From an uncultured Lachnospiraceae bacterium (GTDB taxonomy: Bacteria > Bacillota > Clostridia > Lachnospirales > Lachnospiraceae), in contig CACXFB010000052.1 of assembly GCA_902766825.1 (NCBI GenBank), positions 1 through 64,000 of the forward strand: a stretch of 64,000 bases of DNA, read 5' to 3'. The notes under the pieces were generated by a model. It worked only from the letters and a program-made list of their open reading frames with translations. It made no database searches and was not told the DNA's origin. A program made the position numbers and the translations under genes. This document shows positions 1 through 64,000 of the stretch, piece by piece (position 1 is the first letter of the stretch; each line of letters opens with the position of its first letter).

Positions 1-118
1 ATAAGATACGGTTCGAATTTAATTCGAATGAAAATCTTTGTTAGGAATTTTCAAGGTTGTTTTACTGTTCAATTATCAATGTTCTTTTTGTGTTTCGCTT
101 TCGCTTTACCGCGTCAGC
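1..118 (-). promoter_or_regulatory. rRNA operon leader (16S gene lies beyond the left edge)
   Basis: Read on the minus strand, this stretch follows a strong promoter and contains the GAACA-TTGA-AATTGAACAG type element and the AAAACAACCTTGAAAATTCC type element that are familiar from ribosomal RNA leaders and spacers of Lachnospiraceae. It ends in a short AT-rich palindrome (positions 12-29) and shows no reading frame. I infer that a 16S rRNA gene begins left of position 1. The recognition is from memory of such leaders and not from a search. Confidence 0.6.
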
Positions 119-125
119 AAGATAT

Positions 126-195
126 ATCATACACGCCTGCAATAGTTTTGTCAACAACTTTTTTTAATTTTTTTTAAAAAATTTTTTTACCCCGA
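126..195 (-). promoter_or_regulatory. Strong rRNA-type promoter with UP element
   Basis: On the minus strand there is a perfect -35 TTGACA (149-154), a 17-base spacer and a -10 TATGAT (126-131). Positions 155-195 immediately upstream are almost pure A and T tracts, which is the form of an UP element. This combination is typical of rrn promoters and fits the leader at 1-118. Confidence 0.7.
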
Positions 196-198
196 TTT

Positions 199-245
199 TA
201 TGCCTTATTTACAGGCAAAAATGCACCTTTTATCAAGGTGCATTT
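199..245 (-). terminator. Terminator after the CvpA-like gene
   Basis: Two adjacent hairpins are visible: perfect 11-base arms 219-229 and 235-245, then GCCT/AGGC arms at about 201-217. On the minus strand the first stem is followed by TTTTT-GCC. It insulates the CvpA operon from the rRNA promoter. Confidence 0.6.
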
Positions 246-252
246 CTCAATT

Positions 253-984
253 TTATAAAACTTTCCACAAGGGATTATAATCGTAAATCCAACTTAAAAT
301 TTCATTTTCATTTATACAATCAATTGCATTTTTTCCAAACACGGTATTCCCAAAGCTCGTAATGACAACCATGGCAATCGCAATAAGACAAACTCCCAAA
401 GCAATTCCCGCTGCCATACCTGCTATACTGTCAAATTCTCTTATTACCGGAAGTTTGCTTATACCTATAACAAGATACAGCACAAGATACGCAATAACCG
501 TCACACACAAAAACACAAGTATATATACAGTACTGTTAATTATCCTGATGGTTATGCAATCGCACGCAACGTCTGTTATGTCATCAATAGTTACAGCCTC
601 TACATTTTTATCCCTAACAGCTTCACTAATACTTTCTTTCATCTGCTTTGGCACATTCAGAGTCTCAACAAAATCATCCACCATACCAATCCCTTCATTT
701 GCCTTGCTGCTTATAGTCTCGGTATTAAGATTATTGTATTTCTCTTTTAACTTTTTGTATTCATCATTGGATGTAACACCGTTTTTTACCGCTTCATATA
801 CTTTGTCGTAGACAGCATCGTTCTTCACCACTGCCGAAGATATAACAGGTGACAAAACTGCAGTAATAACAACTGAAGCTATCATTATCGCCAATGTAAC
901 AACTGTCCTTATCAAGCCCTTAAAATATCCTACTGCCCCACACACAATTACCATTGCAAATAATACGATTGATAACCAATTCAT
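253..984 (-). CDS. CvpA family membrane protein
   Basis: This 243-residue protein has two N-terminal membrane segments (about residues 4-25 and 30-52), a soluble middle of about 100 residues, and two more membrane segments (about 150-175 and 183-210). The order, together with the glycine-rich YFKG opening after the first helix, is that of the CvpA/colicin V production family. Family members are inner-membrane proteins of poorly defined role in envelope homeostasis. The start overlaps the stop of the upstream DUF5711 gene in a TAATG junction behind a GAGGAAAA ribosome site, so the two are translationally coupled. The soluble insertion is longer than in short CvpA proteins. The family call is good but the precise function is unknown. 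Confidence 0.75.
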   Translation of the reverse strand: MNWLSIVLFAMVIVCGAVGYFKGLIRTVVTLAIMIASVVITAVLSPVISSAVVKNDAVYDKVYEAVKNGVTSNDEYKKLKEKYNNLNTETISSKANEGIGMVDDFVETLNVPKQMKESISEAVRDKNVEAVTIDDITDVACDCITIRIINSTVYILVFLCVTVIAYLVLYLVIGISKLPVIREFDSIAGMAAGIALGVCLIAIAMVVITSFGNTVFGKNAIDCINENEILSWIYDYNPLWKVL

Positions 985-2156
985 TATTTTCCTCTTTTCA
1001 GTTTAATCAGATTAATGTTGTCCGTGTTAACAAGATAATACTTATCATCACCCGAATAAGGCATTACATAAGATACCTGGCTGTTTTCTTCTAGAAAGAC
1101 TTTCTCATTACCGTTCTTTGTAATCACCTGAATCTGGCTGTCATTGTATAAAATTACATCTTCTCCGGACATAACCATGTCCTTATAATTAATTGTGACC
1201 TCATGTTTTCCGGTCTGTTTACCGTTAAGAGCGTATACTTTAAGCTCCTTTTTTCCTTGTGTCTCATCCTCTGTAATAAGGGAAATGTATTTTGAATCCC
1301 ACGCAACACTCTTTATACTGTCAGAAAAATCATCCGTCTCAAATATCATTTTAGGAATCTCTTTCATCTCATAAACCATCGCTTTATTAGATGCAAACAC
1401 AGCAACATTGGAATCATTTACAAATGCTATTCTCGGAATTATACTCTCTCCGAAATCTTCAGCCTTGACAATATCACTGTCATATTCTTTTCCTACTTCA
1501 CTGAAATTATAAAAAGTCAGCATGCTTTTTATCGACTCATCAGCAACCTGGACATAACCCGTAACAAGCTTTTTACCATCAGGTGAGTATGCTATTGACA
1601 CAGGATATCCATCTTCCTTTATCCTTGTCTTTATCTCAGTATAGACCGTATCACCGTCACAAATGTATATATAGTTGCACTCTTCGTCTTTAACAACCAC
1701 TGCTGCTATTCCCTGACTGCATACAGCAACATTTTCTATAGGTTTTAAAATCTCAACTACATCTTCATTGCCTTTTCCGTCATATATGATAAGAGACTGA
1801 TTGCCTATATCCGCAACAGCTACACTCTCTCCACAAGTAACGACCATGGGATTCTTCATATCATACGAAGCACTCCATACCGTATTGCCGTCCCCACCTA
1901 TCGCCGTAATTCCGTCTCTGCTGTATTTAATCACCTTATCTTTGTCATATGGCACATATTTTGTGTTTCCATCATCGTCTCTGGTTACCGACTTAATAAC
2001 TTCATATGTGTTATATTTTCTGTCTGCAATGAACCTTACGTATATGAACACAGAAATCAATATCATCACAACAACAACTATGGCTGTTCCAAGACCAAAT
2101 CGAAATCTGCTTATTTTATCTTCATCCGTCTTAATTTCCTGAATATTATCCGACAT
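984..2156 (-). CDS. DUF5711-type membrane-anchored beta-propeller-like protein
   Basis: This 390-residue protein has a short charged N-terminus, one membrane anchor (about residues 22-44) and a long extracytoplasmic part made of short beta-strand repeats. Those repeats include an S-P-D-G-K-K turn near residue 195, as in WD40/TolB-like propellers. The architecture matches the Lachnospiraceae DUF5711 family, which sits beside cvpA-like genes. It has a GGCGGAG ribosome site and its own promoter (2228-2256). It is probably an envelope sensor or scaffold acting with the CvpA protein, which is inferred from coupling only. No catalytic motif is visible. Confidence 0.65.
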   Translation of the reverse strand: MSDNIQEIKTDEDKISRFRFGLGTAIVVVVMILISVFIYVRFIADRKYNTYEVIKSVTRDDDGNTKYVPYDKDKVIKYSRDGITAIGGDGNTVWSASYDMKNPMVVTCGESVAVADIGNQSLIIYDGKGNEDVVEILKPIENVAVCSQGIAAVVVKDEECNYIYICDGDTVYTEIKTRIKEDGYPVSIAYSPDGKKLVTGYVQVADESIKSMLTFYNFSEVGKEYDSDIVKAEDFGESIIPRIAFVNDSNVAVFASNKAMVYEMKEIPKMIFETDDFSDSIKSVAWDSKYISLITEDETQGKKELKVYALNGKQTGKHEVTINYKDMVMSGEDVILYNDSQIQVITKNGNEKVFLEENSQVSYVMPYSGDDKYYLVNTDNINLIKLKRGK

Positions 2157-2227
2157 CTTATCTCCGCCTTAAATATATTTGAGCTGGCACCGCAACCCCG
2201 CTTTGTCACCTCATAATGATATTTTTT

Positions 2228-2256
2228 ATATTATACTTATTCAGATAATTATTCAA
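2228..2256 (-). promoter_or_regulatory. Promoter of the DUF5711-cvpA operon
   Basis: The -35 is TTGAAT (2251-2256), the spacer is 17 bases and the -10 is TAATAT (2228-2233). An alternative TATAAT with a 15-base spacer overlaps it. The 5' leader of about 70 bases is unusually GC-rich for this genome (about 2165-2205). Confidence 0.5.
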
Positions 2257-2263
2257 GAAAATA

Positions 2264-3499
2264 TTAGTCCGGAAGCTTTATCATATCCCCCTGATGGATC
2301 ATGTTTTCGTTTTCAATTCCATTAAGTTTACATATCTCTTTAACCCTTAAAACCGTGCCGTAATTATCCTTGCTTATCTGGGCAAGTGTATCTCCTTCTT
2401 TTATCTTATAATCCCTTCCCTGTGCAATTGTTGCTTTTGTATCATCCTTTTCTTTTTTATCATCTTCATTATTTTTATCCACCCTATCACTCTTCTTTTT
2501 TTCTTCATCATCATTTTCTTTATTAACTTTTTTCTCGTTCGTTGTGTCTTCTTTTTTCTTATTATCGTTAGTGTTGTCTTTCTCTATATCCGGAATATTA
2601 CCCGGCACATCCTGTGTGATAAGAGTTCCTGATGAATCCTGCACCATATTCTCATGGCTTGTCTCACTTTCAGCCTCATTTACCGAATGTAATTTATTAT
2701 TTATATTGCTTAGCGCCTGTCTTATATCAATTCTGCTTTTACCCGCCGCTACTGCCAAAAGACACACAACAGCTACCGCAGCTGCTACAGTATATCCGTT
2801 TTGTATTATTTTCTTCTTTCTTCCTTCTCCCTTTAAAATGATTCCGTGTCTTACTTTCGTGGCTGCTCCCGTTTTTATGCCATCATTTTCATTTATTGCT
2901 TCCCTTATTTTTGCTGTTATTTCATCTGAATATTCATGATCCGTTCCTGTCCTCTCACTTTCACACATCATATATTCCTGCATTTTATCATTTCTCTCGT
3001 AATATACGAAATATCCTCCCAGAACCTTTAAAATGTTGTCTTTCGCGCAGTACACGTTTTCCTCCATCATCACACTGTTGTAATGAATAAAAACCTTATC
3101 ATTTCCCGGGAAATTTTTTCTTTGAATGTTAGTGAATTTCTGCAGCATAAATCCGTAATTATCATCATTTACGCCGTCCTGACTTACACAACACCATCCG
3201 ATTATGTTATATCCCTCAAAATAATTCTGAAGCCTGTAATACACATCATCCCACGCCTCTTTGCTTATGATTTCATTCACCAGAAGCTCTTCTTCTTTAA
3301 GACTTACGGCACCGTTAATAAATGTCGCCTGCGTGCCGCCTATATTGCCTGTATCTCCTAAAAGTATAAAATTTCCCTTAGAATTCGCCATTGCATACTG
3401 TTTTATAAAAGTCACAACATAATCCTCTACATAAATTCTTTTTATGTCATCACTTTTTCCTATTTGTCTTACATTCTTAGGTAATGCTGTTCTGTTCAT
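2264..3499 (-). CDS. Membrane protein with degenerate MPN/JAB-like N-terminus and C-terminal LysM domain
   Basis: This 411-residue protein has three parts. Residues 1-200 are a soluble domain whose strand order and IIGWCCVSQDG segment recall the MPN/JAB fold, but the usual His-x-His zinc ligands are missing. A hydrophobic alanine/valine-rich membrane segment follows at about 235-252. Then comes a highly charged Lys/Asp/Glu/Asn linker (about 300-360) and a single LysM domain at the C-terminus (YKIKEGDTLAQIS through GDMIKLP). LysM binds peptidoglycan, so the C-terminus should lie outside the membrane and the N-terminal domain inside. A GGGGAGG ribosome site precedes the ATG. The MPN-like reading is inference, while the LysM call is firm. 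Confidence 0.7.
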   Translation of the reverse strand: MNRTALPKNVRQIGKSDDIKRIYVEDYVVTFIKQYAMANSKGNFILLGDTGNIGGTQATFINGAVSLKEEELLVNEIISKEAWDDVYYRLQNYFEGYNIIGWCCVSQDGVNDDNYGFMLQKFTNIQRKNFPGNDKVFIHYNSVMMEENVYCAKDNILKVLGGYFVYYERNDKMQEYMMCESERTGTDHEYSDEITAKIREAINENDGIKTGAATKVRHGIILKGEGRKKKIIQNGYTVAAAVAVVCLLAVAAGKSRIDIRQALSNINNKLHSVNEAESETSHENMVQDSSGTLITQDVPGNIPDIEKDNTNDNKKKEDTTNEKKVNKENDDEEKKKSDRVDKNNEDDKKEKDDTKATIAQGRDYKIKEGDTLAQISKDNYGTVLRVKEICKLNGIENENMIHQGDMIKLPD

Positions 3500-3548
3500 A
3501 CTATACCTCCCCGGTTTAAAACCTCTAAACCCCTTTTTAATAGCAATA

Positions 3549-3578
3549 ATATCAGCCTTGTCCCATAAAAAATGTCAA
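3549..3578 (-). promoter_or_regulatory. Candidate promoter of the LysM gene
   Basis: A perfect TTGACA (3573-3578) is followed after 18 bases by TGATAT (3549-3554). The -35 directly follows the T-run of the preceding terminator. Confidence 0.4.
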
Positions 3579-3632
3579 AAAAAGATGAGCTTTTACCGGA
3601 ATTTATCGCAAAAACCGACATCTGCTCATCTT
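3576..3632 (-). terminator. Terminator of the coiled-coil gene
   Basis: Arms AAGATGAGC (minus strand, 3624-3632) and GCTCATCTT (3582-3590) are separated by a large loop and followed on the minus strand by a run of T. It lies just after the stop of the coiled-coil gene. Confidence 0.65.
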
Positions 3633-3649
3633 CATACATTATGAAATTA

Positions 3650-4741
3650 TTAGTATTTTGTCTTATATACTTCCATCGCTTCCCCTATTGTATCCGCCTC
3701 ACCTTTCTGAATTATCTCTATAATTGCATCTACCTTATCCACTTTCAAAAAGTCTTTACCAAGATATGCATCATACTTTTTGGAAACATCCATCTCCATC
3801 TTGTTTACTGCATCCTCAAGTCTGTCCGCATCCTTCTTTGCATTCTTATAATTGTCCGTCAGTTTCTCAATTTCATCCTCATGACGGCTTCGAATCTCAT
3901 TTTCAATCATAAATCTGGTGGAATTCTCAAATGCCTCAAGTGCGGCTTTTTGTTCCTTTACAGCCGCATCCATCTCTTTGTCCACATCTTCGATTTCCTT
4001 ATCGTATTTATCTAAGTTATATACCGTATCATCCTTTTCCTTGAGGATGCTTTTTGTTGTTGACTTGATTTTCTTTTTATTTTTCTTTATCAGCTTTTTC
4101 TTTTCATATATACTTTTTAGCACTGCTGCTTTTGGTGCAACTTTTGTGTTTCTGATAACTATATATATTCCGCCAAAAAATAAAATTATGATTGCATACA
4201 ATAAAACCGTAAGAAATGTTCCTTCCTCCCACGGAGTTGCTTTAATAATAAAAAGCGGTACAGGGATTAGAAGTATCAGCGCCACAACCAAAAGCTTTAA
4301 CAAGTCAATCGGTCCATGCGGCATAAACAGTGAGAAAAATAAGTCCGTTCTATAAAATGTGGATATTTTTTCTTTGAACATCACTGACTTAATATCCGAA
4401 TTAATAATTCTGTTGTCTGAATAGTAATCGGCTGTCTCTTCTTTAATTCTTTCAGACATTTTCGCATCTTTTGATTTTTCACGTCTGCTGCTTATCTTCT
4501 TTGATCGTGCCTTAAGTTTACTGATTCTGTCCTTATATGTATCTTCTACATCCGACCTTCTTTTTCGTATCATACGTGAAATCTCGTCGTCAACTTCACG
4601 TTCCTTCTCCCTAAGTTCTTTCTCGCAGACATTCTCTTTTGACATAGCCTGTCTTGATTTATTTTTATATTCTTCAAGCGTCAGCAATTCCTTTTTTATG
4701 TCGATTGCTGTCTTCTTCCCTTCTTTAAGTATATTCTTCAA
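3650..4741 (-). CDS. Coiled-coil membrane protein of unknown function
   Basis: This 363-residue protein is very rich in Lys, Glu and Asp. It has long predicted coiled coils at residues 15-105 and 205-330, flanking two membrane segments (about 145-165 and 172-193). It reads as a hairpin in the membrane with two charged cytoplasmic arms. I do not recognise a family. The start is a TTG chosen because a perfect AAGGAGG ribosome site stands seven bases before it and no in-frame ATG competes. It is monocistronic, with its own promoter and terminator. The basic N-terminal arm could contact nucleic acid or another coiled coil, but nothing in the sequence proves this. Confidence 0.6.
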   Translation of the reverse strand: MKNILKEGKKTAIDIKKELLTLEEYKNKSRQAMSKENVCEKELREKEREVDDEISRMIRKRRSDVEDTYKDRISKLKARSKKISSRREKSKDAKMSERIKEETADYYSDNRIINSDIKSVMFKEKISTFYRTDLFFSLFMPHGPIDLLKLLVVALILLIPVPLFIIKATPWEEGTFLTVLLYAIIILFFGGIYIVIRNTKVAPKAAVLKSIYEKKKLIKKNKKKIKSTTKSILKEKDDTVYNLDKYDKEIEDVDKEMDAAVKEQKAALEAFENSTRFMIENEIRSRHEDEIEKLTDNYKNAKKDADRLEDAVNKMEMDVSKKYDAYLGKDFLKVDKVDAIIEIIQKGEADTIGEAMEVYKTKY

Positions 4742-4798
4742 ATTAGTTCCTCCTTGTAGCCATCTTATAGATATTACAAGTTACTGTTTATAAAAAAT

Positions 4799-4826
4799 AT
4801 TTTATCAAAGTATATATTTATTTCAA
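4799..4826 (-). promoter_or_regulatory. Promoter of the coiled-coil gene
   Basis: TTGAAA (4821-4826), a 16-base spacer and TAAAAT (4799-4804) on the minus strand stand about 60 bases before the TTG start. The rest of the 4742-5033 gap is AT-rich and holds only a small GATAAC/GTTATC dyad (4937-4952) and the recR terminator. Confidence 0.5.
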
Positions 4827-4971
4827 CTTTTTTTATATTTGTTTTATATATCGTACACAATTTATACATATTTCCCATCTATACTTATAAGTGAAAATTT
4901 TTCATATATTTTTTAACTCTCCTCTCATAGTTAATTGATAACACTAGTTATCGCAACCAATAAAAGACGTG

Positions 4972-5002
4972 AAAAACAGCGGGAACAACAGTTCCCGCTG
5001 TT
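4972..5002 (-). terminator. Terminator of dnaX-ybaB-recR
   Basis: A perfect 12-base stem (4975-4986 with 4991-5002, GC-rich core GCGGGAAC) with a four-base loop is followed on the minus strand by TTTTT. It can also work in the plus direction (TTTTATTTTC). Confidence 0.85.
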
Positions 5003-5033
5003 TTATTTTCTTTATTTAATTCTTCTTATTACT

Positions 5034-5630
5034 TTACAACTGTACTCTTCCTTCAAGTGCACGAAGCAGTGTTACTTCATCAATATATTCCAAGTCTCCG
5101 CCAACCGGCACTCCGCTTGCAATCCTGCTCACCTTTATACCTGTAGGTTTAATCAGTCGACTGATATACATGGCAGTCGTCTCTCCTTCAAGAGTAGAAT
5201 TGGTTGCAATAATGACCTCATCTATGTCTCCTTCAAGCCTTTTTATAAGTTCCTTGAGTTTGATATCTGCAGGTCCTATTCCAAGCGTAGGTGAAATAGC
5301 ACCATGAAGGACATGGTACACCCCGTCAAACTTTTGTGTCTTCTCATATGCCGCCAGATCTCTCGTATTCTCAACGACCATTATTACTTTATGATTCCTC
5401 TTGCTGCTTGCACATATCGGACACAATTCACTGTCTGTAAGCGTATAACACTCTTTGCAATAACGGACATTTTCCTTTGCCGAAATAATTGCATTAGATA
5501 AGCTTTCCACACGCTGCTTTGGCATATTGATTATATGAAACGCAAGCCTTGCTGCAGTCTTTGCTCCGACACCGGGCAAAGAGGCAAGTTCTTCTATAAG
5601 TTTTGTTATGTGAGTACTATAGTAATCCAT
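5034..5630 (-). CDS. recR: Recombination mediator protein RecR
   Basis: This protein of 198 residues is the family's normal length. RecR forms a ring with RecO and helps load RecA on gapped DNA in the RecFOR pathway. A helix-hairpin-helix ([15 protein letters not shown], about residues 16-30) opens the protein. A four-cysteine zinc finger follows (CKEC then CPIC, about residues 57-72). A Toprim domain then runs to about residue 175, with an ENTRDL start and acidic positions in the EVIIATN strand. It is last in the dnaX-ybaB-recR operon, an order conserved in Firmicutes, with a two-base gap after ybaB. Confidence 0.96.
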
Positions 5631-5632
5631 CT

Positions 5633-5986
5633 TTAGAAAGGAAATCCTCCGCCAAAGCCACCAAGGCCTCCTGTTATAGCTCCAAGAGCCTGTGCCGACT
5701 CTTCTTCCATCATTCTTAACGCTTCATTTGTAGCTGCCATGATAAGATCTTCTAACATCTCTATATCATCAGGATCAACAACTTCCGGTGCAAGTGATAC
5801 CTTTGTTACCTCTTTCTTTCCTGATACGGTAACTTTAACGGCTCCGCCACCTGCTGCTGCTTCCCATTCTTTTTCTTCCATCTCTTTAGTAGTCTGCTCC
5901 ATCTGCTTTTGCATCTTCTGAGCCTGCTTCATAAGATTATTCATGTTACCCGGCATAGCACCAGGGAATCCGCCTCTTTTTGCCAT
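5633..5986 (-). CDS. YbaB/EbfC family nucleoid-associated protein
   Basis: This 117-residue protein has the YbaB/EbfC pattern: an N-terminal amphipathic helix rich in Met, Gln and Lys (about 15-45), the central strand motif [15 protein letters not shown], the LAPEVVDP turn, and a second helix ending in a glycine/phenylalanine-rich tail. The family forms dimers that bind DNA non-specifically and is usually encoded between dnaX and recR, as here. An AGGAGGAAG ribosome site lies in the short gap after dnaX. Confidence 0.93.
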
Positions 5987-6005
5987 CCTTTTCTTCCTCC
6001 TAAAA

Positions 6006-7607
6006 CTAATTTACTTCTATAGGCATATTTATCAAACCTGAAAGTCTTGAAATATCCAATTTTACCGAAGTAGCACCTGCGGCTGCTTTTTCCTTTTCAA
6101 GTACACATTTGATTTCAACATCTTTATTAATAACAGATAATATAACATTTTTCAATACATTTATATGCGCCGGCGCAGACAAGAAAAGATATTCCATGTC
6201 ATCTGCTGCCGAAAGGACAATACAGGATCCTTCACCCGGGTAAACCTTCGCTTTCTTAAGGTACTCCTTGACTGGTTCTTCCGTCTTTCTTATGACCTCG
6301 TCCCATCTTGATGCGAGCTCTTTTACATCATCCGGAAGTGCTTTGACTAACGTGTCTAACTCTTCTTTGCTCATATTGCCCTCATCATCCTCATTTTCCT
6401 CTTGCGCAGTCTGCCCATCAGCACCAGCTGCCCCGGCACCAGAGACTACAATTCCTTTCTCTAACTTCTTTTCGATGTTGTCGATTCTCGCTGTCAACGC
6501 CAGGTCATTATTTTCCATCTGCGGTCTTAAAAGCTTGATAAATGTCATCTCCGCAACCACTCTTTTTTGTGTTGCATATGCTAATTTTGCACTGGCCTCA
6601 GAAAGTACATTAATATATCTGAGTATTCCATCTATGCTTATCTCTACCGACAATTTTCTAAGATGTATTGCCATATCCTGCGTCATGTCAACAGCACTTG
6701 CATCCACGTTAGTTGTCTTAAGAAGCATTACATTTCTGACAAACCATGTAAAATTTATTATGAACTGTGATATATCTTTTCCCTGCATTATTATATCATC
6801 AATCAGATTTACAACTGCAGTGACATCATTTTTAATCATCAATTCAAAAAGGTTCACATACACATCATTGTCAACCGCTCCGAGAACACCTAAGATCTTC
6901 TCGTATGTCAGAGTCTGTCCCATGTAAAATGCGTTGCACTGGTCAAGCAGACTTAATGCATCTCTAAGTGCACCATCAGCATTTCTTGCAATGTATTGCA
7001 GTGCATCCGTCGTGGCATCAATATTTTCTGCTTTTGTAAGCTGCTCCAGTCTGTCAACGATAGTCTCTACCTGTATTCTCTTAAAATCATATCTTTGACA
7101 TCTTGATGTAATTGTTACCGGAAGCTTATGCGCCTCAGTTGTTGCAAGTATAAACACAACGTAAGAAGGCGGTTCCTCAAGTGTCTTTAACAACGCATTA
7201 AACGCACTTGTAGAAAGCATATGCACCTCATCTATGATGTATACCTTAAAACGTCCCTCCGTAGGTGAATACTGTACTTCCTCCACGATTCGTCTGACGT
7301 TTTCCACGCTGTTGTTGGATGCGGCATCTATCTCAATGACATTAAGTGAACTTTGCTCGTTAATCGACTTGCAGCACTCACATTCATTGCAGGGACTGCC
7401 ATCAACCGGATTCTCACAATTGAGCGCCTTGGCAAATATTTTGGCTATCGTAGTTTTACCTGTTCCACGGGTTCCGCAGAACAGGTAAGCATGTCCGACT
7501 TTGTCGTATTTTATTTGATTTTTTAATGCTGTTACTATGTGTTCCTGACCTTTGACATCCTCAAATGCCATAGGACGGTACTTTCTGTACAACGCCATGT
7601 ATGACAT
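6006..7607 (-). CDS. dnaX: DNA polymerase III gamma/tau subunit
   Basis: This 533-residue AAA+ clamp-loader subunit couples the polymerase III cores and loads the sliding clamp. The RKYRP opening, the Walker A motif (GTRGTGKTT, about residues 45-53), a zinc module with four cysteines (about 64-79), Walker B (IIDEVHML) and the sensor 1 region with the SRCQRYDFKRI segment are all present. Domain III follows to about residue 370, then a variable acidic linker and a C-terminal domain. A GGGAGG ribosome site stands before the first ATG; a second ATG three codons in is less well placed. It heads the dnaX-ybaB-recR operon, 46 bases after pfkA. No A-rich frameshift slippery site is obvious. Confidence 0.95.
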   Translation of the reverse strand: MSYMALYRKYRPMAFEDVKGQEHIVTALKNQIKYDKVGHAYLFCGTRGTGKTTIAKIFAKALNCENPVDGSPCNECECCKSINEQSSLNVIEIDAASNNSVENVRRIVEEVQYSPTEGRFKVYIIDEVHMLSTSAFNALLKTLEEPPSYVVFILATTEAHKLPVTITSRCQRYDFKRIQVETIVDRLEQLTKAENIDATTDALQYIARNADGALRDALSLLDQCNAFYMGQTLTYEKILGVLGAVDNDVYVNLFELMIKNDVTAVVNLIDDIIMQGKDISQFIINFTWFVRNVMLLKTTNVDASAVDMTQDMAIHLRKLSVEISIDGILRYINVLSEASAKLAYATQKRVVAEMTFIKLLRPQMENNDLALTARIDNIEKKLEKGIVVSGAGAAGADGQTAQEENEDDEGNMSKEELDTLVKALPDDVKELASRWDEVIRKTEEPVKEYLKKAKVYPGEGSCIVLSAADDMEYLFLSAPAHINVLKNVILSVINKDVEIKCVLEKEKAAAGATSVKLDISRLSGLINMPIEVN

Positions 7608-7653
7608 GGTAATCCTCCCACTTTGTTGATTATATTAATATAACAGAAAAAAT

Positions 7654-8724
7654 TTAATCACCAAAGCTTATTCCAATATTTTTTGCATCTATAATCTCGC
7701 ATGCGTCGATAGGCACATATTTTAACTTGCCTGCAACCTCTTCAAGAGGAACCGGATAAATATGACTTCCCCTGAGTGAAACCATGTAACCGAATTTCTC
7801 CTGCGCAACAAGTTTTGCCGCATAAGAACCAAGTCTTGTCGAAATAACTCTGTCATAAGCACATGGATTGCCACCTCTTTGAGCATGCCCCGGATTGGTT
7901 ACTCTGACTTCACGACCGCTCTTTTCAAGTAATTCTTTTGCAAGAACACCTGATGAAGAAAATGGAGTCTTTTCATACTTTGCTTTAAATTTTTTCTTTG
8001 AAAGTGCTGCATCTTCCTTAGTCATTGCACCTTCTGCTATCACAATAAGAGAATAGCTCTTTCCTGCTTCTTCTCTTTTCTTTATTGCTTCAATTACCTT
8101 ATCGGTATCGTATGGTATCTCCGGAAGAAGAATAACATCTGCACCACCCGCAATACCTGCGTACAAAGTCATCCATCCGACCTTGTGTCCCATTATCTCA
8201 ACCACAAATACTCTGTGATGAGATCTTGCAGTTGTTCTTACACAGTCAATTGAATGTGTTGCTATATCAACCGCACTCTGGAATCCAAATGTCATGTCAG
8301 TACCCCAGATATCATTATCGATAGTCTTAGGAAGAGTAACAATATTAAGACCTTCCGTACTAAGCAGATTAGCTGTCTTGTGGGTTCCGTTACCTCCAAG
8401 TATTACAAGCGCATCAAGCTTAAGTTTCTTATAAGTCTTCTTCATTGCCTTAACTTTATCAAGACCATTTTCATCCGGCTCATTCATAAGCTTAAACGGC
8501 TGTCTTGATGTTCCAAGAATCGTTCCGCCATCATTAATAATCTCGGCAAAATCATCAAGATTCATCTTCTTATAATTCTCATACATAAGCCCCTTATACC
8601 CATCAAGAAATCCATAAATCTCAACCTCTCCGAGATTATGATACAGTCCCATAACAACAGCACGCATAGTTGCGTTAAGGCTCTGACAGTCGCCTCCACT
8701 TGTTAGCATTCCTATTCTTTTCAT
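7654..8724 (-). CDS. pfkA: 6-phosphofructokinase
   Basis: This 356-residue enzyme of the PfkA family phosphorylates fructose 6-phosphate in glycolysis. Motifs seen are the phosphate loop TSGGDCQSLNA near the N-terminus, LGGNGT (about residues 110-115), the catalytic PKTIDND, and the GHAQRGG substrate loop. The glycine in GGNGT is what ATP-using enzymes carry, whereas the lysine in PKTIDND is shared by PPi-using and group III enzymes. I read it as a group III-like, probably ATP-dependent form, and donor use is not certain. The ATG at 8724 is preferred over one two codons upstream because GGAGGT abuts the upstream ATG but is six bases from the chosen one. Confidence 0.9.
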   Translation of the reverse strand: MKRIGMLTSGGDCQSLNATMRAVVMGLYHNLGEVEIYGFLDGYKGLMYENYKKMNLDDFAEIINDGGTILGTSRQPFKLMNEPDENGLDKVKAMKKTYKKLKLDALVILGGNGTHKTANLLSTEGLNIVTLPKTIDNDIWGTDMTFGFQSAVDIATHSIDCVRTTARSHHRVFVVEIMGHKVGWMTLYAGIAGGADVILLPEIPYDTDKVIEAIKKREEAGKSYSLIVIAEGAMTKEDAALSKKKFKAKYEKTPFSSSGVLAKELLEKSGREVRVTNPGHAQRGGNPCAYDRVISTRLGSYAAKLVAQEKFGYMVSLRGSHIYPVPLEEVAGKLKYVPIDACEIIDAKNIGISFGD

Positions 8725-8829
8725 AGACATACCTCCTGCAATATATAATTCTTATCCGTGAACCGGATATTATGGTCATTATAATAATATCCACCGCCCA
8801 ATTCATACACGAAACAAAAACATAAATCT

Positions 8830-8858
8830 ATTATACTATATTTACTAAAATCATTCAA
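8830..8858 (-). promoter_or_regulatory. pfkA promoter
   Basis: TTGAAT (8853-8858), a 17-base spacer and a perfect TATAAT (8830-8835) lie on the minus strand. The leader before pfkA is about 100 bases. It stands back to back with the promoter at 8868-8896. Confidence 0.65.
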
Positions 8859-8867
8859 TCAAACAGA

Positions 8868-8896
8868 TTGCTTTTTCCCGCCTCATTTATTATGAT
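8868..8896 (+). promoter_or_regulatory. Promoter of the small 92-residue protein
   Basis: TTGCTT (8868-8873), a 17-base spacer and TATGAT (8891-8896) stand about 35 bases before the start codon. Confidence 0.55.
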
Positions 8897-8906
8897 TATC
8901 ATTATC
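8888..8906. promoter_or_regulatory. Fur-like box overlapping the -10 element
   Basis: On the minus strand the site reads GATAATGATAATCATAATA. It matches the classic 19-base Fur box (GATAATGATAATCATTATC) at all but three positions near one end. It covers the -10 at 8891-8896, so a bound Fur-family repressor would block the plus-strand promoter. Confidence 0.6.
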
Positions 8907-8931
8907 ATAAACTTTATATCCGGAGAAAAAC

Positions 8932-9210
8932 ATGTTTAAATTATGGGCAAAACTTTACAGTAATAATCACATGATAAAAGACATGGTGGTGTCAAACGAT
9001 GACACCACCATGAACAGAACAAGAAAAATATTTGCAGCTATCAAAGATGTATGTTATGAATTCAATCTAAGCGAGCCTATCTGGCTTGACTCTTCCATAA
9101 GAGAGTTCAAACAGCGCGACAGGGTCGCTTTCACTCAAGACAACTTCATTGACAGCATTGATTTTGATTATCTTGAAATACATGTCATTGAGGAAGACGA
9201 CTGTTACTGA
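8932..9210 (+). CDS. Small conserved-looking protein of unknown function, probably Fur-controlled
   Basis: This 92-residue protein is acidic toward its C-terminus (VIEEDDCY end), with no membrane segment or signal peptide. It has a mixed alpha/beta look and a single C-terminal cysteine. I do not recognise the family. A CCGGAG ribosome site precedes the ATG, and a good promoter overlapped by a Fur-like box drives it, which suggests a role under metal limitation. It converges on metY and the two stop codons overlap by seven bases without a terminator between them. Confidence 0.6.
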   Translation: MFKLWAKLYSNNHMIKDMVVSNDDTTMNRTRKIFAAIKDVCYEFNLSEPIWLDSSIREFKQRDRVAFTQDNFIDSIDFDYLEIHVIEEDDCY

Positions 9211-10511
9211 ACCGCCTTAAATGCTTCCTCAAGATCTTCTATAATATCGTCAATATTCTCTGTACCTATAGAGAGTCTTATTGTATTAGGCTTGATTCCT
9301 GACTCTAACAACTCTTCACTTGTAAGCTGTGAATGGGTTGTTGATGCAGGATGGATAACAAGCGACTTAACATCCGCAACATTGGCAAGAAGCGAGAACA
9401 ATTCTAACTGATCAATAAAATCTCTTGCTTTCTTTTCATCACCTTTAATCTCAAATGTAAATATTGAACCACCACCGTTAGGAAAATACTTCTTATAAAG
9501 TTCCTGCTGTAGCGCATCCTTTGAAACACTTGGATGATGAACGGCTTCTACCTGAGGATGGTTTTCAAGATATTTTACCACTTTAAGTGCATTTTCAACG
9601 TGACGCTCAACTCTTAATGAAAGCGTTTCAAGTCCCTGAAGGAATATAAATGAATGGAACGGAGAAATTGTTGCTCCTGTGTCACGAAGTAAAATTGCAC
9701 GAATCTTTGTTACAAATGCCGCAGCTCCAACTGCCTTTGTAAAGCTTACTCCATGGTAGCTTGGATTTGGATCTGTGAGTGATGCAAACTTTCCTGATGC
9801 TTCCCAGTCAAATTTTCCGCCATCAATAATAACTCCACCGATTGTTGTTCCATGGCCTCCTATGAACTTGGTTGCAGAATGAACAACAATGTCTGCTCCA
9901 TGTTCTATAGGTCTTACCAGATATGGCGTTGCAAATGTGTTATCGATAACAAGCGGAATCTTGTGTGCATGTGCAATGCCTGCAATCTTTTCTATATCAA
10001 CAACATCGGAATTAGGATTTCCGAGAGTCTCGATAAATACAGCCTTTGTGTTATCCTGTATTGCGCTTTCTATCTCGTCATAATTAAATGGGTCTACAAA
10101 TGTTGTGGTAATTCCGTATGCTGTTAATGTGTGAGCAAGTAAGTTATATGTGCCACCATATATATTCTTTGCTGCAACAATGTGATCTCCGTTTTGTGCA
10201 AGATTCTCAATAGTGTATGTGATAGCCGCTGCACCTGAAGCAACTGCCAGTGCTGCAACACCGCCTTCTAATGCTGCAATTCTTCTTTCAAAAACATCTT
10301 CTGTCGGATTAGTAAGTCTTCCGTAAATGTTACCTGCATCCGCAAGACCAAAACGGGCTGCAGCATGATCACTGTTTCTAAACACATATGATGATGTCTG
10401 GTAAATAGGTACTGCTCTTGCATCAGTAACCGGATCCGGTGTCTCCTGTCCTACATGTAACTGTAATGTCTCAAATTTTAAATCTCTTTCCTGTCTTGTC
10501 TTCTTTGCCAT
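9204..10511 (-). CDS. metY: O-acetylhomoserine aminocarboxypropyltransferase (sulfhydrylase)
   Basis: This 435-residue PLP enzyme of the Cys/Met metabolism family joins sulfide or a thiol to O-acetylhomoserine to give homocysteine. The length, the opening (FETLQLHVGQ), the YGRLTNPT motif, the AVASGAAA turn, the VIDNTFATPYL segment and the Schiff-base lysine in HSATKFIGGHGT identify this subgroup rather than cystathionine gamma-synthase, which is about 380 residues. The ATG at 10511 sits behind an AAAGGTG ribosome site. Upstream lie an extended -10 promoter and a palindrome resembling a cysteine-metabolism repressor site. Its 3' end overlaps the convergent small gene. Confidence 0.92.
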   Translation of the reverse strand: MAKKTRQERDLKFETLQLHVGQETPDPVTDARAVPIYQTSSYVFRNSDHAAARFGLADAGNIYGRLTNPTEDVFERRIAALEGGVAALAVASGAAAITYTIENLAQNGDHIVAAKNIYGGTYNLLAHTLTAYGITTTFVDPFNYDEIESAIQDNTKAVFIETLGNPNSDVVDIEKIAGIAHAHKIPLVIDNTFATPYLVRPIEHGADIVVHSATKFIGGHGTTIGGVIIDGGKFDWEASGKFASLTDPNPSYHGVSFTKAVGAAAFVTKIRAILLRDTGATISPFHSFIFLQGLETLSLRVERHVENALKVVKYLENHPQVEAVHHPSVSKDALQQELYKKYFPNGGGSIFTFEIKGDEKKARDFIDQLELFSLLANVADVKSLVIHPASTTHSQLTSEELLESGIKPNTIRLSIGTENIDDIIEDLEEAFKAVQ

Positions 10512-10578
10512 AACTATCCACACCTTTCTTATCTGAATTTGTTGTTTTCATTGATGATGAGGATATAATAACACCCTA

Positions 10579-10602
10579 ATTCCTACTTGGGAAGTATGGA
10601 AT
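10579..10602. promoter_or_regulatory. Candidate CymR/Rrf2-like operator before metY
   Basis: An imperfect palindrome of 24 bases with TACTT/AAGTA core arms and ATTCC/GGAAT outer arms (one-base bulge) lies just downstream of the metY -10 element. Firmicute cysteine-metabolism genes are controlled by Rrf2-type CymR at similar AT-rich palindromes. The assignment is by resemblance only. Confidence 0.4.
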
Positions 10603-10626
10603 ACTAATTGCCGGCTATAGGCTAAG

Positions 10627-10635
10627 ATTATAGCA
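10627..10635 (-). promoter_or_regulatory. metY extended -10 promoter
   Basis: On the minus strand TGC-TATAAT is a full extended -10. No good -35 is visible, which is common for extended -10 promoters. Confidence 0.45.
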
Positions 10636-11008
10636 AAATCATTATACTATTCTTCTGTAATTGTCTTTGCCCGTTCTCTAACCTGCTCTTTTCGATTGAT
10701 GTCTTAACTATTGTATTAATCGTCCTCCATCTTTTCACCTTAACTCATTCGCGTTGCGCATCTCAAATATAGTTTGATCGTATCGCATTTCTACTAATAC
10801 CTCAACTCGTTTTTCACAGAAAATATCTCCAAAGAAATATTCCTTAGAGATATTTGGGGATTATTATTTGATTAAGTTAATAGACTACTATAACTATCAG
10901 CAATTAACTGGACTTATTTTATCACAAGACCAAGTTGTTCTCAATGCTTTTCGAGTTTTGTCTAAGACAAAACATGTAAACACATTACATTTTATTTAAA
11001 TTTTGACA

Positions 11009-11824
11009 TTATGTTCTTGCCTTCAAACTCAAATACGATAAATAGGTAAGTATTTCGTCAAAAACCTCATCAATACTATTATCAATCCATCTCTTATCGC
11101 TACTGTCAACCTTACCCTTATATCCCGTATCACTGAATACTTTTTCAACCCGTTTCACAATATCCCTCATGTTATTCTCCCGCATTCCGAGATCTTCAAA
11201 GATTAGAATTTGGAAGCAATGCATCAAATTCTTTTCATTCAGTTTTCTGCATTGATAAAACATATCATAAATATCTTTATATCTTGTACTGAACGTTCCA
11301 AATTTAAGTAAAGACCGTAATTTTTCAGAAAACATCTGTTCCCTCGAATTTATCAAAAGCGAAGCACCTTCATTATCAAATGCAATATCAAAACAATATT
11401 CTTCCTGTTCAATATCAAAGTGCTTATGTACTCCTAAATCAATCTTACTTTCTATCGTATTACTGTAATTATCCTTTATATGTATGAATACTCTTTTTCC
11501 ATTGTAATCCTGCTGACTTAACTCCATTATCTCTCCAACTCTCGTTATTGTAACACCATCTATCGTATTCAGTTTTTCTATAAACAATTCTATAGATTCA
11601 TCCGCTAAGGAATACCTTATAAAATCTATATCCATGTCCTGCGTAGCACGACGCACCTCATTTGTAATACTTCTCATGACAACGCCACCCTTGATTGTGG
11701 CATTTCTTGACAAAGAGCTGAGTGACAAAGCCTTAAGAACTATATCTTGGCAAACACGTGCTCTGGCATCATCAGCCCCATACCCCATTTTTCTTATCTC
11801 TTCTGTTAGATCATATAAATTCAT
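11009..11824 (-). CDS. AbiEii/AbiGii-type nucleotidyltransferase toxin
   Basis: This 271-residue protein belongs by pattern to the DNA polymerase beta-like nucleotidyltransferase toxins of the AbiE abortive-infection system. Visible are the TIKGGVVM motif (about residues 44-51), the metal-binding pair in QDMDIDF (about 64-70) and a downstream EKLRSLLKFG helix that matches the family's EKL.A...R segment. In AbiE systems this toxin is reversibly bacteriostatic and is countered by AbiEi. Its ATG overlaps the stop of the antitoxin gene (ATGA), the usual coupled arrangement. The nucleotide and tRNA target are unknown here. Confidence 0.85.
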   Translation of the reverse strand: MNLYDLTEEIRKMGYGADDARARVCQDIVLKALSLSSLSRNATIKGGVVMRSITNEVRRATQDMDIDFIRYSLADESIELFIEKLNTIDGVTITRVGEIMELSQQDYNGKRVFIHIKDNYSNTIESKIDLGVHKHFDIEQEEYCFDIAFDNEGASLLINSREQMFSEKLRSLLKFGTFSTRYKDIYDMFYQCRKLNEKNLMHCFQILIFEDLGMRENNMRDIVKRVEKVFSDTGYKGKVDSSDKRWIDNSIDEVFDEILTYLSYLSLKART

Positions 11825-12366
11825 CAGAACACCTCCATCTGCAATGTTTCCATTACAAGTTTTGTCTTAGGCAACTTTTCGGCATATTCCTCTACAGCCT
11901 GTATGTCCAGCAGATACAAAAGCTTTCTATAATTCCCGATTATCTCTTTGTAATAATCAAAGGGCATTTTTTTCTTATATCTGATCAATTCAACAAGCAT
12001 TCTCTCTCGACTGAATATTTTTACAAATGAGCCATCAATCTCTATCTCTTCCGTTCCAAAACCAAGGCTATCACTGTTATCAAAATACTGAACCACCCTT
12101 GAATCTCGTATCTTTGTAGAGTCCTTATCTGTAATCAGATAATATTTATTAGGAATTGTATCAGTCAGCCCATGATAATAAAATGCACTATTCATTGTAA
12201 ATACAGCATATGGATATAGTCTCCTAATTACCGACAAGTCATATTCTTTACCGGTGTCCGAGTAGATACCCCTTGAAATTTTTATAAGATTCCCAGCCAA
12301 AACAGCTTTCCGAATAGCATAATCTGTATGATACTTTTCCTTACATTCTTCATATGAAAATAACAT
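11824..12366 (-). CDS. AbiEi-type antitoxin / transcriptional regulator
   Basis: This 180-residue protein starts with a winged-helix segment (YEECKEKYHTDYAIRKAVLAG, about residues 4-25) and continues with the KISRGIYS turn and the NSAFYYHGLTDTIP segment characteristic of AbiEi and related regulators. AbiEi neutralises the toxin and represses its own operon by binding inverted repeats. A TCCGTAA dyad lies between its promoter and start, consistent with autorepression. The ATG at 12366 was chosen because AAGGTG stands just before it. Confidence 0.85.
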   Translation of the reverse strand: MLFSYEECKEKYHTDYAIRKAVLAGNLIKISRGIYSDTGKEYDLSVIRRLYPYAVFTMNSAFYYHGLTDTIPNKYYLITDKDSTKIRDSRVVQYFDNSDSLGFGTEEIEIDGSFVKIFSRERMLVELIRYKKKMPFDYYKEIIGNYRKLLYLLDIQAVEEYAEKLPKTKLVMETLQMEVF

Positions 12367-12390
12367 AAAAGCACCTTCTTTCAAATAAAC

Positions 12391-12415
12391 TCCGTAATTT
12401 TATTACTTTTACGGA
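12391..12415. promoter_or_regulatory. Probable AbiEi operator
   Basis: Perfect arms TCCGTAA (12391-12397) and TTACGGA (12409-12415) lie between the -10 and the antitoxin start, where autorepression by AbiEi is expected. Confidence 0.55.
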
Positions 12416-12425
12416 TTTTATTTAA

Positions 12426-12454
12426 ATTGTATCATCAGTTATATAAATATTCAA
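12426..12454 (-). promoter_or_regulatory. Promoter of the AbiE pair
   Basis: TTGAAT (12449-12454), a 17-base spacer and TACAAT (12426-12431) lie on the minus strand, about 60 bases before the antitoxin ATG. Confidence 0.6.
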
Positions 12455-12464
12455 GATAAAAAAT

Positions 12465-12512
12465 CCCCCTGCCCCAGAATACCTTTAATATCAGGTATCC
12501 CGGGGCAGGGGG
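12465..12512 (-). terminator. pgi terminator
   Basis: A very GC-rich stem of 20 bases with one or two mismatches (12465-12484 with 12493-12512) is followed on the minus strand by ATTTTTTATC. It separates pgi from the AbiE promoter. Confidence 0.85.
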
Positions 12513-12553
12513 GGCATTTTTATTATATCAGCCAAAAAGGCTTTTAATTCTAA

Positions 12554-13900
12554 TTAAAGTCTCTTAAGAAGTTCTTCTCTTTGCTTCTCAAATCCAGGCT
12601 TTCCAAGAAGTGCAAACATATTCTTCTTGTAGCTTTCAACACCCGGCTGGTTAAATGGATTAACACCAAGCATGTATCCGCTTACACCTACTGCAAATTC
12701 AAAGAAATAGAATAACTGTCCAAGATAGAATTCATTCTTCTCAGGAATGTTAACAATGAGGTTAGGAACGTTACCGTCTGTATGAGCAAGCTGTGTTCCC
12801 TTCATTGCGCTCTTGTTGATGAAATCAACTGTCTTTCCTGCAAGATAGTTAAGTCCGTCAAGATCTCCGTCTTCTTCTTCAAGCACGATTTCGTCAGCGC
12901 TTGTCTCAAGATTCATAACAGTCTCAAACATTGTTCTCTGACCGTCCTGGATGAACTGTCCCATTGAGTGAAGGTCTGTTGTAAGATCAACAGCTGCAGG
13001 GAAAATACCCTTCTGGTCTTTTCCTTCGCTCTCTCCATATAACTGCTTCCACCATTCAGCTACATAGTGAAGTGATGGCTCATAGTTACAAAGGATCTCG
13101 ATGTTCTTGTTCTTGCGAAGAAGCACGTTACGGATTGCAGCATATTTAAGAGCATCATTTGACTCGAAATCATTGTTGATTGCAAGCTCTCTCATGCTTG
13201 CTGCACCTTCCATAAGCTTATCTATATCAGCACCGCTTACTGCGATTGGAAGAAGACCTACGGCTGTAAGGACTGAGAAACGTCCTCCTACATCATCAGG
13301 TACTACGAAGCTCTCGTATCCTTCTTCATTAGCAAGATTCTTAAGTGCTCCCTTAGCCTTATCTGTTGTTGCATAGATTCTCTTGTTGGCTTCTTCTTTT
13401 CCGTATTTATCGATAAGCATCTTCTTAAATACACGGAATGCGATTGCAGGCTCTGTTGTTGTTCCTGACTTACTGATCATATTGATAGAGAAATCTCTGT
13501 CTCCGATTACATCCTTAAGATGTGCAATGTATGTACTGCTTATGCTGTTACCAACATAGTAAATCTCAGGAGTCTTTCTGATCTCCTTAGATACCGAATT
13601 GTAAAAGCTGTGTCTTAAAAATTCAATTGCAGCTCTTGCTCCAAGATATGATCCTCCGATACCGATTACCAAAAGTACATCTGAATCATTCTGAATCTTT
13701 GTTGCCGCCTTCTTAATTCTGGCGAATTCATCCTTGTCATAATCAACAGGTAAATCAATCCATCCTAAAAAGTCATTACCTGCTCCCTGCTTAGAAAGAA
13801 GTAAATCCTTAGCATCGCCTGCTATCTTTTTAATATAGCCAACTTCCTCCTGTGAAATAAACTTGTCTGCCAGCGAATAGTCAAAACTTACGTTGCTCAT
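12554..13900 (-). CDS. pgi: Glucose-6-phosphate isomerase
   Basis: This 448-residue protein is the usual length of the short bacterial form. It interconverts glucose 6-phosphate and fructose 6-phosphate. The SIS sugar-phosphate loops are visible: [12 protein letters not shown] (about residues 80-91) and [10 protein letters not shown] (about 143-152). The [14 protein letters not shown] signature and a late QLAHTDGN histidine are also present. An AGGAG ribosome site precedes the ATG. It has its own promoter and a strong terminator. Confidence 0.96.
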
Positions 13901-14005
13901 CTTAGTACACTCCTTTATCTGATTTATTCAGTACAGTAATTCAATCTGTTGTTAGGTATTAACACACGTTTAACGCATCATCTGTTGTTAAAACCAGTCG
14001 TCATA

Positions 14006-14034
14006 ATTGTATCAAATGCACCCATCATTTACAA
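14006..14034 (-). promoter_or_regulatory. Candidate pgi promoter
   Basis: TTGTAA (14029-14034), a 17-base spacer and TACAAT preceded by TG (14006-14011) lie on the minus strand, just behind the stop of the upstream membrane protein. Confidence 0.45.
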
Positions 14035-14039
14035 GAGCA

Positions 14040-14828
14040 TTATTGAAGCATTTCCTTTATAATCGATTCAACAAGCTTACTTGCCGCCTCATCGCATCCC
14101 TTTTTATCCTGTTCTTTAACATCATTTTCATTTTTATCATTCTTTATATTTTCATTATTTTTATTAAATGCTCTGTTTTTCGTATATTCCAAAGCCATTT
14201 TTTCAATAGCAGCCTGATATATTGCATCTGCAATTTTTTTATCCTTAACCTCTTCTTTAGCCGCCACATTTTCTTTATTTGTAACATTTTCTTTATTAAT
14301 AACATTCTCTGATTTTTGAACTGACATCTCTTTTTCTTTTAAATTCCCTTTTAACATTTCAAAGTAATCTGTCAGATTAGCGCGTATACATCTTTCTTTG
14401 TCATAAGAAGAAAATGCAATACTTACAACCAGAAGAATAAGCACTGCTAACAAAGAATATAAAATCAAAGCAACAATTATTTCTTCACTCTTTTTGCTAT
14501 AATACGCAAATGTGCATATTATAAATGAGAGCATTGTCAATATCACATTACCAATAACACACAGCTTGTCCCAGCTATATAAACTTATCTTTATGAACCT
14601 CATATGATACATGCATTTTTCCACATAAGAGTCCATGTTGTCTCTGTGTCCGGATGCCATACCGCTCGCAAAAGCCTTAACATATCTGTTTTGTGTCATC
14701 TTCACGTCACTGCTTGCTTTTACAAACACAGCGTACGCCACATTCTTTAAAGCATTGATAATAACCCCTGTAATCGCAAGTGTTGCAATTACTATGTAAG
14801 CTGCTTCTTCATTAAACACAATATTCAT
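14040..14828 (-). CDS. Membrane protein of unknown function with charged C-terminal tail
   Basis: This 262-residue protein has an N-terminal membrane helix (about residues 8-33), two more (about 94-115 and 120-142), and then a hydrophilic tail of about 110 residues. The tail has Lys/Glu/Asn repeats (NKENVTNKENVAAKEE) and long runs of charged residues. I do not recognise a family. A GGGAGG ribosome site decides the ATG at 14828; an ATG ten codons upstream has none. The gene stands alone between pgi and mtnN. The tail has coiled-coil character and probably lies in the cytoplasm. Confidence 0.55.
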   Translation of the reverse strand: MNIVFNEEAAYIVIATLAITGVIINALKNVAYAVFVKASSDVKMTQNRYVKAFASGMASGHRDNMDSYVEKCMYHMRFIKISLYSWDKLCVIGNVILTMLSFIICTFAYYSKKSEEIIVALILYSLLAVLILLVVSIAFSSYDKERCIRANLTDYFEMLKGNLKEKEMSVQKSENVINKENVTNKENVAAKEEVKDKKIADAIYQAAIEKMALEYTKNRAFNKNNENIKNDKNENDVKEQDKKGCDEAASKLVESIIKEMLQ

Positions 14829-14944
14829 AAAAAAACCTCCCAAATTATATTCCATCATTTTACATAGATTATAATTGAAGAGGTTTCATAATAAAATATT
14901 TTTTCATCGCTTCTTTACGACATAAAATACTATCTGTCCGGTTC

Positions 14945-15646
14945 TTATACTTCCTTTACAAGTTCAACTATAAGTTTAACTATATGCTCGATTGCAGCTT
15001 CCTTAAAATCATTATAATCTATCTCAGCTGAACCGTCTGCTTTATCGGAAATTGCACGAACTACAAGGAAATCAATATCATTAAGCCATGCGGTCTGTCC
15101 TATTGCCACACCTTCCATCTCAGTGCAGTAGCCGTCAAATGTTTCGATTAACCAATCCTTCTTAGCTCGGTCTGAAATGAACTGGTCACCTGAAAGGATT
15201 CTTCCTTTAAATGCTGTAATGTCCGTATTAACCTTTTCACATACTTCTACTGCTTTTGATAAGAGCTTTTCATTTACCTCAAAATATGTCTTATCCATAT
15301 TCGGAACTTCTCCAAGCGGATGACCAAAACCAGTAGCATCCATATCATGATTAACAACGTCAGTTGCGATTACCACATCTCCGATATTAATTTCATTTCT
15401 AAGAGAACCGGCAACTCCGACATTGATAATAAGATCTGCCTCAAATGTATCTATGAGTATCTGTGTGCACACAGCTGCATTTATCTTGCCGACTCCGCTC
15501 TTTACTACCACAACATTCTTGTCGTTAAGTTTTCCCTCAAAGAATTCCATACCAGCCTTTTTAGTTATCACAGGGTCGGAAATTGACATTTTAAGCTCCT
15601 CAACTTCCTCACCAAGCGCACCTATTATTCCAATCTTTTTATACAT
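14945..15646 (-). CDS. mtnN: 5'-methylthioadenosine/S-adenosylhomocysteine nucleosidase
   Basis: This 233-residue enzyme cleaves methylthioadenosine and S-adenosylhomocysteine to adenine and the thioribose, salvaging by-products of SAM use. The family opening GIIGALGEEVEEL carries the acid-base glutamate. The VNVGVAGSL and VVNHDMDATGFGHPLG segments, MEGVA (about residues 172-176) and the catalytic aspartate in SDKADG (about 196-201) are all in place. A strong AAAGGAG ribosome site precedes the ATG. It stands divergent from the TSCPD-murG pair. Confidence 0.95.
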   Translation of the reverse strand: MYKKIGIIGALGEEVEELKMSISDPVITKKAGMEFFEGKLNDKNVVVVKSGVGKINAAVCTQILIDTFEADLIINVGVAGSLRNEINIGDVVIATDVVNHDMDATGFGHPLGEVPNMDKTYFEVNEKLLSKAVEVCEKVNTDITAFKGRILSGDQFISDRAKKDWLIETFDGYCTEMEGVAIGQTAWLNDIDFLVVRAISDKADGSAEIDYNDFKEAAIEHIVKLIVELVKEV

Positions 15647-15754
15647 AATTTTTGACTCCTTTTCTTTAAAATGGCACCAGAGGATATCTTAAACCTTGGT
15701 CCAAACATAATTATATATGACATAACCCATAAAAAAAAGCCAAAATATACTTTA

Positions 15755-15783
15755 TTGAAATGACTGTTAATATCATATATAAT
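15755..15783 (+). promoter_or_regulatory. Promoter of the TSCPD-murG operon
   Basis: TTGAAA (15755-15760), a 17-base spacer and a perfect TATAAT (15778-15783) lie about 70 bases before the start codon. Confidence 0.7.
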
Positions 15784-15854
15784 GCAGTATACTGATATAA
15801 GCGTTAACCCAAACAGGGAACAACGCAGTATTTACCATAGAAATGAGGATTGTT

Positions 15855-16100
15855 ATGATTTATAAAACAAAAGGTACCTGCAGTACCCAGATTCAATTTG
15901 AAATAAAAGACGGAGTTATAAGTGACTTACAGTTTATCGGCGGATGCAATGGTAACCTCAAAGGTATTACCAGCCTTGTAACGGGAATGAAACCGGAAGA
16001 TGTAATTGCAAAACTTGACGGAATTAAATGTGGTTTTAAGAGCACATCATGTCCTGACCAGCTTGCACAGGCTCTTAAACAGTATATGGAGGCGCAGTAA
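15855..16100 (+). CDS. TSCPD domain protein (TIGR03905-like)
   Basis: This small protein of 81 residues is named for the Thr-Ser-Cys-Pro-Asp motif, seen here as STSCPDQLAQAL near residue 70. It also has the GTCSTQIQFEIKDGVISDLQFIGGC core with conserved cysteines. The same domain ends some adenosylcobalamin-dependent ribonucleotide reductases, and as a stand-alone protein its role is unknown. The ATG at 15855 is preferred because GAGGATT stands before it. One base separates it from murG, so the two are cotranscribed. Confidence 0.85.
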   Translation: MIYKTKGTCSTQIQFEIKDGVISDLQFIGGCNGNLKGITSLVTGMKPEDVIAKLDGIKCGFKSTSCPDQLAQALKQYMEAQ

Positions 16101-16101
16101 A

Positions 16102-17166
16102 GTGAAAAAAATAATACTTACCGGTGGTGGAACTGCCGGTCATGTCACACCTAATATCGCTCTTCTTCCAAAGTTAAAGGAAGAAGGATTCGAAATCGAA
16201 TACATTGGTTCCTACGACGGAATGGAAAGAAAACTTATCGAAGATACCGGTATCCCTTATCACGGTATCTCTTCCGGAAAGCTCAGAAGATATTTTGATT
16301 TAAAAAATCTCAGCGACCCGTTCCGTGTTATCAAAGGATACTTCGAGGCTTCAAAGCTTATCAAAAATCTCAAACCTGATATTGTATTTTCAAAGGGTGG
16401 TTTTGTATCCGTTCCTGTTGTACTTGCAGCCAAGAGACGTCATGTGCCTGCAATTATACACGAATCTGATTTTACTCCGGGACTTGCCAATAAGATTTGT
16501 ATTCCTTGCGCAAAGAAGGTCTGCACCAACTTCCCTGAGACAACCAAGAATCTCCCTGCAGGAAAGGCAGTATTTACAGGTAGCCCTATCAGGCAGGAAT
16601 TATTTAACGGCAACCGTATAGCAGGTCTTGACTTTTGCGGATTCACCTCCAACAAACCTGTCATCATGGTTGTAGGCGGAAGCCTTGGTTCAGTCGCAGT
16701 CAACAACAGCGTCAGAGGTGTACTGCCACAGTTGCTCGAGAAGTTTCAAGTTGTTCACCTTTGCGGCAAAGGAAAGGTTGACCCTGCATATAACAACTTG
16801 GAAGGATATGTCCAGTACGAATATATCAAACAGGAATTAAGCGACATCATGAGTTGTGCATCCGTTGTCATTTCACGTGCCGGTGCCAACGCAATATGTG
16901 AGCTTTTAGCACTTAAAAAACCTAATATTCTCATACCTCTTTCCGCGGCATCAAGCAGAGGTGATCAGATTCTTAACGCTAACTCATTCCAAAAGCAAGG
17001 ATACAGTTACGTTATAGAAGAAGAAAACCTTACAGCAGATTCTCTTCTTGCAGCTGTTAATGAAGTGTATGAAAACAGAGAAAAATACATATCAAATATG
17101 GAAAACAGTGATGCTACAGATTCAATCAGCACAATAGTGGAATTAATAAAAGAATACAGCAGATAA
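16102..17166 (+). CDS. murG: MurG: lipid II-forming N-acetylglucosaminyltransferase
   Basis: This 354-residue glycosyltransferase adds GlcNAc from UDP-GlcNAc to lipid I on the cytoplasmic membrane face, giving lipid II. Visible are the TGGGTAGHVTPNIAL loop at the N-terminus, the SKGGFVSVPVVLAA segment, GGSLGS (about residues 190-195) and the SRAGANAICELLALKKPNIL donor site. It lies outside a division and cell-wall cluster. I chose the GTG at 16102: the previous gene ends in an AGTATATGGAGGC ribosome site and the reading frame's upstream part has no family similarity. A weak plus-strand terminator follows. Confidence 0.94.
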   Translation: MKKIILTGGGTAGHVTPNIALLPKLKEEGFEIEYIGSYDGMERKLIEDTGIPYHGISSGKLRRYFDLKNLSDPFRVIKGYFEASKLIKNLKPDIVFSKGGFVSVPVVLAAKRRHVPAIIHESDFTPGLANKICIPCAKKVCTNFPETTKNLPAGKAVFTGSPIRQELFNGNRIAGLDFCGFTSNKPVIMVVGGSLGSVAVNNSVRGVLPQLLEKFQVVHLCGKGKVDPAYNNLEGYVQYEYIKQELSDIMSCASVVISRAGANAICELLALKKPNILIPLSAASSRGDQILNANSFQKQGYSYVIEEENLTADSLLAAVNEVYENREKYISNMENSDATDSISTIVELIKEYSR

Positions 17167-17212
17167 AAAAGTCCCTATGTCATATTCATCAATAAAATGA
17201 TATGGCATAGGG
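17164..17212 (-). terminator. Bidirectional terminator between murG and the HIT gene
   Basis: Arms CCCTATGTCATAT (17173-17185) and ATATGGCATAGGG (17200-17212) pair with one mismatch. The minus-strand side ends in CTTTTTTATC and serves the HIT gene. The plus side (ATTATTATTT) is weaker and serves murG. Confidence 0.7.
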
Positions 17213-17220
17213 ATTATTAT

Positions 17221-17640
17221 TTACTTATTAATTGCCTGAACAATCTTTGTTGCCATGTTCTTTAACTCTTCACCGTCTACCTCATTTTGTTTCCATGTGA
17301 TGCTGATACTGTCATCTTTAAATCTTGGTATAACGTGAATGTGATAATGGAACACTGTCTGACCTGCAGCCTCTCCATTATTCTGAAGTATGTTAACACC
17401 ATCACATCCTGTTACTTCTTTAACTGCCGCTGCAACTTTACGTGCCACAATAAGTGCTTTTGAAGCAATCTCATCCGGCAATTCAAAAATATTCGCAACA
17501 TGCTCCTTCGGAAGAATTATAACATGTCCTTTTGCTGCCGGAGCCACATCCATAATCGCAGTAAATGTGTCATCCTCATACACAACATTTGTCTCAAAAA
17601 TTCCATTTGCTAATTTACAAAAAATACAATCGTCCTTCAT
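17221..17640 (-). CDS. HIT family nucleotide-binding hydrolase
   Basis: This 139-residue protein of the histidine-triad superfamily belongs to the Hint branch, which hydrolyses nucleoside phosphoramidates and similar adducts. It opens with a CIFC zinc pair (about residues 5-8) and carries the GHVIILPKEH segment and the triad HYHIHVIPR (His-x-His-x-His, about residues 98-106). The ATG at 17640 follows a GGAGG ribosome site. It appears to be the last gene of the run that starts with the Tad locus. The cellular substrate cannot be told from sequence. Confidence 0.92.
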   Translation of the reverse strand: MKDDCIFCKLANGIFETNVVYEDDTFTAIMDVAPAAKGHVIILPKEHVANIFELPDEIASKALIVARKVAAAVKEVTGCDGVNILQNNGEAAGQTVFHYHIHVIPRFKDDSISITWKQNEVDGEELKNMATKIVQAINK

Positions 17641-17675
17641 AGTAACCTCCAAAAAAATATAATTAATATTATGCT

Positions 17676-18671
17676 CTAAATATTATCAAATCTGAATACC
17701 GTATCAAAAGAACGAAGAACATTAAAGTTACCTTTCGCCTTAAGCTCTCCCGACATAAACGTTCCCTGAAAGGTTTTTCTTCCGCTTACAATATCATTAA
17801 ACACGCTTCTTGTCGTAGATGTCACTACTGTTGCATCATCTTTTTCGCCATAGTAAGCTCGCATTATCTGATTGTCAATATCTATAATAAGAGTTTTACC
17901 TGTGTCAGAAAAACGGACAGCATAAGATGCAACAAAACCATCAACCGGAACAAAATTATTTCTTAAGTTTGGTATAAATTCCTGCAGTGCTTCACTGTCA
18001 GAGCCAAGAAGCTCCTTAAACATATCAGTAAGTTCTTTTATATCTTCCTTTTGCTTCTTAACATATGTATCGTCAGACACATACATCGAAAGCTGCTCAC
18101 TCTCTTGTGGTGTAAGATTAAGTGTTGTCGTTCTTAAGATATTCTTCTTAACCGCAATATTGCTTGACGGAAGATTTCTAACCTTTTGACTTATATTGCG
18201 ATAGAAGAATTCCGCCTTCTTCTCTATTATCTTTGCATATTCAAGATTAGTCTCAAACATAACATGATCAGCAACATAAGCACACAATCCGTCACATGGA
18301 ATACCGCCTAACATCTCCCACGCTTTAAGGAGTGTACACTCACCGTCTCTTTCTCCGTAAGTGCTTGCCATTACAACAGGAAGCATATACAGATTACTGA
18401 TCTTTTCCTTATCACTGTATAACCAGCATGCATCAAGAAACTGTTGCATCAGCCCGCCTATACCAAGCCATTCAACAGTAGTTGCAAGAACAACTCCATC
18501 CGCATCTTTTAATGTATTCGGCAAAGCTGTTATTCCGTGCTTATCTTCATACAAATTATATCTTACCACTTCAACTCTTAATTCCTTAAGAACTTCCGTA
18601 ATCTTATTTATTACATAAATCGTAGGGTCTTCAATTATACCACGTCCGCCATAATATATATTAATTCTCAT
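17676..18671 (-). CDS. Flavodoxin-like protein with C-terminal sterol-carrier-like domain
   Basis: This protein is about 331 residues. The N-terminal half has a flavodoxin/NADPH-dependent FMN reductase fold: a first strand MRINIYYGGRG, then DADGVVLATTVEWLGIGG where the flavin phosphate and isoalloxazine would bind, and STYGERDGE. The C-terminal third (about 225-331) resembles a small SCP2-like lipid-binding domain. The redox partner is unknown. The start is uncertain: no good ribosome site precedes the ATG at 18671, and ATG 18686 or TTG 18701 are possible. It lies between the rhomboid and HIT genes with short gaps. Confidence 0.65.
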   Translation of the reverse strand: MRINIYYGGRGIIEDPTIYVINKITEVLKELRVEVVRYNLYEDKHGITALPNTLKDADGVVLATTVEWLGIGGLMQQFLDACWLYSDKEKISNLYMLPVVMASTYGERDGECTLLKAWEMLGGIPCDGLCAYVADHVMFETNLEYAKIIEKKAEFFYRNISQKVRNLPSSNIAVKKNILRTTTLNLTPQESEQLSMYVSDDTYVKKQKEDIKELTDMFKELLGSDSEALQEFIPNLRNNFVPVDGFVASYAVRFSDTGKTLIIDIDNQIMRAYYGEKDDATVVTSTTRSVFNDIVSGRKTFQGTFMSGELKAKGNFNVLRSFDTVFRFDNI

Positions 18672-18739
18672 ATCCAAAAGTATCATCCGACACTTTAGCA
18701 AAGCATCTGTACCGGATTGAATTCTCCTTTCGTATTAGA

Positions 18740-19792
18740 TTAGGCATCAGACTGGTCGGATTCATTTTCAGGGTACATAAACATAAATGCACACATGCAC
18801 AAAAAGCCTGACACAAATCCTCCTATATGGGCAGCGTTGTCTACCGTTGCGGACATTCCCGCCAGTAAACTGAGACACACATATATCAAAAGTCTGCGCA
18901 GATTCTGTATATCCGATGTTCGCAAATCCATAAGGAACACTGCTACAACTGCTCCGATTACACCAAATATGGCACCGGAAGCACCAACAGACACAATATC
19001 TTCGCCATTACTCATATTATATATTACCGATGCGATACCCGCAAGAATTCCGGATGTAAAATAAACAAGAATATATTTTAACCATCTTACCCGCTTTTCC
19101 AAAAAACCGCCTATCATAAGTAATGACACCATATTACCGACAAGGTGCTCAATTCCCGAATGCATAAACATACTTGTAAACAACCGGTAATACTCATGAT
19201 GATTAATTACCCTGTCCCAGTTAAGCCCTCCGTTATTATACAAAAACTCCGGATCATTACTGTCTCCAAAAAACATAAGAATAAACGCCACAATAAGATT
19301 AACAGCAACCAGTGCTATAGTACATGGTGCCAGCTCTATAGGATAATCTTTATTAAGCCGCCGCATCTTTCTGCGCTGCTGTTTAACTACATCATCAGGG
19401 GCCGACTGCCATCTTCTTATTGCAGCAACATGATAGTCTTCCCTGTCATTTTGAAATTCCAGCAACACAATATCTTCATCCGGCTTAATTACCGCATATC
19501 GCCTGTCATTATATGATTCTCCCTCGCACAACAAAGCCGCCGTACTTAATGACTCACATAAAATAAAACTTGTAAATTCAGGCTGTAATCCTTTATTACC
19601 AAATTGCACACCTATCTGTTTCAAAACATCTTTATATACTTGAGGATCTATGCTCTGTAAATCCGCATCATAGACAACAACAATATCAATCTTATTCTTA
19701 TCCGTCTTAGTATAAAATGACATAGCAGTCAAATTAGTATGCATCGTTTTGTAATTCTCACATATTAAAGCATCTGAAATCGAATTTCTCAT
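18740..19792 (-). CDS. Rhomboid family intramembrane serine protease
   Basis: This protein of about 350 residues has a cytosolic N-terminal domain of about 150 residues and then a six- or seven-helix rhomboid core. The catalytic serine is in GASGAIFG and the catalytic histidine in AHIGGFVSG. The HSGIEHLVGNM segment holds the family's asparagine and histidine of the oxyanion region. Rhomboids cut within transmembrane helices of their substrates. The ATG at 19792 is favoured by AAAAAGGATG upstream. It follows the FHA gene by 46 bases and may be read from the Tad promoter. Whether it processes pilus proteins is open. Confidence 0.9.
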   Translation of the reverse strand: MRNSISDALICENYKTMHTNLTAMSFYTKTDKNKIDIVVVYDADLQSIDPQVYKDVLKQIGVQFGNKGLQPEFTSFILCESLSTAALLCEGESYNDRRYAVIKPDEDIVLLEFQNDREDYHVAAIRRWQSAPDDVVKQQRRKMRRLNKDYPIELAPCTIALVAVNLIVAFILMFFGDSNDPEFLYNNGGLNWDRVINHHEYYRLFTSMFMHSGIEHLVGNMVSLLMIGGFLEKRVRWLKYILVYFTSGILAGIASVIYNMSNGEDIVSVGASGAIFGVIGAVVAVFLMDLRTSDIQNLRRLLIYVCLSLLAGMSATVDNAAHIGGFVSGFLCMCAFMFMYPENESDQSDA

Positions 19793-19838
19793 AATTTTCA
19801 TCCTTTTTCAATGGGATGTAATATATATTATCATATGT

Positions 19839-21215
19839 TTATCGGATATTAAACACCAAATCGGCAAAACCTACGTCATCACCTATATTTACCTTTCGGG
19901 TCTCATTTGCAAGCAGCCGCTCCCCGTTAATAAACGTTCCGTTCTTTGAATTTAAGTCCGTAACCACAAGCTGATTATTATCAATATAATCAAACTTCGC
20001 ATGCAATCTGCTTATTGCTTCATCCATAATGGCATAGTCAACCTTATCCTTAAGTTTTCCCACGATAAACGGAAGCTCATTTACTTTTATAGTGACATCT
20101 TTATCATCATCCATTAAAACAAGTGTAAAAATTTCTGTTTTTTTTCTGTAGTCCGCTAAAAGAATTGTCTCTTCTTCATAATTATCAATATCACCGTCCG
20201 GTGCATCTTCATCAATCACTGTCTCAAAACTGTAATCATCTATATAATTATTACTTTCACTTAGCACACCATTTGTAACACCTGACACACTTTGTGCCAT
20301 GTCACGAATTTTTATAATAATTATTCCAGCGGCAGCACCAAGCGACAGCATTATGGATATTGTTCTTACAACATTAAAACTACCATCTGAATCAGTTAAG
20401 AATCCTGTAAAATATGCAATCACCAGCCCAGTAATAATTCCACCCGCTGCCCCAAACACATCTGTAATCCTGCTATGTGATCCGATATTTGCAGATGTTA
20501 TCTCATTGCAGTTATCAACCTTTATTTCTTCTATATTCTCATCATTACATTCACTAAAACTATATTTTTCATCCTTGGAATCTTCAAAAGAATAATCCGG
20601 ATATTTTTCTGTTTCTTTTACCGTATTCCTATACAAAACATCATCATTAACACCTTCAAGCGCTTCTTTTATTCCCGTTAAAGTACATCCCTGCTTTGCA
20701 GTCTTATATAAACTGTACACAAGCATTACCGCCTTTTCATCCGTATGATCTGCTCTGTCCATAAGATACTCAATGACCTGTGTAAACTGAGATGCAAGAT
20801 TACAATTGTATCCCGGAAGGTAACAAAGACTCACCGAAAAGCTGGATAATGTTATGTATATATACTGTGTATCAAGAACGTAATCGTCTTCACTTAAAAG
20901 ATATTTGCTTCCTTCCTCAACAGCATTAACAATTCCTCCGATTATACTTTTTATCTGATCATATCCAAGTTGTCCCCTTTCAAATAAATTTGCTATAGGC
21001 TGTTTAGATGAAATATCGTAATAATAATATTCTTCATTATCAACGCTTCTTACCTGAATATTCATCAGGCCCGCAATTTCATTTTCCTCTATCATTCTGG
21101 CCTCAAAACGATTCTCTTCTAACGCCATAATAACCATGTAATTATGATACATATCCCTTTTATATTCTTTTTGTATATCCATTTGCCACTCCATTTCACT
21201 GTTTGCAATATACAT
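19839..21215 (-). CDS. FHA domain protein with DUF6382-like N-terminus
   Basis: This 458-residue protein has three parts. The N-terminal domain of about 200 residues (YMVIMALEEN... to the leucine-rich region) resembles DUF6382. A middle part carries two membrane segments (about 255-275 and 285-305). A C-terminal FHA domain has the family signature residues Gly in FIVGK, Arg-Leu-His in ISRLHAKF, and Asn-Gly-Thr in SKNGTFING. FHA domains bind phosphothreonine, so a Ser/Thr kinase partner is expected elsewhere. It lies at the 3' end of the Tad operon, two bases after the TadE-like gene. Similar FHA proteins accompany Tad loci in Lachnospiraceae, perhaps controlling assembly. Confidence 0.85.
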   Translation of the reverse strand: MYIANSEMEWQMDIQKEYKRDMYHNYMVIMALEENRFEARMIEENEIAGLMNIQVRSVDNEEYYYYDISSKQPIANLFERGQLGYDQIKSIIGGIVNAVEEGSKYLLSEDDYVLDTQYIYITLSSFSVSLCYLPGYNCNLASQFTQVIEYLMDRADHTDEKAVMLVYSLYKTAKQGCTLTGIKEALEGVNDDVLYRNTVKETEKYPDYSFEDSKDEKYSFSECNDENIEEIKVDNCNEITSANIGSHSRITDVFGAAGGIITGLVIAYFTGFLTDSDGSFNVVRTISIMLSLGAAAGIIIIKIRDMAQSVSGVTNGVLSESNNYIDDYSFETVIDEDAPDGDIDNYEEETILLADYRKKTEIFTLVLMDDDKDVTIKVNELPFIVGKLKDKVDYAIMDEAISRLHAKFDYIDNNQLVVTDLNSKNGTFINGERLLANETRKVNIGDDVGFADLVFNIR

Positions 21216-21217
21216 CC

Positions 21218-21754
21218 CTAACCTTCTGTCACAACATTAGTTATACGAATGAGCTCACATTCATCTGCTTCATATTTTGAATCTGTTATCTTTTTTGTCT
21301 TTTCAGACATCCACATCCACGACATCACTGTCTGGTTCAAACGGTTTGAAAGCGTTACATCTAACTGGATTTTTCCGCCTTTTGCCTTGGCGCTTACACT
21401 GTCAGCATCACATATAAACAATCTTTCATCTAATTCTTCAAGGAGCACTTTTTTCATCTTTTTTGAGTAATCATAGTCATCATTTAATGAAAATTTACCT
21501 GTAACACCCCCTGTTGAATGAAGAATTATATTCCTGTCCATTCTTTTGTCAAAATCTATAACATCACTTGCCATATCATATTCCTTAAAGATTGCAAGCA
21601 TCATCTTCTGACACCCTTCCTGAGTAAGCTGTTTTGCCACACATACATCATGCATATACATCCCGGCAATAACTATAGAAAGAAGCACCCCTGTAAAAAA
21701 CGGCATAATAATTGCTGCTTCAACTGTAATTACACCTTTTATTTCTATTCTCAT
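21218..21754 (-). CDS. TadE-like pseudopilin
   Basis: This 178-residue protein opens with a short basic segment, then GVITVEAAIIMPFF and a hydrophobic helix of about 20 residues. This is the TadE/TadG signature in which the glutamate follows the prepilin-peptidase site. The rest is a small exported domain of mixed strands. TadE-like proteins are minor pilins needed for Flp pilus assembly. The ATG overlaps the upstream peptidase gene's stop (ATGA), so the two are coupled. Confidence 0.75.
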   Translation of the reverse strand: MRIEIKGVITVEAAIIMPFFTGVLLSIVIAGMYMHDVCVAKQLTQEGCQKMMLAIFKEYDMASDVIDFDKRMDRNIILHSTGGVTGKFSLNDDYDYSKKMKKVLLEELDERLFICDADSVSAKAKGGKIQLDVTLSNRLNQTVMSWMWMSEKTKKITDSKYEADECELIRITNVVTEG

Positions 21755-22155
21755 ACTACCCCCAATATCATAACCACAAAAGCCACCTGCACAAATGGGA
21801 TAAATGGTATTTTAGTATTTTTATCAGCTTTTTTTAACAGCAGTGCCACCATGGCAACAAGTGCTGCAAATAATAACGCCAACATCAAAAGCCCTATTAT
21901 CTTCCAAAGTCCCATATACACACCTAGCCCGGTTATAACCAGGCCGTCAGCCAGCCCCACAGACTGTTTTGTGATAATACTTACACCAATTATGACACTC
22001 CCTATTAATCCTCCTGCCACCGGATACAGATCAGCCTGTTGCCCACGGACAATCACCGCAACAGCTACCGATATAAAAAACAATGCTATTGCCCATATCG
22101 AAACTCTTTTTGTCCTGATATCCTGTATCATTAAGACAGTTAACATTCCAATCAT
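21751..22155 (-). CDS. Second A24-type prepilin peptidase-like membrane protein
   Basis: This protein of about 134 residues is almost wholly hydrophobic, with four or five helices. Two aspartates stand where aspartic prepilin peptidases (A24, TadV/CpaA) have them: QDIRTKRV after the first helix and GLADGLVITGLG in place of the GxGD motif. It would cleave the leader of Flp or TadE-like prepilins. The window has another A24 gene at 30147-30656, so the locus carries two. The start is uncertain: ATG 22155 was chosen, and GTG 22176 or 22185 are possible. Confidence 0.7.
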   Translation of the reverse strand: MIGMLTVLMIQDIRTKRVSIWAIALFFISVAVAVIVRGQQADLYPVAGGLIGSVIIGVSIITKQSVGLADGLVITGLGVYMGLWKIIGLLMLALLFAALVAMVALLLKKADKNTKIPFIPFVQVAFVVMILGVV

Positions 22156-22162
22156 TATAAAA

Positions 22163-22984
22163 TTACCTACCGGCACACTTTGCACATTCCTTCATCCCTT
22201 TCACTTCACTTAGTCTCACCTTAGTTGCATTTCTTTCAATCGAACCACACCCAAGAGTTGAATGATATCGGTTCCCATAACTGCAAATATAATATGTCGA
22301 ATTACCCGTAGCCGCACTTTTCCCACAGCAGTTTTCGCACGGATAATATTTCCCTCCGTCAAGGTTTCTTTTTGATGCTAATTCATCACCACTTACACTA
22401 CTGATTTTATATCCAAGATATGTACAGTCACTGTGGGTATGATATACCTTACCTTTAGCAGTTATGTAAACATACTGTTCCTTATCATCTTCTTTTTCAT
22501 CGCTGTCTGATTTGTATGATGTTCCCGCAAACATTGCTGTATGCACACATAGTTGTTGTTTAAACTCAAAGATATCCCCCGGCAAAAACGGTATTGTCAC
22601 TTTGTATTTTGCCACTATCCTGACATCATGTTTATCCATATCAATATCACTTTCAAGCAACGAAATTCCAAGAAGTCCACCAGCCACAATCTTACTGTCA
22701 ACTTTATCTTTCATTGCAAGATAAACATTACTAAGTGCCAGATTAGGATTACCTATTGAATTTAACAACTCTTCATGCCCGTCTTTTACTTTCTCATAAG
22801 TGTATGCATACTTTGCAACCATATCCGCAGTTTCAGACATTGCATCATACATTTCAACTCTGAACTGAATAATATTAATTACATATAAAAATGTAATTCC
22901 AACACATAAAACAATAGGTATTACAAGCGCCGCCTCAACCGTAAGCGATGCTTTTAACCTCTTAAATACAATCCCCGATTCCAT
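22163..22984 (-). CDS. TadE-like pseudopilin with tandem His/Cys metal-binding repeats
   Basis: This 273-residue protein begins with a TadE-like N-terminus (LKASLTVEAALVIPIVL plus helix, about residues 10-40) and a pilin-like middle. It ends in two copies of a short motif with the order Tyr-His, Cys, then Cys-x-x-Cys: YHTHSDCTYLG with YPCENCC, and YHSTLGCGSI with ECAKCAG (about residues 180-273). The motifs look like small zinc ribbons. I take ATG 22984, which follows AAGGAAGG. The frame stays open for 69 more codons upstream, including a hydrophobic stretch, with possible starts at 23179 and 23191. I leave that extension as unproven. Confidence 0.65.
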   Translation of the reverse strand: MESGIVFKRLKASLTVEAALVIPIVLCVGITFLYVINIIQFRVEMYDAMSETADMVAKYAYTYEKVKDGHEELLNSIGNPNLALSNVYLAMKDKVDSKIVAGGLLGISLLESDIDMDKHDVRIVAKYKVTIPFLPGDIFEFKQQLCVHTAMFAGTSYKSDSDEKEDDKEQYVYITAKGKVYHTHSDCTYLGYKISSVSGDELASKRNLDGGKYYPCENCCGKSAATGNSTYYICSYGNRYHSTLGCGSIERNATKVRLSEVKGMKECAKCAGR

Positions 22985-23199
22985 AATACCGCCCTTCCTT
23001 ATAAGCAGTTCTCGTTTGAAAACAAGTTCAAAAGGCATATGAATATACCGTCCCACATAAACATGTATCACTACAACAACAATGATTTTTATGGTATTTA
23101 TGGGCTGCCACTCATCAAAGATAACACTATTAATTTTTTCTAAGTACTTTAAATACATCTTGTGAGACGGCATATCCATATGCCTTTTCACCTATTTTT

Positions 23200-25485
23200 C
23201 TAATAAGAAAATGCACCTGCTGATATGTATTCACGTATACCCGTCATATCTTTATTCAACGTTTTCATCTGATTCATATTCAAAAACATCATACGTATGT
23301 TGTATTTGATTTTGGTGCTTACAGCATATACCGCATTGGTCATTCTCATATTCGTTCCGTATGTATTATTAATGTTAACCTGTATCAGATCCATACACCT
23401 TAATGATTTCTCTTCCTTAGGTGTCAGAAGCAAAATCAATTCAAGATATGATTTGTAATCCAACATACCGAATACATTTTTATTAGATGAATAACTTTGC
23501 GCTTTTTTATTTATCAAAGTTTTGCTAAGTAACAATAATTCACCTATTCCGATTTTTAATTGACTACCTTGCTTTGCCACCGGTACATAATATCCTTTCA
23601 ACAGTGCATTACAGTCAACAAGAGATTCTTCATATGCCCAAAGTACTTCAATAATACACGTAGCAACATTAACAATGACAGGCATCGAAGTAAAACCGAC
23701 TAAAGACATGGCTATTCCCTTTGCCTCATAATGCCTGGTGGGATCTGATACAATTGAAATATAATTCATAATCGTTCTAATCATGATTAATCTGTCAACA
23801 ACAGCTTTAATGTTAGCCATATCCGTCATATTCCCTGCAATTATATACTCAGCTTCATATTCAAGTACGTTATTAATGTTAACGTTGACATCTTCATTGT
23901 TCGCACTGTAATGATTAAAGCTTTCCATTATGTACTCATTCATAAGAATGCGGTCAATTATTTCATCCGTCGCCACCAGTAACAGATTCTCAATATCTTT
24001 AACTTCCATTAGCATCGATTTCACAGCATAATACACATTACCCGGAAGTTTTATAATACCTTCATCAAGTGCATCCTCTATCATATCCGCAACCGATGAT
24101 TTTGAATAAGACATGCAGTTTTTTGATGCAAGACCTCCCGATTTTACAGAAGTTTTGCTAAGCTTATCCGTGTCTGTAACCAAAGATATAATACCTTCTT
24201 CAAAGATTCCAAGAAGGCTCTTAACAATTCCTTCACTGTCACACTCCATTTCAAGATTCTCATAATTAAAACAAATATTTTCAACAGAATAATCCTTAGC
24301 ATACATGATAATAAGTTCTGCTACCGCCAATGAGTGATTAAGACTTCCTTTATCGTTCTTTAAAGTAAAATCCAAAGTGTCCTTCATCTGTAAAAGTTTT
24401 TCTTTATTATCTTCAATACTTACCTTTAATTCATCAAGATTATCCGGCACCGCAATGTCATCTTTAGCAATACTAAATCCATCATAAACACCCTGCCCCA
24501 ATTCATCCTTATGTTCATTAAGATACTTTTCATATTCCTCTTTCTGCTCATTATACTTTTTGCGGTCATTTTCTATCTTTTTAATTATTCCCAGTGCTTC
24601 ATCACAACAATCAATGGAAATATCCAGACTCCTTTCCAGTTCCTCACAGATTGATTTACACTTTTTCTTGCAAAACTTCTTCCTGTCACTGTTATTGTCA
24701 TCTATTGCTGTCATCCACCGCCGCAACTGTTTTTGCAACACACCCATTTTGTACAACAAACAAAATGATTTGTTTTTTCTTGTATTATAAAAATCATTTT
24801 CACTGTACCCCATTGCTTCTTTTGATGTGTTATCACTCACTATAATCTTTAAAAACTTATCATTAAACTCCAAATCACCATCACTATCATATACAGCCTG
24901 CGTTCCCTTAACCTTAAAACCATCCACACAACTATAAAGCTTCATTATATCTTCTGATATTTTGTCGGATTTTCCAGCCAGACTTGCCTGCTGTTTACCT
25001 GCTTCAAGAACACTTTTATTATTCGCCATAAGCCCGAACTTACTAAGATATCCGGTAACGAAATCTTTACTGACTTTATATTTCATGTACTGCACAACCT
25101 GGTCCGCAAAATACTCTCCTTTACCATCCGTAATATAGGTATACCGGATATCATTAATACCTCCATACGATGCACCGGTCAGATTAACATCATTATTATC
25201 CGGAGTATCACATGTCAGATACGAATTCAAACTGTCCTTAAATCTATTCTTGTCAGCCTTTGATTGTCCATACCCAAGGTCCATTACAAAGATATGATAA
25301 TTCTCAAAAATCTCTCTGTTAAAACCACCCATTACAGCTTTGCATGCAAGCCTTGTACTCTCATTTGCAATATGCATTCCACTGTGAACTGCAACACTTT
25401 GTATAATAACGCTAAGCATCATAATTACCACTCCCATACAAAGTGCTGCAAACACCGTTATGCTTCCCTTTAATTTTACAAACAC
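23200..25485 (-). CDS. DUF5702-type Tad-associated surface protein
   Basis: This 761-residue protein opens with LKGSITVFAALCMGVVIMMLSVIIQ, a pilin-like basic stretch and hydrophobic helix with a prepilin-type residue pattern but threonine-valine-phenylalanine in place of the usual glutamate. The large exported part is mostly helical, with a charged coiled-coil section (about 255-365). The family is known from Clostridia next to Tad genes as DUF5702 and its function is not known. Position between flp and the TadE-like genes suggests a major minor-pilin or a tip/adhesin role, which is inference. An upstream GGGGGAAG supplies the ribosome site. Confidence 0.65.
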   Translation of the reverse strand: MFVKLKGSITVFAALCMGVVIMMLSVIIQSVAVHSGMHIANESTRLACKAVMGGFNREIFENYHIFVMDLGYGQSKADKNRFKDSLNSYLTCDTPDNNDVNLTGASYGGINDIRYTYITDGKGEYFADQVVQYMKYKVSKDFVTGYLSKFGLMANNKSVLEAGKQQASLAGKSDKISEDIMKLYSCVDGFKVKGTQAVYDSDGDLEFNDKFLKIIVSDNTSKEAMGYSENDFYNTRKNKSFCLLYKMGVLQKQLRRWMTAIDDNNSDRKKFCKKKCKSICEELERSLDISIDCCDEALGIIKKIENDRKKYNEQKEEYEKYLNEHKDELGQGVYDGFSIAKDDIAVPDNLDELKVSIEDNKEKLLQMKDTLDFTLKNDKGSLNHSLAVAELIIMYAKDYSVENICFNYENLEMECDSEGIVKSLLGIFEEGIISLVTDTDKLSKTSVKSGGLASKNCMSYSKSSVADMIEDALDEGIIKLPGNVYYAVKSMLMEVKDIENLLLVATDEIIDRILMNEYIMESFNHYSANNEDVNVNINNVLEYEAEYIIAGNMTDMANIKAVVDRLIMIRTIMNYISIVSDPTRHYEAKGIAMSLVGFTSMPVIVNVATCIIEVLWAYEESLVDCNALLKGYYVPVAKQGSQLKIGIGELLLLSKTLINKKAQSYSSNKNVFGMLDYKSYLELILLLTPKEEKSLRCMDLIQVNINNTYGTNMRMTNAVYAVSTKIKYNIRMMFLNMNQMKTLNKDMTGIREYISAGAFSY

Positions 25486-25515
25486 AAATCTCTTCCCCCG
25501 TTCATCATCACTCTT

Positions 25516-25692
25516 TTAACCGGTTATCTTCTTTGTTCCATTCGTTACCGAAGAAAAAATTTTGTTAACAAGACTTGTCATCTGATTTTTAAAAATTACC
25601 ACAAGTCCAATAATAACTACCAATATAAGAATGAGTTCAACAACTCCTACCGCATCCTCGTCTCTCCATATCTTTTCAAGCAAATTCATCAT
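25516..25692 (-). CDS. Flp1-like type IVb pilin
   Basis: This 58-residue prepilin has a short leader ending in DEDAVG, a likely cleavage after the glycine, then VVELILILVVIIGLVVIFK. That helix matches the Flp1-like pilin family, with the conserved glutamate shortly after the cleavage site. It would be the main subunit of the thin fibre assembled by the Tad machine. The ATG at 25692 follows GGGAGAA; the longer frame upstream lacks a site. It lies between tadC and the DUF5702 gene. Confidence 0.88.
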   Translation of the reverse strand: MMNLLEKIWRDEDAVGVVELILILVVIIGLVVIFKNQMTSLVNKIFSSVTNGTKKITG

Positions 25693-25728
25693 AAAATTCT
25701 CCCTTCCTTTAATCCATACAATCACTGA

Positions 25729-27144
25729 TTACAATCCCGCAAATGCCGGAATAATCACCAGTGCCATTACTACCGCAAGCAGCCCCATCATCGGCAAAAG
25801 CAGTTTTTGAGAAATCTTCTCACCGTTAATCATAATAATTTTATTTCGTTCCGCTCTTGCCTCAAAACGTTCTGACTCAATCAATGAAATGAGATTATCT
25901 GTTCCTTTTTTGCTGCTTTGAACTAGCCAGTTAGCAAACTTATTATATTGAAGCAGATCACACCTTATCCCAAATCTCTCTATAGCTTCCGTAAAAGTAA
26001 GCCCGTTATGCATTTCATTTTGCGTAATCTGCATCTCCTTATTGATATAACGATCTTTTTTGTTATCCGATGCAATCAGATTCCATGCACCTTTAACCGT
26101 CATCCCTGCTTTTAAAAACAAGCAGAACTTAGACATTATCTCCGGAAAATCATATAGCATCTCTTCTTTTCGCAACGCGTTTTTCCTCATTATCTCTCTG
26201 TCGCAGCAGTAGAAAATCGTAAAAATTGAAATAAAACCAAGCACCACAATAAAAACAATACTTTCTTTGCTTCTACTCACATACCGCACCTTTTTGCCTC
26301 CTATATTTTCAGGAAGAGCAAAAGAACTCTTTAGTATGCTTTGCTTATCAGCTTCCTCAATGGCATCTAATAGATTATCCTTGTCCGAGATATCTTTTTC
26401 TCTCTTTACCAGTCGAAGCGGAATATAATGCCTTTCTTCAACATCACCATACTCCAGTATCGCACATATGGATACAACAACACCTTCATCCTCTCTTATT
26501 CGTTCAATGGTACCATCCGCACTTATATATCCTTCTTCATCCGTTATCCATGTAATATTCACATTACTGCCCGGAACAGAATCCATAAGGTTCAACTTAC
26601 CACTGACCTCATCAGGTGATTTATTGTCACCAAGATAATTCTCATCAATATACTTTATTGCATCATCCATTACATCGTGTGTCTCTTCCTCATCAGGCTG
26701 CCTTTCGCTGACTTCAAATGTAATATCTTCTTTTTTACCATCATCAATAATAACAGTTTTAGTAACGTATTCCTCGCCCTCGCCGGGTGAAGGCCTGTTC
26801 ACGACAGCTTCTTTCTTATCGTTGTCCGCACTTTTGATGCACAAAATGCAACTTACAACACACATAAACATGACTATTACAATTAAATAATAAATCTTCT
26901 TTACTGTATGTTTTTTCAGAGATTCCTCCACGTCTTCATGGCATTGAACATTATCCATAGCTTTCCACATATCCGCTCCCACCTTCACATGCAGCCTGAA
27001 CCTGTCCACAAGCCAAAGTGCAAAACCCATTCCAAATTTATATTCATTCTCCAAAAAACAGCTTCTTTTATATTTTCTCGTTATAAGGCATGCAATGAAC
27101 ATCATTACAGCCACTGCCCCAAACATAATTCCTGCTAATATCAT
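25729..27144 (-). CDS. tadC: TadC-like type II secretion F domain protein with inserted Ig-like domain
   Basis: This 471-residue protein is longer than usual TadC (about 300). It has two N-terminal helices (about residues 2-22 and 80-105), an exported insertion of about 170 residues, a membrane helix (about 300-320), and a C-terminal GspF/T2SF domain with the FCLFLKAGMTVKGAW and NGLTFTEAIERFG segments and two final helices. The insertion contains VNITWITDEEGYISADGTI, the form of atrophied bacterial Ig domains (aBig). TadC pairs with TadB as the membrane platform moved by the TadA ATPase. The ATG at 27144 follows GGAGGG. Confidence 0.82.
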   Translation of the reverse strand: MILAGIMFGAVAVMMFIACLITRKYKRSCFLENEYKFGMGFALWLVDRFRLHVKVGADMWKAMDNVQCHEDVEESLKKHTVKKIYYLIVIVMFMCVVSCILCIKSADNDKKEAVVNRPSPGEGEEYVTKTVIIDDGKKEDITFEVSERQPDEEETHDVMDDAIKYIDENYLGDNKSPDEVSGKLNLMDSVPGSNVNITWITDEEGYISADGTIERIREDEGVVVSICAILEYGDVEERHYIPLRLVKREKDISDKDNLLDAIEEADKQSILKSSFALPENIGGKKVRYVSRSKESIVFIVVLGFISIFTIFYCCDREIMRKNALRKEEMLYDFPEIMSKFCLFLKAGMTVKGAWNLIASDNKKDRYINKEMQITQNEMHNGLTFTEAIERFGIRCDLLQYNKFANWLVQSSKKGTDNLISLIESERFEARAERNKIIMINGEKISQKLLLPMMGLLAVVMALVIIPAFAGL

Positions 27145-27176
27145 ATTATCCCTCCATTCCGACATCCAATTAACTC

Positions 27177-27932
27177 TTATCTTATTCGTCCGATATAATC
27201 CGCCATTACAACAAACAAAACATATACTGCCAGAATAATTGTCATTATTACTACGCCTTTGATATTCCCATACATTTCATCAAAAAAGGTAGCAGAAGAT
27301 ACACGAAGATAACTCATAATCCCAATTGGCATCAATGACATTATCACCGCCTCCGATCTTTTTGCCGAGCTTACGACCTCAATCTGTCTTTCAAGCTCAG
27401 ACTTTTCAATCGCCATATACCTTATCTCTTTTATCACACCTGTAATATCCGCTCCCTCTTTCACAGATATGGGAATAATGCTGCAAAAATACTGTATCTC
27501 GTCAATAAGACTTCTGCCGGCATACTTTGTCATAATCTCACCCATATTTCTGTTCAAGGAAATCTGCCTTACCATTATCATAAAATCCTGGTATGTAACA
27601 CACTTCTCACCATATACTTTTTTAACCTGCCTTGCAGCCTGGGAAAACGAATTGGTCAGCGAATATCCCGCACTTAATGCGCTACACATTCCATCCAGAG
27701 CACATATAAATTCCTGTCTCACATTATGCTCTCTTCGTCTGCGTCTGATGTTTTCTTTATACTTTTTATAAATAATTATTCCGGCAAACAATGGTATCAT
27801 TGCAAGAAAACTGTCATAAAACAACTTTGATACCACTGCAATCAAAACTACATATTCACCAAGATCTTTAATCCTGTCAACATCCCTTACACATGCCTTT
27901 AACTTACTTATTAATCTCAAATAATCTGTCAT
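27177..27932 (-). CDS. tadB: TadB-like type II secretion F domain protein
   Basis: This protein of 251 residues is a platform protein of the Tad apparatus. It has helices near residues 30-65, a T2SF domain with CSALSAGYSLTNSFSQAARQV and a GADITGVIKEI segment, and two C-terminal helices (about 195-215 and 225-245). It starts at ATG 27932 behind GGGAGAG, inside the 3' end of tadA (29-base overlap), so translation is coupled. It acts at the cytoplasmic membrane with TadC. Confidence 0.85.
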   Translation of the reverse strand: MTDYLRLISKLKACVRDVDRIKDLGEYVVLIAVVSKLFYDSFLAMIPLFAGIIIYKKYKENIRRRRREHNVRQEFICALDGMCSALSAGYSLTNSFSQAARQVKKVYGEKCVTYQDFMIMVRQISLNRNMGEIMTKYAGRSLIDEIQYFCSIIPISVKEGADITGVIKEIRYMAIEKSELERQIEVVSSAKRSEAVIMSLMPIGIMSYLRVSSATFFDEMYGNIKGVVIMTIILAVYVLFVVMADYIGRIR

Positions 27933-29181
27933 ATCTCTCCCTGTATCCCGCTGCATCAAGCTTGCCTGTACAAGTTAGTCCATTACCTGTTCTTTGCAAC
28001 ATGCCGGACACCACATTCCTTTCCGTCATATCTTCTTCAACAAACTTGTATAAATAGTTCAACTCAATTCTTCCGTACTCTGACGATGTAACCTCTGCAA
28101 TCTCAGTAATCTTTCTTGTCTTATCTCTTAATCTCGATACATGCACAATGATATCAAGCGCAGATGCAATCTGTCCTCTTATAGCATCTACCGGCATGTC
28201 AACACCCATAAGAACCATATTCTCCAGTCTTAAAATCGTATCTCTTGCCGAATTACTGTGTGCAGTCGAAATCGATCCGTCATGTCCCGTATTATATGCG
28301 CTCAAAAGATCAATCGCCGCCATATCCCTGACTTCTCCAACAATTATTCGATCCGGCCGCATCCTCAGACTTGCTTTAATCAAATCCCTTATGGTTACAT
28401 TTTTACCGCCGTCATTGTTATCATTTTTCACTTCAAGCCTCACAATATTGGGTATATTGTTGATCTGAAGCTCCGCGGAATCTTCGATTGTTATTATTCT
28501 CTCATCTGATGGTATAAATCCCGCAAGCGCATTCAGCAAAGTCGTCTTGCCACTGGAAGTTCCTCCGCTTAACATAATGTTATACCCAGATTTTACGAGT
28601 ATATCGAGAAATTCACCGACCTGTCTTGTCAGAGTTCCCTTCTCAATAAGATCATCAATACTTAACACCTTATCCGGAAATTTTCTTATGGTTACGGCTG
28701 AACCGTTAAGAGCAACCGGCTTTAAAACAACATTCACCCTGCTTCCGTCATCAAGTCTTGCATCAGCAATCGGATTGGATTCATCCACCCTTCGATTGAT
28801 TGCACTGACAATCTGTAAGATAACATCCTGATATCTCTCCTCAGACTCAAAACTACCATCCCACCTGATAATTCTTCCTTTTTTCTCAATAAAAATCTCA
28901 TCATAGGAATTAATCATTATCTCAGAAATACTGTCATCATCAACAAGCTCCTGCAATACGTCCAGTTTTCTGAATGAGTTATACAAATCACTTCGAAGCT
29001 TTATTCTTGTACTTAATGCCAATTCATACTTTGAGCAATATTCAAGTATACGATTATCGATTATCTCAAACAGCTCCACATCATCCATATTGCTCCTTAA
29101 ATCAATATGGCTTACTATATCCTCCCTTATCCGGTTACGCATATCCGGATAATCAAACGATTCCTTCGTTAATAAAGACAT
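27904..29181 (-). CDS. tadA: TadA/CpaF family pilus assembly ATPase
   Basis: This 425-residue hexameric secretion ATPase powers Flp pilus extension. An N-terminal helical domain with the ISEIMINSYDEIFIE segment is followed by Walker A GGTSSGKTT (about residues 205-213), the Asp box ITIEDSAELQI, Walker B with MRPDRIIVGEVRD and the His box TGHDGSISTAHSNS. These motifs separate CpaF-type from PilB-type ATPases. A GAGGTG ribosome site is seven bases from the ATG. The start lies within the end of the tadZ-like gene. Confidence 0.95.
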   Translation of the reverse strand: MSLLTKESFDYPDMRNRIREDIVSHIDLRSNMDDVELFEIIDNRILEYCSKYELALSTRIKLRSDLYNSFRKLDVLQELVDDDSISEIMINSYDEIFIEKKGRIIRWDGSFESEERYQDVILQIVSAINRRVDESNPIADARLDDGSRVNVVLKPVALNGSAVTIRKFPDKVLSIDDLIEKGTLTRQVGEFLDILVKSGYNIMLSGGTSSGKTTLLNALAGFIPSDERIITIEDSAELQINNIPNIVRLEVKNDNNDGGKNVTIRDLIKASLRMRPDRIIVGEVRDMAAIDLLSAYNTGHDGSISTAHSNSARDTILRLENMVLMGVDMPVDAIRGQIASALDIIVHVSRLRDKTRKITEIAEVTSSEYGRIELNYLYKFVEEDMTERNVVSGMLQRTGNGLTCTGKLDAAGYRERYDRLFEINK

Positions 29182-30133
29182 CCGTCACCTCATCTATCTC
29201 CTGCCTGTATTCTTCTTCCACCTCGTCCGACCACACTGTATCAAGTATACTTTCAACTTTTGATGTAACAATGGTATCGTTAAAAATTACCCCTTTGTCC
29301 TTCAACTTTTTACATATATATTGCTCATTATCTCTTCCGCGTATAACCGCCACTATATACTTACCTGCAATACTGTCCCTAAGCTGCAACAACAAATTGG
29401 TGTCACATATAATAATCGTTCTGTCAAACCTGCCGGACGCTGCTATACAGTTAATCAGGCAATCCAGATCTCTTGGTTCTATCGCACCTGTATCATTCTC
29501 ATCAACCAGTCCCGATAATACTTCAAAAGAATTAATGCTTATCATATTCCCCTTAATCAGTTCCGTTAACACATCGTTATCTTCATGTGCCGCATACAGT
29601 ACATCTGCAAGCCCTGCTACATTAACATGTTCATCACCTAACTCCTCCTTATGTAGTGAAATCCACACCTGCTGCCCCCTGAAATCCACAACACATACTT
29701 TATGCTCGCATCTACCTGACAGCTTTAATAAAATATTATCCAGATCAAGTCTATGTACAGGTGATACCAATGCACATACTCTGAATTCCTCTTCCTGCGG
29801 CTTAAAATCCATCTCCATCATCATATTAATGCGGGTTACAAAATCAGGTGCCGGAAGATACTTGTACATAAACTTAAATCCGCCAATCTCCCTTGCCATT
29901 CTGTCCCCTGTTATAAGCAAGGAATTAAGATTATACATCGTTACCATCTGCCTTGTGATATTGCTGTCCTCAAGAATATATAAATCCTGTGTTCTGTCCC
30001 TGACATAATTCTCAAGACTTCCTGTATTGGTAAACAGCTTAACCTTATACACATTGTTATACTCCAAATAATCGACCAGTCTCTTAGCATACTCTGCATT
30101 ACTGTCATATATTACAACCGACTTCTCATCCAA
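29153..30133 (-). CDS. TadZ/CpaE-like protein lacking a recognisable P-loop
   Basis: This protein is about 326 residues and sits where tadZ normally sits, before tadA. The N-terminal 110 residues look like a receiver-type fold (SVVIYDSNAEYAKRLVDYLEY...). The C-terminal part follows the order of MinD/ParA-like CpaE proteins (CALVSPVHRLDLDNILLKL, then VCVVDF, then RTIIICDTN). The expected GGxGKT is absent, so ATP binding is doubtful. TadZ proteins place the pilus machine at a pole. A TTG at 30133 is chosen because AGAGGAGG stands seven bases before it. Confidence 0.65.
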   Translation of the reverse strand: MDEKSVVIYDSNAEYAKRLVDYLEYNNVYKVKLFTNTGSLENYVRDRTQDLYILEDSNITRQMVTMYNLNSLLITGDRMAREIGGFKFMYKYLPAPDFVTRINMMMEMDFKPQEEEFRVCALVSPVHRLDLDNILLKLSGRCEHKVCVVDFRGQQVWISLHKEELGDEHVNVAGLADVLYAAHEDNDVLTELIKGNMISINSFEVLSGLVDENDTGAIEPRDLDCLINCIAASGRFDRTIIICDTNLLLQLRDSIAGKYIVAVIRGRDNEQYICKKLKDKGVIFNDTIVTSKVESILDTVWSDEVEEEYRQEIDEVTDVFINEGIV

Positions 30134-30146
30134 ATCACATCCTCCT

Positions 30147-30656
30147 CTATACAATACCGGCAACACAAATTACCGCAATCATTATCGGCAGCATAAAATG
30201 TATTACGCCACCACCCTCATAACCTGCCTCATACTTAATTAACTCTCCACGCATTACGCAACATTTTACATATTCAGCAATGTGTCTTATTCTGCTTATA
30301 AATGTTCCTTCCACGGTCATCTTTATAACACCGATTAATGCTCCTGCCATTAATGAAATAACGACAACTGTGATTCCAACATTAACTCCAAGGAATGCAC
30401 CAATCACGGAAAACATCTTAACATCAGCCCCGCCGATTGCTCCGGTCAGATATACAAACGTTCCAATCAGAAACAGTACAACAGTCCCCTGAGACCATCC
30501 GATAATTCCCGTTATTCCACCTTCCACAAACCTGACAATCAAAGCCAATATCCATCCCGTCACAGGAATCACATTAGAAACCTTATAACTTCTAAAATCA
30601 CATATTGTTGAATACATCATAACTGCAGCGCAAACCATATACGCTAATATCTTCAT
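30147..30656 (-). CDS. tadV: A24 family prepilin peptidase (TadV/CpaA)
   Basis: This integral membrane protein of 169 residues has five or six helices. The two catalytic aspartates are in CDFRSYKVSN (about residue 20) and in the GGADVK form of the GxGD motif (about residue 75). It removes the leader of Flp and TadE-like prepilins on the cytoplasmic face. The ATG at 30656 sits behind AAAGGAG. It is the first gene of the Tad operon, directly after its promoter. Confidence 0.88.
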   Translation of the reverse strand: MKILAYMVCAAVMMYSTICDFRSYKVSNVIPVTGWILALIVRFVEGGITGIIGWSQGTVVLFLIGTFVYLTGAIGGADVKMFSVIGAFLGVNVGITVVVISLMAGALIGVIKMTVEGTFISRIRHIAEYVKCCVMRGELIKYEAGYEGGGVIHFMLPIMIAVICVAGIV

Positions 30657-30684
30657 AACATCTCCTTTCCGGTAAAGTACGTAC

Positions 30685-30713
30685 ATGATAACACCATCAT
30701 TTTCACTTGTCAA
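30685..30713 (-). promoter_or_regulatory. Tad operon promoter
   Basis: A perfect TTGACA (30708-30713), a 17-base spacer and TATCAT (30685-30690) lie on the minus strand, about 30 bases before tadV. It lies directly after the mal operon terminator. It is the only strong promoter seen ahead of the eleven Tad genes. Confidence 0.7.
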
Positions 30714-30723
30714 TATGTAATTT

Positions 30724-30761
30724 TACCTAAAAAAAGAAGCACACTCTAAAGTATGCTTCTT
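30724..30761 (-). terminator. mal operon terminator
   Basis: Eleven-base arms with one mismatch (30734-30744 with 30751-30761) are followed on the minus strand by a run of T (AAGCACAC side, TTTTTTT). It ends the malQ-E-F-G transcript before the Tad promoter. Confidence 0.85.
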
Positions 30762-30786
30762 TGTAAATATTCTAATATAGAATTTA

Positions 30787-31638
30787 TTAACCCTTAACAG
30801 CTCCTGAAAGACCTTCTGCATAGAACTTCTGCATGCAGATGAACAGGATTGTAAGTGGGATGGCAACAAGTATTGAACCTGCACAGAATCTGTTATAGTA
30901 AGTTGTGATATGCTGCATATCAACCATCTTATAGAGACCATATGCGATTGTGTACTTATCAACCTTATCACCCTGTAAGTAAGATACAAGAATGAAATCT
31001 ACCCATGCTGCGTTAAATGATGTTAATATTGTATAAACTATGATAGGCTTTGAAAGTGGTACTGTAATCTGTGTGAAAACCTGCCACTTTGTAGCACCAT
31101 CAATCCAGGCAGCCTCATCAATAGCCTTTGGAATTGTATCAAAGAATCCCTTCGCTATATAGAATCCAAGTCCTGCACCGGCCGTGTAGGCTACTACAAG
31201 ACCTGTAAGTGTCCCTGTGAGCTTAACCTGCTTTAAGATGTGATAAATAGCTATCATTGACATGAATCCAGGGAACATACCAAGGATAAGCGCTATATTC
31301 ATAAATGATTTTCTCATCTTAAATCTAAGTCTTGACATTGTATAAGATACAGACAATACAAAGAATGTCGAAATAATACAACAAATAATCGCTACTATAA
31401 AGGTATTGAGATACCATTTTCCATAATGGAACTCTACTTCTTCTTTACTAAATAACTTAATATAATTATCAAGCGTAAATTTGGTTCCCAATATTCTACT
31501 GTTACCACTATTGGTAAACGACTGAATAATAAGAATAATTATTGGAGAAACCCAGATTATTGAGAGCACAACAAGTCCGATATAGGATAAAACATCCGCT
31601 GTGGCTCTTGATTTTGACATTGATTTTTCTTGTGCCAT
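30787..31638 (-). CDS. malG: Maltodextrin ABC transporter permease MalG-like
   Basis: This 283-residue inner-membrane permease of the carbohydrate uptake 1 class has six helices and the EAA loop (EAAWIDGATKWQVFTQITVP, about residues 190-209) that docks to the ATPase. It ends in a short YAEGLSGAVKG tail like MalG. It partners MalF and the lipoprotein MalE. No ATPase gene is in the operon, so a shared MsmX/MalK-type ATPase from elsewhere is expected. Its ATG overlaps the malF stop by one base. Confidence 0.9.
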   Translation of the reverse strand: MAQEKSMSKSRATADVLSYIGLVVLSIIWVSPIIILIIQSFTNSGNSRILGTKFTLDNYIKLFSKEEVEFHYGKWYLNTFIVAIICCIISTFFVLSVSYTMSRLRFKMRKSFMNIALILGMFPGFMSMIAIYHILKQVKLTGTLTGLVVAYTAGAGLGFYIAKGFFDTIPKAIDEAAWIDGATKWQVFTQITVPLSKPIIVYTILTSFNAAWVDFILVSYLQGDKVDKYTIAYGLYKMVDMQHITTYYNRFCAGSILVAIPLTILFICMQKFYAEGLSGAVKG

Positions 31639-33047
31639 TATTGAAATTCCTCCTCGTTCTTATATGCGCCGCTTCGTCTGTAAGTTACAAGTGCGAATGT
31701 AGCACTGATGATGAAGATCAAGATACCGATAGCACTTGCTTCACCGTAAAGACCCTGATCTTTTGTCAACTTGTAAAGCCATGTTACAAGCAAGTCAGTA
31801 TCACCTGCATAATACAAATCAGGATTATCCGGTGCTCCACCCGTTAAGAGGTAAATTACATTGAAGTTGTTAACGTTACCGATAAATGATGAAATAAGGT
31901 TTGGAGTAGTTACAAAAATCATGTAAGGCAATGTAATCTTGAAGAACATAACCTTGTTGTTAGCTCCGTCAATCTTAGCTGACTCATAAAGATCAGCAGG
32001 AATATTCATAAGAATACCTGTCATGATAAGCATTGAATAAGGTACACCGACCCAAACGTTGATTATTACAACCATTACTCTTGCCCATGATGCCTGTGTA
32101 AAGAACGGCAGTGCTTCATCAAGTACTCCCGCCTCCATTAACAATGTGTTAATAGGACCATTAACAGCAAAAAGTTTTGCGATAAGAAGCAATGTTACGA
32201 ACTGTGGTACCGCAACTGATATTACGAACATAGTTCTAAAGATTGACTTATACTTGATTCCTTTTCTGTTAATGAGCATTGCAAGTAACATACCACCTAT
32301 GTAAGTTGTAAATGTAGCAAATACAGCCCATGCCATTGTCCATAAGAGGACTTTCCAGAAACTGTTGCCCCACTTCTCACTCATACCAAGTACATTACCG
32401 AAGTTTTTAAATCCAACCCAGTCAATAAGTGTCATCTCACCATTATGATCACTCTTGTTAAAGTTCGTAAACGCAATAACAATTGAGAAAATAAGTGGTG
32501 AAACAGTAAGTGCAATTATACCGATAAGAGGTAAGAAAAGCATTGTCTTATGAAGATTAACATCAAAGAGATCTTTAATGTCTCTGATAATGCTCTTTGG
32601 TCTCTTTCCTCTCTCAACATCATACTGTGCAAGGTATGCTGACTTAACATTACCTTTCCAAAGGATTACAAAACCAACAATAATTGCAAATGTTACTACA
32701 CCAAACAAAAGCATTGGAAGAGACTTATCTCCCGGAATTTTACGTTCAAATCCGTCGCTTCCGATTACAGTTGTAGGTTCTTTATCACCTAAGGTTATAA
32801 AATTTGCTATGTTAGAGAATCCTGATGTAAACATAAACCAGAAAAATGTAATCTCTGAACATAAGAATATGAGACCTTTTACAATCTGACCTCTTACGAG
32901 GTTAGATAATCCCATGATTAAAAATGACAACTTGGTAAACAGATCGCCATGTTCGAATATCTGCTTGATTATAGAGAAAATATTATCAGCTTCATAATCA
33001 ATCTTATATGCGCCTGACGAAGTCTGCTGTAAATTATTATCGTCCAA
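31638..33047 (-). CDS. malF: Maltodextrin ABC transporter permease MalF-like
   Basis: This 469-residue permease has eight helices: two in an N-terminal extension (about residues 40-75 and 108-130), then a six-helix core with the EAA loop (ESAKIDGANNKVMFFKITLP, about residues 370-389). The helix pattern and the GGAPDNPDLYYAGDTDLL segment near the end are typical of MalF-like proteins of Firmicutes. It forms the channel with MalG. An AGGAGG ribosome site stands before the ATG. A hairpin in the malE-malF gap may set the ratio of binding protein to permease. Confidence 0.9.
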   Translation of the reverse strand: MDDNNLQQTSSGAYKIDYEADNIFSIIKQIFEHGDLFTKLSFLIMGLSNLVRGQIVKGLIFLCSEITFFWFMFTSGFSNIANFITLGDKEPTTVIGSDGFERKIPGDKSLPMLLFGVVTFAIIVGFVILWKGNVKSAYLAQYDVERGKRPKSIIRDIKDLFDVNLHKTMLFLPLIGIIALTVSPLIFSIVIAFTNFNKSDHNGEMTLIDWVGFKNFGNVLGMSEKWGNSFWKVLLWTMAWAVFATFTTYIGGMLLAMLINRKGIKYKSIFRTMFVISVAVPQFVTLLLIAKLFAVNGPINTLLMEAGVLDEALPFFTQASWARVMVVIINVWVGVPYSMLIMTGILMNIPADLYESAKIDGANNKVMFFKITLPYMIFVTTPNLISSFIGNVNNFNVIYLLTGGAPDNPDLYYAGDTDLLVTWLYKLTKDQGLYGEASAIGILIFIISATFALVTYRRSGAYKNEEEFQ

Positions 33048-33130
33048 CTCATCATCCTCCTTTTTAATTTATTATGGGTGCAGTCCTCGGATACATCACA
33101 AAGAAACTACACCCTTTAAAACATCACATT

Positions 33131-33159
33131 CTTTTAGTTATTATAACAATCACTAAAAG
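33131..33159 (-). other. Intercistronic hairpin between malE and malF
   Basis: Perfect arms CTTTTAGT (33131-33138) and ACTAAAAG (33152-33159) lie after the malE stop, with no T-run on the minus strand. Such stems protect an abundant binding-protein message or damp read-through into the permeases. Confidence 0.45.
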
Positions 33160-33182
33160 CTTTTGCTTATGTATGGTTCTAA

Positions 33183-34544
33183 TTATTCACCAACAATCTT
33201 AGCAACGATCTTTTCAGCTACAAATTTCTGTCTGTCAGCATTTAATACTTCGTCTTTCTTGTTGTAAATATATGAACCAAGACCACCTGCAGGTGTCCAG
33301 TACTTAGAAATCTGTGATACAGATGGACGGTTAACTGTATGCTTCATCTGCTCAAGTGATGCATATACAGCTGGGTAACTCTTCTGGTAATCAACATTTG
33401 AAGGAACGTTCTCTACTAATGCCTTAACTGTTGGCTGAACTTCTCTTGACTGAAGTCTTACTGCCTGAGCATAGTCACCACCTAAGAACTGAGCAAGTTT
33501 CTGTGCTGCCTTTGGATACTCTGTTGTTGCCTTAACACCAATCATCTTGAAATCAGCAAATGGCTTAATGTACTCTGTTGTTCCGTTAACAGTAATCTGT
33601 GGAGCACATGTAGCAGCATACTTATCACCAAGAGCTTCCTTGATAGCAAGTGCATTCCAAGAACCTGTACAATAAGCAGCTACCTTACCTTCCTGGAGCA
33701 TAGGAATTGAATCATAGCTCTCATCCTTGTATAACTTACCTGTTGCAACCTTTTCATTAAGGTAATCAACTACAGCGATACCCTTATCTTCAGCCCAGTC
33801 ACAGCTTGTAGGATCTGTTCCGTCCGGTCCGTAAAGTGTACATCCGCCTGCATAGAAGAATCCTGCAAGATACCAACCGTTAGCAATATCGATTGAGAAG
33901 TTATAAACACCGCTTCCAAGGTCTTTTTCAAACATTGTATCAAGTGACTGCACTTCATCTTCTGTGTACATTTCCTTATTGTAGAACATATACCAAAGGT
34001 TTGCAGTGAAAGGAACTGCATATAAATCACCATCAATCTTACAAGCTTCATAAGCCTGCTCAATCTGAGTATCTTTTATCTCTTCAGCTAAAGTTTCATT
34101 AATCTTAGCCATGTATCCACCTTCAACCATCTCTGATAACTGGTCACCGGCAAACATGAATACATCAGCACCAACACTTAAATCTGCTGTAAGCTGCTGT
34201 TTTGCATCAGCTTCAGATACAACACCGTATTCAAATTCAATATCAAATTCAGGATCTGTATCATCATAAAGTTCACAAAGCTGCTCTGTAATCTTCTGCT
34301 CTTCTGATGGGCACCATACTTTAAGCTTAATCTTTTCAGCATCAGCGTTATTATCAGTTGCCTGAGGCACCTCAATGTTACAAGCCTGAATAAATTCATT
34401 TAAATCCGTAATATCTACATCAACGATTCTCTTTGCGTCGTCTGATTCTTTTGAATCATTACTCTTTTTTCCACAACCAGAAAAACAAGTTGCTATCATG
34501 CTCGTTCCAAGAAGGAGAGCTATGATCTTCTTACTTTTTCTCAT
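33183..34544 (-). CDS. malE: Maltodextrin-binding lipoprotein MalE-like
   Basis: This 453-residue family 1 extracellular solute-binding protein has a lipoprotein signal peptide with basic start, hydrophobic core and lipobox CFSGC; the lipid-bearing cysteine is at about residue 25. It is followed by a charged linker. The mature part has the KLKVWCPSEEQ strand, ADVFMFAGDQLSEM and VPFTANLWYMFYNKEMY segments usual in maltose/maltodextrin binders. It catches maltodextrins outside the membrane and hands them to MalFG. Dyads in the 106-base gap after malQ may bear on its expression. Confidence 0.9.
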   Translation of the reverse strand: MRKSKKIIALLLGTSMIATCFSGCGKKSNDSKESDDAKRIVDVDITDLNEFIQACNIEVPQATDNNADAEKIKLKVWCPSEEQKITEQLCELYDDTDPEFDIEFEYGVVSEADAKQQLTADLSVGADVFMFAGDQLSEMVEGGYMAKINETLAEEIKDTQIEQAYEACKIDGDLYAVPFTANLWYMFYNKEMYTEDEVQSLDTMFEKDLGSGVYNFSIDIANGWYLAGFFYAGGCTLYGPDGTDPTSCDWAEDKGIAVVDYLNEKVATGKLYKDESYDSIPMLQEGKVAAYCTGSWNALAIKEALGDKYAATCAPQITVNGTTEYIKPFADFKMIGVKATTEYPKAAQKLAQFLGGDYAQAVRLQSREVQPTVKALVENVPSNVDYQKSYPAVYASLEQMKHTVNRPSVSQISKYWTPAGGLGSYIYNKKDEVLNADRQKFVAEKIVAKIVGE

Positions 34545-34588
34545 AATTACATTACCTCTTTCTTTCTAAAAAAATTCATATATAGTTA

Positions 34589-34627
34589 CACGAAACAATC
34601 CGTGCGATTTAACGCGCCATTACGCGT
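34589..34627. promoter_or_regulatory. Two small dyads upstream of malE
   Basis: CACG/CGTG arms (34589-34592 with 34601-34604) and ACGCG/CGCGT arms (34612-34616 with 34623-34627) lie in the malQ-malE gap. LacI-family MalR operators are of this GC-centred kind, but neither is a clean match. Confidence 0.3.
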
Positions 34628-34650
34628 CTCATCCAAGTTACTTAGAAGGC

Positions 34651-36198
34651 CTACTTTTTCTTTTTGTCTTTTTTCTCTTCTTTCTCTTTTTCGACCTTTC
34701 TTCCTCTTCCGTACACTCCGGCATAGAATGCAAGTCTGTCGATATGAGCCTTGGTAAGTTCACCAGGTCTCATTCTCCACTTCCAGTTATCACCCAGAGT
34801 AGACGGTGTATTCATTCTTGCACTGTTATCCAATCCAAGGATATCCTGTACCTGATGAATACATGCATTAGAACTTGTGGCATAACCCATGCGGACTGTT
34901 GCCTCTGTAAGTTCGCTAACAGAATTTGCATTAAGATACTCTTTAGCATACTTAAGATCCTCAGGCTTTTGTCCTTTGAAATATCCGGCAAGAGTCTCAT
35001 TATCATGAGTTCCACCATAAACAACCTGATTGTTCTTCGTATAATTATGTGGCAAATATTCATTATCCGGATCACTGAATCCAAACTGAAGAATCTTCAT
35101 TCCCGGATATCCCATCTTATCCATAAGCTTTGTTACCGGCGGAATCAAAACTCCAAGATCCTCTGCGATAATCTGCTTATCACCGACTGCCTCAGAAATA
35201 ACATCTGTAAGTTTCTTTCCAGGACCTTTCTTGTATGTACCATGCTCTGCAGTATCATACTTTGACGGTATTGAATAGTATCTTACGATACCGATAAAAT
35301 GGTCAATTCTGATAATGTCATAAAGCTTTGCGGATGAAGCCATTCTCTGTCTCCACCATTCAAAATCTTCTGCCTCCATTGCTTTCCAGTCATAAAGAGG
35401 ATTCCCCCATCTCTGACCTGTTGCCGAGAAATTATCCGGCGGAACGCCAGCGATATTAATCGGATTCTTGCGCTCATCGAGTTCAAATAATCTTCCATGA
35501 ACCCATACATCTGAGCTGTCAAGAGCTACATAAAGAGGAATATCTCCGATAACCTTGATGCCCTTCTTGTTAGCATAATCCTTAAGGTCATTCCACTGCT
35601 CATAGAACTTGAACTGACAGAACTTCCAAAAGTCTACGTCATCTTTTAATAATTTTGCATACTTCTTAAGAGCTTTTTCCTCTCTGAATCTGATATCCTC
35701 ATCCCAAGCAAGCCATTCCTTATTGTCGAAATGATTCTTAAGAGCCATGTAAAAACTGTAGTCCTCAATCCAGAATGCATTATCCTCAAGGAACTGCTTA
35801 TACTTCTTGGTCTTCTTATGATTACTTGCCTCGTATGCTTTACGAAGAACAATAAACCTGCTGTTATATATCTTCTCGTAATCTACATACGATGGGTTGC
35901 TTCCCCAGTCAAATTTGTTCATTTCATCTGAAGCTAAAAGTCCTTCTTTTACAAGATAATCAAGATCAATAAAATAAGGATTTCCCGCAAATGCCGAAAA
36001 TGACTGATATGGACTGTCTCCATAGCTCGTAGGTCCTAACGGAAGAACCTGCCAATACTTCTGATTTGCTTCCACCAGCATGTCAACAAACTTGTAACCT
36101 TCGTCACCAAAGGTACCGATTCCATACTTAGATGGCAAGCTGCTAATTGAAAGAAGCAGTCCTGCTCCTCTCTCTAATTCGTTCTTGTTATTCACCAT
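34651..36198 (-). CDS. malQ: 4-alpha-glucanotransferase (amylomaltase)
   Basis: This 515-residue GH77 enzyme moves maltosyl and longer glucan segments between maltodextrins, freeing glucose. Seen are GAGLLLSISSLPSKYGIG at the N-terminus, FSAFAGNPYFIDLD, GDIPLYVALDSSDVW, the nucleophile region IIRIDHFIG, the acid/base glutamate in IIAEDLGVL and the VYGGTHDNET motif. The tail is a run of Lys and Glu. The ATG at 36198 follows GTGGAG with good spacing. It heads malQ-E-F-G, so intake and first breakdown of maltodextrin are made together. Confidence 0.95.
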   Translation of the reverse strand: MVNNKNELERGAGLLLSISSLPSKYGIGTFGDEGYKFVDMLVEANQKYWQVLPLGPTSYGDSPYQSFSAFAGNPYFIDLDYLVKEGLLASDEMNKFDWGSNPSYVDYEKIYNSRFIVLRKAYEASNHKKTKKYKQFLEDNAFWIEDYSFYMALKNHFDNKEWLAWDEDIRFREEKALKKYAKLLKDDVDFWKFCQFKFYEQWNDLKDYANKKGIKVIGDIPLYVALDSSDVWVHGRLFELDERKNPINIAGVPPDNFSATGQRWGNPLYDWKAMEAEDFEWWRQRMASSAKLYDIIRIDHFIGIVRYYSIPSKYDTAEHGTYKKGPGKKLTDVISEAVGDKQIIAEDLGVLIPPVTKLMDKMGYPGMKILQFGFSDPDNEYLPHNYTKNNQVVYGGTHDNETLAGYFKGQKPEDLKYAKEYLNANSVSELTEATVRMGYATSSNACIHQVQDILGLDNSARMNTPSTLGDNWKWRMRPGELTKAHIDRLAFYAGVYGRGRKVEKEKEEKKDKKKK

Positions 36199-36246
36199 CT
36201 TAAACTCCACTTTCTATACGAAACTCGACGCATTAAAGTCTAGGAA

Positions 36247-36275
36247 TAGCATACCATCACACCTATGTTTTGTCA
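36247..36275 (-). promoter_or_regulatory. mal operon promoter
   Basis: A perfect TTGACA (36270-36275), a 17-base spacer and TATGCT (36247-36252) lie on the minus strand, about 45 bases before malQ. No clear catabolite-response element was seen. Confidence 0.7.
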
Positions 36276-36441
36276 ATAGAATGTGCACAAAAACCTCACT
36301 CGTTTTTTATGTTTTTTGCTAAGTATTTCACATACGCTTTGGTTATTTTTCGCATCTTTTGGCCTTACTTTTATATAAAACCTACAATAAATTGTCGATT
36401 AGACTCATTTCACCACAAAATATTGTTTAACATTACCCCCA

Positions 36442-37215
36442 TTAAACGACATTATAAAACTGTCTTGCATTAGTAGCTGTTATACTTATAACATCCTGCA
36501 CATCCATTTCCTTTATTTCAGCCAGTTTTTTTGCAACATACACAAGATTAGAAGAATTATTTCTGGTTCCGCGGTTTGGTTCCGGCGCAAGATACGGGCA
36601 GTCAGTCTCAAGAAGAATTCTCTCTATAGGCACAATACGCGCAACTTCGCAAAGCTTCCTTGCATTCTTAAAGGTAAGCACACCGCCGATGCCGATGTAA
36701 TACCCCATATCAACATATTGCTTTGCCATATCCTTTTCGTACGAGAAGCAATGTATAACCATCTTATTAATCCGCTCTTTGTATTCTCTTATGATTTCAA
36801 ATGTATCCGCAGCAGCGTCCCTGCTGTGAATGATAACAGGCATATTATGTTTTGCAGCAACCTCAAGCTGGCTTACAAACCATTTTTTCTGAATATCTCT
36901 TGGCACATCGTCCCAATAATAATCAAGTCCGATTTCACCTACCGCCACTACCTTTTCAAGTGTCAGCGTGTTTTCTATCCAGTCAAGATCCTCTTTTGTC
37001 ATCTCACCACAGTCCGAAGGATGCACACCGACAGCTGCGTATATAAACGAATGCTTCTTTGCCAGCTCAACGCTTCTCTTACATCCTTCAAGCGATGCAC
37101 CCACATTTACCACATTACATATAATATCTTTAAGTCCGTCTATAACCTGCTCTCTATCCTCATCAAACTGCTTATCGTCATAATGGGCATGTGTATCAAA
37201 TATTCCTGTTTCCAT
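36442..37215 (-). CDS. tatD: TatD family metal-dependent hydrolase/DNase
   Basis: This 257-residue TIM-barrel enzyme has metal ligands visible in DTHAHYDD (about residues 7-14), GEIGLDYYWD, IIHSRDA, VIHCFSY and ETDCPYLAPEP. Family members act as 3'-5' exonucleases or deoxyribonucleases in DNA quality control. It is cotranscribed with the Hsp70-like gene 18 bases upstream. An AGGAGAA ribosome site lies before the ATG. No clear terminator follows. The 243 bases up to malQ hold the mal promoter and little else. Confidence 0.92.
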   Translation of the reverse strand: METGIFDTHAHYDDKQFDEDREQVIDGLKDIICNVVNVGASLEGCKRSVELAKKHSFIYAAVGVHPSDCGEMTKEDLDWIENTLTLEKVVAVGEIGLDYYWDDVPRDIQKKWFVSQLEVAAKHNMPVIIHSRDAAADTFEIIREYKERINKMVIHCFSYEKDMAKQYVDMGYYIGIGGVLTFKNARKLCEVARIVPIERILLETDCPYLAPEPNRGTRNNSSNLVYVAKKLAEIKEMDVQDVISITATNARQFYNVV

Positions 37216-37233
37216 GATCCATATTTCTCCTGC

Positions 37234-37986
37234 TTATTTTATTTCATCCTGCTCGCCGAATACTATTTCATTCGGGATAACCTGCGACTCCTCGTCACTG
37301 TAATCTGCCTCGCTTATTTCCTCTTCCTCAAATATCTCCTCAAGCGTCTTTTTATTAAATACTGCCTGCGACATGGTCTTTAACAATTCAATCATCCTTG
37401 ATGCATCGATCACCATTCCCATATCGTATATACCGGCAAGCTCATTACATGCATCAAAAATCAGAATCTTTATCTTGGAATCACTCTTTTGTCTTATATT
37501 CGAAATGTCGGCATACAGCTTCTTCTTACTTATAGACGCCTTGTTGTAGTACTTAACCTCAGCCACAACGCTATCCTTATACCACTCTACAATCAAAAGT
37601 CGTTCCGAAACCGAGATTGCAATGTACTCAGTGTATTTTAATACCTGGCCAAGCTCAGTTTTGCTTATAAGTCTTGGCTTCTTAATGCCGGCAACTTCAA
37701 AATTCTCTTTTATCATAATGCGGTCAGCAACTATGGCATCTGCCGGGCAGGCAACAAGAGCCGAACATCCTTTTATTCCTCCATGCAAAAGATTGGCTGC
37801 CTGCGCAAAATCAGAAACAGCCGGGCGTACATCCTTACCTGTTGCAAACCATGCCGATTGATAAAAAGGAATGCAAGGAATCCTCTGAATTCCCTGTGGC
37901 ATAACCTTCACATATTCACCGTTACCATCCGGCTTTGCAATTATATATCCATCATTGTCCACTATTATATTTATGATTGTTTTCAT
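37234..37986 (-). CDS. Degenerate Hsp70/actin-fold-like protein
   Basis: This 250-residue protein is not a named family to me. Its order of segments follows the first lobe of an Hsp70 nucleotide-binding domain. VKVMPQGIQRIPCIPFYQ and the ATGKDV turn match the region after phosphate-1. CPADAIVADRIMIKENFEVAG followed by KPRLISKTELGQVLKY matches the VPA...R..t..A...AGl..lrli.EptAAAlaY stretch. The phosphate-binding DLGTT and GGGTFD loops are not kept, so it probably does not hydrolyse ATP. The C-terminus is very acidic. It is the first gene of a pair with tatD and its promoter lies within the preceding hairpin. Confidence 0.5.
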   Translation of the reverse strand: MKTIINIIVDNDGYIIAKPDGNGEYVKVMPQGIQRIPCIPFYQSAWFATGKDVRPAVSDFAQAANLLHGGIKGCSALVACPADAIVADRIMIKENFEVAGIKKPRLISKTELGQVLKYTEYIAISVSERLLIVEWYKDSVVAEVKYYNKASISKKKLYADISNIRQKSDSKIKILIFDACNELAGIYDMGMVIDASRMIELLKTMSQAVFNKKTLEEIFEEEEISEADYSDEESQVIPNEIVFGEQDEIK

Positions 37987-38010
37987 CTAAAATACCTCAT
38001 TTCAATAAAT

Positions 38011-38086
38011 AAAGCCTCCGCTTTCCAACGGTTAATATTTTATAACAATAGTTACTTTTTATCAACCGCGGTCAGCCGGAGGCTTT
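38011..38086 (-). terminator. Large hairpin ending the ABC-2 operon, with a promoter in its loop
   Basis: Perfect ten-base outer arms (38011-38020 AAAGCCTCCG with 38077-38086) and inner arms AACGGTT/AACCG (38027-38033 with 38064-38068) enclose an AT-rich loop. On the minus strand the outer arm ends in TTTATTTATT. It fits a terminator after the permease gene. Confidence 0.55.
38037..38065 (-). promoter_or_regulatory. Promoter of the Hsp70-like gene and tatD
   Basis: TTGATA (38060-38065), a 17-base spacer and TAAAAT (38037-38042) lie exactly in the loop of the inverted repeat at 38011-38086. Confidence 0.6.
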
Positions 38087-38143
38087 CGCATAAAATGCTA
38101 TTTTATATTTTCAAATACTCGCCTGATTATATATCCCGTTATA

Positions 38144-39520
38144 CTATACTTCCCTTCTTACAAATCCATCGTATGCGGTAAGCAGGAATACAATCATATG
38201 AACCACAATTACTCCCACAGCAAATGTCATAGTGTGACCTATATATCCTGTTGTCTGGTTCATAACAGCCTGCAAATCAACGTTAGAGAATATAAGATAT
38301 CTTCCCCAGTCAATATGGAAAGCCATCATAATTGATGTGACAATACTTCCTCCAAGCATACATGCAATACCTGCACCTACAGCAGCTGCTGTACTTCTAA
38401 GCAGTGATGATAATGCAAATGCCATTGTTTCATACACAATAACCTGAACAAATGAAAGCAGATATGTCTTTGCATAGTATAAAATTGCCGCATAAGCAAC
38501 TACCTTTTCCTTGCTCAATGAATACGTCACATACTGACATCCAAGGTTATGTCCTCCGTTAAAGATTACCGCCAGTACAATGTTAATCACAAAGGTTACA
38601 ACCATAAGTATAAACGACATGCTAACAAGAGTCAGATACTTACTTGTTATAATCTTTCCTCTCTTCACAGGATTGATAAGAAGGAATTTTATTGTTCCTT
38701 CCGAGAACTCCTTTGCCACTATCTGACCTGCAAGCACAAGCATACAGATACTTAAAATAGCAAAGATTGAAGATGAATTAAGAAGCACCATCCAGAGTGT
38801 TTCCTGTTTTTCGCCGCTATACATACTAAGCGATGTGTTATCGTCAATATAATAACCCAGATTATTATCAAGCGCATATTTTGTAACTTTATAATTCTTA
38901 ATCATCTCAATTGTATCAGCTGAATTATCGTCATATGATTCAATCTGATTCTGGAGATTTACTATATCATAGACTTTCTGTACCCTCTCATCATCAACAT
39001 CCTTAACACCCTTATCAAGCAAATATTTATAAGGGTTTGTTATTGCATTATTAAGTGCTGCCTTAGTATACTCCATATCCGACTGCTCTGAAGCTATTTC
39101 AAGGAAATGTGTAAAATCAGTACATTCATATGAAATCAGTTCAAGCACTTGTGGCACATCTTTTTCTTCAACAGGCATGCCATGATATGAACCGGAAAGA
39201 ATAACCTCTTCCACCTCAGAAACACATGGATGATCCATTTCTTTTATACCGACTTTTTTGAGTGCCTGCACAAACTCCAACTGTCTTTTTGTAGAATGCA
39301 GCACATCACCATCTTCAATCCGTTGCTGTATACTTTCCTCGTACGCTTCAACAGTCATACTGCTTCTTGAATCATAATCTTCATCACTATACAAATTGTT
39401 AAAAGTATACTTTAAAATCAACTGCAGTCCCACACACGCCAAAACAACAATTATTGTTGCAATGATGGTGCTTTTTCTTTTAAGCATTTTAATATATTCA
39501 TTAACTATGAGCTTAAGCAA
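38144..39520 (-). CDS. ABC-2 type exporter permease
   Basis: This 458-residue membrane protein has an N-terminal helix (about residues 18-38), an exported domain of about 200 residues rich in acidic residues, and five C-terminal helices (from about 245 on: FAILSICMLVLAGQIVAKEFSEGTIKFLL). The KEFSEGTIK motif after the second helix is typical of ABC-2 permeases of the NatB/bacitracin type. It works with the ATPase whose 3' end it overlaps by eight bases. The substrate is unknown; a lipid, peptide antibiotic or sodium role are the usual options. Confidence 0.85.
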   Translation of the reverse strand: MLKLIVNEYIKMLKRKSTIIATIIVVLACVGLQLILKYTFNNLYSDEDYDSRSSMTVEAYEESIQQRIEDGDVLHSTKRQLEFVQALKKVGIKEMDHPCVSEVEEVILSGSYHGMPVEEKDVPQVLELISYECTDFTHFLEIASEQSDMEYTKAALNNAITNPYKYLLDKGVKDVDDERVQKVYDIVNLQNQIESYDDNSADTIEMIKNYKVTKYALDNNLGYYIDDNTSLSMYSGEKQETLWMVLLNSSSIFAILSICMLVLAGQIVAKEFSEGTIKFLLINPVKRGKIITSKYLTLVSMSFILMVVTFVINIVLAVIFNGGHNLGCQYVTYSLSKEKVVAYAAILYYAKTYLLSFVQVIVYETMAFALSSLLRSTAAAVGAGIACMLGGSIVTSIMMAFHIDWGRYLIFSNVDLQAVMNQTTGYIGHTMTFAVGVIVVHMIVFLLTAYDGFVRREV

Positions 39521-40463
39521 TCTGATTACCTCCTTCCTGTGCAGTCAGCTGGATAAATGCATCCTCAAGACTTCTGCTCTCTTCCTGCACAACAGTCTCA
39601 ATATCAATTCCGTCTTCAATGAGAGCTCTGTTAATACCGGATATCTTAACATCAGATTCTTTTGGTATACTTACTTCAACCTTAATTCCATCTCCGCTAA
39701 GTTTAGCCTCAACATCAAACTTTGATGTAATTAACTGCATGGCTTTATCATTATCTGCAGTAACCACACTGTACTTAAGACTGTTACCAAATGCCTCTTC
39801 CTTAAACTCATCAATCTGTTTTATTGCAAGCATTTTACCGTTGGCAATAATTCCGACTCTGTCACACATAAGCTCCATTTCACTCATAAGATGACTTGAA
39901 ACAATTACACTGCAGTTTTCCTCATGGGCAATTCTGATTAAAACATTTCTAAGTCCCTTGATTCCCGCAGGATCAAGACCGTTAGTTGGTTCATCAAGTA
40001 TAAGAACCTCCGGACGGTGTAATATTGCCTGTGCAACTCCAAGACGCTGTCTCATACCAAGCGAATACTTTTTTACCTTATCATTAATTCTGTTAGACAA
40101 TCCTACTATCTCAACAACTCTGTCTATTCTCTCCTGATCAACACCTTTTCTCATTCTGGCATACTGCTTTAAGTTATCCATTCCGGACAATTCCTTATAC
40201 ATCTCAGGATTCTCAACAATTCCGCCAACAAGGCTCATTGCATCTTCAAAGTTTTTCTTTATATCCACACCGCATATACTTATTTCTCCCTCATCCAAGA
40301 ACAGCATACCAACTGCTATTTTAATGGTAGTTGTCTTACCTGCACCATTAGGTCCGAGGAATCCGAAAACTTCTCCTTTATATGTTTCAAAGCTTACATC
40401 ATGCAATATCTGTTTTTTGCCTAATGTTTTATTTAAATGCTCTATCTTAAGCGCTGTCTCCAT
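39513..40463 (-). CDS. ABC exporter ATP-binding protein
   Basis: This 316-residue ATPase has Walker A GPNGAGKTT (about residues 37-45), Q-loop, signature YSLGMRQRLGVAQAI (about 133-147), Walker B LILDEPTNGLD and the switch histidine in VSSHLMSEME. A C-terminal domain of about 80 residues, as in NatA/BcrA-type exporters, follows. Its start codon overlaps the stop of the upstream anchored protein (TAATG), and its 3' end overlaps the permease. Three coupled genes thus form one exporter unit. Confidence 0.92.
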   Translation of the reverse strand: METALKIEHLNKTLGKKQILHDVSFETYKGEVFGFLGPNGAGKTTTIKIAVGMLFLDEGEISICGVDIKKNFEDAMSLVGGIVENPEMYKELSGMDNLKQYARMRKGVDQERIDRVVEIVGLSNRINDKVKKYSLGMRQRLGVAQAILHRPEVLILDEPTNGLDPAGIKGLRNVLIRIAHEENCSVIVSSHLMSEMELMCDRVGIIANGKMLAIKQIDEFKEEAFGNSLKYSVVTADNDKAMQLITSKFDVEAKLSGDGIKVEVSIPKESDVKISGINRALIEDGIDIETVVQEESRSLEDAFIQLTAQEGGNQIA

Positions 40464-41302
40464 TATTCCTCTCCTTTCTTAATTGCATCCATCGGTGTCT
40501 GCACATCATCAGATTCTTCATCATCTTTCAGGCTGATATTTGATATTTCATATTTTTCTCCCTGAGTTTCGCCTATAACTTCTCCGTCCCACATTGAGTA
40601 AATCTCAGCCTCACTTATTTTCCATTCACCATCTGTATACAGATAAATAAATGACACACTGTACTTAACACTTACTTCTACAGAATCGTCCTTGATATAA
40701 CCCTCTCTAACCATCGCCTGTCTGTCCTCATTTGTATTCATGGAATCTTCACCTACAAAATCCACAATATCATCGTAATATGTATCATAACCACTTAACC
40801 CCGGAAAACACATATATTTTGGAATAGTCATGGTCACTGTTACATCAGCTGTGTACAATGCTCCTTTGTTACCATATTCCTTAATCTTGGCCTTTTCAAT
40901 GGAAGCATCGCAATCCTTAACATTGCCTACATAATCTTCATCGTAACACATTTTATAAAAATCTTTGAAATCTTTCTTTTTACACATTCCACCGCCATCG
41001 CCTACAAGCATTCCGTCTACCACAGAACTACCTATAGTCTTGTCCGTCCAATATGCATCCATAACCTTATCAATCTCAGCTATCTGAGCTTTCTTATCTT
41101 CCTCACTCCAAACGCCTTTTATATCACTCTCAGTTGCAGTCATATAAGCGTTGATAAAATTGCTGGCATCTGTTTTAATTCCATCTGTTGCGTTAACAAA
41201 TCTTCTATGTGCAATAAAAACGTACAATGCTGTGCCTAAAATCACTGCCGCGCCCAGCACAAGTCCTCTGTTGACCCTTTTCAGTCTTATCTTGAAATTC
41301 AC
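40463..41302 (-). CDS. Membrane-anchored extracytoplasmic protein of unknown function
   Basis: This protein of about 279 residues has a basic N-terminus, one anchor helix (about residues 12-32) and an exported domain. The domain starts with a helix (TDASNFINAYMTATESDIKG), contains a cystatin/NTF2-like strand set (SVEVSVKYSVSFIYLYTDGEWKI) and ends in an acidic tail. I do not recognise a family. It is the first gene of the exporter operon and may be its substrate-binding or sensing partner. The start is uncertain: GTG 41302 has GGAGG at good spacing, while ATG 41308 stands too close to the site. Confidence 0.55.
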   Translation of the reverse strand: MNFKIRLKRVNRGLVLGAAVILGTALYVFIAHRRFVNATDGIKTDASNFINAYMTATESDIKGVWSEEDKKAQIAEIDKVMDAYWTDKTIGSSVVDGMLVGDGGGMCKKKDFKDFYKMCYDEDYVGNVKDCDASIEKAKIKEYGNKGALYTADVTVTMTIPKYMCFPGLSGYDTYYDDIVDFVGEDSMNTNEDRQAMVREGYIKDDSVEVSVKYSVSFIYLYTDGEWKISEAEIYSMWDGEVIGETQGEKYEISNISLKDDEESDDVQTPMDAIKKGEE

Positions 41303-41430
41303 TTTCATACCTCCTGACATAATAATTTGTTTTTCTAAAGTCTGTAAAACATTCAAACAGTCAGCTAAAACTATAACACATGAAAATATTAAATTTAGTA
41401 CTTTTTTATTAAAATTTTCTTAAAAGGAAA

Positions 41431-41463
41431 ATACCGGCATCGATTTTCATCGAATACCGGTAC
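41431..41463 (-). terminator. metG terminator
   Basis: Imperfect arms built on ACCGGCATCGA/TCGAATACCGGT (41432-41443 with 41449-41462) are followed on the minus strand by ATTTTCCTTTT. Confidence 0.65.
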
Positions 41464-41504
41464 TGTAAATTACTTTATTTATCCCTAATTAATCTTCCCA
41501 AAAA

Positions 41505-43457
41505 CTAGCAGATCTGGGCACCTGCAGGCATGTCCTTTTCAGGAACAACAAGTGCAAGTTCTCCTTTTTCATTTTCAGCGCAAAGAAGCATTCCTTCTGA
41601 AACTACCCCTGCAAGCTTTGCAGGTTTTAAGTTAACAAGAACCATTACTTTCTTTCCAACCATCTCCTCAGGAGAATAGTATGCCTTGATTCCTGACACG
41701 ATCTGCTTAACCTGTGAGCCTATCTTAACCTGTGAGCAAAGAAGCTTCTTAGACTTTTTAACTTCCTCGCAGGCAATTATCTCACCTACCTGGAACTGCA
41801 TCTTTGCAAAGTCATCGTAAGTAATCTCAGGCATTGGCTCTATGTCGATTACATTTTCATCCTTAGCGGCAGCTTCTTCACTTGCTTCCTTCTTAGCATT
41901 CACTTCCTCAAGTACTTTCTCTATATCCTGACGTACAAATAAAATCTCAGGCGCATCTGTTACTTTATTACCCGAAGGATAAAGTCCATACTGATCAAGC
42001 TCATCAAAACTTCTAAGCTTTGTATTTAACATCTTTGCAATCTTATCTGCAGTCTGTGGCATAAATGGTGCCAAAAGACTTGCACCGATTGTGATGCTCT
42101 CAACAAGATTGTACATTACTGTGGCAAGTCTGTCCTTCTTATCTTCATCCTTTGCAAGAACCCAAGGCATTGTCTCGTCGATATACTTGTTGCATCTCTT
42201 GAAGAGATTAAATATCTGTGTGATTGCATCCGCAACACGAAGCTTATCCATCTTCTCATCAACAAGTCCGAGTGTCTTAAGAGCAACCGCCTTTAAATCT
42301 TCATCAAATGAATCCGTAGCCTTTTTATCGCTTACAACACCGTCAAAATATTTGTTGGTCATTGAGATAGTACGGTTTACAAGGTTACCGAGAGTATTTG
42401 CAAGGTCAGAATTCATTCTCTCAACCATAAGCTCCCACGTTATAACTCCGTCGCTTTCAAACGGCATCTCATGAAGAACAAAATATCTTACTGCATCAAC
42501 ACCGAACATCTCAACAAGGTCGTCCGCATAGATAACGTTACCCTTTGACTTACTCATCTTTCCGTCACCCTGTAAAAGCCAAGGATGTCCGAAAATCTGC
42601 TTTGGAAGAGGAAGGTCAAGTGCCATAAGCATAATCGGCCAGTAGATTGTGTGGAATCTTAAAATGTCCTTTCCGATAAGATGAAGGTCACATGGCCAGT
42701 ATTTGTTATAAAGCTCGTCACTGTTACCATCAAGATCAAATCCAAGTCCTGTGATGTAGTTGCTTAACGCATCAATCCAAACATAGATAACATGCTTGTC
42801 ATCAAAATCAACAGGTATTCCCCATTTAAATGATGTTCTTGAAACACAAAGATCCTGAAGACCTGCCTTGATGAAGTTGTTCATCATCTCGTTCTTACGT
42901 GATTCCGGCTGGATGAAATCCGGATTCTCTTCTATATGTTTAATAAGTCTGTCTGTATATTTACCAAGCTTTAAGAAATACGCTTCTTCCTTAGCCGGTG
43001 TACATGGACGTCCGCAATCAGGACATTTTCCGTCAACAAGCTGCGATGATGTGAAGAAGGACTCGCAAGGAGTACAATACATTCCTTCATAAAATCCCTT
43101 GTAAATATCACCTTTATCGTAAAGCTTCTTAAAAATCTTCTGAACCTGCTTCTCATGATCCTCATCTGTAGTTCTGATGAATCTGTCATATGAAGTGTTC
43201 ATAAGATCCCAGATACCTTTTATCTGAGTTGAAACATTATCTACAAACTCCTTAGGAGTAATTCCTGCTTCAGATGCCTTAATCTCAATCTTCTGTCCAT
43301 GCTCGTCTGTTCCTGTCTGGAAACGAACATCAAATCCTTTTTCTCTCTTATATCTTGCTATACTGTCGGCAAGAACAATCTCATACGTGTTACCGATATG
43401 AGGTTTGCCTGATGTATATGCTATAGCCGTTGTAATATAGTATGGTTTCTTTGCCAT
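41505..43457 (-). CDS. metG: Methionine--tRNA ligase
   Basis: This 650-residue class I synthetase charges tRNA-Met. The HIGH-like motif is KPHIGN (about residues 15-20). A zinc site with two CxxC pairs (CTPC and CPDC, about 127-148) and the KMSKSKG catalytic loop (about 297-303) follow. The C-terminal 110 residues are the tRNA-binding OB fold (VGEIIACEEVKKSKKLLCSQV) that makes the dimeric form. An AGGAGGTG ribosome site fixes the ATG at 43457. It has its own promoter, back to back with that of rubrerythrin. Confidence 0.97.
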   Translation of the reverse strand: MAKKPYYITTAIAYTSGKPHIGNTYEIVLADSIARYKREKGFDVRFQTGTDEHGQKIEIKASEAGITPKEFVDNVSTQIKGIWDLMNTSYDRFIRTTDEDHEKQVQKIFKKLYDKGDIYKGFYEGMYCTPCESFFTSSQLVDGKCPDCGRPCTPAKEEAYFLKLGKYTDRLIKHIEENPDFIQPESRKNEMMNNFIKAGLQDLCVSRTSFKWGIPVDFDDKHVIYVWIDALSNYITGLGFDLDGNSDELYNKYWPCDLHLIGKDILRFHTIYWPIMLMALDLPLPKQIFGHPWLLQGDGKMSKSKGNVIYADDLVEMFGVDAVRYFVLHEMPFESDGVITWELMVERMNSDLANTLGNLVNRTISMTNKYFDGVVSDKKATDSFDEDLKAVALKTLGLVDEKMDKLRVADAITQIFNLFKRCNKYIDETMPWVLAKDEDKKDRLATVMYNLVESITIGASLLAPFMPQTADKIAKMLNTKLRSFDELDQYGLYPSGNKVTDAPEILFVRQDIEKVLEEVNAKKEASEEAAAKDENVIDIEPMPEITYDDFAKMQFQVGEIIACEEVKKSKKLLCSQVKIGSQVKQIVSGIKAYYSPEEMVGKKVMVLVNLKPAKLAGVVSEGMLLCAENEKGELALVVPEKDMPAGAQIC

Positions 43458-43494
43458 AGTGGCACCTCCTCTTATATTCCTGATTAACATTACA

Positions 43495-43524
43495 AGTATA
43501 TTATCGCACTCTTACTCTTGTCAA
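43495..43524 (-). promoter_or_regulatory. metG promoter
   Basis: A perfect TTGACA (43519-43524), an 18-base spacer and TATACT (43495-43500) lie on the minus strand. The -35 is one arm of the dyad shared with the rubrerythrin promoter. Confidence 0.6.
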
Positions 43525-43535
43525 CATTTCAATTG

Positions 43536-43564
43536 TTGACACGCAAAAAAATAACCTGTAAAAT
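43536..43564 (+). promoter_or_regulatory. Rubrerythrin promoter
   Basis: A perfect TTGACA (43536-43541), a 17-base spacer and TAAAAT (43559-43564) lie on the plus strand. TGTCAACA (43519-43526) and TGTTGACA (43534-43541) form a perfect dyad that contains both -35 boxes. Confidence 0.7.
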
Positions 43565-43618
43565 TATTGTAACATTGCGTTTAGGCGTGGTTAAAATATG
43601 AAAATGGAGGTTTGCGTT

Positions 43619-44203
43619 ATGAAATTTGTATGTACAGTATGCGGTTATATCTATGAAGGAGATGCTCCACCAGCAGAGTGTCCTGTATGTCATGTAAAAT
43701 CAGATAAGTTTAAGCCGGTTGAAGGTGAGATTAAACTTGCAGCAGAACATGAACTTGGAATCTATGCTAAGACAGTTAAGAACAATCCTGATATAAGCGA
43801 AGAAGACAAGAAATACATATTCGATCAGCTTGTAGCTAACTTCAACGGAGAATGTTCAGAAGTCGGAATGTACCTTTGCATGGCAAGAATTGCACACCGT
43901 GAAGGATATCCGGAGATTGGACTTTACTGGGAAAAGGCAGCTTACGAAGAAGCTGAACATGCTGCAAAATTTGCAGAGCTTCTCGGATCTGACCTTGAAA
44001 AGAACATGACAAACTCAACAAAGAAAAACCTTGAATGGAGAGTTGACTGTGAATACGGCGCAACATCAGGCAAGATGGATCTTGCAACATGCGCTAAGAA
44101 GAATAACCTCGATGCAATCCATGACACAGTTCACGAGATGGCAAGAGATGAAGCAAGACATGGTAAGGCTCTTGAAGGACTCCTCAAGAGATACTTCGGT
44201 TAA
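43619..44203 (+). CDS. Rubredoxin-first (reverse) rubrerythrin / NADH-linked peroxidase
   Basis: This 194-residue di-iron protein has the rubredoxin module at the N-terminus: [11 protein letters not shown] and CPVC, the iron-binding Cys-x2-Cys pairs at about residues 6-9 and 22-25. A ferritin-like four-helix domain follows with ligand motifs [19 protein letters not shown] and RDEARHGK. The reversed order is typical of clostridial rubrerythrins that reduce hydrogen peroxide in anaerobes. GGAGG and spacing pick the ATG at 43619. It is monocistronic with a strong promoter and terminator. Confidence 0.93.
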
Positions 44204-44227
44204 GCAACGAGCCATGCGACAATAAAT

Positions 44228-44268
44228 AATATGCCGACAGAACAAATCTGCCGGCATATTATTTTTAG
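44228..44268 (+). terminator. Rubrerythrin terminator, shared with the convergent gene
   Basis: Fourteen-base arms with one mismatch (44228-44241 with 44247-44260) are followed by ATTTTTAGTTT. The stem can also end the minus-strand lysozyme-like gene. Confidence 0.8.
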
Positions 44269-44289
44269 TTTACTTTTTAATATTCTTTC

Positions 44290-46380
44290 TTACTTAACCT
44301 TTACCTTCTTAACATTACTCCATGCAGAGTATGCTGTTACATCCCCCGTTGTCTTGTAAGTTCTTACTCTTACATAATAAGTTGTATTGCTTGCAAGTCT
44401 CGTTACCGTGTATGTCTCTCTTGAGTATCCGCCTAAGGTTACCAGTCGTGTCGTTCCTTTTGCAAAATCCGCAGTCTTTGAATACTGAATAACATATCCG
44501 GTTGCGTAATCAGTTTTATTCCAGTTAACTGTCATCTTCCCTGCAGTATTGCTCTTTAAGTCTTTAAGAGTTGTCTTTGCCGGTACATATAACATAAATG
44601 ACTTTATTGAAGCCTTATACTTATCTGTAGCATTAGCGGTAGCTGTTATCTTAACTTTACCGCTAAAACCTGCTGCAATTGTCATCTTTCCTTTGGAATC
44701 AACTGTTACTTTACTGTTATCCGTTGTGTATGTCATTGGCACCTTATATTTGGTACTGACATTAACCTTCACGTTCTGAACCTTTTCACTATAGCTTCTT
44801 ACAATTGTCTCGCACTCTATTGCATTTTCTTTCTTTGCTGTAGAATGAGGGGTTGCTTTTATTACATCTGCCTTTGTGTATGTAGACCATGTTCCTTTAT
44901 AACATGCAAGAACAAGAACACCGTACTCCTTATCATTATCAAGGTCTTCAATCAGATATTTTACATCATTTGTATCCGCAACCTTAACGCATTTACCATC
45001 CGCATATTTAAATACTCTGTATTTATCTGCACCATCAACCTTACTCCATCTTACGTTAAGTTCACCATTACCCACATTCACTTTTACTGTTGGCAATTGA
45101 ACATCATATTTCCATGTAACATTGCAATATTTACTGTTACCAAAATAGTCACATGCATATATACTGGTTATATATTCACCCAGCTCATCATTATGAGCAC
45201 TTCTGTTAACACGGAAAACATATCTGCCACCGGTATAGGTACCACTGTAGCAAGCAGCCTTCTTCCATGGTGTTACCAAATCATCTTTTTCATTATATTT
45301 TGTCCAGGTTGGGAATTTTACCATCGATAACTTACTGTCATCTTTAACCTTACAGCTGACTGTGTAACCCTTATCATCAGCTTCAACCTTAACATCGGAT
45401 ATAACAGGTGCCTTTGCTTCTTTTGTTATATTCGTCTTATTATCAGAACCCGGTAATATTGTATCTTTACCGCTTCCGGTATTAACCGCATAAGCTGCAA
45501 TAATATGATCCCCACTAAAATCTGTATTAATTATCTCTTCAAATTCATATCTGCATCCTGTCTTTTTAATTGCAACGGGCGCGGTTGATGCCGATGAAAA
45601 ATGCTTATCTGCTTTTATGGTCTTGTAATACTTTCCATCAACATAAATCTTAACCTCAAGTGACTTTGCCAGATTGTCCTCATCCATTGCCCAGCCTCTT
45701 ACGTAAAGCTTACCGCCTTCCGCGATAACTTCTTCAAGTCTTCCCTGCGGATTGATTCCACCTTTTTTATAATAAGGCCAGAAAACATTCTTTGCTCTAC
45801 TTGCCCTCTCAGCATGAAAGCTTGATGAACAACCTTCAAAAAATTTTGCCCAGATAAGTGCTGCCTCATGAGCTCCCGCTGCAGTATCCGGAACCGCTTT
45901 AAGCTTTTCTAGTCTAAAATAAGAAATATTCTCAAGCTCATACTTAATAAACTTAAGCTGTGCATCAAGACTCTTATAATTCAGTCCTTTTTTTGAACAC
46001 CACTTTTTTAATGAATTAAGTCTGTTACCTGCCCCTTTACCGCTGTTCCACTGAACTATTCCGTAGCTTGTAGTTCCACCACTGTCATGTGGATTATGTG
46101 CCGTAGGGCTAAATAATGATTCCTGTTCAATGTTAGCAAGAACACCACAGGTTGCTGCCATATTAAGTCCTATTTCATTTCTGAAAAAATCATATATAAT
46201 GCTTTCATTACTAAGTCCTGATACACTTTCGTCAAGATCAGTCTCTTCTACGCCAACCGCTTCGACTACCTGTGTCTCCTCAGTACCAACCGCCGCCAAT
46301 GTCTTATCTGCAACAGACGGCACTGCCTGCCATGTCATGACGCATGCCATAAATGCCGCTATAAATCTTGTTTTCTTCAT
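44290..46380 (-). CDS. Secreted multidomain protein with phage-tail-type lysozyme domain, GBS Bsp-like and fibronectin III domains
   Basis: This 696-residue protein has a signal peptide (about residues 1-30). A phage tail lysozyme-like domain follows (about 60-205) with AATCGVLANIEQES and SYGIVQWNSG segments, where the glutamate of NIEQES is the likely acid catalyst. Next come a strand-rich domain (about 215-320) and a GBS Bsp-like module (about 330-420, ending in IYACDYFGNSKY). The rest is fibronectin type III and Ig-like modules (about 425-696). It probably trims or binds cell wall outside the membrane. It stands divergent from a small HTH gene with repeated heptamers between them. Confidence 0.8.
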   Translation of the reverse strand: MKKTRFIAAFMACVMTWQAVPSVADKTLAAVGTEETQVVEAVGVEETDLDESVSGLSNESIIYDFFRNEIGLNMAATCGVLANIEQESLFSPTAHNPHDSGGTTSYGIVQWNSGKGAGNRLNSLKKWCSKKGLNYKSLDAQLKFIKYELENISYFRLEKLKAVPDTAAGAHEAALIWAKFFEGCSSSFHAERASRAKNVFWPYYKKGGINPQGRLEEVIAEGGKLYVRGWAMDEDNLAKSLEVKIYVDGKYYKTIKADKHFSSASTAPVAIKKTGCRYEFEEIINTDFSGDHIIAAYAVNTGSGKDTILPGSDNKTNITKEAKAPVISDVKVEADDKGYTVSCKVKDDSKLSMVKFPTWTKYNEKDDLVTPWKKAACYSGTYTGGRYVFRVNRSAHNDELGEYITSIYACDYFGNSKYCNVTWKYDVQLPTVKVNVGNGELNVRWSKVDGADKYRVFKYADGKCVKVADTNDVKYLIEDLDNDKEYGVLVLACYKGTWSTYTKADVIKATPHSTAKKENAIECETIVRSYSEKVQNVKVNVSTKYKVPMTYTTDNSKVTVDSKGKMTIAAGFSGKVKITATANATDKYKASIKSFMLYVPAKTTLKDLKSNTAGKMTVNWNKTDYATGYVIQYSKTADFAKGTTRLVTLGGYSRETYTVTRLASNTTYYVRVRTYKTTGDVTAYSAWSNVKKVKVK

Positions 46381-46453
46381 AATAATTCCATCCTATACAT
46401 ACATTCAAATCCTCCCTTTGTTATGATTTTTCTCCAAGAGAGGCGTACTTTAT

Positions 46454-46481
46454 ATTTTAACAGGATTTATTATTTTTGCAA
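46454..46481 (-). promoter_or_regulatory. Promoter of the lysozyme-like gene
   Basis: TTGCAA (46476-46481), a 16-base spacer and an extended TGT-TAAAAT (46454-46459) lie on the minus strand. The -35 is part of the TTGCAAC repeat set. Confidence 0.55.
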
Positions 46482-46502
46482 CACTTTTGTAACATTTGCA
46501 AC
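46476..46502. repeat. Three phased TTGYAAC direct repeats
   Basis: TTGCAAC (46476-46482), TTGTAAC (46487-46493) and TTGCAAC (46496-46502) are spaced 11 and 9 bases, about one helical turn each. They overlap the -35 of the lysozyme-like gene and are a candidate regulator site. Confidence 0.5.
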
Positions 46503-46540
46503 TAACGCTTTTGTGATATTTACAGTCAGCAACAATTTTC

Positions 46541-46568
46541 TTGACTGTATTTCATCAGAGTTTATAAC
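46541..46568 (+). promoter_or_regulatory. Candidate promoter of the HTH gene
   Basis: TTGACT (46541-46546), a 16-base spacer and TATAAC (46563-46568) lie on the plus strand, with about 70 bases of AT-rich leader. Confidence 0.4.
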
Positions 46569-46644
46569 TCTATTTTCACAATTAGCCACTATGTATTATT
46601 ATATAATTATTAACACATATACAAATTACAAACAGGGTGATATT

Positions 46645-46869
46645 ATGGAGTTACACAAACGAATTCGTGAAGTACGCGAAGAACGTTGCATATCCCAATC
46701 CGTGATAGCCTCTGTTCTTCACGTTGGGCAACGAACTTATTGCGACTACGAAAGCGGCAAAACCCGCATTCCCGTGGAGCATCTTAAACGTCTTGGCACT
46801 TATTACAATCTGTGTATTGATTATCTTTCCGGTGCAAGCGATGTTAAGAAGGAATTCCCAAAAGAATAA
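46645..46869 (+). CDS. Small Cro/CI-type HTH regulator
   Basis: This 74-residue protein is a single XRE-family helix-turn-helix: the first helix LHKRIREVREERCISQ, the recognition helix region QRTYCDYESGKTRIP, and the tail LKRLGTYYNLCIDYLSG common to small regulators of Firmicutes. Its ATG at 46645 has AGGGTGA at good spacing; the frame continues upstream without support. Divergent from the lysozyme-like gene, it may bind the TTGYAAC repeats, which is inference. A long hairpin terminator follows. Confidence 0.85.
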   Translation: MELHKRIREVREERCISQSVIASVLHVGQRTYCDYESGKTRIPVEHLKRLGTYYNLCIDYLSGASDVKKEFPKE

Positions 46870-46939
46870 ATAATCCGCAGATATTTGCTTACTAACCAGT
46901 TTAAACGTTCGGTTAAAGCAAGTCTGCGGATTATTTTTT
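46868..46939 (+). terminator. HTH gene terminator, shared with gltA
   Basis: A long stem with arms built on AATAATCCGCAGA...TTGCTT and AAGCAAG-TCTGCGGATTATT (about 46868-46890 with 46915-46934), an inner AACC/GGTT pair and a TTTTTT end on the plus strand. Confidence 0.8.
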
Positions 46940-46968
46940 GAATTAAATATATTTATATACTGAAAATA

Positions 46969-48351
46969 TTATTTTCTGTCCTTGATCTGAACATATGGCA
47001 CATGTTCACCTACATACTTGTAGGCAGGTCTTATTATCTTACCGTCGTTTCTTATTTCCTCAAGTCTGTGAGCGCTCCAGCCCGGAACTCTGGCTATTGC
47101 AAATAACGGCGTAAACATTTCCTGTGGTATTCCAAGCATTGAATATACAAATCCACTGTAGAAATCCACATTGGCACATACATCCTTAAATACTTTTCTT
47201 CTGCTTGGGATGAGCTCTTTTGCTATTCTCTCAATATTGTCATAAAGGGCAAATTCATCCTCGCGACCTTTTTCAGCAGCAAGCTCCTGTGCGAACTTTT
47301 TAAGAATAACTTCTCTTGGATCGGAAAGTGTATATACAGCATGTCCCATACCATATATAAGACCTTTTTTATCAAACACTTCCTTATCAAGAATCTTACC
47401 AAGATATCTTGTTATCTCAACCTCATCATTCCAGTTGCTGACGTTCTCTTTGATATTATCAAACATATTCTGAGCCTTAAGGTTGGCACCACCATGACGA
47501 GGTCCTTTAAGCGAACCTATTGACGCTGCAACTGCCGAGTAAGTATCTGTTCCTGATGATGTAACAACATGATTGGTAAATGTAGAGTTGTTACCGCCGC
47601 CATGCTCAGCGTGAAGTATCAACGCAATATCTAAAACCTTAGCCTCAAGCTCTGTATATTTTCCGTTAGGACGAAGTATTCTCAAAATATTTTCCGCCAT
47701 CGAAAGACCTTTGTGCGGATTTCTTATGAGCAACGATTCTCCCTGTCTGAAATGTCTGTATGCATGATATGAATAAACAGATATAACAGGCAGCTTGCAA
47801 ATAATCTCTAACGACTGTCTTAAAACATTATGAACGGTAACATCATCTGCTGCATTATCATATGTAAACAATGAAAGTACACATCTTTGCATAGAATTCA
47901 TAATGTTGGCATTAGAAGCCTTCATTACCACATCTCTGACAAATCTGGCATCAAGACTCATAAGTTCACCTGTCAGACTTATAAAATTCTCAAGCTGTGT
48001 TCTTGTAGGAAGCTTTCCAAAAAGGAGCAGATAAATAGTCTCCTCAAAACCATATCTTCTGTCACCAAGGTCATTTACTATATCAGCAACATTAATTCCC
48101 TGATAATACAGACGTCCATCAGAAGGAATCAGCCTGCCGCCCTCAACCGAGTATCCGCAAACATCAGAAATCTCGGTAAGTCCTGTAAGAACACCCTTAC
48201 CGTTAGAATCTCTAAGTCCTCTCTTAACATCATATTCAAGATAAAGATTAGGGTCTATGTGTCCGTTCTTATTAAGTTCTTCCTCTAACACATCAAACTT
48301 ACTTTTAATATCTTCATCATCACCGAAATCAAAAGTCATAAATTCTTCCAT
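46969..48351 (-). CDS. gltA: Citrate synthase
   Basis: This 460-residue protein is a type II-like bacterial form with an N-terminal extension of about 60 residues. It condenses acetyl-CoA and oxaloacetate. Catalytic residues are visible: His in LILHAEHGGGNNST (about residue 247), His in IYGMGHAVYT and Asp in NVDFYSGFVY (about 405). The GRLYYQGINVADIV and GPRHGGANLKAQNM segments also fit. An ACGGAGG ribosome site precedes the ATG. It has its own promoter just downstream of the palindromic repeat. No other TCA-cycle genes are in view, so a biosynthetic role toward glutamate is likely. Confidence 0.94.
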   Translation of the reverse strand: MEEFMTFDFGDDEDIKSKFDVLEEELNKNGHIDPNLYLEYDVKRGLRDSNGKGVLTGLTEISDVCGYSVEGGRLIPSDGRLYYQGINVADIVNDLGDRRYGFEETIYLLLFGKLPTRTQLENFISLTGELMSLDARFVRDVVMKASNANIMNSMQRCVLSLFTYDNAADDVTVHNVLRQSLEIICKLPVISVYSYHAYRHFRQGESLLIRNPHKGLSMAENILRILRPNGKYTELEAKVLDIALILHAEHGGGNNSTFTNHVVTSSGTDTYSAVAASIGSLKGPRHGGANLKAQNMFDNIKENVSNWNDEVEITRYLGKILDKEVFDKKGLIYGMGHAVYTLSDPREVILKKFAQELAAEKGREDEFALYDNIERIAKELIPSRRKVFKDVCANVDFYSGFVYSMLGIPQEMFTPLFAIARVPGWSAHRLEEIRNDGKIIRPAYKYVGEHVPYVQIKDRK

Positions 48352-48384
48352 AACATTCCTCCGTTGTACCCCTTATGATAAGTT

Positions 48385-48413
48385 ATAATACAACTTGAAC
48401 GGGCGAGAGTCAA
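48385..48413 (-). promoter_or_regulatory. gltA promoter
   Basis: TTGACT (48408-48413), a 17-base spacer and TATTAT (48385-48390) lie on the minus strand. The -35 lies ten bases from the edge of the repeat at 48423. Confidence 0.6.
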
Positions 48414-48422
48414 TGGGGGGAG

Positions 48423-48492
48423 GTGAAACGGGGGACGGTTCCTTGTTCCACCCTGTTTCAGTTTTGGAACGAGGAACCGTCCCCCGTTTCAC
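48423..48492. repeat. Long palindromic repeat, copy 1 (single inverted pair)
   Basis: A 27-base arm starting GTGAAACGGGGGACGGTTCC (48423 on) is matched by its reverse complement at 48466-48492 with one mismatch, around a 16-base centre. The same unit occurs as a nested double at 55486-55637. It begins on the last base of the deaD stop codon and would fold as a very strong hairpin, so it may also end the deaD message. GC content is far above the surroundings. Confidence 0.85.
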
Positions 48493-50090
48493 TACTTCAC
48501 GTTGGCTTTCTCCACATTCACGTTCTTGCCCTTGATTGTCGCGTTCTTCATTGCCTTGATTACATTTGCCGCATGTTCTGCCGGCACATCAACAAATGTG
48601 TATTTGTCGTACATGTCAATTGAGCCGACAAGTCTTCCCGGCATTCCCGATTCACCGGCAATGGCTCCAAGAATATCGCCTGCGCGCACTCCGTTTTTCT
48701 TACCGACATTAATAAAAAGTCTTACCATGCCGGATTTATTCTTGGTATCCTCATAGTAACGGGTGCTTGCATTGAGGTCTTCATCGTAAGATCCGCCCTC
48801 TTTGCCCAGTGCCATTTTAAGAAATGCCGCTGCCACGTCAAGAGAAGTGTAATCACACTCATTTACCCAATCCTCCACATAGTCGAGCATATCGTCCAAA
48901 TCTTCATTTACTATAATGTCATCTATACTTGTAAGAATCTTTTCAATCTTACCTGTACGCACATCTCCGGCAGACGGAACAGGTGCAAGCTTTATCTTCG
49001 TCTTGCAATACTTCATTATGTCCTTAAGTTTGTAAATTTCTCTTCCAACAACAAACGTAAATGCTCTTCCTTCTCTTCCGGCACGTCCGGTTCTTCCTAT
49101 TCTGTGAACATAGTACTCATCGTCCTGCGGAACGTCATAGTTAAATACAGCTTCCACGTCATCCACGTCTATTCCTCTTGCCGCTACGTCGGTAGCTACC
49201 AGAATATCCGTTCCGCCCGACTTAAAGCCTCTCATAACCCTGTCACGCTGATGCTGTTTCAGATCTCCGTGAAGCCCTTCCGCAAAATAACCTCTTTCCT
49301 TGAGTGACTCCACCAGCTCATCAACTTTTTTCTTAGTATTGCAAAATACGAGCGAGAGCTTTGGATTGTACATATCCAGAAGTCTGCACAAAGCTTCCTC
49401 CTTGTTTTTTGCCTTAACCTCATAGTAATACTGCTCAATCTTAGGAACCGTAAGCTCCTTCTTTGTTATTTTAATAAGCGTTGCATCCTTCTGGTAATTC
49501 TTTGCTATATTTTTAATCTCCGGCGACATTGTTGCCGAAAAAAGCAACGTCTGTCTGTCGGATGGAGTATCCCTTAAGATTGTCTCGATATCATCCACAA
49601 ATCCCATGTTTAACATCTCATCCGCCTCATCAAGGACAACCATCTTAACTTTATCGAATTTGACAGTCTTTCTACGCATATGATCCATCACACGTCCCGG
49701 TGTTCCGATAACAACCTGCACACCTGACTTAAGACCTTTAATCTGTCTTACAATATCCTGTCCACCATATATAGGAAGTATCTTTATTCCATGCATGTAC
49801 TTAGACATTTTGTGCATTTCCTCAGATATCTGTATTGCCAGTTCCCTTGTCGGGCTAAGAATAACAGCCTGAAGCTTTTTAACCTTAGGATCAATCCTGC
49901 TTAAAACCGGTATACCAAATGCTGCCGTCTTTCCGGTTCCGGTCTGTGCCTGTCCTAATATATCAACTCCTGTAAGAGCAACAGGTATCGCCTGGGTCTG
50001 TATCGGACTTGCCTCCTCAAATCCCATATCCTTAACCGCCCTAAGAATCTCCTTAGGTAATTCCATCTGTTCAAATGACATTGTTTCCAT
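48492..50090 (-). CDS. deaD: DEAD-box ATP-dependent RNA helicase with DbpA-like RNA-binding domain
   Basis: This protein is about 532 residues. Helicase motifs in order are the Q motif, AQTGTGKTA (about residue 43), PTRELA, GTPGR, DEAD, SAT, ARGIDV and HRIGRTGRAGR. The C-terminal 75 residues (RLFINVGKKNGVRAGDILGAI) are the DbpA/CsdA RNA-binding fold. Such helicases act in ribosome assembly, RNA decay and cold adaptation. The ATG at 50090 fits the family start, but TTG 50099 and ATG 50081 are also possible. A leader of at least 70 bases precedes it. Confidence 0.92.
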   Translation of the reverse strand: METMSFEQMELPKEILRAVKDMGFEEASPIQTQAIPVALTGVDILGQAQTGTGKTAAFGIPVLSRIDPKVKKLQAVILSPTRELAIQISEEMHKMSKYMHGIKILPIYGGQDIVRQIKGLKSGVQVVIGTPGRVMDHMRRKTVKFDKVKMVVLDEADEMLNMGFVDDIETILRDTPSDRQTLLFSATMSPEIKNIAKNYQKDATLIKITKKELTVPKIEQYYYEVKAKNKEEALCRLLDMYNPKLSLVFCNTKKKVDELVESLKERGYFAEGLHGDLKQHQRDRVMRGFKSGGTDILVATDVAARGIDVDDVEAVFNYDVPQDDEYYVHRIGRTGRAGREGRAFTFVVGREIYKLKDIMKYCKTKIKLAPVPSAGDVRTGKIEKILTSIDDIIVNEDLDDMLDYVEDWVNECDYTSLDVAAAFLKMALGKEGGSYDEDLNASTRYYEDTKNKSGMVRLFINVGKKNGVRAGDILGAIAGESGMPGRLVGSIDMYDKYTFVDVPAEHAANVIKAMKNATIKGKNVNVEKANVK

Positions 50091-50216
50091 ATAATTCAAA
50101 TAATCCTTTCGCTTTAATGCACCAATAAATGTCACATCAAAAGTATTTTTACGCACTTTGCCAAGTATAACACACAATTATTTTATTTTCATCATATAAT
50201 CTATATATCTGACTTG

Positions 50217-50245
50217 TTGAAAGTTTCGTATTATTAGAGTAAAAT
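50217..50245 (+). promoter_or_regulatory. ddl-murI promoter
   Basis: TTGAAA (50217-50222), a 17-base spacer and TAAAAT (50240-50245) lie on the plus strand, about 38 bases before ddl. Confidence 0.65.
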
Positions 50246-50282
50246 AAGTCTGCATAAAACCAAATTAGAATCGAGGACAATC

Positions 50283-51341
50283 ATGAGCAAAAAAAATATA
50301 GCCGTATTATTCGGCGGCAGATCATCAGAACACGATGTATCCTGCGTTTCGGCAGCATGCATTGCATCAAATATCGACACAGACAAATATGATATCCATC
50401 TTATCGGAATTACAAAGGACGGCAGATGGTTAAAAACAGACAGCATAGATGACATTAAATCCGGCAAATGGGAAGAATCCACTACTACAGCCGTGATTTC
50501 TCCGGACACTTCCCACAAGGGAATACTTTACATAGACGGTGACAAGATAACCCGCCAGCCAATCGATGTTGCATTTCCTGCACTTCATGGTTTATACGGC
50601 GAAGACGGAACCGTTCAGGGACTTTTCACATTAGCGGGAATTCCTTACGTAGGATGTGGCGTTGTATCTTCCGGAATAACAATGGACAAATTTTTCACAA
50701 AAGTTGTTGTTGACGAGATAGGAATCCGTCAGGCCCAGTATGTACCTGTACGCCGTCACGAATTAAGCGACCTTGACCACTGCGTTGCACGAGTTGAGGC
50801 AAAGCTTAACTACCCTGTATTTGTTAAACCTTCAAACGCAGGTTCATCACAAGGTGTTTCAAAAGCACATGACAAAGACGAACTTATAACTTCTCTCATT
50901 CTTGCAGCAAGACACGACTCAAAGATTCTCGTTGAGGAGACTATCGTCGGCCGCGAGATTGAATGTGCCGTTATCGGCGGTAAAAATTTCGATGCATCAG
51001 GTGTAGGCGAGATACTTGCCGCTGCTGATTTTTATGATTACGAAGCAAAATACAACAATGCGGATTCAAAGACAATAATCGATCCTTCACTTCCTGACGG
51101 AAAGGTTGCAGAGATACGTCACAAAGCTCTTGAGATATTTAAGGCAGTTGACGGATACGGACTTTCAAGAGTTGATTTCTTCCTCGAAAATGAAACCAAT
51201 GAAGTTGTATTTAACGAGATTAACACGCTTCCGGGCTTTACCCCTATAAGCATGTACCCTATGCTTTGGGAAGCAAGAGGTATAGACAAAAAAGTTCTGG
51301 TTGATAAACTTATCGACCTTGCATTTGAAAGAAACAATTAA
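50283..51341 (+). CDS. ddl: D-alanine--D-alanine ligase
   Basis: This 352-residue ATP-grasp enzyme makes the D-Ala-D-Ala end of the peptidoglycan stem. N-terminal LFGGRSSEHDVS, the FVKPSNAGSSQGVSKA glycine-rich loop (about residues 180-195), VEETIVGREIECAVIG, SRVDFFLE and FNEINTLPGFTPISMYP (about 320-336, metal and product site) are all present. Serine-149-type and omega-loop sequences (YEAKYNN) suggest a D-Ala rather than D-Lac enzyme. It is the first gene of ddl-murI-DUF1934, a cell-wall precursor set. A GAGGACAA ribosome site precedes the ATG. Confidence 0.95.
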   Translation: MSKKNIAVLFGGRSSEHDVSCVSAACIASNIDTDKYDIHLIGITKDGRWLKTDSIDDIKSGKWEESTTTAVISPDTSHKGILYIDGDKITRQPIDVAFPALHGLYGEDGTVQGLFTLAGIPYVGCGVVSSGITMDKFFTKVVVDEIGIRQAQYVPVRRHELSDLDHCVARVEAKLNYPVFVKPSNAGSSQGVSKAHDKDELITSLILAARHDSKILVEETIVGREIECAVIGGKNFDASGVGEILAAADFYDYEAKYNNADSKTIIDPSLPDGKVAEIRHKALEIFKAVDGYGLSRVDFFLENETNEVVFNEINTLPGFTPISMYPMLWEARGIDKKVLVDKLIDLAFERNN

Positions 51342-51359
51342 TACCGGGAGGGTTTTAAT

Positions 51360-52169
51360 ATGTCAAGCGATTCACCTATAGGTGTATTTGATTCAGGCGT
51401 GGGCGGTCTTACCGTTGCAAGAGAAATAATGCGCCAGATTCCCAACGAAACTATCATTTACTTTGGGGATACCGCAAGAGTTCCATATGGTAACAAATCA
51501 AAGGAAACAATCATAAAATATTCCCGTCAGATTATCAGATTTCTGATTGATAAAGGCGTAAAGGCCATTGTTATAGCCTGCAATACCGCAACTGCATTTG
51601 CAAGAGAAGAAATGAGTGCGGAATTTGACATTCCTATCATCGGCGTTGTGCGTCCGGGTGCCAATGCGGCCGCTGCTGCAACCCGCAACCAGCGTGTAGG
51701 CGTAATAGGAACCGAAGGCACAATTAACAGCCATATATACAACGAATTTCTCAACATGACCAACCCTGACATTAAGGTTTTTGGCAAAGCATGTCCTTTG
51801 TTCGTAAATCTTGTTGAGGAAGGAATGACAGACGACCCTGTGACTGACGCAATGATAAAGCGCTATATATCAGAGCTTGTCAACGATGACATAGACACAC
51901 TGATACTCGGCTGCACCCATTATCCTTTACTTCGTCATGCCATTGAACGTTTCGTAGGCCCTGACATCACATTGGTTAATCCGGCATATGAAACTGCCCG
52001 CTCCCTCAAGGAAGTTCTTCTTGCATCAGACCTTATGTGCAAGAATCCTCCCGCCGTTCCAAAGCACGAGTTTTATGTAAGCGACGGTGCAGACAAATTC
52101 AAGACACTTGCAAACACAATTCTTCCATGCGACGTACGTGACGCAATTCTGGAGGTATTAAATGAATAA
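51360..52169 (+). CDS. murI: Glutamate racemase
   Basis: This 269-residue enzyme converts L-glutamate to D-glutamate for peptidoglycan. GVFDSGVGGLTVARE opens the protein. The two catalytic cysteines are in VIACNTATA (about residue 73) and LILGCTHYPLL (about residue 184). The YFGDTARVPYG segment is typical. A GGGAGGG ribosome site is in the 18-base gap after ddl. It overlaps the next gene by eight bases. Confidence 0.96.
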   Translation: MSSDSPIGVFDSGVGGLTVAREIMRQIPNETIIYFGDTARVPYGNKSKETIIKYSRQIIRFLIDKGVKAIVIACNTATAFAREEMSAEFDIPIIGVVRPGANAAAAATRNQRVGVIGTEGTINSHIYNEFLNMTNPDIKVFGKACPLFVNLVEEGMTDDPVTDAMIKRYISELVNDDIDTLILGCTHYPLLRHAIERFVGPDITLVNPAYETARSLKEVLLASDLMCKNPPAVPKHEFYVSDGADKFKTLANTILPCDVRDAILEVLNE

Positions 52170-52605
52170 AAAACCCGTAAGAATATTTCTTAATGCCCGT
52201 ATAAATGCACCAAAAGCCGCTCACACAAAAGGAGACTGCATAAGCTCTGTCGTAGAAGGAACCTATTATCTAAAAGGCGACAAACACTACATCCTTTACG
52301 ATGAGTATTTGTCACCCGGTGAGGAAATAACCAAATCCTCTAACACTCTTATAATCAGTTTTAAGGAAAATGTCCCTAAAGTTGACCTCTTAAAAAAAGG
52401 TGCCGTTGGTTCTCACATGACATTTATCCCTGGAGAACGCTTTGCAACATCCTACAGAACCCCGCAAGGAGTATTTCTAATGGAGATAAACACAAGCGAC
52501 CTTCAGGTTGAGATATCACAGGATATCAGCATTTTAATTGACTACAAGCTCTATCTGAACGATGAGTATATAAGTCATAACTATATGGAGATAAAGATTC
52601 AATAA
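52162..52605 (+). CDS. DUF1934 family beta-barrel protein
   Basis: This 147-residue protein has the alternating strands and the YILYDEYLSPGEEI, GERFATSYRTPQG and ISILIDYKLYLNDEYISHNYMEI segments of the DUF1934/YwiB-like lipocalin-shaped family. The function is not known in any species that I can name. Its ATG lies inside the murI end behind GGAGG, so it is coupled with glutamate racemase. A shared terminator follows. Confidence 0.85.
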   Translation: MNKKPVRIFLNARINAPKAAHTKGDCISSVVEGTYYLKGDKHYILYDEYLSPGEEITKSSNTLIISFKENVPKVDLLKKGAVGSHMTFIPGERFATSYRTPQGVFLMEINTSDLQVEISQDISILIDYKLYLNDEYISHNYMEIKIQ

Positions 52606-52607
52606 AA

Positions 52608-52649
52608 AATCCCATATGCAGTTTTATCGCATATGGGATTAATTTTTTT
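52608..52649 (+). terminator. Bidirectional terminator after DUF1934
   Basis: A perfect 12-base stem (52608-52619 with 52629-52640) with a nine-base loop, then AATTTTTTT on the plus strand and ATTTTTTATT on the minus strand, so it also ends the next minus-strand gene. Confidence 0.88.
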
Positions 52650-52655
52650 AAATAA

Positions 52656-53162
52656 TTATTTAGCGGCCTTCTTTGCAACCTTCTTTGAAACTTCCTTAGC
52701 TTCCTTCTTAGCTGCTTTCTTTGCTGCCTTCTTCTCAGCCTTAAGTTCTTCTTTTGTCTTAGGCTTCTCAAGAGGACCTCTTACTCCTCTTACTTCTATA
52801 ATGTATATTCCGCTGACAGTTGCCTTAATTTCCTTCTTAACAGGAATCTGGTCAAATATCTTTGCATCACACATAAGATTAACAATCTGTGGTCCAATCT
52901 TTGCCTTTACGATAGGCACTTTGGATTTGCGAAGATACTTTGGTGTCTGATCCATAACTATCTTTGGCATGTTGGCATCTATAAGACGCATTTTCTTTTT
53001 ATCAATTACAAGCATCGATACCTGCTGTGCTGCCTGCTTCATCTGCTCATTGGCAGCATCCTGTTTCTTCTGAAGCTTATTACCAAGGTACGCTAATACT
53101 CCAAAAGCTATAACAACTACTGCAACCACGATACCTACGATAATCCAATTAATACCACCCAT
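52656..53162 (-). CDS. Membrane-anchored protein of unknown function with Lys/Ala-rich tail
   Basis: This 168-residue protein has an N-terminal helix (about residues 5-27), a short coiled coil (about 30-48), and a central strand-rich domain (VSMLVIDKKKMRLIDANMP to IIEVRGVRGP, about 49-130). The tail of 35 residues is made almost only of Lys, Ala and Glu. I know no name for it. It has its own promoter and shares the terminator with the ddl operon. The basic tail may bind nucleic acid or acidic polymers near the membrane, which is inference. Confidence 0.6.
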   Translation of the reverse strand: MGGINWIIVGIVVAVVVIAFGVLAYLGNKLQKKQDAANEQMKQAAQQVSMLVIDKKKMRLIDANMPKIVMDQTPKYLRKSKVPIVKAKIGPQIVNLMCDAKIFDQIPVKKEIKATVSGIYIIEVRGVRGPLEKPKTKEELKAEKKAAKKAAKKEAKEVSKKVAKKAAK

Positions 53163-53216
53163 GAATATGTTCCTCCAATTTCTGATATCGAGATAATATT
53201 TTTAATGACAAAATAA

Positions 53217-53245
53217 ATAATACACATAATCTATAGGAATGTCCA
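53217..53245 (-). promoter_or_regulatory. Promoter of the Lys/Ala-tail protein
   Basis: TGGACA (53240-53245), a 17-base spacer and TATTAT (53217-53222) lie on the minus strand. Confidence 0.5.
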
Positions 53246-53265
53246 CATTTAAATAAACATTATGC

Positions 53266-53985
53266 CTACATTTCTTTAAGCATATCAGTTACTATCTGTC
53301 TGAATTTTTCTCCCGGACGTTTCTTTTCATCCGCTGTAAATTCTGCCATGTCTACCGGCTTACCGTATCTTACACTTACTTTTCCTGCCTTAATCTTAGG
53401 ACTGTGATTCTCAAGAATATCATCAGTTCCTTTTATGGCAACCGGTATAACCTTGCATCCTGTCTTTGATGCTATCTTAAATGTTCCGTCCTTAAAAGGA
53501 AGAAGCTCATCCTTGTGGTTTCTTGTTCCTTCAGGCATAACAAATATTGAATAACCTTCTTTTATATACTGAATAGACGTAATAATAACACCAAGACTTT
53601 GTTTTGGGTTGTCTCTTTCAATGAAAAGACATTTTAAAATCTTCATCCATCTGCTGACTACAGGCAGTTTCTGCATATCAGCTTTGGCAATGTATCTTGT
53701 AAGCGTCGGAACCATCGGATAAGTTACTACGGTGTCAAAATATCCTCTGTGGTTTGCAATATAAAGAACCGCTTCATCCTTTGGAACATTTTCAATTCCC
53801 TGAACATCCAGCTTCACACCGGATATTAACATTATTGTCCTGAGCGCAACGCCAACTATCTTCTGAGTAACAGCGGCTTTCTTTCGCTCATCAAATTTAC
53901 CGATGATAAATACCACAAGATACAGTGGCAGGCTTAATATTCCCACCAACACAATAAACAATACTACTAAAAATGATCTAATCAT
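53266..53985 (-). CDS. plsC: 1-acyl-sn-glycerol-3-phosphate acyltransferase
   Basis: This 239-residue enzyme makes phosphatidic acid from lysophosphatidic acid at the membrane. An N-terminal hydrophobic segment (about residues 2-27) is followed by the His-x4-Asp site NHRGYFD (about 75-81), the FIERDNPKQS segment and PEGTRN (about 150-155). These match the PlsC family in order and distance. A TTGGAGAA ribosome site precedes the ATG, 56 bases after the VanY-like gene, and the two may be cotranscribed. Confidence 0.9.
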   Translation of the reverse strand: MIRSFLVVLFIVLVGILSLPLYLVVFIIGKFDERKKAAVTQKIVGVALRTIMLISGVKLDVQGIENVPKDEAVLYIANHRGYFDTVVTYPMVPTLTRYIAKADMQKLPVVSRWMKILKCLFIERDNPKQSLGVIITSIQYIKEGYSIFVMPEGTRNHKDELLPFKDGTFKIASKTGCKVIPVAIKGTDDILENHSPKIKAGKVSVRYGKPVDMAEFTADEKKRPGEKFRQIVTDMLKEM

Positions 53986-54041
53986 ATTTTCTCCAATCCG
54001 TCGCGTTTAACTGTTATAGATCTTAACGACCACGTTTTTCA

Positions 54042-55415
54042 TTAACCATTTGTTGATTCGCCGTCAGCGTTTTGCGTTGGAGCGGCAGACCTTGTAGGTC
54101 TCGGGGTTCTTGTTGTTCTTGGTGTCCTTGTCGCTTCTTTGGTTGGTTCCTCTGTCTGTGTTGCTGTTGCCTCCTGAGTCGGCTCCGGCGTCTTCGTTGG
54201 TTTTTTCGTCGGTTGCTCTGTCGGCTTTTTCGTTGGCGTCTCCGTCGGTTGCTCTGTCGGCTTTTCAGTCGGTGGGTCCGTCGGCTCCTGTGTTGGTGTA
54301 TCCGTTGGCTTCGGCGTCTTCGTTGGTTCTATTGTCTGCACCGGTTCCTCTGTCGGTTCATCCGTTGCCTGCGGCTCATCCGTATGAAGAAGTGTTGGCT
54401 CGTCCATCGGAACATATGTTGGCTCGTAACCTATTCCCATAAACTCATCGTAATACTCTTTTTCCTCTTTTTCAATCGCTTCTAAATCAGCCTCATATCC
54501 ATAATACTCATCCAATGTAATTCCCTGCTCATAAAGATATCTTGCAAGGTCATATCCAACATATCTTATATGCCACGGTTCGTAAGAATAACCTGTTATA
54601 TCTTCCTTACTCTTTGGATATCTTACTACAAATCCAAATCTGAAACAGTTCTTTTTTACCCACTGTCCCTCAGGAGTACCGATAAATTCATCCGTAAGAT
54701 TTCCATCCATGCTTTCACAGGAAATGTCTATCGCCCATCCTGTCTGATGTTCACTTCTTCCCGGTCTTGCCGAATACTTATTGGTATGATCATATCCCTG
54801 ATAGATCAGATTGTTATTATAAATGGTCTTCTGTCTTTCAAAAGAACGAAATCCCGACACACCTATAAGCTCAACGCCACTCTTACCGGCACACTCAAAC
54901 ATAGCCTCAAGTGCCTCGGCAGCTTCCTGCCTGAGTTTTCGCTTCTCATCTGCATAGTTAATAGAAAACTTAACATCCACATCCACAAGATCATCTGGCT
55001 TGTAATCATCCTCAAGCGGATACATCTTATTAACAAGAACCGTACGGCTTTTTGGATCCACATCCGGCTTGTCAGCGTTATTCTGTATGGTACTGTCCGG
55101 CAATTTCTTTACAGACATCACACCATCGATATATACATCAATCGTACCGTCCTCATTAACCATTCCCTCTGTATCTATAGTTCCTTTTCCTTCTTCTTCA
55201 TCCGGTTCATAATCGGTTCTTCCGGTTTTGTCTTTATCAATCCTGTTGCCATCCTTCTCATCCACAGGTTTAATCGTATTAACTGCTTCCCTCGAAAGAC
55301 TTGTAAGCTTTATCTGGTCATCCTCGCCACCTACCGATGCAAGCTTTAATGCGATTCCCGCAGTAACTATTAGTATAAGACCGGCACACACAATTATATA
55401 TTTCTTCTTTTTCAT
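54042..55415 (-). CDS. VanY/DacB-type D-alanyl-D-alanine carboxypeptidase with Pro/Thr-rich tail
   Basis: This 457-residue protein has a membrane anchor or signal (about residues 5-28), an acidic linker, and a peptidase M15 domain (about 170-300). The zinc motif is SEHQTGWAIDI and the second site is EPWHIRYVG, with GVSGFRSFERQ before them. A tail of about 110 residues made of repeated PTE-P, PT-KP and PTxTP units ends the protein, perhaps a wall-spanning stalk. It trims the last D-Ala of peptidoglycan stems. It has its own promoter, which carries a palindrome in the spacer. Confidence 0.88.
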   Translation of the reverse strand: MKKKKYIIVCAGLILIVTAGIALKLASVGGEDDQIKLTSLSREAVNTIKPVDEKDGNRIDKDKTGRTDYEPDEEEGKGTIDTEGMVNEDGTIDVYIDGVMSVKKLPDSTIQNNADKPDVDPKSRTVLVNKMYPLEDDYKPDDLVDVDVKFSINYADEKRKLRQEAAEALEAMFECAGKSGVELIGVSGFRSFERQKTIYNNNLIYQGYDHTNKYSARPGRSEHQTGWAIDISCESMDGNLTDEFIGTPEGQWVKKNCFRFGFVVRYPKSKEDITGYSYEPWHIRYVGYDLARYLYEQGITLDEYYGYEADLEAIEKEEKEYYDEFMGIGYEPTYVPMDEPTLLHTDEPQATDEPTEEPVQTIEPTKTPKPTDTPTQEPTDPPTEKPTEQPTETPTKKPTEQPTKKPTKTPEPTQEATATQTEEPTKEATRTPRTTRTPRPTRSAAPTQNADGESTNG

Positions 55416-55454
55416 GTACTGTATGTCCTTCTTTCCTCATATGTCTGAACTGTC

Positions 55455-55483
55455 ATTATAGCACAGTCTACACGTGTAGGCAA
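55455..55483 (-). promoter_or_regulatory. Promoter of the carboxypeptidase gene
   Basis: TTGCCT (55478-55483), a 17-base spacer and an extended TGC-TATAAT (55455-55460) lie on the minus strand. A perfect 12-base palindrome CTACACGTGTAG (55468-55479) fills the spacer. The -35 ends two bases from the repeat. Confidence 0.65.
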
Positions 55484-55485
55484 GA

Positions 55486-55637
55486 GTGAAACGGGGGACG
55501 GTTCTTCGTTCCAATGAAACAGGGGACGGTTCCTCGTTCCAAGCCAAAGCAAGGAATGTTTCTAATGACATCCTTTTTGGGAACGAGGAACCGTCCCCTG
55601 TTTCAGTTTTGGAACGAAGAACCGTCCCCCGTTTCAC
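55486..55637. repeat. Nested long palindromic repeat, copy 2 (double inverted pair)
   Basis: The outer arms (55486-55513 with 55610-55637) are perfect 28-base inverted repeats of the GTGAAACGGGGGACGGTTC unit. The inner arms (55515-55541 with 55579-55605) are close variants with an A for G change (ACAGGGGAC). The centre is about 37 bases. It encloses the ligase stop codon at 55603-55605. The unit is shared with 48423-48492. Confidence 0.9.
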
Positions 55638-56997
55638 GGAGCTTTTTTATATCTTTTTTTCCATTCCCTAATAACGGAATCTTATCAACATTCACAAACA
55701 CTACTTTTGAAAGATTAACTATTGATTTTATATACGCCTTTATATCATCAGTAATTTTTCCGTATACGGCGATTTTCTCATCAACATGTTGTACAACATA
55801 AACCTCACCTGATTTCTTATATAATAATTCTTCTATCTCAGTAAGATTTATTCTTTTCCCATTAATCTTGATATAATTATCATCTCTTCCTGTGACAAAA
55901 TAGTATCCATTCTCATCAAAATATGCTCTGTCATGGGTTGCCAGTCTTCCATTCCATTCATCGGATTTTTTTAAATCACTGTAATCAAATGCGTATCCCT
56001 GCGCAACATTATCTCCGTATACCACAAGTTCTCCCTCACAGTGAGGGGTTGTTATGATTTGTCCTTTACTATCCTGTATTGTTAGTTTTACCCCGTCTAA
56101 ACCTTTTCCTATGGTACCTATTATGTTCTCTGTAAATGCTTCATTCATAATGGATATTCTGGCAGTAGCTTCTGTCTGTCCATACATAGGATAAAACCTG
56201 CAGTTCTTTTTTTTCGAATATTCCACCATTTTTCTATATAGTTCCCTGTTTAATCTGTCACCGGCATGGGTAATCATACGCAGCCTGTCATCTACACGCT
56301 CAAACAGTCCTAACCTTCCCATATACTCAAAAGTCGTAGATACACCGGCAATAGAATTGCCACCATTCTGGTTATAGTAATCCCAAAACTTCTTTGTCAT
56401 AAAACTTTCATTTGTAAGCAAAATACACGCACCGACATAAAGGTGCGTGTTAATAATCGACAATCCGTATGTATAACTAAACGGCAGCATCGTAATTGGC
56501 CTGTGTTCACAGTCAATCTCCAACGCTTTGATAATAGCCTTTGTATTTGCTAAAAGGTTCTTATATGATAATCTGACAAGTCTTGCACTTCCTGTGGAAC
56601 CTGAAGTAGATAACAACAATGCTAGGTTTTCATCAAAATAATAATTGTCATTAAGCTCCTTTAATACATAATTGTCTTTTTCCCACACTATCTCACCATC
56701 AATCTGCCTGTCCTTTGGCATCCATATGTACCTCGGCTTATATTTATCCAATAACCCTTTTAGTAAATGAGGCGACATGGAACCATCCAGCATAAGAGGC
56801 ACTATCTGATTGTTAATGCATGAAACATATGCATACAATGTTTCAAGATTGTTGTCACAGAGTATAAATACCAGACATCTTTCATTAACAGCATGATAAA
56901 AATCCCTGCTCATTACTTCAAGTTGCAGGTAAGTATATTTATTTCCATTCTTATCAATAACAGCAATTTTGTTGCCGTAGTCACTAAAATTCCACAT
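55603..56997 (-). CDS. Stand-alone AMP-forming acyl/amino-acid ligase with repeat-encoded C-terminus
   Basis: This protein of about 464 residues belongs to the ANL superfamily. Core motifs are LSTSGSTGSARLVRLSYKN (A3, about residue 130), MLPFSYTYG, MYGQTEATARIS (A5), GELVVYGDNVAQGY, and TGRDDNYIKINGKRIN (A8). The NGKKD lysine (A10, about residue 447) is intact. It should activate a carboxylic or amino acid and load it on a carrier protein, most simply the ACP encoded upstream. The last 11 codons (RETGDGSSFQN) lie within the palindromic repeat. The ATG at 56997 fits the family start, and 57027 is an alternative that overlaps the upstream gene. It is last in its operon. Confidence 0.82.
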   Translation of the reverse strand: MWNFSDYGNKIAVIDKNGNKYTYLQLEVMSRDFYHAVNERCLVFILCDNNLETLYAYVSCINNQIVPLMLDGSMSPHLLKGLLDKYKPRYIWMPKDRQIDGEIVWEKDNYVLKELNDNYYFDENLALLLSTSGSTGSARLVRLSYKNLLANTKAIIKALEIDCEHRPITMLPFSYTYGLSIINTHLYVGACILLTNESFMTKKFWDYYNQNGGNSIAGVSTTFEYMGRLGLFERVDDRLRMITHAGDRLNRELYRKMVEYSKKKNCRFYPMYGQTEATARISIMNEAFTENIIGTIGKGLDGVKLTIQDSKGQIITTPHCEGELVVYGDNVAQGYAFDYSDLKKSDEWNGRLATHDRAYFDENGYYFVTGRDDNYIKINGKRINLTEIEELLYKKSGEVYVVQHVDEKIAVYGKITDDIKAYIKSIVNLSKVVFVNVDKIPLLGNGKKDIKKLRETGDGSSFQN

Positions 56998-57005
56998 ATT
57001 ATTTA

Positions 57006-58259
57006 TTATTCCATCCCAACAAACCATTCCACCTTATTATTCTCTCCCGACATTATAAAGTCTACAAATCGAAACTCGAACTCACAATCCCTAAGCCCAT
57101 TCTCTTTCATCAGTTCCATATATTTATTTACTACATCCTCCTGTGTCAGATAAGCATCTTCCATTACTTCATCGTCTAACACCATCTGAATTTCAAAATA
57201 GTTATAATCTTTCTGTGTTATCTGGAACTGAACAATCAGATTAACCATGTCATTCATAATCTCAATCGGCTCATACAATACATATTTATTAATCCACGTT
57301 CCGTCTTCCCTCTTTATCATTGTGTTACTCCTGCCCTCAGTAATTTTTAACACCGGACTTTTATTGCCACATTTGCAATGCAAATCATTAGATATGTAAC
57401 CTCTGTCTCCTATCATGTACCTTACAAACGGCATGACATCATTGTTAAGGGATGTAACACATATTTCTCCCTCTTTGCCATCTTCCACAATACAGTCGTT
57501 CTCCAATATTTCCACATGAACGTTGGATTCCATAACATGCATATTCCCCTGAGGACATTCATATGCAATGGAGTTCATCTCATGACAGCCATATTGGTCG
57601 GCTACACAGCATCCAAGCAGATTTTTTACTTCTTCTTTTAAAGCTCTCGTTACCATTTCTCCGGTAAATTCTATATACTTTAATGATTTTATGACTTCAT
57701 TATGATTTTTCTTTATATAGTCGAGCAACAATACCATCATCCCCGGCTGTATAGTCATCCAGACCGGTTGAAAATCATTCATCATTTCATAAATGACTTC
57801 CATGCTTTCTTCATTGATATTTCTCTTACTAAAGCCCAGCATATTTTTTATCTCAACATAACGGACACCTCTGTGTTCACTGTCAACTCCCGGTGCTGCC
57901 GTATAAAAATAACACATTCTGTCTTCTGTTTTTATCCCATAATAACGACTTCTTCTAAGCCATAATTCCGCCATGGATTTTCTGTAATCATCATGGGTCT
58001 TGTATATGTCCATAACAACTCCTGATGTACCTGAAGTAGACATTTTTCCAAGTCGCCCTGACATATAATCAATTATGTAATTAGAAGATATACATCTGCT
58101 GACATCCTTTCTGAAATCCTCTTTTCTCATAACCGGTAATCTCTTAAAATCCTCCCATGTTATGTCTGTAAAATCAGATACCGCTCCATCAAGACGATTA
58201 CAATACATAGGAACGGTTGTGTACGCATGTACTATATTTCTATGCAGTTTACTTTGCAT
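57006..58259 (-). CDS. PaaK/CapK-like adenylate-forming enzyme
   Basis: This 417-residue protein is of the phenylacetate-CoA ligase-like group. The nucleotide loop STSGTSGVVMDIYKT (about residues 72-86), IEFTGEMVT, DQYGCHEMNSIAYECPQG and RYMIGDRGYIS with a nearby CKCG match this family in order. The last motif is GENNKVEWFV, where relatives have GK.R.., so lysine is kept but its frame is altered. It may activate a second acid in the pathway. A GGAGGAA ribosome site precedes the ATG, two bases after the preceding gene's stop. Confidence 0.78.
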   Translation of the reverse strand: MQSKLHRNIVHAYTTVPMYCNRLDGAVSDFTDITWEDFKRLPVMRKEDFRKDVSRCISSNYIIDYMSGRLGKMSTSGTSGVVMDIYKTHDDYRKSMAELWLRRSRYYGIKTEDRMCYFYTAAPGVDSEHRGVRYVEIKNMLGFSKRNINEESMEVIYEMMNDFQPVWMTIQPGMMVLLLDYIKKNHNEVIKSLKYIEFTGEMVTRALKEEVKNLLGCCVADQYGCHEMNSIAYECPQGNMHVMESNVHVEILENDCIVEDGKEGEICVTSLNNDVMPFVRYMIGDRGYISNDLHCKCGNKSPVLKITEGRSNTMIKREDGTWINKYVLYEPIEIMNDMVNLIVQFQITQKDYNYFEIQMVLDDEVMEDAYLTQEDVVNKYMELMKENGLRDCEFEFRFVDFIMSGENNKVEWFVGME

Positions 58260-58261
58260 TT

Positions 58262-59818
58262 TTATTCCTCCAAATCAATTTCTTTGACTTCTATTCCCAA
58301 GCCACATATGCTTTCCCATCGCTTACATACAACACCTACATTAACATTCCCCATCAGTTCATGTCTCATCTTAACCATATACATGTCTACTCCCTCAGAA
58401 CGTTTTCCCATGTATATGTTTTTTCCATCCACAAGGACGCTCAGTTTTTCTCCTTCTCCAAGAGAAATATTAGATTTTATTTCCCTGTCTTTTATCCTTG
58501 AAACCACAATCTCATTGTGATTATTAATTGCACACATATAATCATTACCGTGCATGCTTCCGCCATCATCACCGGAAAGGAAAATTCCCGCCTGATAGTT
58601 AACATCTTCATCACGTTCCTTAACGCATGTAACGTTAAATGTCATATGCAAAGAACTGCCCTTAGGCTTGATATTAAAACTCTTTATAACTGCTTTTGGT
58701 GCATTGTCATTTTCCCACCAGTTATAATCATTACTCCCCTTAAGGATCATGATATAATTATCCATATATTTTCTTCGGATAATCGCGCCCTGCTTAGGAT
58801 CCCCTGATATCAGTTCAGAATCTTTCTCTGCCTTTTCTATGAATACATTTAGTTCCCTGTTACCTATGTCTTTTGATGCTTTGGCAACGAGAACCTCCTT
58901 AAGACAAGTCAGTGATTCTTTCTCTAACGCCTTAACATTATCAGGTACTACTATCTCACCTATAGTACGGTTATGTATATCAATAAACTGTCGTATTGTA
59001 TGTGCTCCAAAGCAAGCCTGCAATTCATCAGCCATCTTCATGCATCTGTTTTTTAATCCATCATTACCACTTGGAAGTATGTCGGCAAATTCTCTCCAGA
59101 CCGAACTGTAAACCTTGGATATATTTACAATCTTCTTTTTCATTTCAGGAAGAATCATGTTCTTACCGAGATTCTCCATATTAAAAACATTGATATATTC
59201 ATTCAATAAAATCTGCCACTTTAAGCCATAAGAGTGTTCAATTGCTTTAATATATGAATCAAGAACCACGCTCCACGAAAAATTAAATCCTTCAATTTTT
59301 TCTCTGTCAAAAACAGCAACTGACCGTTCTGTCCCATATCTTTTCCTGAAGCTTTTATTTGCTTTATCCAAATCACAGTATCTTATTTTTCTTGTATAAT
59401 ATTTCTCCTCAAAAACATCATACGGTTCATTATCCAGTATAAATACCGCATCTGACATCGCATCATAACCTTTAACAACTGCCCAATGCGGCCAATGCGT
59501 ATTCTTATAATATCTGCTCTCAACCACATCATATAAGTCCAAACCTACAACCGTAAGCTTGTCCTCCTTGATAGCAGCACATATCTTTTTATATGAAATG
59601 CTTGTGTAACTATCAGCGCATAACCTGCTTTCATCACACAGATTCACAATTTCCTCCTTAGGGAAATCATATACGCGAAATATATTTTTCTGCGCCAGGT
59701 AAATATCACCATTAGCGTGGGAATAATAACCTATCACATTAGCAATGCATCGTTCATAACAGCTGACAACATCAAGCGTATATCCGGATGTTGTATCTAT
59801 GACATCAATAACTTTCAT
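58262..59818 (-). CDS. BtrH-like N-terminal domain protein with C-terminal beta-sandwich
   Basis: This 518-residue protein has three parts. Residues 1-170 resemble the BtrH N-terminal/C39-like papain fold: a cysteine in VVSCYERCIANVIGYY (about residue 20), a histidine in THWPHWAVVKGYD (about 112-115) and an aspartate in VFILDNEPYD (about 130). The middle is helical (about 175-330). The end (about 365-515) looks like a concanavalin-type sandwich. BtrH in butirosin synthesis transfers an acyl chain from an ACP to the product amine. With an ACP gene 26 bases upstream the same logic is likely here. An AGGAG ribosome site precedes the ATG. Confidence 0.65.
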   Translation of the reverse strand: MKVIDVIDTTSGYTLDVVSCYERCIANVIGYYSHANGDIYLAQKNIFRVYDFPKEEIVNLCDESRLCADSYTSISYKKICAAIKEDKLTVVGLDLYDVVESRYYKNTHWPHWAVVKGYDAMSDAVFILDNEPYDVFEEKYYTRKIRYCDLDKANKSFRKRYGTERSVAVFDREKIEGFNFSWSVVLDSYIKAIEHSYGLKWQILLNEYINVFNMENLGKNMILPEMKKKIVNISKVYSSVWREFADILPSGNDGLKNRCMKMADELQACFGAHTIRQFIDIHNRTIGEIVVPDNVKALEKESLTCLKEVLVAKASKDIGNRELNVFIEKAEKDSELISGDPKQGAIIRRKYMDNYIMILKGSNDYNWWENDNAPKAVIKSFNIKPKGSSLHMTFNVTCVKERDEDVNYQAGIFLSGDDGGSMHGNDYMCAINNHNEIVVSRIKDREIKSNISLGEGEKLSVLVDGKNIYMGKRSEGVDMYMVKMRHELMGNVNVGVVCKRWESICGLGIEVKEIDLEE

Positions 59819-59844
59819 TAAATTACTCCTAAACCTATTAACAA

Positions 59845-60099
59845 CTATGCACTTGCTTCATTTTTTGACTTTATAAGCTCAAACAAAACATTTACGTCTT
59901 CTATGCACTCTAACATTTCCTCAGGTTCAAGTTTAATATTAAACTTACTCTCAATCTCTTCAAAGAAACTGATGATGTCTATAGAATCAAATTCGTAATC
60001 AGATATTAAATTAGTTCTTTCATCAAGGTTAATATCTGACTGTGAATCACTCATATGCTGTTTAATTATTGTTTTAATTACTTCTTTTGTGTTAATCAT
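59845..60099 (-). CDS. Acyl carrier protein
   Basis: This acidic four-helix protein of 84 residues has the phosphopantetheine serine in FDSIDIISFFEEIE (DSID, at about residue 37) and a final helix. It differs from the fatty-acid ACP type, which has DSLD, and its surroundings point to a dedicated carrier for a specialised pathway. The ATG at 60099 is preferred because AGGA is seven bases before it; an ATG two codons upstream is too close. A perfect dyad (60111-60138) lies before it. No phosphopantetheinyl transferase is in view. Confidence 0.88.
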   Translation of the reverse strand: MINTKEVIKTIIKQHMSDSQSDINLDERTNLISDYEFDSIDIISFFEEIESKFNIKLEPEEMLECIEDVNVLFELIKSKNEASA

Positions 60100-60110
60100 T
60101 TTCATATCCT

Positions 60111-60138
60111 AAATGATAAATAGGCTTAATTATCATTT
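60111..60138. repeat. Dyad between the exporter and ACP genes
   Basis: Perfect arms AAATGATAA (60111-60119) and TTATCATTT (60130-60138). It could be an mRNA hairpin or a repressor site, and no promoter is clear beside it. Confidence 0.45.
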
Positions 60139-60187
60139 ATTTCCTTTCTTATGTTCTTGTTTTACACTCATCAAACACATTGTCATT

Positions 60188-62698
60188 TTACCCTTTATTT
60201 AACAAGTCAATCGGCTTCATTTTTGACATCTTTTTCAATGGAATATATGATGAAATAATGCCTATAAACAATGAAAATACAACAGCAACAAAATATAATT
60301 TCATTTGCACTCCAATAATATTTAATTCAACATCTTTCATATATCTCATGTAAATATTGTTTATTTGATTTAATACTAATATAAACAAAAAACTACCGAT
60401 AAATAAACTAAATACTGTGAGAATAATATCTTCTACAACAAATATTAACAATGCCTCTTTCATTTTCATTCCCATGGTTCTTAATATACCAATTTTGCGA
60501 CTTTGGTCTTTAACAGAATATGACATAAAGGATATAATGAAAAATATCGCAATACCCATACAAATGCACGTCAAAGACAACAGCAGTTTATGTATATTCT
60601 TAACAAAGTTGTCAAAATCATAAATATAGCCACATCCTTTTTCATCTAATTTACAATTTATTTCATCGATTGATTCAACAAGCTTTTCCTTATCATCTCC
60701 TAGCATTATTATCGTTTCATCAAACGCATAATAACGACAGTAATTTTCTTTCATTTTCTGATAAACATTGTTTTTGACAAGCACGCTGGCATCAACTTCA
60801 TTTTCCTCTGAAAAATTATACACTCCAACAACTTTAATTCCTTTAGGAAAATAATCATATATATTCATGTAGTCAAATGCATTATTGTATTTCTTATCAT
60901 TTAAATTAATAAGGTTTATTTCCTTTATATTTTCTTCTTCTGAATCTTCAATATCATACCCTAACGCATTAAATACATAATTAGCAACCATAATTTCATT
61001 TTCTTTTTCAGGCAATCTTCCCCAAACCAAATTCGAAGAATTCAGGATATCCGCTGAACCATATTTCATTTTAGATTCCTTGTATGGTCGCAAGGCACGG
61101 TATTGTGTCAAATCTGCCGCATTAATATCTAAATACTTTAAGTTATCAACCAACCATTCTACAAAGCCTTCATTGCCAATAAGATAACCAGATTCGTCGT
61201 ATCTATCGATTTTTATATCAGACTTTTCAATTATGCCCGATATTCTAAGCTTCAAATCATAATAAAATAATGATGATCCAATCAATTCATTGTATTTTTT
61301 TTCACTAAATAATTTGTCTGCCACAACAGAATCAATTAATATTTCGTTACTTTCAACTGGATAATTTCCAATAATGCTTATATCATATTCTTCATAATCC
61401 CCAATAATAATCGGAATATCATAGGGTTCTGACTCATCTTCATCTACAACTATCCAATTTAAATACATTACATTTCTCATATGCATATATGGCATTATCT
61501 CTTCAATGTCATTTCTCAATTTTTTCCCTGAATTACATCTTTCCTCAATCTTATTTTCAAATATATCTTCATATTCCGTTTCTCTGTAAACAATTGAATA
61601 TTTTAAATTTCTTTCCTCGAGATATTTCCCCATATTTTGCTTGTAATCATAATTTATAATTTGAGACGATACAAATACAAGTGCCAATGAAAGTGCAAAC
61701 AATGCTAACGTAAAAAACAATCGAATCTTTCGTTGTTTAAGACTATTGTAAGCCATTTTTATTATTTCTTTTATTCTCAAACCAGTTTTATTATAGAATT
61801 GTGTATTTTTATTATTCTTTACACTTTCACAACCTTCAGTTCTTTTTAAATTCACTTTTATACCAACATTAAAATCAACCTCATCTTTTTCTTTCAAATC
61901 CATTTTAAATAATATTAATCGCACAAAATCCACTATTCTTTTATCATCTAAAGAATTTATCATAATCTGTTCTTCAAGTTCTTTAATATCCAAAATAATA
62001 TTATTTACTTCATATCCATCTTTAATATTGTTTCTAATATCATCTTCTATTCGTCCATTTTTTAAAACTATCACCCTATCAGCATATTTATAAGAGTTAT
62101 CTTTATCATGAGATGCAAGAACTATCAAACAATCCTTTTTAAATTCTGATAAAATTCTAAAGATATTTTCGCTATTACCAGCATCAAGATTTCCGGTCGG
62201 TTCATCTAGAATTAACACATCCGGTCTCTTAATAATTCCTCTTGCAATTGCTACCCTTTGTCTCTGCCCAGAGCTAAGCTGCCATATTTTTCTTTCCCCC
62301 ATCCCCCTCATTCCAATCCTATCTAGAATATCATTAACTCTGTTTGCTATTTCCTTTTCATCAACCCTTAGCATTCTCAATGGTAAAGCAATATTATTAT
62401 ATACATCCATTTCTTCAAGAAGATTACTCTCTTGAAATACCACTCCTATTTTTTTCAGTCTATAATTATCCCACTCCTTTTGATTATAATTTGATATACA
62501 TTCATTGCAATTATATATTTCTCCCTCAGTTGGCGAATCAAGACCTGAAATCATATTCAAAAGTGTTGATTTTCCTGAGCCACTTATTCCTAGCAAAACA
62601 ATAAAACCATTTTCCAAATTCATATTTATATTATTCAAGGCATACACATTTTCATTGTTTTTTACTTCATACTTTCTTGTTACATTTTTAATTAACAT
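60188..62698 (-). CDS. Fused ABC exporter: MacB-like ATPase and FtsX-type permease
   Basis: This protein is about 836 residues. The N-terminal ATPase has Walker A GISGSGKST (about residue 35), signature QLSSGQRQRVAIARGI (about 135) and Walker B LILDEPTGNLD, of the MacB/LolD class. A charged linker follows, then a helix (about 330-350), a large exported domain (about 350-690) and three C-terminal helices in FtsX style, ending KKMSKMKPIDLLNKG. Such fused pumps export lipids, peptides or small products. ATG 62698 follows GGAGAATG, while 62713 and GTG 62767 lack a site. The gene is more AT-rich than its neighbours to the left. Confidence 0.85.
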   Translation of the reverse strand: MLIKNVTRKYEVKNNENVYALNNINMNLENGFIVLLGISGSGKSTLLNMISGLDSPTEGEIYNCNECISNYNQKEWDNYRLKKIGVVFQESNLLEEMDVYNNIALPLRMLRVDEKEIANRVNDILDRIGMRGMGERKIWQLSSGQRQRVAIARGIIKRPDVLILDEPTGNLDAGNSENIFRILSEFKKDCLIVLASHDKDNSYKYADRVIVLKNGRIEDDIRNNIKDGYEVNNIILDIKELEEQIMINSLDDKRIVDFVRLILFKMDLKEKDEVDFNVGIKVNLKRTEGCESVKNNKNTQFYNKTGLRIKEIIKMAYNSLKQRKIRLFFTLALFALSLALVFVSSQIINYDYKQNMGKYLEERNLKYSIVYRETEYEDIFENKIEERCNSGKKLRNDIEEIMPYMHMRNVMYLNWIVVDEDESEPYDIPIIIGDYEEYDISIIGNYPVESNEILIDSVVADKLFSEKKYNELIGSSLFYYDLKLRISGIIEKSDIKIDRYDESGYLIGNEGFVEWLVDNLKYLDINAADLTQYRALRPYKESKMKYGSADILNSSNLVWGRLPEKENEIMVANYVFNALGYDIEDSEEENIKEINLINLNDKKYNNAFDYMNIYDYFPKGIKVVGVYNFSEENEVDASVLVKNNVYQKMKENYCRYYAFDETIIMLGDDKEKLVESIDEINCKLDEKGCGYIYDFDNFVKNIHKLLLSLTCICMGIAIFFIISFMSYSVKDQSRKIGILRTMGMKMKEALLIFVVEDIILTVFSLFIGSFLFILVLNQINNIYMRYMKDVELNIIGVQMKLYFVAVVFSLFIGIISSYIPLKKMSKMKPIDLLNKG

Positions 62699-62770
62699 CT
62701 CAACATTCTCCATAAAAATACAACTGCATGAATATAAACCATATAAATGTTTCACATTCATGCACACAAG

Positions 62771-63385
62771 TTAATTATTTGAATCATAACACCTAACTAT
62801 AAACTCAACAATAAAAGATACCGGTCGTTCTTTTACATTATTCTCTTCTGCTATTTGTCTATCCTCTATCGTATATATACCACACCACTCTGTCCTCTCT
62901 CCCTCAAACAACAAATTTCCCACACATAAATCTTCCTCACGTATTGACGAATAATCTATTATTTCATATTCAGCCAATACTTTTTTTTGTCTTGTTCCGA
63001 GGTAAAAAAAACCAAACTTATCATCATTATCTATTTTGTTTTTTATGACTTTATACTGTTCATCTTTAAGTTCTACACCACCATCCAAATCATTAATAAT
63101 AAGTACAGAATATTCTTTATCTGTATTAAGAGCCTCATAAGAAATATCATCAACTATTTTTATCTTTAGTTCATCTCTCCAATACAATTCTTTTCCCATC
63201 CAAAATATATCTGTTGGCATTTTATCATTCAACACATCAATAGCCTTGTCATAGTTATCATTAAATTCTTTCTTTGAATACGTCGATGATTTAATTATAC
63301 CAAATTTAGACAATACCCCCATCACAACAACTAGCAACAGCAACACACCACTTATTAACAATAATAATTTTAGTTTTCTTTCCAT
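62771..63385 (-). CDS. Membrane-anchored protein of unknown function
   Basis: This 204-residue protein has a basic start, one hydrophobic helix (about residues 5-27) and an exported domain with many Asp, Glu and Lys. It has strand pairs such as YSVLIINDLDGG and KFGFFYLGTRQ. There are three cysteines, two near the C-terminal third (WCGIYTIE and RCYDS). I find no family. It lies between the exporter and the gene at the edge with gaps of 20-70 bases, so it is probably part of the operon. The base composition is AT-rich like the exporter gene. Confidence 0.5.
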   Translation of the reverse strand: MERKLKLLLLISGVLLLLVVVMGVLSKFGIIKSSTYSKKEFNDNYDKAIDVLNDKMPTDIFWMGKELYWRDELKIKIVDDISYEALNTDKEYSVLIINDLDGGVELKDEQYKVIKNKIDNDDKFGFFYLGTRQKKVLAEYEIIDYSSIREEDLCVGNLLFEGERTEWCGIYTIEDRQIAEENNVKERPVSFIVEFIVRCYDSNN

Positions 63386-63407
63386 TAACTCAATCTCCTA
63401 TTCTTTT

Positions 63408-64000
63408 TTATTTAAACACCCATTTATAAGAGCCTCGTCCTTTTTCAGAGCCTCTAGACACACTATTAGGTCTCGCATCCTCGCAACCCGCATATGCAAA
63501 ATTACTATTGAACGAAAACGTCAAAGCTTGTTTTTCACATGCATAATATTTCAACATTGCAACTTGAGTAGATGTGTTTCTAACATATGTATTCTTTGTA
63601 GAAGAACCACTAATAGATTTTTCCGGCTTATAATTATATATAAATGATGCACACTTTTTTGATTGTTGAATATCCGCTTCCATTTCCAGTTGTTTTTTTT
63701 CAACTTGCGTTGACATACTTACCGACGACGAAGGCCCACTTCCATTAATACTAGCACCAAATCCGATGGTCCATTTAGTGCTTTCTGGAACATTTTTTGG
63801 CTCCCAGTCAATTATTTCAGCAGATGAATTTAAAGCTATATTTACTTTTAAATACTCGCTTACCCCAAATATTTCAGGGTCATGAATATATAGTTCTTCG
63901 CAACCAAATGTATCAACATTCTTGAACGGCTCCATCATCATTTTGACAACTACAACATGCTCATATTTTTTCTTATATTCCACATCACTATTTATTACCG
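63408..64000 (-). CDS. Unknown strand-rich protein, 5' end beyond the window
   Basis: At least 197 codons stay open to the right edge, so the start is not in view; the GTG at 63983 is probably internal. The protein is rich in Ser, Thr and Asn in alternating patterns (GASINGSGPSSSVSMSTQ), with a short helix (EKKQLEMEADIQQSKK) and three cysteines. The pattern recalls secreted beta-rich proteins, including pore formers, but there is no firm match. It is the first visible gene of the carrier-protein operon. Confidence 0.45.
   Translation of the reverse strand, partial: VINSDVEYKKKYEHVVVVKMMMEPFKNVDTFGCEELYIHDPEIFGVSEYLKVNIALNSSAEIIDWEPKNVPESTKWTIGFGASINGSGPSSSVSMSTQVEKKQLEMEADIQQSKKCASFIYNYKPEKSISGSSTKNTYVRNTSTQVAMLKYYACEKQALTFSFNSNFAYAGCEDARPNSVSRGSEKGRGSYKWVFK

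Follow-up and report, generated by a model that had tools for sequence, protein, structure and literature searches.

Near the right end of the window (the whole 64,000-nucleotide stretch of Lachnospiraceae DNA analysed here) there are seven minus-strand genes (Table 1), five of which a sequence-only reading had described as a tightly spaced run. This description is borne out: all five open reading frames are confirmed in place with intact motifs, their coordinates and Pfam domains agree, and the gaps from the ABC-FtsX gene down to the AMP ligase gene are 82, 26, 2 and -22 bp. The ABC-FtsX reading frame is open from 62767, with its ATG start at 62698. Because the contig stops at 64350, the upstream side of the locus is not visible. 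Pfam likewise agrees with the description of the first of the five genes as a fused ABC protein, although its designation as an exporter was an interpretation, and the two genes upstream belong with it.

Table 1. Features of the minus-strand locus, in window coordinates.
Feature	Coordinates	Strand	Evidence
Secreted protein, 276 aa, cassette gene 1	63408..64000, continuing to 64238 past the window end	-	ORF read (L002 3408-4238)
Single-TM protein, 204 aa, exoprotein cassette gene 2	62771..63385	-	32% identity to L148 protein
Fused ABC ATPase/FtsX permease	60188..62698	-	ABC_tran E 3e-32 and FtsX E 3e-13 (Pfam)
ACP, 86 aa	59845..60105	-	Pfam PP-binding E 3.4e-7
BtrH-like papain-fold acyltransferase candidate, 518 aa	58262..59818	-	12-relative alignment; Pfam BtrH_N in relatives
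PaaK/CapK-like adenylate-forming enzyme, 417 aa	57006..58259	-	AMP-binding E 7e-9 (Pfam)
Stand-alone AMP ligase, 474 aa	55603..57027	-	AMP-binding E 3e-34 (Pfam)

The carrier protein and the BtrH-like protein

The 4'-phosphopantetheine site of the ACP is Ser41 in the motif EFDSID (codon 59983-59985), and this serine is kept in all eight aligned ACPs of related loci; with the PP-binding match, this upholds the earlier assignment of the gene as an ACP with a DSID motif. The match of the ACP to TIGR04069 is below the cut-off (E 0.014), and an AcpS-type phosphopantetheinyl transferase is encoded in the same genome. The ACP is free-standing and adjoins the BtrH-like gene, 26 bp upstream of it.

The Cys-His-Asp set previously ascribed to the BtrH-like protein is present in order as Cys20, His111 and Asp129 (codons at 59761, 59488 and 59434), and in the alignment of 12 relatives the His is invariant and the Cys and Asp are each kept in 11. 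The window protein itself is sub-threshold for Pfam BtrH_N (E 0.12, 13.0 bits; cut-off 29.7), so the BtrH assignment rests on the relatives, nine of which match BtrH_N at E 0.01 or better (best 5e-11). The last ~170 residues constitute an extra C-terminal domain with no Pfam match, and there is 26% identity over the full length to a protein of genome G181. A search of viral contigs found no relatives, a PDB sequence search with the family gave no useful match, and an AlphaFold prediction from the single sequence was uninformative (pLDDT 32.6).

The genome has another BtrH-like gene, on contig C18, with its own ACP alongside; a seryl-tRNA-synthetase-like protein is the likely loader of this ACP. 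Genome G725 too has an ACP and a BtrH-like protein with a seryl-tRNA-synthetase-like loader. The pairing of BtrH-like protein and ACP thus recurs with different loaders.

The two adenylating enzymes

Both adenylating enzymes have AMP-binding matches, and the motifs earlier reported for the AMP ligase are intact. The PaaK/CapK-like enzyme contains STSGTSG, DQYGCHE and the C-terminal Lys409, and its nearest solved structures are PaaK (4r1l), AjiA1 (6wuq) and a PaaK-like ligase (6siw); on plasmids, no close PaaK relative exceeds 28% identity among the matches listed. The AMP ligase contains STSGSTG, MYGQTE, GRDDNYIKINGKRI and NGK, and its C-terminal residues pass into a GGGGACGGTTC repeat. Related AMP ligases usually adjoin an ACP gene (53 of 80 loci), which supports loading of the ACP by the ligase. 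As a marker for the locus type the ligase was rejected: among its 80 nearest relatives (84,980 genomes), the PaaK clade is present in a single locus, L055.

In most cases, relatives of the AMP ligase are encoded alongside LuxE- and LuxC-like proteins, SDR enzymes, an ACP and transketolase halves, and the region could on these grounds be a relict or variant of LuxE/LuxC-type surface-glycan pathways, with their related AMP ligase, ACP and PaaK-superfamily LuxE-like protein. We consider this highly improbable, since the clade formed by 78 ligases of LuxE/LuxC-type loci excludes the window ligase and the other ligases of its locus type (tree support 0.96), the PaaK clade differs from LuxE, scoring no higher than about 48 bits in the LuxE/LuxC-type loci, and the loci examined that share the window's gene set contain neither reductase nor SDR nor sugar genes.

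Conservation of the four-gene module

Co-occurrence of homologues, proposed earlier as a check, is seen for the four cytosolic genes. The PaaK clade and the AMP ligase are found together in ten of ten loci (the window, L009, L011, L039, L055 and L145-L149), drawn from the window's own genome and six other Lachnospiraceae genomes, and seven of the ten have an ACP and seven a BtrH_N-like protein. The L147 ligase belongs to another clade, and that of L149 is about 8.6 kb from the PaaK gene. ACP and BtrH genes are absent from L055 and L146 in the stretches covered, and no ACP is visible in the stretch covered of L039. Counting only loci not found through BtrH, three of six contain a BtrH-like gene versus none of 79 control ligase loci (p about 2e-4, hypergeometric). 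Distances among the PaaK enzymes and among the ligases are weakly correlated (r 0.35, reached by 350 of 5000 permutations). In the BtrH_N-like proteins of L148 and L149 the catalytic Cys is lost, and a BtrH-type transfer step is therefore not universal among these loci.

Judged by sequence comparison, the ACP, BtrH-like, PaaK-like and AMP ligase genes are a real conserved module, and a rare one. Conservation of the whole module across the Lachnospiraceae was rejected: the PaaK clade occurs in 7 of 397 family genomes, and full-length relatives of the BtrH-like protein are rare. No literature on this type of locus was found in open-licence papers.

A separable exoprotein cassette

ABC-FtsX comes third in a cassette whose other two genes encode a secreted protein of about 270 aa and a one-TM protein. 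The order secreted protein, membrane protein, ABC protein is common to the window, L148, L166, L168 and L169; the cassette adjoins the module in two of these, the window and L148, and occurs without it in L166, L168, L169 and L171, where the ABC-FtsX homologues are full-length. The single-TM family is present in 7 of 260 family genomes. The window secreted protein has an N-terminal signal-like segment (by eye) and aligns in a family of seven members, with no Pfam, NCBIfam or PDB match. A defence-system library search returned generic ABC ATPase matches only.

Export of the product by the ABC protein, as first proposed, is not borne out, because ABC-FtsX belongs to a separate cassette that exists without the module; its candidacy as a dedicated exporter is weakened accordingly. 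A single pathway, in which the four enzymes make a small product and the adjacent ABC-FtsX exports it, nonetheless has points in its favour: all the genes point the same way within a span of about 8.6 kb, L148 holds the same seven kinds of gene, and in L147 ABC and FtsX genes directly precede the ACP and PaaK genes. We find it rather unlikely, given that in module-free genomes ABC-FtsX is found in company with the exoprotein and TM genes, that L055 and L039 have the ligase pair with no adjoining ABC gene, and that FtsX-type ABC proteins often act in immunity, in signalling or in lipoprotein systems.

Where the flanks are adequate, most module loci have secreted-protein genes, from unrelated families, next to the module genes or in among them, an association that the sequence-only reading had missed. 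These are on the same strand as the module in L055 (in the order PaaK, TM, exoprotein, ligase), L145, L011, L148 and the window. The exoproteins belong to two or more families with no alignment between them; family A occurs in 1 of 250 family genomes, which has the module, and family B is also found without it.

This proximity, and the restriction of family A to a genome with the module, would fit a scheme in which the BtrH-like protein is an ACP:protein acyltransferase that modifies the adjacent secreted protein, or the TM partner of that protein, ahead of export, so as to activate or anchor the target. We regard such a role as unlikely: the non-aligning families have no common acceptor motif that we could see, family B occurs without the module, and a signal peptide implies export as an unfolded chain, which would leave little time for cytosolic acylation. 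It is more doubtful still that, in gut Lachnospiraceae, a carrier-protein-dependent papain-fold acyltransferase and two dedicated ligases acylate a Sec-secreted antibacterial exoprotein post-translationally, with the exoproteins being exchangeable.

Proposed functions

The reading we favour, with some reserve, is that the region comprises two units that recur together, an acyl-transfer module and a bacteriocin-operon-like exoprotein cassette. Gene order, motifs, co-occurrence and the independence of the cassette are its basis in sequence; from these we infer all of the chemical steps, the split of labour between the ligases and a shared purpose of the two units. The four enzymes probably activate an acid, park the acyl group on the ACP and pass it to an amine. 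The AMP ligase would adenylate a carboxylic acid and then load the ACP, and the BtrH-like protein, at its Cys20-His111-Asp129 site, would move the acyl group from the ACP to an amine; the PaaK-like enzyme may activate a second acid or close a further amide or ester bond, and the module product would be a small acyl conjugate. The signal peptide would take the secreted protein out of the cell; protection of the producer, or help with release, may fall to the TM/ABC pair. Together the two units could have a single role, in competition or in signalling.

To our knowledge, free-standing ACP/BtrH-like chemistry has been described in very few pathways, and here genes of this kind recur in gut anaerobes as a compact module, one that genome-mining rules for standard NRPS, PKS or RiPP loci would probably miss. 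Its interleaving with secreted-protein genes offers a way to test whether small-molecule acyl chemistry and exoproteins are connected, and through the ACP the substrate could be sought directly by mass spectrometry. Because modules in relatives repeatedly sit among secreted-protein genes, this siting hints at an undescribed way to make or arm extracellular weapons or signals.

Comparison with known systems

In agreement with the initial description, Pfam finds no condensation or ketosynthase domain among the seven genes; no RiPP maturase was found and no recognisable precursor peptide gene is visible at the locus, the upstream side of which is cut by the contig end. The closest characterised logic is that of BtrH/BtrI in butirosin and CtaG-CtaH-CtaI in closthioamide synthesis, and with these the activation, loading and transfer parts of the scheme first proposed for the locus correspond, the export part excepted. 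In butirosin synthesis BtrH is an acyl-ACP:aminoglycoside acyltransferase that moves an acyl group from the ACP BtrI to an amine. The window locus resembles it in having a papain-like Cys-His-Asp transferase, with relatives that match BtrH_N, beside a free-standing carrier protein. It differs in the sub-threshold score and extra C-terminal domain of that protein, in lacking aminoglycoside genes, in its putative loaders (AMP ligase and PaaK-like enzyme), and in the secreted-protein genes alongside.

In the closthioamide cluster, CtaG, the carrier CtaH and the ligase CtaI are encoded by adjacent genes, and CtaG is assigned the transfer of 4-hydroxybenzoate from CtaH (PMC6772006). Adjacency of a papain-like transferase, carrier protein and AMP ligase, independence of NRPS modules and an anaerobic clostridium host are common to both, and the CtaG His and Asp align with those of the window BtrH-like family (hhalign E 0.0025). 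However, CtaG matches Peptidase_C39 and not BtrH_N, the ligases are 23% identical, and the window locus has a PaaK-like enzyme; a thioamide synthetase (AANH), an ATP-grasp loader and a second carrier are absent among the genes from 55603 to the contig end, as is a transglutaminase.

Amino acid:carrier-protein ligase loci contain a seryl-tRNA-synthetase-like protein with an ACP (PMC2922099), and the C18 locus and G725 pair such a loader with an ACP and a BtrH-like protein; these differ from the window in the activating enzyme and in their CYTH, ABC-2 and nucleotidyltransferase neighbours. Lactococcin 972-type operons consist of three genes, for a Sec-type secreted protein, a membrane protein and an ABC protein (PMC11796350, PMC4055356). 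The exoproteins have no NCBIfam or Pfam match, be it to the lactococcin 972 family or to any other; that of the cassette, at about 270 aa, is unrelated by every library searched, and ABC and FtsX are fused. The likeness is confined to the three-gene layout. Our verdict is that the locus probably represents NRPS-independent, carrier-protein-dependent acyl transfer, in a variant linked to exoprotein genes.

Module genes in the window

The five minus-strand ORFs claimed by the sequence-only reading are all present (see table), and Pfam and NCBIfam bear out the identities of the ACP, the two adenylate-forming enzymes (a PaaK/CapK-like enzyme and an AMP ligase) and the fused ABC-FtsX protein. The spacing between the ACP, BtrH-like, PaaK-like and ligase genes is 26, 2 and -22 bp, so these four genes, here termed the module, most likely form one operon; the 82 bp ahead of the ACP gene leaves open a separate transcript, and promoter and terminator scans revealed nothing above chance. 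The contig ends at 64350 and the locus is truncated on its upstream side. The GGGGACGGTTC array downstream of the module overlaps the 3' end of the AMP ligase gene and provides the final residues of the ligase, and the genes beyond this repeat are apparently unrelated.

The BtrH-like protein alone falls under the Pfam cut-off (BtrH_N, E 0.12; C39_2, E 0.05); BtrH_N is matched by 9/12 of its aligned relatives, and a two-sequence profile (the window protein plus one relative) retrieves more BtrH_N-like proteins. BtrH_N proteins are classed near the C39 and C70 papain-like families (PMC10318531). The Cys-His-Asp set proposed for this protein is upheld, with the Cys20, His111 and Asp129 positions conserved in the alignment of relatives; as read from the sequences, the N-terminal Cys is absent from the BtrH_N-like proteins of L148 and L149 (L-numbers denote loci, G-numbers other genomes). 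A second domain, made up of the last ~170 residues, is common to the proteins of L009, L011, L145 and C18, another contig of the same genome. The C18 locus encodes a BtrH-like protein with its N-terminal part in another frame, an ACP, a seryl-tRNA-synthetase-like protein over two ORFs, nucleotidyltransferase-like, CYTH, histidine-phosphatase-like and HPr-kinase-like proteins, ABC-2 permeases and a split ABC ATPase; three apparent breaks in reading frame point to decay or to errors in the assembly. L010 encodes an NRPS that begins with a BtrH_N-like domain; this domain has Tyr at the catalytic His position and is possibly a docking or condensation-like domain without catalytic function.

Coordinates and sources of the features discussed
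Feature	Locus	Source	Coordinates	Contents or position
Five ORFs, minus strand	window		55603-62698	
One-TM protein, 204 aa	window			upstream of ABC gene
Protein of 276 aa, signal-like N-terminus	window		extends beyond window to 64238	upstream of ABC gene
Inverted GGGGACGGTTC repeat copies	window		48431-48484 and 55494-55629	
Second BtrH-like locus	L003	same genome, C18	6402-14999	
PaaK-clade locus	window			ACP, BtrH_N-like
PaaK-clade locus	L009	G181		ACP, BtrH_N-like
PaaK-clade locus	L147	G181		ACP
PaaK-clade locus	L011 with L172	G124		ACP (L011/L172), BtrH_N-like (L011)
PaaK-clade locus	L039	G107		BtrH_N-like
PaaK-clade locus	L055	G1034		
PaaK-clade locus	L145	G1034		ACP, BtrH_N-like
PaaK-clade locus	L146	G096		
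PaaK-clade locus	L148	G016		ACP, BtrH_N-like
PaaK-clade locus	L149	G016		ACP, BtrH_N-like
Regulator gene pair	L009	G181	11246-13817	directly ahead of module
Tandem lipoprotein/secreted-protein runs	L149	G016	401-8785	adjoining module
Tandem lipoprotein/secreted-protein runs	L148	G016	6367-9109	adjoining module
Tandem one-TM genes	L171	G188	14500-17668	
NRPS with BtrH_N-like domain	L010	G053	8784-13436	

Co-occurrence of the module genes

Related loci were sought with the BtrH-like protein (299 family genomes), the two-sequence profile (samples of the order and of the class), aligned ligases (84,980 species genomes), aligned PaaK-like proteins (397 family genomes), and the TM and exoprotein families (260 and 250 family genomes, respectively); the family samples covered part of the family. 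Together these five routes yielded ten loci, the window included, with a PaaK-like enzyme of the same clade. The co-occurrence of homologues, suggested earlier as a check, is found: an AMP ligase lies near the PaaK gene in 10/10 loci (of another ligase clade in L147, ~8.6 kb distant in L149), with an ACP in 7/10 and a BtrH_N-like protein in 7/10. Because gene order varies among loci, the association is not simple common descent of one DNA stretch. Directly ahead of the L009 module are genes for a sensor-kinase-like protein and for a response-regulator-like protein whose C-terminus is Spo0A-like, and LytTR-type regulators are present in L146 and L148; population-density control is possible.

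As a control, the loci of the ligase's 80 nearest relatives were compared, and with the PaaK-clade locus L055 set aside, no BtrH-like gene was found in the other 79. Most contain LuxE/LuxC-like proteins, SDR enzymes, transketolase halves and an ACP, and the 78 ligases from LuxE/LuxC-type loci form a single clade without any module ligase (support 0.96). The Fisher value for BtrH co-occurrence (p = 1.7e-8) is inflated because L009, L011 and L039 were retrieved via BtrH; restricting the comparison to the six loci that other routes yielded still gives 3/6 versus 0/79 (p ~2e-4). An ACP neighbours the ligase in 53/80 loci, which supports ligase-ACP pairing as a general habit of this enzyme group. 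Across these 80 loci (L055-L134) the ligase family marks a widespread surface-sugar-like locus, occurring in Clostridia, Spirochaetes, Synergistetes and Proteobacteria MAGs.

Exoproteins and the ABC-FtsX gene

The sequence-only reading made the ABC-FtsX protein the exporter of the pathway product. The core of that pathway is supported and the export step is not: in L166, L168, L169 and L171, with no module near, the TM gene lies between a relative of the 276-aa secreted protein (exoprotein family B) and a full-length ABC-FtsX homologue, so the ABC gene is part of a three-gene exoprotein cassette, which should replace the export step. Cassette and module are adjacent in two loci, the window and L148. 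The TM family is present in 7/260 family genomes; it is associated with the PaaK clade at the genome level (3/6 versus 4/254, p 2e-4) on the assumption, suggested by the genome handles, that the two samples overlap. In layout the cassette resembles lactococcin-972 operons, in which the gene for the secreted protein precedes those for presumed immunity and transport functions, themselves unproven (PMC11796350, PMC4055356); no link between the proteins of the two was detected in any library searched. In L171 a single exoprotein gene and a single ABC-FtsX gene are accompanied by several tandem copies of the one-TM gene, the pattern that duplication of an immunity-type gene would be expected to give.

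Other module loci carry different exoproteins; for the exoproteins of both families, exported status was judged by eye from signal segments. Exoproteins of family A, which have DUF4179-like TM partners, are encoded among or next to the module genes of L011, L055 and L145; this family was found in 1/250 family genomes (G124, a module carrier) and does not align with family B outside the signal region; L039 and L147 have other small secreted or lipoprotein genes. The main new observation is that the ligase pair is constant while the partner exoproteins vary, and this exchange of partners beside a constant pair is the reason for retaining the less probable reading that the module acylates the neighbouring exoprotein. 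In G016, several members of the tandem lipoprotein/secreted-protein gene runs are mutually similar.

Proposed chemistry and comparison with known systems

In the best-supported scheme, the AMP ligase would load the ACP, the BtrH-like protein would move the acyl group from the ACP to an amine, and the PaaK-like protein would perform a second activation. AjiA1 and 6siw, PaaK-like proteins with solved structures, appeared as relatives of the PaaK-like enzyme and are a possible precedent for this second step; enzymes of this kind form ester or amide bonds. A single phosphopantetheinyl transferase match, of small AcpS size, was detected in the window's genome, so activation of the ACP must be by that enzyme.

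A further comparison is with closthioamide, whose cluster we recognised by gene content in G764, with CtaG, the carrier CtaH and the ligase CtaI adjacent. CtaG, which matches Peptidase_C39, is assigned the transfer of 4-hydroxybenzoate from CtaH to a CtaE-bound chain (PMC6772006). In an hhalign comparison the His and Asp of CtaG fall opposite those of the BtrH-like family (E 0.0025, but probability only 11.7). The module is real and rare, with predicted chemistry of a known kind in a new form.
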